Source of the DNA: an uncultured Burkholderiales bacterium
GTDB lineage: Bacteria; Pseudomonadota; Gammaproteobacteria; Burkholderiales; Burkholderiaceae_C
Reading direction: 5' to 3'
NCBI GenBank assembly: GCA_903906635.1
Contig: CAIVLE010000090.1
Location: 1-37,107, forward strand
Length of the DNA stretch: 37,107 nt
In this document: positions 1-37,107 of the stretch, in pieces
How positions within the stretch are numbered: position 1 is the first letter of the stretch
Layout: the number at the start of each line of letters is the position of its first letter
Translations under genes and position numbers: made by a program
The notes under the pieces: model-generated
Told to the model about the DNA's origin: nothing
Database searches by the model: none
Seen by the model: the letters and a program-made list of their open reading frames with translations, nothing else

Positions 1-50
1 ATCGCGTTCTTCATGAACGGGATGTCTTTGCGAATCTTGAAAAATTCCAC
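1..50 (-). CDS. secF: SecF, N-terminal fragment (cut by window edge)
   Basis: Only the first 16 codons are inside the window. The minus strand reads GTG at 50-48 and then EFFKIRKDIPFMKNA, which matches the usual start of SecF in Burkholderiales. SecF is an inner-membrane subunit that works with SecD and YajC on the SecYEG translocon and uses the proton gradient to help pull proteins across. The start is supported by an AGGA ribosome-binding site at 57-60, six bases before the GTG, and by its position 12 bases after the secD stop. The rest of the gene lies left of the window. Confidence 0.85.
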   Translation of the reverse strand, partial: MEFFKIRKDIPFMKNA

Positions 51-62
51 CTGAATTCCTTT

Positions 63-1916
63 TTATGCGCGCCACACCGTGCCGATGGACACGGTTTGCA
101 ATTTCTTTTGGCGGCCGTACCAAAGGTTAACCAAGCCGCGTGAGAAAAACACCGCTGAGAACATGCTGGTCAAAATACCCAAACAATGCACCACCGCGAA
201 CCCACGCACCGGTCCAGAACCAAATGCCAACAAGGCCAAGCCTGCAATCAAGGTGGTGACGTTGGAATCCAAAATGGTGGCCCAAGCGCGGTCATAGCCC
301 GCGTGAATGGCCGACTGGGGGGCAGCACCGTTGCGCAGTTCTTCGCGTACGCGTTCGTTGATCAGCACGTTGGCATCAATCGCCATGCCCAGCACCAAGG
401 CCATGGCAGCCATGCCCGGCAGTGTCAGGGTGGCTTGCAACATGGACAACACGGCCACCAACAGCAACAGGTTGACCGCCAGCGACACACTGGAGATCAC
501 GCCAAACAGCATGTAATACGCGCACATGAACGCGGTCACTGCCACAAAACCCCAGGTGACCGAATCAAAGCCTTTGGCGATGTTTTCAGCTCCCAAACTC
601 GGGCCAATGGTGCGCTCTTCGATGATCTCCATGGGCGCAGCCAGCGAACCCGCGCGCAGCAGCAACGCCGTGTCGTTGGCTTCGACCGTGCTCATGCGGC
701 CTGAAATTTGCACCCGACCGCCGCCAATTTCGCTGCGGATCACGGGAGCCGTCACCACCTCGCCCTTGCCTTTTTCAAACAACAAGATGGCCATGCGCTT
801 GCCCACGCTCTCGCGGGTCACATCTTTAAAGATGCGCGCGCCCTTGGCGTCGAGCGTGAGGTGCACCGCCGCTTCTTGGCTCTGGCTGTCAAAGCCAGGC
901 TGCGCGTCGGTCAGGTTTTCACCGGTCAAGATGACCTGCTTTTTCACAATCACCGCTTGGCCATTTCGCTCCAAGAAACGCTCGGTACCAAAGGGCACGG
1001 GCGCGTTGCTCAGCTCAGCCGCACGGGCTTCGGCGCTATCGTCAACCAGGCGAATTTCAAGCGTGGCCGTGCGTCCCAAAATGTCTTTGGCCTTGGCCGT
1101 GTCTTGCACGCCCGGCAGTTGCACCACGATGCGGTCGCTGCCTTGCTGCTGAATCACAGGCTCGGCCACACCGAGCTCGTTGATGCGGTTGTGCAAGGTG
1201 GTGATGTTTTGTTTGATCGCCTGCTCTTGCACGCGGCGTGCGGCCACCGGGTTGATGGTGGCGCTGAGTTTGAAGTCAGCACCGTCAGGGGCGCTGGTAG
1301 TTTGCAAATCGGCAAACTGGTCTTGGATCACGCGCTGGGCGGACTCCAAGGTGGCCATCTCACGAAAACGCACTTCAATGGCTGAGCCATTGCGGCTGAT
1401 GCCGCTGTGGCGCACATTTTTTTCACGCAAGGTGGTGCGGATGTCGCCGGCCAGTGACTCGGTTTTTTTGGTCAACGCAGCGGGCATGTCCACCTGCAGC
1501 ATGAAATGCACACCACCGCGCAAATCGAGCCCCAAGTACATGGGCGCTGCATTCAAAGCAGTCAACCATGCAGGTGAACGCGACAACAAGTTAAGCGCCA
1601 CCACATAAGTAGGGTCATTGGCGTCGGGCACCAAGGCGTGCTGGATCGCGTCTTTGGCCTTGAGCTGGGTGTCGGTGTTGTCAAAGCGCACCTTGAGCGA
1701 ACCGTTGTCCAGCGTCACCACATCGGGTGTGATGCCTGCGGTCTTGAGCGCCTCTTGCACGCGCTCTTGCACCGCCTGATCGACCTTGACACTGGCCTTG
1801 CCGGACGAGACCTGCACGGCCGGTGCTTCACCAAAAAAGTTGGGCAGTGTGTAGACACAGCCCACCAACAAAGCGATGCTAATGATCGCGTATTTCCAGA
1901 ACGGGTAACGGTTCAT
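63..1916 (-). CDS. secD: Protein translocase subunit SecD
   Basis: 617 residues, the normal length for proteobacterial SecD. One N-terminal membrane helix (about residues 9-25) is followed by the LGLDLRGG motif (about 128-135) that opens the conserved P1 region. A large periplasmic part comes next, then a C-terminal bundle of five helices containing GMAIDANVLINERVREEL (about 510-530), the RND-type proton-relay region. SecD and SecF form a proton-driven complex that acts after SecA to complete export and to retract SecYEG. The gene lies 18 bases after yajC and 12 bases before secF, the standard yajC-secD-secF order, so one transcript is likely. No unusual features were seen. Confidence 0.97.
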   Translation of the reverse strand: MNRYPFWKYAIISIALLVGCVYTLPNFFGEAPAVQVSSGKASVKVDQAVQERVQEALKTAGITPDVVTLDNGSLKVRFDNTDTQLKAKDAIQHALVPDANDPTYVVALNLLSRSPAWLTALNAAPMYLGLDLRGGVHFMLQVDMPAALTKKTESLAGDIRTTLREKNVRHSGISRNGSAIEVRFREMATLESAQRVIQDQFADLQTTSAPDGADFKLSATINPVAARRVQEQAIKQNITTLHNRINELGVAEPVIQQQGSDRIVVQLPGVQDTAKAKDILGRTATLEIRLVDDSAEARAAELSNAPVPFGTERFLERNGQAVIVKKQVILTGENLTDAQPGFDSQSQEAAVHLTLDAKGARIFKDVTRESVGKRMAILLFEKGKGEVVTAPVIRSEIGGGRVQISGRMSTVEANDTALLLRAGSLAAPMEIIEERTIGPSLGAENIAKGFDSVTWGFVAVTAFMCAYYMLFGVISSVSLAVNLLLLVAVLSMLQATLTLPGMAAMALVLGMAIDANVLINERVREELRNGAAPQSAIHAGYDRAWATILDSNVTTLIAGLALLAFGSGPVRGFAVVHCLGILTSMFSAVFFSRGLVNLWYGRQKKLQTVSIGTVWRA

Positions 1917-1934
1917 GATCGCTTTGAAGTGAGG

Positions 1935-2267
1935 TTACTTGACCGTGCCTTTGGGCAAGACTTGCACCACAGCACTGCGCTGCAACTGCACTTCAACGCC
2001 CGAGGCAATCTCGAGACTCAATGTCGTGTCGCCGATCTTGCTGACTTTGCCCAACAAGCCGCCAGCGGTCGCCACTTCGTCGCCTTTGGCCAAAGCATCG
2101 ATCATGGCCTTGTGCTCTTTTTGACGTTTCATTTGGGGGCGAATCATCACGAAATACAAGACCACGAACATCAACACCAAGGGCAACATGCCGGTGAGCG
2201 AAGACATGATGTCGCCGCCTGCTGCAGCGGCAGGTGCGGTTTGGGCAAAAGCAGAAGAAATGAACAC
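1935..2267 (-). CDS. yajC: Preprotein translocase subunit YajC
   Basis: 110 residues with a GTG start at 2267-2265. That start was chosen because the protein then begins MFISSAFAQ, as in related betaproteobacteria, and because GGAGC lies eight bases upstream. The open frame extends 13 codons further, but those codons do not look like protein. There is a short Ala-rich lead, one membrane helix (MLPLVLMFVVLYFVMIRPQ, about residues 27-45), then the RPQMKRQKEH segment and a small soluble domain with GDEVATAGGLLGKV. YajC associates with SecDF in the inner membrane. It is the first gene of the yajC-secD-secF group. In related genomes tgt or queA often precedes yajC; here an indolepyruvate oxidoreductase does. 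Confidence 0.95.
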   Translation of the reverse strand: MFISSAFAQTAPAAAAGGDIMSSLTGMLPLVLMFVVLYFVMIRPQMKRQKEHKAMIDALAKGDEVATAGGLLGKVSKIGDTTLSLEIASGVEVQLQRSAVVQVLPKGTVK

Positions 2268-2332
2268 AGTGGAGCTCCAAATAGAAAGTCTCCCACCAAA
2301 GCGCAAAACGCACCCCAGCAGGCCAGCCGGGG

Positions 2333-2338
2333 ATTGTA
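2333..2338 (-). promoter_or_regulatory. Possible -10 element upstream of yajC
   Basis: The minus strand reads TACAAT here, five of six matches to the sigma-70 -10 consensus, about 65 bases before the yajC GTG. I could not find a convincing -35 hexamer at 16-18 bases. The 118-base gap between the oxidoreductase stop and yajC is large for this strand, which fits a promoter for the Sec genes. Evidence is weak. Confidence 0.25.
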
Positions 2339-2385
2339 TGCGGCAGGGGCCCCAAGCCCTGGCGGCTCACACCCAGGCAATCGCC

Positions 2386-5300
2386 TCAAGCGCGCCACTG
2401 CACCAGCAAGCTGTCCCACTTGCTGCGCACCGCCGACAAGTTGCGAGCTTTCACATGGCCAAAGCCCTTGATCTGCTCAGGAACCCGAGCCAGCTCCAGC
2501 GCCAGCGGGTGGTTCTCAGGCGTGAGCCCCTGCAGCACAGTGTCCAGCGTGGCGCGGTACTCGCCAATCAAGGCCCGCTCGGTGCGACGCTCCTCGCTGT
2601 AACCAAAGATGTCTAAGGGCGTGCCCCGCAAGACCTTGAGGTGCTTGAGCACTTTGAAGGCCGACAACATGGCCGGGCCAAACTTTTGCTTTTGCAACTC
2701 GCCCTTGGCGTTGGCTTTGGCGATCAAGGGCGGCGCCAGGTGGTAGTTCAGTGTGTACTCACCCTCGAAGGTTTTCTCAATGCGTTGCAAGAACGTTTTG
2801 TCTGTGTGCAGCCGCGCCACCTCGTACTCGTCTTTGTACGCCATCAGCTTGAAGAGGTTGCGCGCCACAGCCTCGGTGAGCGAGGTTTTGTGCAGCGCGG
2901 CCTCGGCCGCACGCACACGCTCTAGCGTACTGAGGTAGCTCGCGGCATAGGCGGCGTTTTGGTAGTTCGTCAAAAACGCGGCGCGGCGCTCAATGACTTC
3001 GTCCACCCCTTGGGGCTTGTGGAACTGCACCACTTGGGCCGGCGCCAACGCCGCTTGCACCGCCGCCCAGTCGTGCGCACATTGACGTCCCCAAGCAAAG
3101 GCCGCCTGGTTGAGGGCGACCGCCACGTCGTTGAGTTCCATGGCCCGCATCAAGGCCTCGTAGCCCAGCGGCACCCATCCTTTTTGCCAGGCGTAGCCCA
3201 AGATCATGGGGTTGACGAAGATGCTGTCCCCCAAGGTTTGCACGGCCACGCGGTTGGCGTCAAAAAGCCCCAAGCCATCTGCCCCAACGGCTTGGGCAAT
3301 TTCTGCGACGCACTGATCGGCTGGGTTTTGCCAGTCGGTGTTTTTGACGAATGCAGCGGTGGGCGCGCTGTGGGCATTGAGCGCCACATGGGTGCGCCCG
3401 GCGCGCATGCGTTGCAAGGTTTCTTTGCCTGCAGTGACGATGGGGTCGCAGCCCAAAATCAAATCGGCTGAGGCCAAACTGACCCGTGTGGTGCGAATCG
3501 CGTCTTGGTCATGGGCCATCAGCACATGACTCCAAGTAGCGCCGCCTTTTTGCGCCAAACCCGCGGCGTCTTGGGTGACGATGCCTTTGCCTTCAAGGTG
3601 CGCTGCCATGCCCAGCAACTGGCCGATGGTGATCACGCCAGTACCGCCCACGCCAGCGACCACCAGACCCCAGCCCTGGTCCAAAGACGGCAAGGTGGGC
3701 TCGGGCAAGTCAGGCGTGGGGTAGGCCAATGCAGCCACACCCTTGGCCTTTTTTTTCAGCTGACCGCCTTGCACGGTCACAAAGCTGGGGCAAAAACCTT
3801 TCAAACAGCTGGTGTCTTTGTTGCAGGTGCTTTGGTTGACGGTGCGCTTGCGGCCCCACTCGGTCTCCAAGGGCTCAACGCTCAGGCAGTTGCTTTGCAC
3901 ACCGCAGTCACCACAGCCCTCGCACACCAAGTCGTTGATCACCACCCGCACGGCTGGGTCAACCAACGTGCCACGTTTGCGACGGCGGCGTTTTTCGGTG
4001 GCACACGTTTGGTCGTAGATGATGACGGTGCAACCTTTGATCTCGCGCATCTCGCGCTGCACGCGGTCGAGTTCGTCGCGGTGGAACACCGCCACACCCT
4101 GCGCCAAATCAATGCCTTCGTATTTTTGCGGCTCGTCGGTCACCACCACAATGCGTTGTGCACCTTCGGCCTTCATGCTGTGCGCAATCTGCAGCACGCT
4201 GTGGCCTTCCGGTCTTTCACCCACTGGCTGTCCACCCGTCATGGCCACCGCGTCGTTGTACAAAATTTTGTAAGTGATGTTCACGCCTGCCGCGATGCTT
4301 TGACGAATCGCCAAGATGCCGCTGTGAAAGTAGGTGCCATCGCCCATGTTGGCAAAGATGTGGTCGTCGTTGACAAAGGGCTGCTGCCCCACCCAGGGCG
4401 TGCCTTCCCCGCCCATTTGGGTAAAGCCGCTGGTGCTGCGGTCCATCCACAGCACCATGAAGTGGCAACCAATGCCGGCCATAGCGCGTGAACCCTCTGG
4501 CACACGGGTGGAGGTGTTGTGCGGACAACCCGAGCAAAACCAGGGCTGGCGATCGACCTTGAGCTCCACCACTTGCATGGCGCGTTCTTTGGCGCTGATG
4601 ATGGCCAACTGAGCATCCACTCGTGCTTGGGTGTCAGCGTCAAGGCCGAGTTTTTTCAAGCGCTGGGCAATGGCCTTGGCAATCAGTGCGGGGTTGAGAT
4701 CGGCATTGGCGCGCAACAAGGTGTTGGCGCTGGGGTTGGGCTGCGACCATTCGCCGCCTGAAAAATCGCCAGCCACCTCGTTGAACTTGCCCAACACATG
4801 GGGGCGCACATCGGCGCGCCAGTTGTAGAGCTCTTCTTTGAGTTGGTATTCGATGACTTGGCGTTTTTCCTCTACCACCAAAATTTCTTGCAAGCCGGTG
4901 GCGAACTCGCGCGTGAGTTGCGCGTCCAAAGGCCAGACCACGCTGACCTTGTGCAAGCGAATGCCCACGCGCTGGCAGGTGGCGTCGTCCAGGCCCAAGT
5001 CGAGCAAGGCCTGACGGGTGTCGTTGTAGGCCTTGCCACTGGCGATCAAACCCAAGCGGTCGTTGGGGCCCTGAATCGCGTTGTAGTTCAAGCGGTTAGC
5101 CCGCACATAGGCCAGCGCGGCGTACCACTTGTAGTCAAACAATCGGGCTTCTTGGCTCAGCGCGTCGTCGGGCCAGCGAATGTGCACCCCCCCGCGTGGC
5201 ATGTCAAACTCCGGCAACACGATGTTGACCCGCTCGGGATCGATCACGGCGGAGGCGCTGGACTCGACAATTTCTTGAATCGTCTTCATGCCAGACCACA

Positions 5301-5919
5301 CCCCCGCGAAGCGGCTCATGGCAATCGCGTGCAGGCCCAAATCCAAGATCTCTTGAACGCTGGACGGAAAAAACACTGGGGTGCCACAGGCTTTGAAAAT
5401 ATGATCGCTTTGGTGTGCAGCGGTCGAGCTTTTGGACACGTGGTCGTCGCCCGCCACGGCCAACACACCGCCCCAGGGGGTGGTGCCGGCCATGTTGGCA
5501 TGCTTGAACACGTCGGAGCAACGGTCCACCCCGGGACCTTTGCCGTACCAAATGCCAAACACACCGTCAAACTTGTTGCTACCCGCCGGGGCAAAGCCCA
5601 GTTGCTGGGTGCCCCATAACGCCGTGGCAGCCAACTCTTCGTTGACACCTGGCTGAAACACGATGTGCTGAGCCTTCAAATAGGATTTGGCTTTCCACAA
5701 AGCTTGGTCATAGCCGCCCAAGGGAGAGCCTCGGTACCCGCTGATGAAACCCGCCGTGTTTTTACCTTGCAAGGCGTCGCGCTGGCGCTGCAGCATGGGC
5801 AGCTTCACCAAGGCTTGCACACCACTCATGAAGGCACGACCCGACTCAAGGCTGTACTTGTCATCCAAGGTGACATCGGCAAGTGCACGGCGAATGTGCT
5901 CGGGCAGGGGGGCGTTCAT
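2386..5919 (-). CDS. Fused indolepyruvate ferredoxin oxidoreductase (alpha-beta-gamma type)
   Basis: 1177 residues. Members of this family oxidatively decarboxylate aryl-pyruvates such as indolepyruvate, from aromatic amino acid breakdown, to the acyl-CoA and pass electrons to ferredoxin. The order of parts is an N-terminal TPP-enzyme pyrimidine-type domain (SGYRGSPLGGYD near residue 60, GVNEELAATALWGTQQ near 92), then CSGCPHNTS with its first Cys at 462, then the TPP site NMGDGTYFHSG near 522. A ferredoxin-like cluster follows (CEGCGDCGVQSNC from Cys666, with further Cys in CNKDTSCLKGFC), and then the gamma domain with GVGGTGV near 757. AGGAG seven bases before the ATG fixes the start. It is a single-chain version of the archaeal two-subunit enzyme. 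The exact 2-oxoacid substrate cannot be read from sequence. Confidence 0.93.
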   Translation of the reverse strand: MNAPLPEHIRRALADVTLDDKYSLESGRAFMSGVQALVKLPMLQRQRDALQGKNTAGFISGYRGSPLGGYDQALWKAKSYLKAQHIVFQPGVNEELAATALWGTQQLGFAPAGSNKFDGVFGIWYGKGPGVDRCSDVFKHANMAGTTPWGGVLAVAGDDHVSKSSTAAHQSDHIFKACGTPVFFPSSVQEILDLGLHAIAMSRFAGVWSGMKTIQEIVESSASAVIDPERVNIVLPEFDMPRGGVHIRWPDDALSQEARLFDYKWYAALAYVRANRLNYNAIQGPNDRLGLIASGKAYNDTRQALLDLGLDDATCQRVGIRLHKVSVVWPLDAQLTREFATGLQEILVVEEKRQVIEYQLKEELYNWRADVRPHVLGKFNEVAGDFSGGEWSQPNPSANTLLRANADLNPALIAKAIAQRLKKLGLDADTQARVDAQLAIISAKERAMQVVELKVDRQPWFCSGCPHNTSTRVPEGSRAMAGIGCHFMVLWMDRSTSGFTQMGGEGTPWVGQQPFVNDDHIFANMGDGTYFHSGILAIRQSIAAGVNITYKILYNDAVAMTGGQPVGERPEGHSVLQIAHSMKAEGAQRIVVVTDEPQKYEGIDLAQGVAVFHRDELDRVQREMREIKGCTVIIYDQTCATEKRRRRKRGTLVDPAVRVVINDLVCEGCGDCGVQSNCLSVEPLETEWGRKRTVNQSTCNKDTSCLKGFCPSFVTVQGGQLKKKAKGVAALAYPTPDLPEPTLPSLDQGWGLVVAGVGGTGVITIGQLLGMAAHLEGKGIVTQDAAGLAQKGGATWSHVLMAHDQDAIRTTRVSLASADLILGCDPIVTAGKETLQRMRAGRTHVALNAHSAPTAAFVKNTDWQNPADQCVAEIAQAVGADGLGLFDANRVAVQTLGDSIFVNPMILGYAWQKGWVPLGYEALMRAMELNDVAVALNQAAFAWGRQCAHDWAAVQAALAPAQVVQFHKPQGVDEVIERRAAFLTNYQNAAYAASYLSTLERVRAAEAALHKTSLTEAVARNLFKLMAYKDEYEVARLHTDKTFLQRIEKTFEGEYTLNYHLAPPLIAKANAKGELQKQKFGPAMLSAFKVLKHLKVLRGTPLDIFGYSEERRTERALIGEYRATLDTVLQGLTPENHPLALELARVPEQIKGFGHVKARNLSAVRSKWDSLLVQWRA

Positions 5920-6012
5920 CGCGTGCTCCTAAGTTCACAAGGTCAAGACCGAGTGTAGACCTGCCAGCCTGCCAGCGCAGCCGCGCCGCGTGGCCCGGCT
6001 CACGGGATGGGT

Positions 6013-6525
6013 TCAATGCACGTGGCGTGGCAAGGGCGTGGCCAGTTCTTGCAGGTCTGGGCCCGCTTCGCTCAAGCCAACGCCCCAACCAGCGGTGTCT
6101 TGCAATTTGTTGAGCAAAGTCACCATCAGTTGCAGCACTGGCAAGGGCAGTTTCAAGTTCACACTTTGTCCGTTGATCATTTGAAATTCAATGGCGGTCT
6201 GGTCTTCGATTTGGTTCATCACCAATCCAATGACCAAGATGGGTAACTCCCCCAGCGGTTTTTGCGCAGCGGATTGATAGCTGTCTTCGAACTTCACCTG
6301 CTGCGCCACCGCTTGCTGTTGAAAGGCTTGCACTGCTTGCGCCACTTGAGGCGGATGGTGTTTTTCCAAATTTTTCACAGCCAAATGTTGCGTGCCTTGC
6401 AGCACGCCTTGCACCATGCGACGGGTGAGCCACAGGCTGAATTCTTCGTTTTCGTGGGTGTTGAAGCGAAACATGACGCGGTCTTCTTGCGCCACCCACT
6501 CACCATTGAATTGTTTGATGCCCAT
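6013..6525 (-). CDS. Uncharacterised protein coupled to mltA
   Basis: 170 residues; I do not recognise the family. The start ATG (6525-6523) lies two bases after the mltA stop, in TAAATATG. A GAGG sits just inside the mltA end, which supports this start and suggests translational coupling. The protein has no signal peptide. It begins MGIKQFNGEWVAQEDRVMFRFNTH, continues as a mostly helical, Gln-rich stretch (VAQAVQAFQQQAVAQQVKFE, about residues 80-100), and has a hydrophobic patch LPILVIGLVMNQI near 115. Codon use matches the neighbours, so the gene is probably real. A soluble cytoplasmic protein is the likeliest reading. The context gives no firm function. Confidence 0.8.
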   Translation of the reverse strand: MGIKQFNGEWVAQEDRVMFRFNTHENEEFSLWLTRRMVQGVLQGTQHLAVKNLEKHHPPQVAQAVQAFQQQAVAQQVKFEDSYQSAAQKPLGELPILVIGLVMNQIEDQTAIEFQMINGQSVNLKLPLPVLQLMVTLLNKLQDTAGWGVGLSEAGPDLQELATPLPRHVH

Positions 6526-6527
6526 AT

Positions 6528-7739
6528 TTACCTCGGCCAAAGCACCCACAGGCGCAAATTTTGTTTCATACGTCCCGCCAGCTCGCCGGCCTGTGGGCCC
6601 GTGCCTGCAAAGTAATCTGCACGAACCGCACCCACAATGGCGCTGCCCGTGTCTTGCGCAAACACCAGTCGCTGCAAATTCGCACCGCTGCCATTGGAAA
6701 ACATCCACAGCGGCGTTGCGTAGGGCACCGAGTCTTTGTCTACCGCAAGCGAGCGACCAGGCGTGAGCGGCACCCCCTGAGCGCCACGCGGGCCAGCTTC
6801 AGCGTCGACGCCACTGCGCTGTTCTGGGCTGAAAAACACATAGCGCGGGTTGCTCCACAGCATATCTTGCACCAGCCTTGGGTTGCTGGGTTGGGTGCTG
6901 CGGATCCAAGCCTTGATGCCGGGCCAAGACGCGTCGCGCACCAAACCCCGATCGAGCAACCAACGGCCCACGCTTTGGTAGGGCTGTTCGTTGGAGCCCG
7001 CAAAAGCCAGGCGCATCACCCGCACGTGGCCATCGGCCTCGGTGATGCGAACACGGCCCGAGCCCTGAATGTGCAACACCAAGGCTTCAATCGGGTCGGC
7101 CAACCACGCCACTTCACGGCCACGCAATGCCTCTTGGACTTGGGGTTGGGTGTCGATCTCTTGGCGAGTAAACCACATGCGCCCGCTGCGTCGCAGATCG
7201 GCCAAGCCATCGGGTGGCGCATACAGCGGCACCTCAAAGCCAGGGCGGCGCTGCGAGGAAGCCTCGAACACGGGTTCGTAATAACTGGTAAGAAGCCCCT
7301 CCATGACGCCGTCGAGCGACTCGACACGATAGGGCTGCAAGTGGGCCATCATCCACACACGGCGCTCGTCGTCGCTGGCCAACAGCAATTGGCGCACGCT
7401 GGGGCACAGGGGACCCAAAAGGGGGCCAGGACGCTCGCAATTTTGCAACCAGGCATTCCAGGCCTCTTGCAAGTTGTCATCTTGCCAGCCCGGCAAGTCA
7501 TCCCAAGACACCGCCACCCAACGGCTGCGGTAAGACTGCTGGGGGCTGGGGGTATCGGGCAGTCCGGCCAAAGCGCCAGAGGCCCGCGGCACCTCAGGCG
7601 TACGCACCACAGCAGCAGGTGCGATGACGCCAGGGCGTGCGACGTCCTCGGGCAAGGCGCGCACACGCGGACCAGAGCCACACGCCACCAGGCTTCCTAC
7701 AATGAGTGCCGATGCCACACGCCACAGGAGTTGTTTCAT
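6528..7739 (-). CDS. mltA: Membrane-bound lytic murein transglycosylase A
   Basis: 403 residues. MltA is an outer-membrane lipoprotein that cleaves the glycan strands of peptidoglycan to give 1,6-anhydromuramic ends. The chosen ATG (7739-7737) gives a lipoprotein signal MKQLLWRVASALIVGSLVAC with the lipobox Cys at 20. The frame stays open upstream to 7898, but those residues do not resemble a protein. The middle holds the MltA domain (LTSYYEPVFEAS, FTRQEIDTQPQ, LHIQGSGRV). The C-terminus holds the 3D domain AQDTGSAIVGAVRADYF, whose Asp363 corresponds to the catalytic Asp of the family. No good Shine-Dalgarno is visible. The start overlaps, on the other strand, the start codon of a small membrane-protein gene. 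Confidence 0.95.
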   Translation of the reverse strand: MKQLLWRVASALIVGSLVACGSGPRVRALPEDVARPGVIAPAAVVRTPEVPRASGALAGLPDTPSPQQSYRSRWVAVSWDDLPGWQDDNLQEAWNAWLQNCERPGPLLGPLCPSVRQLLLASDDERRVWMMAHLQPYRVESLDGVMEGLLTSYYEPVFEASSQRRPGFEVPLYAPPDGLADLRRSGRMWFTRQEIDTQPQVQEALRGREVAWLADPIEALVLHIQGSGRVRITEADGHVRVMRLAFAGSNEQPYQSVGRWLLDRGLVRDASWPGIKAWIRSTQPSNPRLVQDMLWSNPRYVFFSPEQRSGVDAEAGPRGAQGVPLTPGRSLAVDKDSVPYATPLWMFSNGSGANLQRLVFAQDTGSAIVGAVRADYFAGTGPQAGELAGRMKQNLRLWVLWPR

Positions 7740-7890
7740 GCTGTTGATTTTGCTCGAAGCCCTGGGCGCCGGATGTATCTTGGTGTTGATCGTATGGTGG
7801 ACCATGTTTTCGGGTCGCAGCGAAGCCGAGCACGAGGCGGCCCAACCACCAGCCCCCCAACAGCCCCAAGACGAGCCCAACACGCGCTGA
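7738..7890 (+). CDS. Small single-span membrane protein (50 aa)
   Basis: 50 residues, starting at an ATG with AGGAG eight bases upstream (7727-7731). Residues 1-24 form one hydrophobic helix (LLILLEALGAGCILVLIVWW). It is followed by TMFSGR and an acidic, Pro/Gln-rich tail (EAEHEAAQPPAPQQPQDEP). I recall similar short uncharacterised proteins in Comamonadaceae, but I cannot verify that here. The gene is oriented against mltA and the two-component genes. Its ATG shares three bases with the mltA start codon in CATG (7737-7740), and its stop lies four bases from the stop of the response regulator. The opposite strand does not look like protein in this stretch. It probably sits in the inner membrane with a short periplasmic N-terminus; its function is unknown. 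Confidence 0.75.
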   Translation: MLLILLEALGAGCILVLIVWWTMFSGRSEAEHEAAQPPAPQQPQDEPNTR

Positions 7891-7894
7891 GCCC

Positions 7895-8533
7895 TCACTC
7901 GCCGCGCAACAAATTGGCCAACTCGACCGCGGACTTGACCGCCATCTTCTCAAACACGCGAGCCCGGTGAACTTCCACCGTGCGCACGCTGATGTCGAGC
8001 TGGTCGGCAATCAATTTATTGGGCAAACCTTCCACCACCAAACGCATCACATCGCGCTCGCGTTCGGTCAAATCGGCCAAACTCTGTTGCAAGGTTTGCT
8101 TGGCACGTTGCACTTGCAAGGTGGTCGCCGAGCGTTGCAAGGCCTGTTCGATTCGGTCCACCAAAGCGTTGTCTGAAAACGGTTTTTCACAAAAATCAAA
8201 TGCACCACGCTTGACCGCATCCACCGCCGTAGGGACATCGGCGTGGCCGGTCAAAAAAATCACCGGCAGCACATTGAGCAATTGGCGTTCGATCAGCTGC
8301 TCAAACAAGGCCAGCCCACTCATGCCCGGCATGCGCACGTCCAACAACAAACACCCCGGCTGACTGGGGCACCAAGCGGAGCGAGACGAGGCGTTCAAAA
8401 AAGCAGCAAATGCGTCAGCACTGTCAAAGGACTCACTGGGCAAACGGCGCGATCTCAGCAGCCAAGCCAAGGCTTCGCGCACGCCGGCATCGTCATCGAC
8501 GATGAAGACCAGGGCATCTTCGGAAGGTTGCAT
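7895..8533 (-). CDS. FixJ/DctR-family response regulator
   Basis: 212 residues: a receiver domain and a LuxR/FixJ helix-turn-helix. The acidic pocket VDDD lies at residues 12-15, the phospho-acceptor is Asp65 (LLLDVRMPGMSG), with Thr95 (FLTGHADV) and Lys117 (CEKPF). The DNA-binding part (about 145-208) has LTERERDVMRLVVEGLPNKLIADQLDISVRTVEVHRARVF in register with the GerE/LuxR family. GGAG eight bases before the ATG supports the start. It is placed 18 bases after the sensor kinase and is the obvious partner. The resemblance is to DctR, which controls C4-dicarboxylate uptake, but no dct transporter gene is in the window, so the regulated target is open. Confidence 0.92.
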   Translation of the reverse strand: MQPSEDALVFIVDDDAGVREALAWLLRSRRLPSESFDSADAFAAFLNASSRSAWCPSQPGCLLLDVRMPGMSGLALFEQLIERQLLNVLPVIFLTGHADVPTAVDAVKRGAFDFCEKPFSDNALVDRIEQALQRSATTLQVQRAKQTLQQSLADLTERERDVMRLVVEGLPNKLIADQLDISVRTVEVHRARVFEKMAVKSAVELANLLRGE

Positions 8534-8551
8534 GGTGAGACTCCATTGAAA

Positions 8552-10540
8552 TCAAGCCTGGGGCAAGGTGAAACTAAAGACCGTGCCACGGGGCGGGTTG
8601 TCGCAGTGGCTCAATAAGCCACCGTGTTGTTCTACCACCGTGCGGCACAAACTCAGGCCCAAGCCCATGCCTTCGGCTTTGGTGGTGAAGAAAGGGGTGA
8701 AGAGTTTTTCAGCCACCGTGGGCGCAATGCCTGGGCCCACATCGGCGACTGAAAACGCCATCCAGCGGCTCACCGCGTTGGAGGCTGCCGTGCGCACATC
8801 CAAGGTGAGCACCTTGTCGGTGGTGTCATCGGCCATAGCTTGCATTGCATTGCGGGCCAAATTGAGCAAGACCTGTTCAACCATCGTGCGGTCGCACCAC
8901 ACGGCGGCCAAGTGCTCAGGGCAGCGCACGACCACGCGAACCCCGAGTTTGCGGGCTTGCAAAATGATCAAAGGCATCACGTTGTCGAGCAAGGTACGCG
9001 GCAAGACGGCTTCGCGCGTTTGGTCACGACGACGTACAAAGTCATGCACGCTCTTGATCACCTTGCCCGCACGTTCGGCTTGTTGGCCAATGCGCGCCAT
9101 GGCGCTGCCCAGCATCTCTGCCAAACCCGCGTCTTGCAAGGCCACGTCTTGGAGCAAATTCATGCTGCCGGTGGCGTAGCTAGAAATAGCCGCCAAGGGT
9201 TGGTTGAGTTCGTGGCTCAGCAGCGACGCCATCTCGCCCACGGTCGCTAAACGAGCGGTGGCTTGCAAGCGCTCTTGGCTAGCGCGCGAGAGCTCCTCCA
9301 CACGACGCTGCTCGGTGATGTCAAGCACCGCACTCATCCACCCCGTTTGCTGGCCATTGGCGTTGATCAAAGGCGCTTCAAAAATCAACACCGCAATGCG
9401 CTCTCCGCCCTTGTGCATGAAGACCGACTCCACCCCTTCGCGCGGAGGCGCATTGCCCGCCAAGCGCAGGGCTTGGCGCTGGCCGTACTCGTCAATCATC
9501 TCGGGTGGCCAGTAAGGTGCTGGAATGCCGTGCCCCAACAGCTCTTTGGCGGTGAAGCCCACCATTTCGCAAAAAGCAGGGTTGACATAGGTGATGCGTC
9601 CTTGGTTGTCGCGCGCGCGCAGCCCGGTGACCAGGGAGTCCTCCATGGCCTTGCGAAACGCCAGGGCATCGGCCAAATCAGACTCCACCTGCTGGCGTCT
9701 GCGCATGTCACGAGCCAACATCACCAGCACGGTGACCAAGGCAATTGCCATCGCCGTGACCAAGGCCGTCAGCACATTTGGAAAGACATCGGGTGCCGCG
9801 CGCCAGCTGTCCATGCGCAAGACCATGGCATGTCCTGGCAAATCGAGCAATTGCTGTGCGGTAAAGACACGACTGCCACGACGTGGCGTGCCAAATTTGG
9901 CCAGCCGTGTGCCATCCGACTCCGTGAAAGACACCTCCTGGCTGCGGGTGAGTTGCGGCCCGACCATGCCAGCAAGAATTTCGCTCAAGGCATAGCTGGC
10001 CACGGTGTAGCCCGTCACGCGCCCGTCCACCAGCACAGGCAAGCACAGGTCCATGATCTCCAACCCCAAGCCATCGTTTTGCGGCACATAAGTGCTCACC
10101 CCGTAGCCGGGCCCACTTTGGCGCCTCGCCACGGCGCAAGCCTGCACCACCTCGGGCTGACGGGCTGAGCGCCCTTGCTTGGCAAACACGGGAGCGCGAA
10201 ACGGTGTGTCCACAGCGGCGATGACGCCCAACTCCAGATCGCGCCATTCCAAGCGCAGCCATTCGCGGTGCTCGCGCAACAAACTGGCCGCCTCTTGTGG
10301 CCAAGGCCGCTGGGTGTGGTCGACAAATTGCAAAGTCTGCAAGGTCTGCACATTGCGCGTTAGCGCAGCACGGATGTCATTGACCGCATCCGAGGCATCT
10401 CGCTCGATGCGACTTTGCACTTGGCTGACCTCGTAGCGGCCCGCCAACCACACCAGCGTGCTCAACATGGACAGCACCAACATCACCAGCAACAGCCACA
10501 AGGACCAACGGCGCCACAACGTACCGGCTGGAAACAACAT
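8552..10540 (-). CDS. DctS-like membrane sensor histidine kinase with PAS domain
   Basis: 662 residues. A first membrane helix (about 12-34) and a second (about 256-276, VLTALVTAMAIALVTVLVML) enclose a periplasmic sensor region of about 220 residues. Next comes a PAS domain (about 290-415; ITYVNPAFCEMVGFTAKELLG), then the phospho-acceptor His443 in SHELNQPLAAISSY, the N box NLARNAMQAM, and the G boxes GPGIAPTVAEKLFTPFFTTKAEGMGLGLSL of the ATPase domain. The kinase should phosphorylate the regulator encoded just downstream. Its ATG overlaps the TGA of the yhdP-like gene by one base (TGATG), so it is probably translated from the same message. The ligand is unknown; C4-dicarboxylates are suggested only by family resemblance. 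Confidence 0.92.
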   Translation of the reverse strand: MLFPAGTLWRRWSLWLLLVMLVLSMLSTLVWLAGRYEVSQVQSRIERDASDAVNDIRAALTRNVQTLQTLQFVDHTQRPWPQEAASLLREHREWLRLEWRDLELGVIAAVDTPFRAPVFAKQGRSARQPEVVQACAVARRQSGPGYGVSTYVPQNDGLGLEIMDLCLPVLVDGRVTGYTVASYALSEILAGMVGPQLTRSQEVSFTESDGTRLAKFGTPRRGSRVFTAQQLLDLPGHAMVLRMDSWRAAPDVFPNVLTALVTAMAIALVTVLVMLARDMRRRQQVESDLADALAFRKAMEDSLVTGLRARDNQGRITYVNPAFCEMVGFTAKELLGHGIPAPYWPPEMIDEYGQRQALRLAGNAPPREGVESVFMHKGGERIAVLIFEAPLINANGQQTGWMSAVLDITEQRRVEELSRASQERLQATARLATVGEMASLLSHELNQPLAAISSYATGSMNLLQDVALQDAGLAEMLGSAMARIGQQAERAGKVIKSVHDFVRRRDQTREAVLPRTLLDNVMPLIILQARKLGVRVVVRCPEHLAAVWCDRTMVEQVLLNLARNAMQAMADDTTDKVLTLDVRTAASNAVSRWMAFSVADVGPGIAPTVAEKLFTPFFTTKAEGMGLGLSLCRTVVEQHGGLLSHCDNPPRGTVFSFTLPQA

Positions 10541-13500
10541 CAGTCGACCTTGGTCACTCGGGGGTTGAGCCAGGTGCCATCGATGTGGAACTCGCTGGTG
10601 TTGGCCCGCACCAAGGGCTTGGCCAAGACCAATTGAGCCAGATAGGAGGTCAGACCCACCAAGGGGTTGATGGTGGCCATGTACAGCGCGTATGTGCCGG
10701 CATTGATTTCGGGCACGACCACCACCTTGAGATCTTGTGTTTCTCGCGCCATGTCAGCGCGCCCTTCAATCAATGCGCCCGCGACCACGCCCTTCATCTG
10801 CAAGTTGTTGGTAAAGGCCACGCCTTGGTCGATTCGCACATCGCCACGGACAAAATCAAAAGCAAAGCCTTCGCTGAAGATGTCGCTGAAGTCCAAGGTC
10901 AGTCGCCTGGGCAAGGCTTGTAAGTTCAAGACGCCCAGCAAACGCGCTGCCCCCGGCTCGGTCTTGAGGAATTGGCCTTTTTCAATGTCCAAATTCAGCT
11001 TGCCCGACATGCTGGAGTAGTCGAGGGTGATGGGTGAACCGCGCCAAGACACTTGCCCCTCCAAGCGTCCCTTGCCATGACGAACCGCCTCGGGCGTGCC
11101 CAAGCGCGTCAACAATAGCCCGCTGTCGTTGACATCCAGCACAAAGTTCAGTTGCGTGCGCCGCAAAGTAGGACTATCCGCGGCCCAGTTGCCACTCGCG
11201 GTGAAACTGGCCTCTGGCATGCTCAGGTTGAGTTTGTTCAAGCGCCATTCACGTGTGGCGTTGGTGCCCGTGCGGTTGACCGCTTGAATTTCCAACCGCC
11301 CCAGCTTCTTGTTGCGCAAGGTGAGGTCTTCCACCACGATGTCCAGGGCCGGAATGCTGCTAGGTTGCTCGCTGAGCATGCGCTCGACATCGGGCACCAA
11401 ACTCGGTGGAATATTCAAGTAGCTCAAACGCGCCAACAGTTGAGCCGGGGTACTGCCATTGGCCGGGCGCACTTCGGCAGAACCGTTGAGTTCGTCGGCA
11501 CGCAAATTCAAACGCCACAGATCCCCTTGACGGGTGCCGCCCACCAACACGTTGTGCAGCATCCGCTCGGTGAGCGTGAGCTGGTCTGCGCGCAGCGCCA
11601 AAAAGGTGGGCATGTAGTCAGACGCACCCCCCAGCTCTGCCTGGGCACCCATGGGTTTGAGCGCGGTGGGCGCGCGCAATGCGTCGCGCATGGACACACC
11701 CGTGAGGTCACTCATGGCCTCGCTCCAGGCGTCCAGATCCAAGCTGGACAACTGCAAATTCAGGCTCACGCCTTTGTCGCGCATGGGCAGGTTCTCGCTC
11801 AGCGCTTCGCCCACGGCAATGCCCCCGCGCAGCACCTGGGGCTGCTCGCCACTGAGGTCGCGCACATAGCTGAGCGCCAACACGCGGCCCAAGCTAAATT
11901 GGATCGTGTCTTGAAAAACCCGGCTCTTGGGCAGCAATGACTCTCGGGTGAGCTGGGTGGACACGCGCAAAGGCAGTCCCGTCGCTGCCGCTTTGTTCAA
12001 AGGCTCTGGCAAATTCAGCGCCACGCCCTTGAGGTCACTGGTGATGAGCAGCTCGGGCTGGCCTCGGCGCAGCCCCAGGGTAAGTTCATACGCCGCGCTC
12101 CCGCTGGCGTGTTGCGCCACGCGCGTGACCCCAGCCAACTCACGGGCTTGACGCAGGCCTTCCGCGCTGAAGCGCCCCTTGGCCCTGAGTTGCAAAGGTG
12201 AGTCGCCTGAGGCCGAGGCAAGATTGAGCCCCCCATCGATCTGAGCGTCTCCCCCTAAGGTTCGGGCTTTGAGGTCCTTCAAAGTGAAGCCTTGCTCGCT
12301 GAACTGCAAACTGCCTTTGACGCCCATGAGCACCGGAGTGCCTGGCATGACCTGAAGGTCGTTGCCCAAGAAGTTCACGCTGCCTTGTACTTTGGACTTG
12401 CGCAGGGCGTTGAGTGGCAACTGCAAGTTAAGTTTGTAGTTGGCCAAGCCAGCCCCTTGGCTGGCCTCGAGCACATCACCGGTGAGCTCATGCAGTGCCG
12501 AGCGTGAGATCACGCCCAACACCTCGTTGAGCGGGCCCCCGCCTTCTGCGACCACCTTGACCTCTGGCTTGAGTAGATCGACGATGTGGGCCTCGACCTT
12601 TTGCCAGTCCACGCGTTCGGCGCCTTCCACGCGGGCGTTGCCCTTGAAATGCAAGGCGCGTCGCTCCAACACCAGCTCTCCACGCACGGCCGTCAAAGCA
12701 GGCCAGTTGCTGCTAGGGCTCACTCGGCTGCCCTTGGGAACGGGCACATAAGCGTAGCGCCCCTGGTCGATTTGGGTCGAAATGCGCAACTCGCCCAACT
12801 TGGGGTTGTCAAACGGCAAGTCGTTCAAATTGCCTCGGATGCGCAGCTTGGCCTTGCTGGCCAAGCCCTGCTGCACGGCATCGCGTAAATAGGTCCGCAC
12901 TTCAAGCGGCAAGTTGTTGGGCAGGTAGCGGTGCACTTGGGCCAATTGAGCGCGGCTGATGCTGGCGGAGAGATCGAGAACACCCGGCCAGCGCTGGGTG
13001 CCTTCGCCAGTCTTCCAACTGCCCTCCAGCTGCCCCATCACATCGGCGTTGGCCAACTGGGCTTGGCTGACCTGCACAGCGAGCTGCTCGCCGCGGTGTT
13101 GCCACAGCAACTGAGCCGAAGCTTGGTCCAGCACAATGCGTGGGTCATCCAAGCCCATCGGCAAGGTCAAGCTGCCTTGTTCGATGCGCACCTGAGCTTT
13201 GCCACCCTGCGGGTTGAGCTCAAAGTCCACGCTGGCCCCTTGCACCCCGGGCACCCAAGCCAATGGGCTGTCTGGCGTCGTGTCACGCAAGAGCTGCAGG
13301 CCTTGCACTGCGCCGCGCGCCGTGTAACTCAGCTGTGGGCTGGAGGTGAGCCCGCCCGATGTTTGCCAGCTGACTTGCAATGGGTTGACCCGTCCTTGGG
13401 GCTTGAGCCGCGCGAGCAAGGCGCGCCACTGCGCGGGCATGGGTAGGCGTTGGCTCACCTGAGCCAACGCCTGCAAATCCAATTGATCCGCACTCAGGGT

Positions 13501-14604
13501 GCCTGCCTGGAGATCTTCGCCTTGCCAAGTCACACGCAACACACCGCCAGGCCAATGCTCTCCCTGCACGGTGTCAAAAACCAGGTTCTCCGTGCTAATT
13601 TCCACTGACGGCTTGACCCCTTTGGGTTGCCACTTGGCGCCTAATTTGCCCGCGATGTGGCGCAGCTCCAGGGGCTCGAGTTCTGCCCCCAAACGCACCT
13701 TGACCGACTGCAGCGACACATCGGCTTGAAGCCCCACGGCTTGGCCGTGCACCAGCTCCAGTGACAAGCGCATGTCGCCACGGCCTTCTTGGATTGACAC
13801 GCCTTGATCCATGGAAACCCATTGGCGCAAGGTCGAGACATCAACCAGCGGCAAATCAGCCTGCACTTGGCCCGACCATGACTGCGTGTCACCGGCTCGG
13901 CCCCAAGGCGCTTGACTGAATTTGCCCTGCATTGAGATGCGTTGACCCAAAGTAGCGGGCGGGGTGGCATCAAGACGCAGGTCATGGCCATTCCATTGGT
14001 TCTTGATCACAACATCGACTTGGCTCAGGGTCAGCGCGGGCGCATCGGCCCCATGGCGCGCCTCGTCACGCCAGTGCAGCAGGCCCTGGGTGACGACAAA
14101 TTCATGTTGAGAAAAAAACCAATCTGCAGCCGTGCCGTCCCCTGCGCCGTGGGTGCTCAAACCCGCCACCCACAGCTGCCCCTTGGTGTCACGACGTATG
14201 TCCAATTCGGGCTGCTCGATTGCCAATCGTTCAAAGCCCCCTTGAAGCACCGAGCGCAAGGACAAAGCAGCCAGCACACGTGGCAGACGCAAGGCCTCGT
14301 GGCCTTGGGCGTCCAACAAGCGCACCTCCAACACTTCAAACCCCGTGACCAGCCAACCCCCTGTGGTGCGGATCTGTCCGATCTCGACCGGTGTGCCAAT
14401 CGCACGGGTGGCTTGTTGTTGCAACCATTCACGGTGATCGTTGATTCGCGGCACAATCAAAGCGTGCAGGGTGGCCCAAGCCACAACCAGCAACAGACAC
14501 ACCATGCCCAAGGCCCACAAAACACCCGTGAACAGACGCGTCCACCGCGAGGGTGGTGTGCCTAAGTGGGAGATGGGTTCAGACGGATCGGACAACTGTT
14601 TCAT
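10540..14604 (-). CDS. yhdP: YhdP family AsmA-like intermembrane lipid transport protein
   Basis: 1354 residues. The protein has a short cytoplasmic N-terminus, one membrane helix (about residues 25-50, LFTGVLWALGMVCLLLVVAWATL) and a very long beta-rich periplasmic body ending in the AsmA-like C-terminal region (DFSDIFSEGFAFDFVRGDV, EINAGTYALYMATINPLVGLTSYL). In E. coli, YhdP, TamB and YdbH are bridge-like proteins thought to carry phospholipids from inner to outer membrane. Length and domain order fit YhdP (about 1270 residues in E. coli). The first ATG is used; it has no clear Shine-Dalgarno. Only 36 bases separate it from the divergent glnE start. A sensor kinase and regulator follow with a one-base overlap, an arrangement noted separately. 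Confidence 0.9.
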   Translation of the reverse strand: MKQLSDPSEPISHLGTPPSRWTRLFTGVLWALGMVCLLLVVAWATLHALIVPRINDHREWLQQQATRAIGTPVEIGQIRTTGGWLVTGFEVLEVRLLDAQGHEALRLPRVLAALSLRSVLQGGFERLAIEQPELDIRRDTKGQLWVAGLSTHGAGDGTAADWFFSQHEFVVTQGLLHWRDEARHGADAPALTLSQVDVVIKNQWNGHDLRLDATPPATLGQRISMQGKFSQAPWGRAGDTQSWSGQVQADLPLVDVSTLRQWVSMDQGVSIQEGRGDMRLSLELVHGQAVGLQADVSLQSVKVRLGAELEPLELRHIAGKLGAKWQPKGVKPSVEISTENLVFDTVQGEHWPGGVLRVTWQGEDLQAGTLSADQLDLQALAQVSQRLPMPAQWRALLARLKPQGRVNPLQVSWQTSGGLTSSPQLSYTARGAVQGLQLLRDTTPDSPLAWVPGVQGASVDFELNPQGGKAQVRIEQGSLTLPMGLDDPRIVLDQASAQLLWQHRGEQLAVQVSQAQLANADVMGQLEGSWKTGEGTQRWPGVLDLSASISRAQLAQVHRYLPNNLPLEVRTYLRDAVQQGLASKAKLRIRGNLNDLPFDNPKLGELRISTQIDQGRYAYVPVPKGSRVSPSSNWPALTAVRGELVLERRALHFKGNARVEGAERVDWQKVEAHIVDLLKPEVKVVAEGGGPLNEVLGVISRSALHELTGDVLEASQGAGLANYKLNLQLPLNALRKSKVQGSVNFLGNDLQVMPGTPVLMGVKGSLQFSEQGFTLKDLKARTLGGDAQIDGGLNLASASGDSPLQLRAKGRFSAEGLRQARELAGVTRVAQHASGSAAYELTLGLRRGQPELLITSDLKGVALNLPEPLNKAAATGLPLRVSTQLTRESLLPKSRVFQDTIQFSLGRVLALSYVRDLSGEQPQVLRGGIAVGEALSENLPMRDKGVSLNLQLSSLDLDAWSEAMSDLTGVSMRDALRAPTALKPMGAQAELGGASDYMPTFLALRADQLTLTERMLHNVLVGGTRQGDLWRLNLRADELNGSAEVRPANGSTPAQLLARLSYLNIPPSLVPDVERMLSEQPSSIPALDIVVEDLTLRNKKLGRLEIQAVNRTGTNATREWRLNKLNLSMPEASFTASGNWAADSPTLRRTQLNFVLDVNDSGLLLTRLGTPEAVRHGKGRLEGQVSWRGSPITLDYSSMSGKLNLDIEKGQFLKTEPGAARLLGVLNLQALPRRLTLDFSDIFSEGFAFDFVRGDVRIDQGVAFTNNLQMKGVVAGALIEGRADMARETQDLKVVVVPEINAGTYALYMATINPLVGLTSYLAQLVLAKPLVRANTSEFHIDGTWLNPRVTKVD

Positions 14605-14640
14605 GGTGATAGCAACGTGACCGGAATTATCCCCCTCTCG

Positions 14641-17367
14641 ATGAACGACCTGAGTGCTTACTCACGCTTTGTTCAACGCATTCGCCGGCGCTACCCGGCT
14701 GAAATGGGCCTGTTACCCCATGGCGCTCCTGAGCTAGCCACCTTGCAAGTGGCGTTGTCGGCGTTGCGCCAGCAACACGGGTGGGGTGCGGCCTTGCGCA
14801 TCCTGCGCCAATTGGTGTTGGAGCGCCTAGCAGAACTCGACTGCACCCAACATGCCGACTTGTCGGTGATCACACGCGGCATGACCGAGTTGGCTGAGCT
14901 GGCCCTGGACGTGGCCTGCAATGACGCCTGTGCGCAACTGGATGCGCTTTATGGTGCGCCCTTGTGCAAGAGCGGTCAACGTGCCGTGATGTGGGTGATC
15001 GGCATGGGCAAACTGGGTGCACGTGAACTCAATGTCTCGAGCGACATCGACCTGATTTACGTCTACGACGAGGATGGCGAGACGACCGGCTTGCCTGACG
15101 GACGTGGGCGCATCAGCAACCATGACTACTTTGCCAAAGCGGTCAAGCTGATCTACAGCCTCATTGGCGAGGTCACCGAGCACGGCTTTGTGTTTCGCAT
15201 GGATTTGGCGTTGCGCCCCAACGGCAACTCGGGCCCCAGCGTGGTGTCTTTGAGCGCGCTGGAGGAGTATTTCCTCGTGCAAGGCCGTGAATGGGAGCGC
15301 TTTGCTTGGCTCAAAAGCCGGGTGGTCGCGCCGGCCAGCGCGCAGCAGACAGCGCAAGACTTGCGCAACACCGTATTGCCCTTTGTGTTTCGCCGCTACC
15401 TTGACTACAACGTGTTTGAAGCCCTGCGCGGACTGCACCAACAAATTCGCCACCATTCGGCCAAACGCAGTGCTGGGCGGCCTGAGCGTGCGCACGACGT
15501 CAAGCTGTCGCGTGGCGGCATCCGCGAGGTTGAATTCACCGTGCAACTTTTGCAAGTGGTGCGCGGCGGGCAGTTTCCGGAGCTGCGCACTCGCCCAACC
15601 TTGCAAGCTTTGCAACGCCTGGTGCAAGCCAAGCTCATGCCCGCGCACACCGCCGATGCACTGGCTAAGGCTTATGTGTTTTTGCGCCAAGTCGAGCACC
15701 GCATTCAGTACTTAGACGACCAACAAACGCACCTGCTGCCCGCGCAAGATGCCGACCTCGAGTGGGTGGCACTCACGTTGGGCTTTGGGGATGTGTGCGA
15801 CTTTTTGATCCAGCTCGATGGCCACCGCGAATGTGTGGCCCAAGAGTTTGACCGCTTGTTGGGCCAAGGCCGTGCGCGCCAAGACACACCACCCAAAGAC
15901 TGCAAGGGATGTGGCGCGCACACCTCGCAAGATTGCCCCGATCTCGAAAGTCTGTTGCCCCACCTGAGCGAGCGGCTGCGCGAGCGCGTTGCCCCGTGGC
16001 CCGATCAACCCCGGGTGCGCGCCTTGCGTGAGGACGCGCGCCAGCGTTTGCTCAGACTGCTGCAGCGCACCCAAACCTGGCTGAGCCAGGGACTGGTGAG
16101 CGAAGACGCCGCCGTGCGCTGGTGCGACTGGATGGAGCCGCTGATGCGGCGAGAGAGTTATCTGGCTTTGTTGCTGGAGCGTCCGCGTGTGCATGAACAA
16201 TTGCTGCGTTTATTGGGTGCTGCGCGTTGGCCCGCTCGTTATTTGTTGCAGCACCCAGGGGTGATCGACGAGTTGGCCTCTGAGTCCTTGTTGCATGAAC
16301 GGTTTGACCCGGTGGCTTTTGAGGCCGAGCTGGAACATCGCCGCACGGCTTTGCAGCATGTGGACCAAGACGATGACGAAGCCTTACTCAACCTGCTGCG
16401 CCGTGCACACCACGCGGAGGTTTTTCGCACCTTGGCACGTGACGTCGAGGGCAGCTTGACGATCGAGCAAGTGGCCGATGACCTGAGCGCGCTGGCAGAC
16501 ACCATGCTCACCGTCACCAGCCGCTGGGTCTGGCAGCGCTTGAAACAGCGCCACCGCGACGAGCCGCTGTTTGCCATCGTGGGCTATGGCAAGCTGGGAG
16601 GCAAAGAACTCGGCTATGGCAGCGACCTCGACATCGTGTTTGTCTACGAAGATCCGCACGAACAGGCCGGTGAAATTTATGCCGCCTTTGTGCGCAAATT
16701 GATCAATTGGCTCACGGTCAAAACCGCCGAGGGCGACTTGTATGAGATCGACACCGCCTTGCGTCCCAATGGCAATTCAGGGCTGCTGGTGACCACCTTT
16801 GAGGCGTTTGCCAGCTACCAAGCGCAACGCGGCAGCAACACCGCATGGACCTGGGAGCACCAAGCCATGACCCGGGCACGTTGTTGTCTGGGCTCGCCTG
16901 AATTGCGCGCTCGCTTTGAGGCCGTTCGCTGCAGCGTCATCCATGCGCCCCGCGACCGCGCCGCCTTGGCACAAGAAATTTTGTCTATGCGTGCCACGTT
17001 GCGAAATGCGCGTCCCGTCAAAGCGGGTTTGTTTGACGTCAAGCACAGCACCGGGGGCATGGTCGATGTGGAGTTTGCGGTGCAGTACTTGGTGCTGGCG
17101 TTTTCAAAAACACATCCCGGTTTGAGCGCCAACTTGGGCAACATTGCCTTGTTGCGCAACGCAGAACAAGACGGGCTGCTGCAAAGCGGGGTTGGCGAGA
17201 GCGCCGCCAATGCCTACCGGGCGCTGCGCAAAGTGCAGCACACGGCTCGATTGGACGAGCAGCCGACCCAAGTCAGCGAGCACGATTTGCGGCAGGAGCG
17301 CTCAGCGATCGTGGCGTTATGGGCTGGCGTCTTTGGCGCGCGGACTGCGCACGCCCTGATGCAATGA
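14641..17367 (+). CDS. glnE: Bifunctional glutamine synthetase adenylyltransferase/adenylyl-removing enzyme
   Basis: 908 residues. GlnE adds AMP to, or removes it from, a tyrosine of glutamine synthetase and so tunes nitrogen assimilation under control of PII. Two nucleotidyltransferase domains are visible. The N-terminal adenylyl-removase half has GMGKLGARELNVSSDIDLIY from residue 121. The C-terminal adenylyltransferase half has GYGKLGGKELGYGSDLDIVF from about residue 647. Both keep the Ser-Asp-x-Asp metal motif, and GGIREVEFTVQLLQVV and GGMVDVEFAVQYLVL are the paired downstream motifs. The ATG at 14641 was chosen because MNDLSAYSRFVQRIRRRY matches the usual start; 25 open codons upstream do not look like protein. 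No strong Shine-Dalgarno is seen. Confidence 0.96.
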   Translation: MNDLSAYSRFVQRIRRRYPAEMGLLPHGAPELATLQVALSALRQQHGWGAALRILRQLVLERLAELDCTQHADLSVITRGMTELAELALDVACNDACAQLDALYGAPLCKSGQRAVMWVIGMGKLGARELNVSSDIDLIYVYDEDGETTGLPDGRGRISNHDYFAKAVKLIYSLIGEVTEHGFVFRMDLALRPNGNSGPSVVSLSALEEYFLVQGREWERFAWLKSRVVAPASAQQTAQDLRNTVLPFVFRRYLDYNVFEALRGLHQQIRHHSAKRSAGRPERAHDVKLSRGGIREVEFTVQLLQVVRGGQFPELRTRPTLQALQRLVQAKLMPAHTADALAKAYVFLRQVEHRIQYLDDQQTHLLPAQDADLEWVALTLGFGDVCDFLIQLDGHRECVAQEFDRLLGQGRARQDTPPKDCKGCGAHTSQDCPDLESLLPHLSERLRERVAPWPDQPRVRALREDARQRLLRLLQRTQTWLSQGLVSEDAAVRWCDWMEPLMRRESYLALLLERPRVHEQLLRLLGAARWPARYLLQHPGVIDELASESLLHERFDPVAFEAELEHRRTALQHVDQDDDEALLNLLRRAHHAEVFRTLARDVEGSLTIEQVADDLSALADTMLTVTSRWVWQRLKQRHRDEPLFAIVGYGKLGGKELGYGSDLDIVFVYEDPHEQAGEIYAAFVRKLINWLTVKTAEGDLYEIDTALRPNGNSGLLVTTFEAFASYQAQRGSNTAWTWEHQAMTRARCCLGSPELRARFEAVRCSVIHAPRDRAALAQEILSMRATLRNARPVKAGLFDVKHSTGGMVDVEFAVQYLVLAFSKTHPGLSANLGNIALLRNAEQDGLLQSGVGESAANAYRALRKVQHTARLDEQPTQVSEHDLRQERSAIVALWAGVFGARTAHALMQ

Positions 17368-17398
17368 ATCAAGGCTGCAAGACCACCACACCCACGCG

Positions 17399-17902
17399 TT
17401 ACTGGGCGCGGATCTTGGTGACCAGGGCCGTGGTCGAGTAACCATCGACAAATGCAATTGCCTGTGCGCGGCCACCATAGCCCTCGACCACCTGGGTCTC
17501 GGCAAGTTTGGACATGTCGTAATCACCCCCTTTGACCAAGATGTCAGGGCGCAACTCGCGGATGAGCTCCAACGGGGTGTCTTCGTCAAACCAAGTCACC
17601 AAACTCACCGATTCAAGGGCCGCAATGAGCGCGGCCCGGTCGGCTTGGGCATTGAGCGGTCGGTCTGGGCCTTTGCCCAAGCGACGTGCCGACGCGTCGC
17701 TGTTGAGCGCGACCACCAAGCTCCCCCCCAAAGCACGCGCTTGAGCCAAGTAGCTAGCGTGTCCTCGGTGCAACACATCGAATACGCCATTGGTGAACAC
17801 CACGGGCCCATGGGGCCGCAAAGCGGCCACGCGCTGCAAGGCCTCGGAACGCGAGGTGAGTTTGTTCAAAAACGCGGGGGCAGTCAGTGGTGTAGCGGTC
17901 AT
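17399..17902 (-). CDS. rfaE2: D-glycero-beta-D-manno-heptose 1-phosphate adenylyltransferase
   Basis: 167 residues, one cytidylyltransferase-like domain. It transfers AMP from ATP to heptose 1-phosphate to form ADP-heptose for the lipopolysaccharide inner core. The nucleotide-binding HxGH motif is His45-Arg-Gly-His48 in FTNGVFDVLHRGHASYL. LVVALNSDASARRLGKGPDRP and LRPDILVKGGDY are further family signatures. E. coli fuses this domain to the kinase in HldE; here it is a separate gene, as in other betaproteobacteria. The kinase partner (rfaE1) is not in the window. The gene starts ten bases after the light-regulator gene on the same strand, so co-transcription is likely. It converges on glnE with 31 bases between. 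Confidence 0.93.
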   Translation of the reverse strand: MTATPLTAPAFLNKLTSRSEALQRVAALRPHGPVVFTNGVFDVLHRGHASYLAQARALGGSLVVALNSDASARRLGKGPDRPLNAQADRAALIAALESVSLVTWFDEDTPLELIRELRPDILVKGGDYDMSKLAETQVVEGYGGRAQAIAFVDGYSTTALVTKIRAQ

Positions 17903-17912
17903 GGCCGCAATT

Positions 17913-18866
17913 TTAGGTGGCGTGCTCTGCACGCCAACGTTGCACCTGCGGGGCCACATCGCCCAAACCTTGCACGCAGACCACCCGCGACAGCTTACGG
18001 CGCTTGAGGGCGCTGTTTTGCCCGCCGGCCCACACCTCGGTGGTGAGGGGCAACAACGCGCACAACTCGTTCAAGCCCTCCACCACCTGCTTGGGGTTCA
18101 TGATGGCGCTGAAACTCAAGGCCACCACCTGCGCTGAATGAGCAATCGCTGCTTTGGCAATGTCTTGGATCGGCATTTGCGTGCCCAACCACAGACAATG
18201 CGCGCCCTGCAAGGCCAACAGACTCTGCGCCATCAGCAGGCCCAAGCCGTGGGGTTCTTGCGCAAAAGTAGTCAACATGACCCGTGGCGTGTTCGTCGCC
18301 TGAGCCTGAGGCAGGCTGTCCATGGCGTGGCGCAGCAAGGCAGATACGCACTCGGTGTAGAAGTGTTCTTCGTAGACCTCCATCTCGCCACGCACCCAAG
18401 CATCCCCCACGGCAGCGGTCACGGGGGCCACCACTTGCATGACAAAGGCCTCAAGCCCCAAATCGCTCCAGGCCAGATGAAGTTGCGCGCGCAAGCCCTC
18501 TGTGTCGTGGTCACGGATCAACTGCAAGTAGCGCGCCACGTGGGCATGAGGGCTGTGGGACTCGGTTGGGGTGAGCTGTGCTTGGGTGGTGGGCAGGTTT
18601 TGACTCAACCTCAGCAAGTCTTCGCTGGCCAGGGGCACCACGCGCCCGGGGCGCTGGCCTTGGTCCATCAAGCGTTTGATGAGGCGCAATTTTTCAACCT
18701 GTGCGGTGGGGTAGGTACGTTCCCCAAACGCATCCCGGCCTGGGTTTGGAAACCCGTAGCGGCGCTCCCAGATGCGCAGCGTGTCTTTGCCAATGCCCGT
18801 GTCACGCTCAACCGCAGCAATCGACAGCTGCACGGCTTTGGCGGCAGATTCAGCGCGAAAATTCAT
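17913..18866 (-). CDS. litR: MerR-family cobalamin-binding regulator of the LitR/CarH photoreceptor type
   Basis: 317 residues. Residues about 13-80 are a MerR-type winged helix (AAVERDTGIGKDTLRIWERR; RYGFPNPGRDAFGERTY). After a linker come a four-helix cap (about 108-190) and a Rossmann-like B12-binding domain (about 193-315). Two cobalamin signatures are visible: W157-x9-E167-H168, the Wx9EH motif of CarH, and E204-x-H206-x-x-G209, the ExHxxG motif that supplies the lower axial His. Family members bind adenosylcobalamin in the dark, assemble on DNA and repress; light splits the Co-C bond and releases the promoter. The residue after the Trp is Val158, where Thermus CarH has His132. The gene diverges from the nine-gene operon, which is the expected target. 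Confidence 0.88.
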   Translation of the reverse strand: MNFRAESAAKAVQLSIAAVERDTGIGKDTLRIWERRYGFPNPGRDAFGERTYPTAQVEKLRLIKRLMDQGQRPGRVVPLASEDLLRLSQNLPTTQAQLTPTESHSPHAHVARYLQLIRDHDTEGLRAQLHLAWSDLGLEAFVMQVVAPVTAAVGDAWVRGEMEVYEEHFYTECVSALLRHAMDSLPQAQATNTPRVMLTTFAQEPHGLGLLMAQSLLALQGAHCLWLGTQMPIQDIAKAAIAHSAQVVALSFSAIMNPKQVVEGLNELCALLPLTTEVWAGGQNSALKRRKLSRVVCVQGLGDVAPQVQRWRAEHAT

Positions 18867-18905
18867 GGCGGCAACAATTTCTTGGTCGGAAGGTAGTGAA
18901 GCAAG

Positions 18906-18920
18906 TTTGTCCTAGACAAA
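18906..18920. promoter_or_regulatory. Perfect inverted repeat, candidate LitR operator
   Basis: TTTGTC-CTA-GACAAA: two perfect six-base arms around a three-base centre, in the 105-base region between the divergent litR-like and peroxidase genes. It overlaps the proposed -35 box of the operon (18913-18918) and lies just downstream of a proposed litR start point, where bound protein could block both promoters. MerR-type dimers bind such symmetric sites. A shorter palindrome, AAGTACTT (18964-18971), touches the peroxidase ATG. Assignment to LitR is inferred from position. Confidence 0.55.
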
Positions 18921-18941
18921 ACAAGCAATTTACGCCATCAT
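18913..18941 (+). promoter_or_regulatory. Putative sigma-70 promoter of the nine-gene operon
   Basis: TAGACA (18913-18918, five of six matches to TTGACA), a 17-base spacer, and CATCAT (18936-18941, four of six to TATAAT). The -35 lies inside the inverted repeat. Initiation near 18948 would leave a leader of about 24 bases before the peroxidase ATG, with no clear Shine-Dalgarno. I looked for, and did not find, an ECF RpoE/ChrR-type TGATC -35. Confidence 0.35.
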
Positions 18942-18965
18942 GCACGAACTCGCATTACCTAACAA
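18937..18965 (-). promoter_or_regulatory. Putative promoter of the litR-like gene
   Basis: On the minus strand, TTGTTA (18965-18960) and CATGAT (18942-18937) are separated by 17 bases and match the sigma-70 hexamers at four of six positions each. The -10 coincides almost exactly with the -10 proposed for the opposite strand. A transcript starting near 18930 would cross the inverted repeat at about +10 to +25. Moderate matches only. Confidence 0.27.
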
Positions 18966-18971
18966 GTACTT

Positions 18972-19583
18972 ATGTCATTTCCATCAGGTTTATTTCGCAG
19001 TTTAGCCACCGGAATTTGGGCTGCAATGGTCTGTCTGTCTCCCCTGCTCGCACAGGGCGCAGAACCCGCCACTGCCACTGCAGCGCCATCTTGCCCGCGC
19101 GTGTTGCAACACACCGTGCTGCGTTTGCAAGACGAAAAGCCCCAAGCCCTGTGCCAATATGCCGGACAGGTGGTGGTGGTGGTCAACACCGCGAGCTACT
19201 GCGGCTTCACGTCGCAGTACAAGGGGCTTGAGGCGTTGTTTGCCAAGTACAAAGACCGTGGCTTGGTGCTGTTGGGTTTTCCCTCCAACGACTTTTCCCA
19301 AGAGCCAGACAGCAACGCCAAGATCGCCGACTTTTGTGAGAACACCTTCGGGGTGAAATTTCCGATGTTTGCCAAGTCAAAGGTGCAAGGATCTGACGCC
19401 TTGCCCTTGTTCAAACAACTGACCGAGCAAACTGGCAGCGCGCCTCGCTGGAACTTTTACAAGTACGTGATCAGCCGTGATGGACAACACATCAAGAGCT
19501 TTAGTTCGATGACCGGCCCACAAGACAAGTCTTTCGTGGCCGAGGTAGAAAAGCAACTGGCTGCCAAAGTCAACGGCTCATGA
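18972..19583 (+). CDS. Exported glutathione peroxidase family protein
   Basis: 203 residues. A signal peptide (about 1-30, LATGIWAAMVCLSPLLAQGA) precedes a thioredoxin-fold glutathione peroxidase domain. The catalytic tetrad is readable: Cys77 in NTASYCGFT, Gln110 in FPSNDFSQEP, and Trp160-Asn161 in RWNFYKYV. Cys replaces selenocysteine. Such enzymes reduce hydrogen peroxide or lipid hydroperoxides, usually with thioredoxin-like donors in bacteria. Export places it in the periplasm, near membrane lipids. It is the first gene of the operon, and its TGA overlaps the next ATG by four bases. The typical bacterial family member (BtuE-like) is about 160-185 residues without a leader. No clear ribosome-binding site is seen before the ATG. 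Confidence 0.9.
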   Translation: MSFPSGLFRSLATGIWAAMVCLSPLLAQGAEPATATAAPSCPRVLQHTVLRLQDEKPQALCQYAGQVVVVVNTASYCGFTSQYKGLEALFAKYKDRGLVLLGFPSNDFSQEPDSNAKIADFCENTFGVKFPMFAKSKVQGSDALPLFKQLTEQTGSAPRWNFYKYVISRDGQHIKSFSSMTGPQDKSFVAEVEKQLAAKVNGS

Positions 19584-20863
19584 AGCCACGCGTTGCCATC
19601 ATCGGCTCGGGCATCTCGGGCTTGTCTGCGGCGCACCACTTGCGCGGTCACGCACACATCACCTTGTTTGAAGCCGCAGACTATTTCGGTGGTCACACCC
19701 ACACGGTGGACGTGACTTTGCCCACGCCCCAAGGAATGCAAACGCATGGCGTGGACACCGGTTTTTTGGTGTTCAACGAGCGCACCTACCCAGGCTTGAT
19801 TGCCTTACTGGACGAATTGCAGGTACCCAGCGCCAAATCGGACATGTCGTTCTCGGTGCAAGCGCCGCAACCCCATGGCCAACGGCCCTTGGAGTGGAAC
19901 GGCTCGACCCTCAACACCGTGTTTGCCCAGCGACGCAACCTGTTCAACCCACGCTTCATTGGCATGCTGCGCGAGGTGATGCGCTTTAACGCCTTGGTCA
20001 CCCAATTGGCCTTGCGCAACCAAGACGAAGAGCTGGCCCAGCCTTTGTGCGAGTTTTTGCTGGCCAACCGCTTCGGCGAAGCTTTTTGCGATGACTATCT
20101 GCTGCCCATGCTGGGCTGCATCTGGAGTTGCCCGACCGATCAGATGCTCATGTTTCCGCTGGCCACGATGGTGCGGTTTTGCCACAACCATGGACTGGCA
20201 CAGGTCAACAACAGACCCCAGTGGCACACCGTGCGCGGTGGGGCACGCCACTATGTTGACAAAATCATCGCGCACATCCAAGACAAGCGCCTGAACTGCG
20301 CCGTGACCCGCATTGAACGCGACACACAAGGCGTGACGGTCCACACCGCATCGACCAGCGAGCGTTTTGACGCCGTGGTACTCGCCACCCACGCCGACCA
20401 ATCTTTGGCCATGCTGTCCCAGCCCAGTGCACAAGAAATGCGTACCCTTGGGGCGGTGCGCTACCACCCGAACCTGGCGGTGCTGCATACCGATACCTCG
20501 GTGATGCCCAGCAAAAAGCTCGCTTGGGCCGCTTGGAATTACCAACGTGCAGAAAAGCAAGGCAGCGACAACGCACCCGTCTGCCTGCATTACTGGCTCA
20601 ACCAATTGCAGCCTTTGCCCTTTACCGAGCAAGTGTTTGTGTCGCTCAATCCAATCCACGAGATCAGCCCCGAGCGGGTGATTGGCAGCTACCACTACGC
20701 ACATCCGGTGTTTGACTTGGCCGCGATAGAAGCGCAGGCTCAGGTGCCTGCGCTGCAAGGCCAACAGCACACTTGGTATGCCGGCGCATGGATGGGATAC
20801 GGCTTTCACGAAGATGGCTTCAAAGCCGGGCGGGACGCCGCGTTGGGGGTGTTGGCGCGATGA
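19580..20863 (+). CDS. FAD/NAD(P)-binding amine-oxidase-like oxidoreductase (COG2907)
   Basis: 427 residues. The N-terminal dinucleotide-binding motif is IIGSGISGLSAAHHL (about residues 7-21), followed by FEAADYFGGHTHTV and the family motif GVDTGFLVFNERTYPGL (about 56-72). The C-terminus, WYAGAWMGYGFHEDGFKAG, closes the flavin site. The reaction is not established. The family accompanies DUF1365 and cyclopropane-synthase genes in many bacteria. In Rhodobacter sphaeroides, as I recall, a homologue belongs to the singlet-oxygen regulon and is needed for furan fatty acids. Start and upstream stop share ATGA, and the end overlaps the next gene in the same way, so expression is tightly coupled. 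Confidence 0.9.
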   Translation: MKPRVAIIGSGISGLSAAHHLRGHAHITLFEAADYFGGHTHTVDVTLPTPQGMQTHGVDTGFLVFNERTYPGLIALLDELQVPSAKSDMSFSVQAPQPHGQRPLEWNGSTLNTVFAQRRNLFNPRFIGMLREVMRFNALVTQLALRNQDEELAQPLCEFLLANRFGEAFCDDYLLPMLGCIWSCPTDQMLMFPLATMVRFCHNHGLAQVNNRPQWHTVRGGARHYVDKIIAHIQDKRLNCAVTRIERDTQGVTVHTASTSERFDAVVLATHADQSLAMLSQPSAQEMRTLGAVRYHPNLAVLHTDTSVMPSKKLAWAAWNYQRAEKQGSDNAPVCLHYWLNQLQPLPFTEQVFVSLNPIHEISPERVIGSYHYAHPVFDLAAIEAQAQVPALQGQQHTWYAGAWMGYGFHEDGFKAGRDAALGVLAR

Positions 20864-21639
20864 GCACCACAGCACGCGCGCACATGGCTCAACCCTTGCT
20901 GGGTTTGGGCCAAGTGCGCCATACGCGCTTGCGCCCCACGCGCCATGCGTTTGACTACGCCACGTATTTTTTGCTGTTGCCCATGCGCAGTTTGGCCGCT
21001 GGCAGCCCAAGCGCGCTGGCCATCAACCGAGCGGGGCTGATGAGCTTTCACGATGTAGACCACGGCGACGGGCGCAACACGGCGCAAGGTGGCGCGTTGG
21101 CATGGTTGGATGAGGTACTGCAGCAAGCAGGCATCCACGACGCCAAAGGCGAGGTCTGGCTGCACTGCTACCCGCGGGTGCTGGGCTATACCTTCAAGCC
21201 CGTGAGTTTTTGGTATTGCCACACAGCCGATGAGCAATTGCGCGCGATCGTGGTTGAAGTGAACAACACCTTCGGTGAGCGTCACTGCTACTTGCTAGAC
21301 CGCCCACGCTGGGGGGTTGAGCAAGTCGCCACCAAGGTGTTTCATGTGTCGCCGTTTTGCGCCATCGAAGGCTGCTATCGTTTTCGCTTCATGCGCACCA
21401 CTGATCGCACCGTCGCCCGAATCGAGCACGACGATGCCCAGGGCCCGCTGATTCAAACCAGTGTCAGCGGCGTGTTGGTGCCGGCCAGCTTGGCGGCACA
21501 GCGACAAGCCTTGTGGCGCTTTCCTTGGATGACCTTGATGGTGATGCTGCGCATCCACTGGCAAGCGCTGCAGCTGTGGCGCAAGCGTGTGCGGTTTTTC
21601 ACCAAGCCCAACCCTCCAACCGATTTTGTGACCCGTTGA
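20860..21639 (+). CDS. DUF1365 family protein
   Basis: 259 residues; the ATG at 20860 overlaps the previous stop (ATGA), which decides the start over upstream in-frame codons. DUF1365 (COG3496) features are RHTRLRPTRHAFDYATYFLLL near residue 20, CYPRVLGYTFKPVSFWYC near 103-120, VEVNNTFGERHCYLL and KVFHVSPFCAIEGCYRF. The biochemical role is unknown. The family is found almost always between a COG2907 oxidoreductase and a CFA-type methyltransferase, as here, which points to modification of acyl chains. A C-terminal hydrophobic segment (WMTLMVMLRIHWQALQLW) could rest on the membrane. Confidence 0.9.
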   Translation: MSTTARAHMAQPLLGLGQVRHTRLRPTRHAFDYATYFLLLPMRSLAAGSPSALAINRAGLMSFHDVDHGDGRNTAQGGALAWLDEVLQQAGIHDAKGEVWLHCYPRVLGYTFKPVSFWYCHTADEQLRAIVVEVNNTFGERHCYLLDRPRWGVEQVATKVFHVSPFCAIEGCYRFRFMRTTDRTVARIEHDDAQGPLIQTSVSGVLVPASLAAQRQALWRFPWMTLMVMLRIHWQALQLWRKRVRFFTKPNPPTDFVTR

Positions 21640-21642
21640 CCG

Positions 21643-22896
21643 ATGCCCCCAAGCACCATGAACACCACCTCCTCATCTCCTAGCTCTGAGCCCGTTTCGC
21701 CCAAGACGCTCGATATGCCTGCCAGCGCCCGCCGTGTCGTGGCCATGCTGGACCAACTGCGCCACGGCCACTTGCGTGTGGTGTGGCCCGATGGCAACAG
21801 CACCCACTTTGGCGCTCACGATGCAGGGGGGCTATCGGCACAGCTGCACCTGCACAACTTCAAGCCTTTGAGTGAGGCCATCAAATCTGGGGACATTGGA
21901 TTTGCCGAAGGCTTCATCGCAGGCGACTGGACCACGCCCGATTTGCCCGCACTGCTGCGACTCTTGGTGGCCAATCGGCGTGAGATGGATGATTTGATTT
22001 ATGGCCATTGGTTGGGCCGTTTGGTCTACCGCGTGCGGCATTTGCTCCACCGCAACACCAAGCGCAACAGCGCCAAAAACATCCATGCCCATTACGACTT
22101 GGGCAATGCGTTTTACCAGCTGTGGCTGGACCCCACCATGAATTACTCATCGGCCTGGTTCGGCGATGACCCAAGCCAAGACTTGTCGCACGCCCAAAAC
22201 GCCAAAGTGCATCGCGCCTTGTGCATGGTGCAAGCCAAACCCGGTGACCGGGTGATGGAGATCGGTTGCGGCTGGGGCGCTTTGGCAGAAATGGGCGGCC
22301 TCGAATTTGGCGCCCGCATGCACGGCGTCACTTTGAGCCACGAGCAACTGGCTTACGCCCAAGCACGCATGCAGCGCTTGGGCTTGTCTGGCAGCAGCGA
22401 CTTGCGCCTGCAAGATTACCGCGACATCGACGACGGCCCCTATGACGCCATTTGTTCCATCGAAATGCTCGAAGCCGTGGGCCAAGAGTATTGGCCTACT
22501 TACTTTGAGACCGTGCAGCGACTGCTCAAACCCGGTGGCAAGGCGTGTATCCAAACCATCGTGATCGACGACGCCTTGTTTGACCGCTATGTCAAAAGCA
22601 CGGACTTCATTCAGCAGTACATCTTTCCGGGCGGCTGCTTGCCCTGCCCACGCGAGTTCCGCGCCCACGCTGCGGCAGCGGGCCTGCGCGTCGTGGACGA
22701 GATGGCCTTTGGTCTTGACTATGCCGAGACGCTGCGTCGCTGGCGCCACGCGTTCTTAGCCGAGCAGTCCCGCGTGTTGGCCTTGGGCTTTGACGAACGC
22801 TTTGTACGCATTTGGGATTTTTACTTGGCTTATTGCGAAGCGGCCTTTGAGCAAGCCAACACCGACGTGGTGCAGTACACGCTTGAGAGGCTGTGA
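21643..22896 (+). CDS. cfa: Cyclopropane-fatty-acyl-phospholipid synthase family methyltransferase
   Basis: 417 residues. The N-terminal lipid-binding part (about 25-125) precedes an SAM methyltransferase domain with motif I VMEIGCGWGALAEMG (about residues 205-219). NAKNIHAHYDLGNAFYQLWL-type family residues lie near 145-165, and EAVGQEYWPTYF and FPGGCLP follow. The enzyme moves a methyl group from SAM to the double bond of unsaturated phospholipid acyl chains, giving a cyclopropane ring or, in some homologues, a methyl branch that leads to furan fatty acids. It starts three bases after the DUF1365 stop; an ATG five codons later (21658) is an alternative. Which of the two products is made cannot be told from sequence. 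Confidence 0.93.
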   Translation: MPPSTMNTTSSSPSSEPVSPKTLDMPASARRVVAMLDQLRHGHLRVVWPDGNSTHFGAHDAGGLSAQLHLHNFKPLSEAIKSGDIGFAEGFIAGDWTTPDLPALLRLLVANRREMDDLIYGHWLGRLVYRVRHLLHRNTKRNSAKNIHAHYDLGNAFYQLWLDPTMNYSSAWFGDDPSQDLSHAQNAKVHRALCMVQAKPGDRVMEIGCGWGALAEMGGLEFGARMHGVTLSHEQLAYAQARMQRLGLSGSSDLRLQDYRDIDDGPYDAICSIEMLEAVGQEYWPTYFETVQRLLKPGGKACIQTIVIDDALFDRYVKSTDFIQQYIFPGGCLPCPREFRAHAAAAGLRVVDEMAFGLDYAETLRRWRHAFLAEQSRVLALGFDERFVRIWDFYLAYCEAAFEQANTDVVQYTLERL

Positions 22897-23474
22897 TGCA
22901 GCGCAGGCGCTGGCTCATGGCTTTGCTGTCTTGTGCCTGTGCTGCTGGGTTCGCTCGTGCGCAAGACAGCGCCTCCTCCAAAGAGTTGCTGGCGCAAACT
23001 TTGCAGCAACTGCGCCCCTTGCTGGGCAACCCTCGTTTGGTCGGTGAACACCGCTTGACCTACTGGGGATTTGAGGTGTACCACGCCAGACTGTGGGCCA
23101 ACAGCGCTGCGTTTTCACCCGCCGATTGGGCCTCGCAACGCCTGGTGCTGGAGTTGCGTTATTTGCGGGACTTTCAAGGCCACGACATCGCCCAACGCTC
23201 GATCACCGAAATACAAAACCAAGGCCCGCTGAGCGCCGAACGCTCCGCCGCTTGGCGACAAAGCTTGCAGTTGCTGATGCCCAATATACGCAAGGGCGAG
23301 ACGCTCACGGGGGCCTACCTGCCCGAGTCGGGCGCACAGTTTTGGCACCAAGGCCAAGCCCTGGGCGAGATTCGCGACACAGAGTTTGCGCGCCGCTTTT
23401 TCGGCATTTGGCTCTCCCCCCAAAGTTCGCAGCCGGTGTTGCGTCAACAGTTACTGGCTGGCGCCTCGCTGTGA
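22896..23474 (+). CDS. Exported chalcone-isomerase-like protein
   Basis: 192 residues from the ATG that overlaps the cfa stop by one base (TGATG), with GAGAGG six bases upstream; a GTG one codon earlier is also possible. A signal peptide (about 1-22, WLMALLSCACAAGFARA) is followed by a domain resembling bacterial chalcone-isomerase-like proteins: LTYWGFEVYHARLWA, LVLELRYLRDFQGHDIAQRSI, GAYLPESGAQFWHQG and FARRFFGIWLSPQS. Bacteria have no flavonoid pathway for it to serve. In plants the same fold also occurs as fatty-acid-binding proteins, so periplasmic acyl-chain binding is a reasonable guess given the neighbours. Confidence 0.82.
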   Translation: MQRRRWLMALLSCACAAGFARAQDSASSKELLAQTLQQLRPLLGNPRLVGEHRLTYWGFEVYHARLWANSAAFSPADWASQRLVLELRYLRDFQGHDIAQRSITEIQNQGPLSAERSAAWRQSLQLLMPNIRKGETLTGAYLPESGAQFWHQGQALGEIRDTEFARRFFGIWLSPQSSQPVLRQQLLAGASL

Positions 23475-24769
23475 CGAACCACTGGCGCACCACGGTGTGG
23501 CGCAAGCTGGCGTGGCTGAGGTTGAATTGGATGGCGATGCCATTGGCTTTTGTCAGCTTGCCTTTGTATGTGATGCTGCCACACCGCTACGCCAGCGCAT
23601 GGGGTGTGCCATTGGCCAGCTTAGGGGCTTTGTTGCTGTGCGTTCGCGCCCTCGATGCGGTGCTTGACCCCTGGCTGGGGGCCCGATGTGATGGCTGGTT
23701 TGCCCACGGCATGCCCCGGGTGCTCACGCGCACGGGCATGTTGTGCGGCCTGTTGGCGCTGGGTTTTGCGGGCCTGTGGTTGCCCGATGTGTGGCTGGGC
23801 TCGCTGGGTCTGCACGTGACGCCCGAGACCGTGCTGGCCATGGCCGCCCCGTGTTTGGTGCTGGCGTACTTGGGGGCGACCTGCTTGAACTTGGGGCTGC
23901 AGTCGTGGGGGACGCGACTGGGGGGCCACGCCTCTCAACAAAGCCTGATCGTGGCCTGGCGCGAAGGCTTGGGGTTGCTGGGCGTGGTGCTGGCCTCGGT
24001 CTTGACGGCTTGGGTGGATGCCCCTGCGCTGGTGATCGCGTTGACGCTGGCGCTTACTCTGGGCTGGTGGTTGTGGCGCTCAGCACCGTTTCCAACGCAT
24101 CCCCCGCTGCAAAGCGTCGCGGCATCGGACAGCGGGGCTGGGCCGCTGCAGCGGCCTGCCTTTCGTGCGCTGCTGCAAGTTTTTTTGCTCAATGGCATCG
24201 CCAGCGCAGTGCCTGCAACCTTGGTGATGTTTTACATCCAAGACCAATTGCAAGCGCCCAGCGGTTATGAAGCACGCTACTTGGGCGCGTACTTTGTCGC
24301 GGCAGCGGTCTCGCTCCCGTTGTGGCTGTGGGTGGTTCGCCGCGTGGGCTTGTTGCGCGCCTGGGGGGTGGGCATGGTCTTGGCCATGGGCGTGTTCATG
24401 TGGACAATGGGTTTAGGGGCAGGGGACTTGTTGGGTTTTGGCGTGATTTGCGCCTTGTCGGGTGTGGCGCTTGGGGCCGACTTGGTGGTGCCAGGCGCGT
24501 TGTTGACGGGGGTGATTCAACAAGCCGGTGACAGCGGCGCACGCGAAGGCCGCTATCTGGGGTGGTGGCAAGTCGCCACCAAACTCAACCTGGCTCTGGC
24601 CGCTGGTCTGAGCTTGCCCGCCTTGCAAGTGCTGGGCTACACCCCAGGGGCGCACAATGCATCTGGTCTGTGGGCTTTGACGCTGGCTTACGGTGTGCTG
24701 CCTTGTGGGTTGAAATTTTTGGCTGCGTGGCGTTTGTGGACGCTGCGCCATGTGTTGCAGGAGAACTGA
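23471..24769 (+). CDS. GPH/MelB-type MFS transporter
   Basis: 432 residues. The GTG at 23471 overlaps the previous TGA by four bases (GTGA) and begins MTNHWRTTVWRKLAWLRLNW; in-frame upstream codons lie inside the preceding gene and are rejected. Eleven or twelve hydrophobic helices fill the chain, and RALDAVLDPWLGARCDGW (about 57-74) is the conserved loop 2-3 motif of the glycoside-pentoside-hexuronide (GPH, COG2211) group. The substrate is unknown. Homologues occur in the R. sphaeroides singlet-oxygen operon, so a lipid-related rather than sugar substrate is possible. It lies between lipid-modification genes and ends one base before the next gene. Confidence 0.88.
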   Translation: MTNHWRTTVWRKLAWLRLNWMAMPLAFVSLPLYVMLPHRYASAWGVPLASLGALLLCVRALDAVLDPWLGARCDGWFAHGMPRVLTRTGMLCGLLALGFAGLWLPDVWLGSLGLHVTPETVLAMAAPCLVLAYLGATCLNLGLQSWGTRLGGHASQQSLIVAWREGLGLLGVVLASVLTAWVDAPALVIALTLALTLGWWLWRSAPFPTHPPLQSVAASDSGAGPLQRPAFRALLQVFLLNGIASAVPATLVMFYIQDQLQAPSGYEARYLGAYFVAAAVSLPLWLWVVRRVGLLRAWGVGMVLAMGVFMWTMGLGAGDLLGFGVICALSGVALGADLVVPGALLTGVIQQAGDSGAREGRYLGWWQVATKLNLALAAGLSLPALQVLGYTPGAHNASGLWALTLAYGVLPCGLKFLAAWRLWTLRHVLQEN

Positions 24770-24770
24770 C

Positions 24771-25319
24771 ATGATGAACCGTAGAAAACTGTTGCTCAGT
24801 GGCACGGGAACGCTGGTGGGTGCCGCCAGCTTGATGGGCTGCGCAGGCCCCAGCGTGGACGATTACGCCAACGAGCGCCCGCTGCTGGACTTGCGTGAGT
24901 ATTTCAACGGCATGGTGGACGCTTGGGGCGTGTTCACCGACCGCAATGGCCAAGTGGTCAAGCGCTTCACCGTGGTGATGAACTGCCAATGGCAAGGTGA
25001 CAACGGTGTGCTGGACGAAGACTTTGTGTATTCGGATGGCACCCAAGAGAAACGCATTTGGCGCTTGAAACATCTGGGCAACGGCGCCTACAGCGGCAGC
25101 GCAGGCGACGTGGTGGGCATGGCCCAAGGTCAAACCCGTGGCAACAGCTTTCGCTGGGGCTACACCTTGGCACTTCCCGTCAACGGTCAGGTCTGGCACG
25201 TACAAATGGACGACTGGATGTACCTGATGAACTCCAAGGTCATGCTCAACAAAGCGCGCATGACCAAGTGGGGCTTGCACCTGGGTGACGTGACCTTGTC
25301 GTTCCAGCGAAGGGCTTGA
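24771..25319 (+). CDS. DUF3833 lipoprotein
   Basis: 182 residues from ATG 24771, with AGGAG eight bases upstream (a second ATG follows at 24774). The leader MMNRRKLLLSGTGTLVGAAS ends in the lipobox LMGC (Cys near 28), and its RRKLLL could also suit Tat export. The mature part is a beta-rich domain with LREYFNGMVDAWGVFTDRNG, FTVVMNCQW and the C-terminal MDDWMYLMNSKVMLNKA of the DUF3833 family. Its activity is unknown. The family travels with CFA synthase, SDR and LitR-type genes in many proteobacteria. It is probably anchored in the inner or outer membrane facing the periplasm. Confidence 0.88.
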   Translation: MMNRRKLLLSGTGTLVGAASLMGCAGPSVDDYANERPLLDLREYFNGMVDAWGVFTDRNGQVVKRFTVVMNCQWQGDNGVLDEDFVYSDGTQEKRIWRLKHLGNGAYSGSAGDVVGMAQGQTRGNSFRWGYTLALPVNGQVWHVQMDDWMYLMNSKVMLNKARMTKWGLHLGDVTLSFQRRA

Positions 25320-25320
25320 A

Positions 25321-26094
25321 ATGCAAGCAATGAACCCACCCATGCGCGATTGGTCAGGCCGCAGTGTGTGGCTGATTGGGGCGTCGAGCGGCATCGGTTT
25401 GGCCACTGCGCATGCGCTGCATGCCGCAGGAGCCCGCGTCGTGGTGTCTGCGCGTCAAAGTGATTTGTTGGCTCAGTTTGTTTTATCCCACCCGAACGCA
25501 CATGCATTCACCTTGGATGTCACCGATGCACCAGCTACGCGCGAGGTGGCGCTCCAAGTCCAAGCGCTGCAAGGCCTTGACGTGGTGGTCTTTTGCGCCG
25601 GCTATTACAAAGCGGTCCGCGCGACACACTATTCGCTGCCAGAAATGTTGCGCCACCAAGCCGTCAACTACACCGGAGCGCTGCACATGCTCGACGCCGT
25701 GTTGCCCAGCTTGCTGCAGCAAGGTCATGGCCACATCAGTTTGATTTCTAGCGTTGCAGGCTACCGTGGCTTGCCGCAAAGCCTGGCTTATGGCCCGACC
25801 AAGGCCGCGTTGACGCACTTGGCCGAGGCACTCTACATGGATCTGGCTTGCCAAGGGCTTGGTGTGAGCGTGATCCACCCTGGCTTTGTTGCCACGCCGT
25901 TGACCGCGCAAAACACCTTCAAAATGCCGGCCATGATCAGCCCCGAACAAGCCGCTCAAGCCATGCTGCAAGGCTGGGCTCAGGGGCTGTTTGAAATCCA
26001 CTTTCCCAAGCGCTTTACGCGTTGGCTCAAGATGTTGCGACTGCTGCCCTACCGGTGGTACTTTGCCATCGTGCACCGCGCCACAGGCATGTGA
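25321..26094 (+). CDS. Short-chain dehydrogenase/reductase
   Basis: 257 residues. The NAD(P)-binding motif is GASSGIG (about residues 20-26). The catalytic Ser lies in LISSVAGYRG (near 143), and YGPTK (near 156) holds the Tyr-x-x-x-Lys pair. The C-terminus FPKRFTRWLKMLRLLPYRWYFAIV is basic and hydrophobic and may contact membranes. It begins one base after the DUF3833 stop. The substrate is unknown; by context it could act on a lipid or a lipid-derived aldehyde or ketone. Confidence 0.9.
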   Translation: MQAMNPPMRDWSGRSVWLIGASSGIGLATAHALHAAGARVVVSARQSDLLAQFVLSHPNAHAFTLDVTDAPATREVALQVQALQGLDVVVFCAGYYKAVRATHYSLPEMLRHQAVNYTGALHMLDAVLPSLLQQGHGHISLISSVAGYRGLPQSLAYGPTKAALTHLAEALYMDLACQGLGVSVIHPGFVATPLTAQNTFKMPAMISPEQAAQAMLQGWAQGLFEIHFPKRFTRWLKMLRLLPYRWYFAIVHRATGM

Positions 26095-26101
26095 GGCGCC
26101 C

Positions 26102-26569
26102 ATGCCAACCCCACAAAACACACCCGACACACAAGAAGCCGCACTGGCACGCGTGGTGAGTTTTTTTGAGCAGATGCAACCAGGTGATGTGTCACTTCTG
26201 GGTGATGTCTACTGTCACGATGCCCATTTCAAAGACCCTTTCAACGAGGTGACGGGTGTGCCCGCCATTCAAGGGATTTTTGAGCACATGTTCAAGACCC
26301 TGCATGCACCACGCTTTGTCATCACCCAGTCCATTCAACAAGGCGCGCAATGCTGTGTGACCTGGGATTTCATCTTTGAGTTTCGCAACTTTGCGGGCGG
26401 TACGCCGCAAATCATCCGAGGCGCCAGTCATTTGGTACTGCGCGAAGACTGTGGCACATGGCGCGTGGCGGTGCACCGCGACTACTGGGATGCAGCCGAA
26501 GAGCTCTACGAAAAATTACCCGGGGTGGGCGCTGTGATGCGCTGGCTCAAGCGCCGCGCCAACGCCTGA
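26102..26569 (+). CDS. NTF2-like/SnoaL-fold protein, last gene of the operon
   Basis: 155 residues from ATG 26102, seven bases after the dehydrogenase stop; an open frame upstream lies inside the dehydrogenase gene and is not coding. The cone-shaped NTF2-like fold is suggested by VVSFFEQMQPGDVSLLGDVY, HDAHFKDPFNEVTGVPAIQGIFEHMF, CCVTWDFIFEF and GASHLVLREDCGTWRVAVHRDYWD. Such proteins bind or isomerise small hydrophobic molecules. The same family closes related LitR- and RpoE-linked operons, as I recall. No signal peptide is present, so it should be cytoplasmic. Confidence 0.85.
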   Translation: MPTPQNTPDTQEAALARVVSFFEQMQPGDVSLLGDVYCHDAHFKDPFNEVTGVPAIQGIFEHMFKTLHAPRFVITQSIQQGAQCCVTWDFIFEFRNFAGGTPQIIRGASHLVLREDCGTWRVAVHRDYWDAAEELYEKLPGVGAVMRWLKRRANA

Positions 26570-26572
26570 GAC

Positions 26573-26594
26573 AAAAAAGCCCGCTGCGCTGCGG
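26573..26594 (-). terminator. Possible rho-independent terminator of the glutathione S-transferase gene
   Basis: On the minus strand CCGC-AGCGCA-GCGG forms a short hairpin followed, after GC, by six T. It lies 30 bases past the stop of the transferase gene. The stem is only four pairs, so the call is tentative. On the plus strand the hairpin has no T-run, so it does not obviously end the nine-gene operon. Confidence 0.4.
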
Positions 26595-26623
26595 ACCTCG
26601 GCCCAGACAGCCTCACGGGCGCA

Positions 26624-27238
26624 TCAAGACGCCAGCGTGTCTTGAAAACTTGGGCGCTGTGCTAACCGCTCGTACAAAGCGGCCAGACTGGGATGGTCAC
26701 TGCGCCAATCGATGTAGGCAAAACGAAAATCCAAATAACCCAGCGCACACCCCACAGCGATGTCGGCCAAGCTCATGTGAATGCCCATGCAATAAGTGCG
26801 CTCAGCCAAAGCACGTTCCATAGACGTGAGGCTGTCGTCGATTTTTTTCATCTGACGCTCAATCCACGCTTGGCTGCGCTGTGTCTCGGTGCGTCCCGGC
26901 CAATGGGCTTCCAAGCGTGCCAAGATCGCTGCATCCAGCAAACCATCGGCCAAGGCCTCCCAAGTTTTGACCGCGGCACGGTCTCGCCCACCCGAGGGAA
27001 TGAGCTTGCCCACCGGGGACAAGGTGTCCACGTATTCCACGATGACGCGCGAGTCAAAGAGGGCCTCGCCACCTTCCATGATCAAACAAGGCACTTTGCC
27101 TAATGGGTTGGCTTGTGTGATCTGCGTGTCGGCGGACCAGACGTCTTCAAGCAAAAACTGGTAGTCCAGCTTTTTCTCAGCCATGACGATGCGCACTTTA
27201 CGCACGTAAGGACTGGTGATGGCGCCGATGAGTTTCAT
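26624..27238 (-). CDS. Glutathione S-transferase family protein
   Basis: 204 residues. An N-terminal thioredoxin-like domain (MKLIGAITSPYVRKVRIVMAE; candidate active Ser9 before Pro10) contains the glutathione-binding NPLGKVPCLIMEGGEALFDSRVI (about 44-66, with the cis-Pro and the Asp-Ser pair). An all-helical C-terminal domain follows. The start at 27238 fits the family; a TTG three codons earlier is less likely. The protein resembles bacterial transferases such as E. coli YibF and stringent-starvation-type proteins. The substrate is unknown. It is convergent with the lipid operon, and its upstream region is shared with purB. Confidence 0.92.
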   Translation of the reverse strand: MKLIGAITSPYVRKVRIVMAEKKLDYQFLLEDVWSADTQITQANPLGKVPCLIMEGGEALFDSRVIVEYVDTLSPVGKLIPSGGRDRAAVKTWEALADGLLDAAILARLEAHWPGRTETQRSQAWIERQMKKIDDSLTSMERALAERTYCMGIHMSLADIAVGCALGYLDFRFAYIDWRSDHPSLAALYERLAQRPSFQDTLAS

Positions 27239-27364
27239 ACGTGGCAAAGTTATTTCGAAGCCAGAATTTTAACGAGGCTGTGAGCACCCTTTGCCGCCCA
27301 CATCGCTCAACACGCTCGCAAAGCACCATCGGCACTTAGATATCGCGAGCGATCCCCCAGCACC

Positions 27365-28756
<1,392 letters not shown>

Positions 28757-28770
28757 GCGACGCACGCACC

Positions 28771-29331
28771 ATGGCCATCAAATCCACCATCTTCAAGGCG
28801 AACGTTCAGATCGCCGACATTGACCACGGCTACTACGCAGACCATGCGCTCACCCTAGCGCGCCATCCGAGCGAAACCGACGAACGCATGATGGTTCGCT
28901 TGGTGGCGTTGTCTTTGCAGGCGCACCAATTGCAAGACATGTGCAGTGGCGACGGCGTGCTGGGCTTTGGTGCCGGCCTGTCAGACCCCAACGAACCCGA
29001 TGTGATGCTGCGCGACTACACAGGTCGCACGCGGCTGTGGATCGAGGTAGGCCAACCCGAAGAAAAACCGCTGCTCAAAGCCTGCAGCAAAGCTGACCAA
29101 GTGATGCTGTACGTGTTCTCCAGCTCAGGCGAGGTGTGGTGGCGCAGCATGCAAAACAAGCTCATCAAACCCACCACGTTGCAAGTCTGGCGTATCCCCA
29201 GTGCCGCATCGCAAGAATTGGCCAAGTTGGCCGAGCGCAGCATGCAGTTGCAAGCCACGGTTCAAGAGGGCGTGGTGATGATGAGCAATGGCAAGACCAC
29301 GGTCGACATTGAGTGCGAGCGCTGGAAATAG
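28771..29331 (+). CDS. yaeQ: YaeQ family protein
   Basis: 186 residues (E. coli YaeQ has 181). MAIKSTIFKANVQIADIDHG, HPSETDERMMVRLVALSL, LSDPNEPDVMLRDYTG and LWIEVGQPEEKPLLKACSKA are the family's conserved blocks. The Asp and Glu-x-Gly residues match a PD-(D/E)xK nuclease-like fold seen in solved YaeQ structures, though no nuclease function is established. E. coli YaeQ was found as a suppressor affecting expression of the elongation factor RfaH system. The gene follows purB by 14 bases and is probably co-transcribed. Confidence 0.92.
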   Translation: MAIKSTIFKANVQIADIDHGYYADHALTLARHPSETDERMMVRLVALSLQAHQLQDMCSGDGVLGFGAGLSDPNEPDVMLRDYTGRTRLWIEVGQPEEKPLLKACSKADQVMLYVFSSSGEVWWRSMQNKLIKPTTLQVWRIPSAASQELAKLAERSMQLQATVQEGVVMMSNGKTTVDIECERWK

Positions 29332-29365
29332 ACCCTGCTTGCAAATAAACCCCGCCTGCATGGGC

Positions 29366-29794
29366 TCAAGCGGTGGTGTTTGGTCCTGCGTTTTCTGCCG
29401 CACGTTCGGCGTATTTGTTAAAGCGCCATGAAGTGCCGATCATGCGGATGCGCCGCCACGTGCTGCGCTTGTCAGCGGGTGACATTTCGGTCCAGTACTG
29501 CACTTCGTCAAATGTCCGTCCACAACCTTTGCATAGCGGGTCGCCTTGGCTGGTGGAGCAGATGGCAATGCAAGGGGTGTCCGGCGTGCTGTGGTACCAG
29601 GTCAACCACGCATCGTAGGCCTTGGCGGGGAATCCTTGGACGGCGGCAACGTCCTCGTGGTAGTAAACCATCAAGGCGTAGACCTGCGCCAACGCACGAA
29701 TTTCCGATGCCAAGGTGACACCATCGGGCGAGGGTTTTTTGTCGCGCCAAAAATTGATGGCCGCTTCAATGTCGGTGATATGGATGCCTGACAT
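29366..29794 (-). CDS. DUF3717-DUF1289 two-domain protein
   Basis: 142 residues. The N-terminal part (about 3-60) matches DUF3717 (IHITDIEAAINFWRDKKPSPDG, ALAQVYALMVYY). The C-terminal part (about 73-125) matches DUF1289: PCIAICSTSQGDPLCKGCGRTFDEVQYW, with four Cys spaced like a small metal-binding knuckle, then MSPADKRSTWRRI. Both functions are unknown; DUF1289 proteins may bind zinc or an Fe-S cluster. A single chain with both appears common in Burkholderiales, as I recall. It faces the holin-4-like gene divergently and converges on yaeQ. Confidence 0.85.
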   Translation of the reverse strand: MSGIHITDIEAAINFWRDKKPSPDGVTLASEIRALAQVYALMVYYHEDVAAVQGFPAKAYDAWLTWYHSTPDTPCIAICSTSQGDPLCKGCGRTFDEVQYWTEMSPADKRSTWRRIRMIGTSWRFNKYAERAAENAGPNTTA

Positions 29795-29871
29795 GGCGCT
29801 AGAGTTTGCTACCTAATAAACCGGGGTTGCGAGGGGTGTGGATGATAGCCGGGATGCTATGCTGAGATGAC

Positions 29872-30231
29872 ATGAAGCTTATTTTTTCTTGGTTACTCCA
29901 CGCGCTGTCGCTGTTGGCACTGACCCATCTCTACAGCGGGGTTGAAGTCACTGGCTTTGGCGCAGCCTTGGTGGCAGCCTTGGTCATTGGCCTGTTCAAC
30001 TTGATCGTGCGGCCCATCTTGGTGGTGCTGACGCTCCCCGTGACGCTGGTCACGCTGGGTTTGTTTTTGTTTGTCATCAACGCCTTGATGTTTTGGGCGG
30101 TGGCGGGGCTCTTGGACGGCTTCCAAGTGCAAGGCTTTGGTGCTGCTTTGCTGGGCTCTTTGGTCTACTCAGCGTTTGGCATCGTGATCGACTCAGCGCT
30201 CGAGCGCTTGTTCCCGCCTCAAACCCTCTAA
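29872..30231 (+). CDS. Four-helix membrane protein of the holin-4/YvlD family
   Basis: 119 residues, nearly all hydrophobic, with four predicted helices and the signature LFNLIVRPILVVLTLPVTLVTLGLFLFVINALMF (about residues 42-75). Pfam calls the family Phage_holin_4_2, but chromosomal copies in many bacteria are not phage genes; B. subtilis YvlD is involved in envelope stress. No phage genes are near. The last 39 bases overlap, on the other strand, the last codons of the M48 protease gene. Confidence 0.88.
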   Translation: MKLIFSWLLHALSLLALTHLYSGVEVTGFGAALVAALVIGLFNLIVRPILVVLTLPVTLVTLGLFLFVINALMFWAVAGLLDGFQVQGFGAALLGSLVYSAFGIVIDSALERLFPPQTL

Positions 30232-31794
30232 CTGACGCAAGCGGGCATCGATGATCGAGGCCTCCATGTGGCCGGCGCGGTCCAAGCGTCCCTCACGCGC
30301 CAAGCTCCTAGACAGCTCCTGGGCCGCTTTGAAACGGTCCACCGCGGCCGGGTAATCTAACTCCATGGCACGCGCCTCGGCCTGCGCACGGATGGCACGC
30401 AAGCCATCGCCAAGTTGTTCGTGGGCTGACGCAAGCAGCTGCCAGGCGAGCGCGTCGCGGGGACGCTGGCTGAGCCACAGCATCAACTCTTGGCTGGCGA
30501 GTTTGGCTTGCGCCGGTTGCTGGGTCGCCAAACGACTCTGGGCCAGCAGCAAATGTCCTGCTCGGTCCTCCAAGGCCAAGACACGGACTTTGGGCTCGAT
30601 CACGCCCAACGCCTGCGCTGCGTCTCCCATGGCCAAGGCCAGCTCCACACTGAGCAAGCGCACAGCGTACACAGCAGGGGCTTCTAAGTGAGCAAGCGCC
30701 TGCAAGCGTGCCAGGTGCTGTTTGGCGGAAGACCACTCACGCAGTTTCATGTCGGCCAGGGTCGCGCCATACAACGCGCCGGCTTGCTTGGCCTGCGCAG
30801 CCGCAGCCAAGTTATTGTCTGAGCCTTGCGCGCTGATGGCTCGCAACGCATCCACGCCAAGGCCCGTCAAAACTTGCGCGCGCGCGGCCATCATGGCATG
30901 CACCGCACGCAAGGCCAGCGGTGGGCGAAGTGGCAACAGCTGTTGGCGCGCTTGCGCATCGGCGATGCGCTCGTTGGTCATTGGGTGGCTGCGCAAGTAG
31001 GGAAAAGAGCCGTTGTCATTCAAACGCGCGGCTTGTTGCAATTTCTCAAACATGCTGACAAAGCCTTGTGGCTCAAACCCCGCGTCCGTCATGACCCCAT
31101 AGCCGATGCGGTCGGCTTCACGCTCCATGTCGCGCGAAAAATTCAACTGACTTTGCATGGCAGCGGCCGAGCCGCCCACCATGACGGCATTGGCAGCACT
31201 CATGCCACTGGCCGAGGGGGTTCGGCTAGCAGCGAGCATGCCCAAGATCATGGCAGCCACCACCATCGGACCTTGCCGTCCCTGCTGCGCCATCATGCGG
31301 GCAATGTGTCGTTGGGTGACGTGGCTGAGTTCGTGCGCCAACACCGAAGCCAATTCATCGGCGCTGGCCACTGCAGAAATCAAACCCAAGTGAACGCCCA
31401 AGTACCCGCCCGGCAAAGCAAACGCGTTGATGCTTCGGTCCCGAATCAGCGCCACTTGCCACGCAAACTGTTGTTCCAACTCTGGGGTAAGTTCGCCACG
31501 TTGCCTGGCCGAATCCAACAGCACTTGCCAGATGGACTGCAAGTAATCCCCCAGCACGGGGTCATCGAGGTAATCGGGGTCGCGGTAAATTTCACGCGCA
31601 ATGCTCTCACCCAAACGCCGCTCAACGCCCAATGCAAGCTCTGCGCCGTCGCCCAGATTGGGCAATCGGGTCATCGCAGTTTGAGCTTGCGCGGGATTGA
31701 AGGGCAAGCCCAAACTCAGGCACAGACTGAAGACGCCCGCGCGCCGCCAACCCATACGGCAAAAAAAAGCAACAATTAAAGCGAGTGAAGGCAT
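30193..31794 (-). CDS. bepA: BepA-like periplasmic M48 metalloprotease with TPR region
   Basis: 533 residues. A signal peptide (about 1-38, ending PFNPAQAQ) is followed by an M48 zinc-protease domain. His154-Glu-Leu-Ser-His158 is the HExxH site, and Glu224 in MEREADRIG is the third zinc ligand. The C-terminal half (about 300-533) is Ala/Leu-rich helical repeats of TPR type. E. coli BepA (487 residues) sits in the periplasm and either helps or degrades LptD and BAM substrates during outer-membrane assembly. The first ATG has no clear Shine-Dalgarno; Met14 is an alternative that still leaves a signal peptide. The end overlaps the holin-like gene by 39 bases. Confidence 0.92.
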   Translation of the reverse strand: MPSLALIVAFFCRMGWRRAGVFSLCLSLGLPFNPAQAQTAMTRLPNLGDGAELALGVERRLGESIAREIYRDPDYLDDPVLGDYLQSIWQVLLDSARQRGELTPELEQQFAWQVALIRDRSINAFALPGGYLGVHLGLISAVASADELASVLAHELSHVTQRHIARMMAQQGRQGPMVVAAMILGMLAASRTPSASGMSAANAVMVGGSAAAMQSQLNFSRDMEREADRIGYGVMTDAGFEPQGFVSMFEKLQQAARLNDNGSFPYLRSHPMTNERIADAQARQQLLPLRPPLALRAVHAMMAARAQVLTGLGVDALRAISAQGSDNNLAAAAQAKQAGALYGATLADMKLREWSSAKQHLARLQALAHLEAPAVYAVRLLSVELALAMGDAAQALGVIEPKVRVLALEDRAGHLLLAQSRLATQQPAQAKLASQELMLWLSQRPRDALAWQLLASAHEQLGDGLRAIRAQAEARAMELDYPAAVDRFKAAQELSRSLAREGRLDRAGHMEASIIDARLRQLEGLRREQALER

Positions 31795-31861
31795 GGTCGC
31801 ACAGAGTAAAAGGCTGGGTCGTATGATGCGCCTGTCATGTTAACCCCCAGTGAATTTGCCC

Positions 31862-32353
31862 ATGTCTACCCTCACACACTTTGACGGCCAAGGCCAAGCC
31901 CATATGGTCGATGTTGCCGACAAGGCGCACACCCGCCGCGTGGGTGTGGCGGGCGGACGCATCCACATGCTGCCCGCCACGTTTGCACTGGTTCAAAACG
32001 GAACGGCCAAAAAAGGGGACGTGTTGGGCATTGCGCGCATTGCCGGTATTCAAGCCGCCAAGAAAACGAGTGATCTGATTCCGCTGTGCCACCCGCTGGC
32101 TTTGACACGCGTCGCCGTGGCATTTGAACTCGACGCGATATCTCACAGCATCGCCTGCATGGCCACGGTCGAAACGGTGGGGCAAACTGGCGTTGAGATG
32201 GAGGCCCTGACTGCTGTGCAAGTGGCTTTGCTGACCATTTACGATATGTGCAAAGCGGTCGATAGGGGCATGACCATCACCGATGTGCGCTTGCTAGAAA
32301 AGCATGGCGGTAAGTCGGGAAGTTATGTGGCGGCATCGAGCCAAACTGGCTGA
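31862..32353 (+). CDS. moaC: Cyclic pyranopterin monophosphate synthase
   Basis: 163 residues. MoaC rearranges the 3',8-cyclo-GTP made by MoaA to cyclic pyranopterin monophosphate, the first intermediate of molybdenum cofactor. From the ATG at 31862, Lys51, Asp128 and Lys131 (in [12 protein letters not shown]) fall at the same numbers as the catalytic residues of E. coli MoaC, which supports this start over a GTG four codons upstream. [16 protein letters not shown] and [10 protein letters not shown] are further signatures. No other moa gene is in the window. The 3' end overlaps the oppositely oriented oxidoreductase gene by 31 bases. Confidence 0.96.
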
Positions 32354-33384
32354 CCCGAACGCACACTTTGGGCCAGCGCTTGCAGTGTGGCAGCAATGTC
32401 CATGCTGGCGCTCGCGGCCCGCTCGATGGCTGCCACATCGTTGTTGCGCACGACCTGTGCGAATGCCTCAGCGGCAAATCGAAAGCCACTGCCCGTGGCG
32501 GAAGTGATGTCTTCAAACGGCACATGATTGGCGATGCCGGCGCGCAGGCGCATTTGGCTGGGCAAATAGCCCCATGGGTGCGTGTGCGAGGTGCTGGTGT
32601 GGTTGAGGTACTCGGTTTCGATCGTGCCGTGGGTGCCCACCACGGTGGCGCGACGGTGGTTGGCGGCGTCCATGGCGCACGACATGTGTGCCCGGCGGCC
32701 GTCGGCATAAAACAAAGTTCCCATCATGCTGATGTCCACGCCTGTGTCTGCCCAGCTGGCGTGCGCGAGCACCTGCTGCGGGGCACAGCCCATGACCAAG
32801 CGAATAAAGCTCAAAGGATAGCTGCCGGCATCCAACAAAGCGCCACCCCCCATCTCCGGCTTCATACGAATATTGGTGTCTGGGTTACCCACGGTAAATC
32901 CAAAGCTCGCGTGTACGCTGCGGATGCTGCCAATGCCTGGGCCAGTGCTGCCATGCAGGCGCTGCAACAAGTCACGGGTTTGGGGTTGGAACCAATAGGG
33001 ATAGGCCTCCAGCAACAAGCGCTGGTGTTGCCTGGCAGCGCCAAACATCGCCTGTGCTTGGGCATGGCTCAAGGCCAGCGGTTTTTCACACAACACATGC
33101 TTGCCGGCCTCTAGTGCGCGGATGGCCCACGTCGCGTGCATGTGGTTGGGCAAGGGGATATAAACAGCGTCAAGCTGCGGATCTTCCAGCAAGGCCTCGT
33201 AGCTGCCAAAGGCGCGCTCAATGCCCCAATTTCGGCAAAAGTCTTGGGCTTTTGCCAAGTCACGGCTGGCCGCTGCGGCCACCGTGACCTGTGCACTGCC
33301 CATGACGTCTCGCACAAATTGTTTGGCAATATTGGCGCAACCTAAAACGCCGAGTCGCAAGGCGGGTGGGTGAGTAGCTGGCAT
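32323..33384 (-). CDS. Gfo/Idh/MocA family oxidoreductase
   Basis: 353 residues from ATG 33384, with AGGA about nine bases upstream; 14 open codons before it are not used. An N-terminal Rossmann domain ([14 protein letters not shown], about 11-24) and the family motif CEKPLALSH (about 98-106) are followed by an alpha/beta domain with [21 protein letters not shown]. It resembles trans-1,2-dihydrobenzene-diol dehydrogenase-like members that oxidise sugars or cyclic diols with NAD(P). The substrate is unknown. The gene is separated by 60 bases from the glycosyltransferase genes on the same strand, so a role in sugar metabolism for surface glycans is possible but unproven. Confidence 0.9.
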
Positions 33385-33444
33385 GTTGGTTGTCCTTGCG
33401 TTGAATGTGTTCCGCACCCCGGCCATGTGGGTGATAGCGGTGCA

Positions 33445-34242
33445 TCAGGTGATGCTTTTTTGCAAAATCTTAGCCCGCACAATGGCCGCATTCTTGGCGG
33501 CAGTTTCTTGGCTGGCCGTCTTGTGCCACAAGTGCAACACCTCAGTGGCCCAGCTGCCCGATTTGCGCAACACGCCCGCTTGTTGAAGGCGAAAGACAAA
33601 GTCCGCGTCTTCGTGACCCCAGCCCTCTAGCGATTCGTCAAAGCCACGGATGTGCTGCACATCGTCTCGCCACGCGCTCATGTTGCAGCCCTTGATACGG
33701 CTCCATACGAATTTCTTGTACAAGCGTGTTGCTAAGTCAGGCATCTTGACCATCAAAGGCAAGCACTTGTTCATTTGTCCTTGAAGACGAAAGCGCCAAG
33801 CCTGTTGGCTAAAGGCTGCGTAGTCCCACACACCGGCGGCGCACAAGGTCTGGGTCAAGCCGGGCGCAAGCAAGATGCGGCTGCCTGTGACCATGACGCC
33901 GACTTGCGCCAAGCGGCGGTGCTGGGCAATGAAGTCAGGTTGGACCAAACAATCGCCGTCTAAAAAAACGAGGTACTCCCCATGCGCAGCAGCGATGGCT
34001 TGGTTGAGTATCTTGGCCTTGCGAAAGCCCGCATCGGGCTGCCACACATGCTGCAAGGGCACGGGCAAGTGCGACTGGTGACGCGCAATGAGTTCGGCCG
34101 TCTCAGAGGTCGACCCATCGTCGGCAATGACCACTTCAAAGTTCTTGTCTCGCTGTTGCGCCAAAGCCTGTAAACACAACTCCAAGGCCTGGGGCCAGTT
34201 GTAGGTGGCCAAGACCACGGTGATCAATGCGGGGGTTGGCAT
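33445..34242 (-). CDS. Family 2 glycosyltransferase
   Basis: 265 residues, GT-A fold. ITVVLATYNWPQALELCLQAL opens the nucleotide-sugar domain. Asp41-Asp42 lie in VVIADDGSTSET, FLDGDC near residue 96 is the DxD-type metal site, and GFDESLEGWGHEDADFVFRL is the acceptor-side ED motif typical of galactosyl/GalNAc-type members. The ATG at 34242 has GAGG close upstream and overlaps the preceding gene by 19 bases, so the two transferases are translationally coupled. It probably adds a sugar to lipopolysaccharide core or to a pilin glycan; donor and acceptor are unknown. Confidence 0.9.
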   Translation of the reverse strand: MPTPALITVVLATYNWPQALELCLQALAQQRDKNFEVVIADDGSTSETAELIARHQSHLPVPLQHVWQPDAGFRKAKILNQAIAAAHGEYLVFLDGDCLVQPDFIAQHRRLAQVGVMVTGSRILLAPGLTQTLCAAGVWDYAAFSQQAWRFRLQGQMNKCLPLMVKMPDLATRLYKKFVWSRIKGCNMSAWRDDVQHIRGFDESLEGWGHEDADFVFRLQQAGVLRKSGSWATEVLHLWHKTASQETAAKNAAIVRAKILQKSIT

Positions 34243-35012
34243 GGGCCTCTTTCTTGTTGGATCAACCACAGTTTGAGGTAGCGGTAGTAGGTGCCTTCGG
34301 CGTTGGAGATGGCCAAGGCCAAGCCTTGCGGGCCATCGCGCCAAGACGCTTTGAACACATAGGTTCGGATGAAGGCCCACAAGCCATGCCGAACGGCTTT
34401 GCCGACGCTGGCAGTTTTGCCCCTTGCATACAGCTGTTGGGCCGACGCGCTGGAATAGCGATCCACTTTGTCGAGCACTTGGCTGAAGGTGCGAAAGCTG
34501 TAGTGCAACAAGGCCGTGTTCAAGGACTGCACGGTAGCTTGGGTCAAGATTTTTTCGTGCACCAAGTCTTGACTGAATGCCGCAGCGCCGCGTTTGAACA
34601 ACCGCAGCACAAGGTCGGGGTACCACCCGCCATGGCGCATGAACTTGCCGCAATACCAAGACAGCCTTGGAATTTCGTAAGCAGTGTCTTGCGGGTTTCG
34701 TATCAGGACTTGTTGAATTTCTGCCGCCAGCTCACGGGGCACGCGCTCATCGGCATCGAGCGAGAGGACCCACTCGCAAGTCGCCAACGCCAGGGCTCGG
34801 TTTTTCTGTGGGCCAAAGCCTGGCCAATCCGCAGGTTGCGACACGATAGCGCCGTAGCGCTTGGCAATCTCCACGGTGTTGTCGGTACTTTGGCTGTCGA
34901 CCACCACAATTTCATTCACCCACTCTTTCAAAGACGACAGGCATTCTTCCAAGTTATGCCCCTCGTTGCGGGTAATCACAATGACAGAGATCGTGGCTGG
35001 GGGCGTTGTCAT
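34224..35012 (-). CDS. WaaE/KdtX-like family 2 glycosyltransferase
   Basis: 262 residues. ISVIVITRNEGHNLEECLSSL, EIVVVDSQSTDNTVEIAKRYGA, FGPQKNRALALATCEWVLSLDADERV (DxD near residue 88) and HGGWYPDLVLRLFKRGAA match the WaaE/KdtX group. These add a beta-linked glucose to heptose of the lipopolysaccharide inner core. The gene follows the PglL-type ligase by 12 bases. The closeness to a PglL gene leaves open that it builds the glycan used on pilin instead. No membrane helix is obvious; such enzymes work at the cytoplasmic face. Confidence 0.9.
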   Translation of the reverse strand: MTTPPATISVIVITRNEGHNLEECLSSLKEWVNEIVVVDSQSTDNTVEIAKRYGAIVSQPADWPGFGPQKNRALALATCEWVLSLDADERVPRELAAEIQQVLIRNPQDTAYEIPRLSWYCGKFMRHGGWYPDLVLRLFKRGAAAFSQDLVHEKILTQATVQSLNTALLHYSFRTFSQVLDKVDRYSSASAQQLYARGKTASVGKAVRHGLWAFIRTYVFKASWRDGPQGLALAISNAEGTYYRYLKLWLIQQERGPCQPPH

Positions 35013-35024
35013 GGGGTGGTCCGT

Positions 35025-36758
35025 TCAAGGGTGGGCATTTTGCTGCACCGCGTGCAAGCGTTCGCTCAAGGTGTTGGCCAAGTCGTCTTGGCCCAGTAAT
35101 TTGGCGCTGTCAATCCAGCGCTGGATCACACGCGGCTCTGGCGAGTAGTGCATCACGCGCGCAGCCAGATCAAACACCTCTTGGGCATTGTCGACGCTGA
35201 CGTCTTGCGTGGTGAGTTTGGCAAATTCGGCTTGGTTGCGAAACAACCATGAGGCACTGGCATGCTGCATGGGGTCATCCCGGTAAAGCGCATCGCGTTG
35301 TGCAGGGGCTCGGTAAATTTGTGCCACCCGATTGAAATCCCAAGCCGCATACAAACACCCCAAAAACAAAGTGCAAGCCGCAGAGATGGCCACCAGTTGA
35401 GCACGCGCAGAGGGCACGCGGTGCGACACGTCTGAGGACGAAAGGTGCGCGTCTGATACCGGCCACCACAGCAACCCCAGCGCCAAACCAGCCGTCATTT
35501 GAAAGGGGCCGTACCACAGGGGATATTCCACCAAGCTGTGTAAGCCAATGACCCACAGCACCCCCCATGCCATGCTGCGCCAGGTGTCTTGCTCGCGCCA
35601 GGGTCGACGACGCCAGACCCAAAGCACACCTGTCGCCAACAGCAACAAAGCCAGCGGCAAGCCCAACTCCACGGCCAAATGCAGAGGCAAATTATGGGCG
35701 TTGTCGAGCATGTCGCAAAAGCGTGCGCCCGGGTAAGCCATCATGAAGTGTGCGATATCTGTCTCGCCCCAACCCCAACCCAACCATGGCCGCTGTGCGA
35801 TCAACGAGGCCATGTTGGACCACAACACACCGCGACTGCCACACACACCATAGTCTTGTGCTTGGCCGGAGACGCGCAACAGCATGCTCGCGCCCACATG
35901 GCCCGTGAGCTGCGTGGCCAAAGCAGGCATCAACACCGACCACAGAACCACCAAGACCGGTGCCAGACAGGCGGCAAGCAGCACCACTTTTTGAGCACGT
36001 GCGCCCTGCCCACAGGCTCTCCAAGCCCATGCTGCGCCCAGCACCCCAACGGTGAGCCATTGCAGCGCCCCTGTGCGCGAAACCGAGCACGCGACCCCTG
36101 CAGCCAACAAATTCAAAACCAGCCACGCCATGACTTGTACACGGGGCGTGATGGGCCCTCGATGCGCCAGATCCGCCAAGCATGCCAAGCCTGCAACCAA
36201 GCCAATGCTGGTCAGGCTTGCAAACTGATTGCGTTGACGCAAATTAGCAAATGCGTCCCCAGGCAAAGGCTGGTTGACCCACGGTGACAAGTCATGCGCC
36301 CAACCCAAATACTGCACCACACCCAAGATGCTGCTGATGCCGGCAGCCAGCACCCAGGCTGCGGCGACCCACACCACCAAACCATTGCCACGCCAAGCCA
36401 CGTGCAGTCCCACCCGCGCCATCAACGCCATGCAGGCCAAAGCGGCCAACAAGCCCAGGGTCAGGGCAGGGTCGATGACTTGGGGTCTGAGTAAGACGCT
36501 GGTCCCGACCAGCACGGCCAACACCAGCCAGACCCAAGCCCTCAACGCCGCGCGGGGTTGGGTTTGGGGTGGCTCGCCCAGCGGCAAGTCCAGCACCAAC
36601 AAGCCCAAACAAGCCGCCGCCATCCAACTCAACAGCAAGGGCATGACCGCAGTGGAAGGACTGATGGCAAAGGGGTTGAGCCACGGCAGCAAGATGCACG
36701 CCACAAGCAAAGCATTGCGCGCACACACAGCAGCAGCGGTCGGTGAATAAAAAGACAT
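35025..36758 (-). CDS. pglL: PglL/Wzy-type O-oligosaccharyltransferase or O-antigen ligase
   Basis: 577 residues. About a dozen membrane helices fill residues 10-470. A large periplasmic loop carries the Wzy_C region, with RGVLWSNMASLIAQRPWLGWGWG and the DNAHNLPLHLAVELGLPLALL motif that contains the conserved His. The last 110 residues are a soluble helical tail (DALYRDDPMQHASASWLFRN), as in PglL proteins (Wzy_C_2 region). PglL moves a lipid-linked glycan onto Ser or Thr of pilin in the periplasm; WaaL does the same to lipid A core. The adjacent upstream pilin gene favours the pilin role. The two are separated by a terminator, so expression would need readthrough or its own promoter. Confidence 0.87.
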   Translation of the reverse strand: MSFYSPTAAAVCARNALLVACILLPWLNPFAISPSTAVMPLLLSWMAAACLGLLVLDLPLGEPPQTQPRAALRAWVWLVLAVLVGTSVLLRPQVIDPALTLGLLAALACMALMARVGLHVAWRGNGLVVWVAAAWVLAAGISSILGVVQYLGWAHDLSPWVNQPLPGDAFANLRQRNQFASLTSIGLVAGLACLADLAHRGPITPRVQVMAWLVLNLLAAGVACSVSRTGALQWLTVGVLGAAWAWRACGQGARAQKVVLLAACLAPVLVVLWSVLMPALATQLTGHVGASMLLRVSGQAQDYGVCGSRGVLWSNMASLIAQRPWLGWGWGETDIAHFMMAYPGARFCDMLDNAHNLPLHLAVELGLPLALLLLATGVLWVWRRRPWREQDTWRSMAWGVLWVIGLHSLVEYPLWYGPFQMTAGLALGLLWWPVSDAHLSSSDVSHRVPSARAQLVAISAACTLFLGCLYAAWDFNRVAQIYRAPAQRDALYRDDPMQHASASWLFRNQAEFAKLTTQDVSVDNAQEVFDLAARVMHYSPEPRVIQRWIDSAKLLGQDDLANTLSERLHAVQQNAHP

Positions 36759-36787
36759 GAGGGAACATTTTCCAACAAGCCGCGGCC

Positions 36788-36811
36788 ATAAAAAAAGCGC
36801 CTAGGCGCCTT
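36788..36811 (-). terminator. Rho-independent terminator after the pilin gene
   Basis: On the minus strand AAGGCGCCTAGGCGCTTTTTTT contains the perfect palindrome GCGCCTAGGCGC (36797-36808), extended by a G-U and two A-U pairs, then seven T (36796-36790). It starts 25 bases after the pilin stop and lies before pglL. This should end most pilin transcripts and lower expression of the downstream ligase. Confidence 0.85.
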
Positions 36812-36832
36812 GTGGTTTGAGGTGTGCGCGGA

Positions 36833-37107
36833 TTATTTGCAATCGCTGGGCACGTACTTGGTCTCTAAGGCGTTGTCGGCCACACTCACCCCCGCAAATG
36901 TGGGGGCCCCTTTGGCCAAACACTTCCACAGCACGGCCCCCGAGACGCTGTTGCTGGCCGTGCGGGAGGGCAACCCAGACAGGGTGGAGCCAGACTGTAC
37001 ATAGGGCACCAAAAGCAAAGTACCTGCTCCTGCCGCTTGGGTGGTGGTGATGGTGATGGCGCCGGTGTCTTGGCCAATGGCAATGCTGCTGATGTTGTGG
37101 GTGGCTG
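36833..37107 (-). CDS. pilA: Type IV pilin, C-terminal 90 residues (cut by window edge)
   Basis: The reading frame enters from the right edge and ends at TAA 36835-36833. The visible part, including ISSIAIGQDTGAITITTTQA, LLLVPYVQSG and AVLWKCLAKG with the end TKYVPSDCK, matches the D-region of betaproteobacterial type IV pilins. The two Cys (in LWKC and SDCK) would form the C-terminal disulfide loop. Type IV pili serve attachment, twitching and DNA uptake. The N-terminal methylated helix lies outside the window. The neighbouring PglL-type gene suggests that this pilin may be glycosylated. Confidence 0.85.
   Translation of the reverse strand, partial: ATHNISSIAIGQDTGAITITTTQAAGAGTLLLVPYVQSGSTLSGLPSRTASNSVSGAVLWKCLAKGAPTFAGVSVADNALETKYVPSDCK

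Follow-up and report, generated by a model that had tools for sequence, protein, structure and literature searches.

In a 37,107-nt stretch of DNA (hereafter the window) from an uncultured Burkholderiales bacterium (GCA_903906635.1, contig CAIVLE010000090.1), a LitR/CarH-type regulator gene diverges from nine packed genes that include homologues of three furan-fatty-acid enzymes. We consider it likely that LitR represses this operon in the dark by binding a palindrome at its promoter and is released by light, and that the operon products then make a methyl-furan lipid acting against singlet oxygen.

A regulator gene diverging from nine packed genes

All ten open reading frames were found, and the features of the locus are as follows.

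17913..18866, minus strand: litR/carH, regulator of 317 aa with MerR helix-turn-helix (HTH) and cobalamin-binding domains (Pfam, CarH model, alignment with Thermus CarH)
18906..18920, no strand: predicted LitR operator TTTGTCCTAGACAAA, palindrome core TTGTCNNNGACAA (enriched in LitR-linked relatives)
18913..18941, plus strand: predicted sigma70-type operon promoter, TAGACA-17 nt-CATCAT (promoter scan)
18972..19583, plus strand: exported glutathione peroxidase-like protein (Pfam; signal peptide by eye)
19580..20863, plus strand: UfaD homologue, COG2907-type flavoprotein, putative acyl desaturase step (Pfam; function from PMC7380195)
20860..21639, plus strand: UfaO homologue, DUF1365, putative furan-ring oxygenation step (Pfam; function from PMC7380195)
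21643..22896, plus strand: UfaM homologue, CMAS-family SAM methyltransferase (Pfam; residue alignment)
22896..23474, plus strand: exported Chalcone_3 (chalcone-isomerase-like) protein, optional member (Pfam; signal peptide by eye)
23471..24769, plus strand: MFS_2/GPH-type transporter, optional member, positional counterpart of RSP1089 (Pfam)
24771..25319, plus strand: DUF3833 lipoprotein, optional member, positional counterpart of RSP1088 (Pfam; LMGC lipobox by eye)
25321..26094, plus strand: short-chain dehydrogenase (SDR), positional counterpart of RSP1087 (Pfam)
26102..26569, plus strand: NTF2/SnoaL-like protein, last operon gene (Pfam)

The junctions within the operon (18972-26569) measure -4, -4, +3, -1, -4, +1, +1 and +7 bases, the fourth becoming -4 instead of -1 should the start codon of the Chalcone_3 gene be GTG 22893 and not ATG 22896. 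Pfam assigned MerR_1 and B12-binding_2 to the regulator, with the Rossmann-type B12-binding model at 28 bits, under its 32.1 cut-off, and GSHPx, Amino_oxidase, DUF1365, CMAS, Chalcone_3, MFS_2, DUF3833, adh_short and SnoaL_2 to the operon. The first-pass annotation had given these junctions, ten genes and families and the divergent CarH/LitR correctly; its statement that photolyase and crtB are absent holds beside litR, whereas photolyase-family and PF00494 genes are found elsewhere in the genome. The glutathione peroxidase-like protein keeps C77, W160 and N161 and carries Asp107 at the position where the catalytic Gln is usual in this family. The SDR gene is present in each LitR-linked operon of the genus whose contig reaches that far, and was not found in locus L054.

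The operon very likely directs furan-lipid synthesis

UfaM, UfaD and UfaO produce methyl-furan fatty acids in Rhodobacter sphaeroides, where work of 2020 gave UfaD (RSP1091) and UfaO/DUF1365 (RSP1090) their functions (PMC7380195), so that two of the member families earlier described as having no known reaction do have one. The COG2907 flavoprotein, the DUF1365 protein and the CFA-like methyltransferase of the window look like UfaD, UfaO and UfaM, judging by family and gene order; the UfaD and UfaO homologues are neighbours and UfaM lies with them, the arrangement that marks a Ufa pathway. The R. sphaeroides genes RSP1091-1087 follow the same order, UfaD-UfaO-GPH symporter-186-aa protein-SDR, in an organism that also has UfaM and in which the module protects against singlet oxygen (PMC7380195, PMC7074977), which supports the tie to that module proposed in the first-pass annotation. 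RSP1089 is the GPH symporter (PMC7074977), and RSP1088, a 186-aa "hypothetical protein" (PMC7380195, PMC7074977) matched to a P. syringae "lipoprotein" (PMC5507510), is presumably a DUF3833 protein. In R. sphaeroides, however, ufaM (RSP2144) lies elsewhere and the regulator is RpoE-ChrR (PMC7380195, PMC7074977), whereas in the window the operon itself contains ufaM and the GPx, Chalcone_3 and NTF2-like genes, and the gene diverging from it encodes a CarH/LitR.

The methyltransferase could also be an ordinary cyclopropane synthase, the operon lipids then being cyclopropane or simple methyl-branched and not furan, as the family models, which name the gene CMAS/CFA, and the annotation of similar genes as CFA synthase (PMC5507510, PMC5241685) would have it; its residues make this quite improbable. 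Where the three best-matching solved Cfa enzymes have Cys and His it has Ser170 and Gln304, and the same pair is replaced, by S/A/G and Gln, in 140 of the 140 best UfaM-type matches among the fetched loci with a usable match. In cyclopropane fatty acid synthase this Cys and His are bicarbonate-site residues, and the UfaM homologue has neither. The bicarbonate site is mentioned in PMC7791843. The only second CMAS-family match above 80 bits beside a phylum locus, in L233, does have Cys and His, and in the window's own genome the UfaM homologue is the only full-length CMAS match. UfaD and UfaO, moreover, adjoin in all 36 phylum loci. Counting against the preferred furan-lipid reading, L202 and L203, two LitR-less loci of the genus, have no UfaM between UfaO and DUF3833.

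By analogy with these homologues, the product of the operon is very likely an antioxidant furan lipid of the membrane. UfaM would methylate cis-vaccenoyl chains of membrane phospholipid and close no cyclopropane ring, UfaD would desaturate the UfaM product and UfaO would insert oxygen derived from O2, yielding a methyl-furan fatty acid. The periplasmic GPx-like protein probably handles peroxides, and transport or binding of the modified lipid within the envelope is the probable task of the MFS_2 transporter, the Chalcone_3 protein and the DUF3833 lipoprotein.

LitR retains the cobalamin ligands and lacks the counterpart of His132

Both a MerR-type HTH and a cobalamin-binding domain (MerR_1 and B12-binding_2, above cut-off) are present in LitR, and alignment with Thermus CarH showed that its cobalamin ligands are kept as W157-x9-E167-H168 and E204-x-H206-x-x-G209. 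LitR thus carries both motifs, Wx9EH and lower-ligand, by which CarH homologues are defined (PMC8156234). All 46 LitR homologues of the fetched loci, the window included, have intact Wx9EH, lower-ligand and Ado-capping residues. The CarH NCBIfam model is the best family match (E 2e-35); since its 122.4 bits fall below the 400-bit equivalog cut-off, LitR is not a CarH equivalog by that model. The SignatureFinder pattern for cobalamin photoreceptors comprises GxxW, EH, GxxH and GxxxP (PMC11796333), of which LitR has GxxW, EH and one GxxxP, with the Gly of GxxH replaced by Gln203. A CobA/BtuR-type adenosyltransferase, the only type searched for, was not found in the window's genome (92% complete).

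In Thermus CarH, His132 is tied to the light-driven break-up of the tetramer, and the H132A variant stays mostly tetrameric in light (PMC10442372, which itself cites an earlier report of tetramer break-up for H132A). None of 50 LitR homologues, that of the window included, has a His at this position. LitR might then act through the palindrome and yet not be mainly a light switch, reporting adenosylcobalamin or redox/oxygen instead or depending on a partner, the way class II LitR depends on a LOV protein (PMC9758184); the Gln203 substitution points the same way. We regard this as unlikely, as other light-responsive cobalamin proteins are also without this His, having Arg, Gln or Tyr (PMC11796333), and the Ado-capping residues are intact.

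A predicted operator overlaps the operon promoter

The -35 element of the predicted operon promoter (18913-18941) coincides with the right half of the palindrome TTTGTCCTAGACAAA (18906-18920). This was the sole plus-strand promoter-like site in 17800-27300, but both strands together gave 2 sites against 2.4 expected in shuffles, so that the promoter scan by itself is no evidence. Several relatives, inspected by eye, show a similar promoter-operator layout.

In order to follow the operator core among relatives, the 1800 bases upstream of ufaD were scanned, with the rows grouped by the adjoining regulator. The core was exact in 17 and within one mismatch in 29 of the 41 LitR-linked rows, which include the window as the source of the motif and one contig counted twice (L036 and L091). 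It was exact in 2 and within one mismatch in 10 of 79 rows labelled "none", a label given where none of the listed regulators lies within 3.3 kb of ufaD, which does not imply absence of regulation. For rows labelled by tblastn matches, the figures were 0 and 0 of 8 linked to TetR (2 of 8 checked against family models) and 0 and 1 of 13 linked to ChrR (4 of 13 checked). For nineteen permuted palindromes the mean was 0.21 exact matches in the LitR rows (2.53 when one mismatch was allowed) and 0.11 in the 79 rows with no listed regulator (5.63 when one mismatch was allowed). In the LitR-side intergenic regions, a site within one mismatch occurred in 19 of 24, compared with 0.3 expected by shuffling. 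Twelve of the 41 LitR rows have no such site in the scanned stretch, among them L046, which has an exact one further out; L197 and L196 keep the operator site, yet their genomes yielded no full-length LitR.

Within the window's own genome TTTGTCNNNGACAAA is unique, and TTGTCNNNGACAA within one mismatch occurs at 127 sites versus 60 for the reversed control pattern. Three further exact TTGTCNNNGACAA sites are located inside ORFs or at an ORF end (ORF listing, by eye), not upstream of an evident stress gene, and a wider LitR regulon in this genome was rejected as a candidate. In two photolyase stretches, the region upstream of the photolyase gene contained no site with at most one mismatch; one such site, in L062, lay about 5 kb away. 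CarH-type 11-bp direct repeats (nAnnTnnACAn, three or four copies) were not enriched, the window's score being equalled in 48 of 60 shuffles. A literature search with the operator letters matched papers containing short fragments of them; among the matches listed, none was relevant and none contained the full palindrome.

The palindrome at 18906-18920 is therefore a plausible direct LitR operator at the operon promoter. Loaded with cobalamin, LitR, as a CarH-type repressor, would sit on it in the dark and cover the operon -35, probably also curbing its own transcription; light would break the Co-C bond, LitR would leave and the operon would be transcribed as one unit. The direct light and cobalamin control proposed in the first-pass annotation thus gains a plausible operator, while its light and cobalamin parts keep their conditional standing next to a LitR that is without the light-state His of Thermus CarH.

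LitR adjoins the operon in many relatives and other regulators do so elsewhere

Among 61 genomes, LitR reached at least 200 bits in 26, of which 25 also have UfaO (E <= 1e-20). The two share a contig in 23 of the 25 (22 and the window), four of the 23 with other genes between, for example FolE2; in G025 they are probably split by a contig break (by eye) and in G052 they lie apart. The adjacency of LitR and the operon is more than chance. LitR is not a fixed partner: many relatives keep the operon without it, and the operon of relatives adjoins CarH, TetR (as in L122, a Rhodoferax contig), RpoE-ChrR or no listed regulator. In L226 and L227, UfaD-UfaO-MFS_2-DUF3833-SDR stands beside RpoE-ChrR. 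Changes of regulator label were counted on a FastTree tree of UfaD and UfaO, which has several long branches and was used for this count only.

That RpoE-ChrR adjoins the operon in other Proteobacteria, and that many relatives have the operon without LitR, would fit a fortuitous divergent arrangement, with a singlet-oxygen sigma factor running the operon as in Rhodobacter and LitR regulating only itself. We give this very little credence: ChrR is above cut-off in 0 of 61 genomes, with weak matches only in 30, the operator tracks LitR, and the promoter predicted beneath the operator points towards the operon. RpoE-ChrR was ruled out as local regulator, the best ChrR match of the window's genome scoring 29.9 bits against a cut-off of 124.5. 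An ECF TGATC-type motif gave 4 scattered matches upstream of the named operons (73 of 80 regions scannable, 320 bases). A dyad, ACTGNNCAGTCACAAA, adjoining a TGACA-N17-TAAACT promoter was seen upstream of the operons scanned for this motif.

The window's genome has two photosynthetic reaction-centre genes, overlooked in the first-pass annotation, and the organism is probably a freshwater (lake) phototroph. Within the genus, LitR does not track phototrophy, PF00124 genes being present in 11 of 19 genomes with LitR versus 17 of 18 without.

Discussion

Light control of this module through LitR is not new as such, since it has been published for ufaM in Pseudomonas, where class II LitR and a LOV protein govern light-inducible genes including phrB and ufaM (PMC9758184). 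PplR and PmlR of P. putida and P. mendocina are likewise LitR-family repressors, released by light from a site overlapping a -35, and among the genes of the pmlR1 cluster are phrB, an SDR gene, a FAD-oxidoreductase gene and ufaM, with strong light induction of phrB and ufaM (PMC9758184). Class II LitR, however, is thought not to have B12 as a ligand; a short LOV protein releases it, its site is TGTACA-N12-TGTACA and phrB is in the cluster (PMC9758184). The window's LitR, by contrast, has a complete set of cobalamin ligands, and its predicted site is TTGTCNNNGACAA. The CarH proteins of Thermus, Bacillus and Myxococcus share the HTH, Wx9EH and lower-ligand His, with an operator overlapping the target promoter, but their known targets are carotenoid genes; those of Thermus and Bacillus recognise direct repeats of 11 bp (PMC8156234, PMC10442372), and Thermus CarH has the His132 missing here (PMC10442372). 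In Vibrio cholerae blue light induces the CFA-annotated VC1122, and the title of that report credits MerR and ChrR, although the passages concerned describe no B12 link or ufa operon anatomy (PMC5241685).

Within the literature searched, which covered few subscription papers, what is new is a B12-type (class I-like) LitR with cobalamin ligands beside a nine-gene operon: no title among the matches listed placed a class I LitR beside ufa genes, and no paper joining LitR, DUF1365 and photolyase was found.

More tentatively, and with doubt somewhat outweighing belief, the furan-lipid operon may be a plug-in protective module whose adjoining sensor has been swapped many times: a His132-less B12 photoreceptor that anticipates light, a singlet-oxygen sigma factor that answers damage, a TetR protein perhaps sensing the lipid product, or none. 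The same tentative reading includes a Burkholderiales CarH clade with its own dark-state site and light release without bis-His ligation.

For the organism, a probable freshwater phototroph, the locus would join a B12-type photoreceptor to the synthesis of a membrane antioxidant lipid. Bacteriochlorophyll made by the cell itself would yield singlet oxygen, which the methyl-furan fatty acid would quench. The locus offers a defined predicted operator and a one-promoter reporter, and its LitR, a CarH that naturally has no His132, lends itself to testing what bis-His ligation does. The Ser/Gln signature quickly separates UfaM from cyclopropane synthases, two kinds of enzyme that annotation easily mixes up, and the regulator swaps would make anticipating light and reacting to damage comparable on one operon.

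A conserved operon of probable furan-fatty-acid enzymes

The first-pass annotation had described ten ORFs, a regulator diverging from nine co-directional genes; ORF calling, with the junctions read from the sequence, found all of them as described, and a Pfam search confirmed the families that had been named. The features are as follows:

17913-18866, minus strand: litR/carH, regulator of the MerR HTH and cobalamin-binding kind
18906-18920, between litR and gpx: palindrome, predicted LitR operator
18972-26569, plus strand: nine-gene operon (gpx, ufaD, ufaO, ufaM, Chalcone_3, MFS_2, DUF3833, SDR, NTF2-like)
18972-19583, plus strand: gpx, first gene of the operon

The R. sphaeroides pathway begins with the methylation of cis-vaccenate chains by UfaM; UfaD (RSP1091) then desaturates the UfaM product, and the DUF1365 protein UfaO (RSP1090) supplies O2-derived oxygen, yielding 9M5-FuFA, a fatty acid that is lost under singlet oxygen and shields cells against it (PMC7380195). 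RSP1089 is annotated as a GPH symporter and RSP1087 as an SDR, and RSP1088, listed as hypothetical, has been matched to a P. syringae lipoprotein (PMC7074977, PMC5507510); single deletions of RSP1087, RSP1088 and RSP1089 are reported to give no detectable change in fatty acids (PMC7380195). From its place and size, RSP1088 would be a DUF3833 protein. The window operon has the order UfaD-UfaO-UfaM, Chalcone_3, MFS_2-DUF3833-SDR, with the GPx and NTF2-like genes at the flanks, and two relatives from the phylum (L226, L227) carry UfaD-UfaO-MFS_2-DUF3833-SDR adjoining RpoE-ChrR; ChrR exceeds its cut-off in each of the two, and in L226 the sigma factor was confirmed as well. UfaO was present in 37 of 200 phylum genomes, the host's included; at the 36 other loci, all of them fetched, UfaD always adjoins UfaO, and 31 have a UfaM-type match above 80 bits within the fetched stretch. 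The enzymes of the operon are known ones, and by analogy with R. sphaeroides they would make a furan lipid.

Alignment with the three solved Cfa enzymes that match best (5z9o, 6bqc, 7qos) puts Ser170 and Gln304 of the window UfaM at the positions of the catalytic-pocket Cys and His. Among the best UfaM-type matches of the fetched loci that cover both sites (n = 140, one contig being counted twice and the choice of one best match per locus favouring UfaM over Cfa paralogues), the Cys site holds Ser in 122, Ala in 15 and Gly in 3, the His site holds Gln in all 140, and Glu277, Ile306 and Tyr360 are kept. A second CMAS-family gene beside the ufa locus of one relative (L233) has Cys and His; in the host genome, the window ufaM is the only full-length CMAS match, with three more that are partial and weak. 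We take the replaced Cys and His to be the holders of the Cfa bicarbonate base; if so, ring closure by that route would be impossible for UfaM, which fits a methyl-olefin product. A caution comes from BfaB: this 10-methylene-forming enzyme was chosen because its bicarbonate site is conserved (PMC7791843).

In the LitR-linked loci of the host genus, GPx, UfaD, UfaO, UfaM, SDR and NTF2 are kept as far as the contig extends, and Chalcone_3, MFS_2 and DUF3833, a trio that, judging by its families, may serve lipid handling in the envelope, are missing in varied combinations. Outside this LitR-linked set, SDR and NTF2 had no match in L054, and the LitR-less L202 and L203 showed no UfaM in the interval from UfaO to DUF3833. 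In other families litR and ufaD are separated by a FolE2-type GTP cyclohydrolase gene (L046, L049, L050 and L051, by eye; Pfam for L050 only), an insertion echoing folE of the Pseudomonas LitR regulon. Glutathione peroxidases usually have a catalytic Gln; the operon GPx has Asp in its place, as do 72 of 73 homologues, and may therefore work with another reductant or have another activity.

LitR and its predicted operator

Among named proteins LitR is nearest to a Limnohabitans entry (89% identity), and it can be aligned to Thermus CarH across most of its length. All 46 LitR homologues (>150 bits) of the fetched loci keep the Wx9EH capping residues and the motif of the lower-axial His unchanged, two motifs whose joint presence defines CarH according to PMC8156234. 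Two departures are genuine. At the Gly of the GxxH signature (PMC11796333) the window LitR has Gln, and its homologues have Gln in 25, Gly in 12 and other residues in 8 (n = 45); none of 50 LitR homologues has the counterpart of Thermus CarH His132, next to Trp, its position being taken by Met (25), Ala (9), Val (5) or other residues (11). His132 is the upper ligand in light, and H132A is mostly still tetrameric after light according to PMC10442372, which also cites an earlier report of H132A disassembly; this His is described as missing from other light-responsive cobalamin proteins as well (PMC11796333). We infer control of the operon by light and B12 through LitR.

The 105-base gap between litR and the operon carries TTTGTCCTAGACAAA, and the pattern TTTGTCNNNGACAAA has a single match in the host genome, that of the gap. 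In a promoter scan of 9.5 kb, the right half of the palindrome was the -35 of the sole plus-strand sigma70-like site; both strands together gave 2 sites compared to 2.4 expected in shuffles, no excess over chance. The Pseudomonas class II LitR site, TGTACA-N12-TGTACA, is unlike the palindrome but shares with it the -35 overlap (PMC9758184). In 24 LitR-side intergenic regions TTGTCNNNGACAA was found exactly in 10, with one mismatch in 9, with two in 4 and worse in 1 (the best-scoring match in L035 and L040 differing from the conserved site), compared to shuffle expectations of 0 exact, 0.3 with one mismatch and 2.6 with two. In a wider set, the operator core was exact in 17 of 41 LitR-linked rows and within one mismatch in 29 (permuted palindromes: 0.21 and 2.53), and the 79 rows with no listed regulator gave 2 and 10 (0.11 and 5.63); TetR rows gave 0 of 8, and the 13 ChrR rows none exact and one within one mismatch. 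Because the motif was derived from the window, one of the 41 LitR rows, the remaining rows are a fair test of it, though related by kinship.

Upstream of gpx, L197 keeps the predicted operator exactly and L196 with one mismatch; full-length LitR was not found in the genomes of these two loci, for which we propose either a recent loss or an assembly gap. Six operons lacking LitR (L111, L117, L128, L136, L139, L148) share upstream of gpx an element close to ACTGNNCAGTCACAAA, which adjoins a TGACA-N17-TAAACT promoter and has the look of a binding site for some other regulator.

Exchange of the regulator among relatives

The 80 named UfaO loci compared here are the best of 582 confirmed stretches; in 18 of them LitR lay within the fetched stretch. 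Judged by the nearest listed upstream neighbour, 24 of the remaining 62 have a diiron desaturase-like gene or what we take to be rfaE2, 10 presumably glnE, 7 a photolyase-related gene and 5 TetR; in 9 there is no listed gene, 6 run into a contig edge and 1 lacks the 5' part. Pfam bore out the assignment in two cases of TetR and in a single case each of DPRP, FolE2 and the desaturase-like family. L204 and L205, from two other Burkholderiales families, have TetR in the same divergent position. A diiron fatty-acid-desaturase/AurF-like gene (e.g. L090:7568-8431) is a frequent divergent ufa neighbour in named Comamonadaceae loci without LitR; it is not adjacent to the operon in the window. In two Limnohabitans loci a photolyase-related (DPRP) gene diverges at litR's place (L139:6295-7833, with Pfam, and L159:6170-7762), and litR was not found in their fetched stretches.

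On the UfaD+UfaO tree of 150 rows (LitR 41, TetR 8, ChrR 13, no listed regulator 79, unlabelled 9), the regulator labels require 23 changes compared to 54.9 when shuffled; the LitR label alone takes 16, at least 10 of them forced by starred branches, and the tree gives no direction of change. This distribution argues that the regulator is exchangeable and that the sensor has been swapped repeatedly. None of the genomes of 61 relatives had a ChrR match over the cut-off.

The host assembly (3.03 Mb, 262 contigs, 92% complete) carries on contig C171 two PF00124 reaction-centre genes, read as pufL and pufM, and a PF00494 (crtB-type) gene (G000:C171:15656-17363 and 7618-8370), which makes aerobic anoxygenic phototrophy the probable way of life of the host, one that a reference title calls common in its genus. 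Of 37 genomes from the genus, 33 have UfaO and 19 have LitR (≥200 bits); PF00124 genes were found in 11 of the 19 with LitR and 17 of the 18 without, many genomes being incomplete. The presence of LitR is therefore not bound to phototrophy, and this part of the account is the weaker for it. Elsewhere in the window, oxidoreductase, glycosyltransferase and O-antigen-ligase-like ORFs at 32323-36758 (named by eye) suggest a surface-polysaccharide cluster.

No description of the LitR-operon pairing or of its operator was found in the literature searched. litR and the operon are a real, conserved and well-delimited system of known enzymes and a known kind of regulator, in which the surprising parts are a natural CarH without His132 and the repeated exchange of the sensor.
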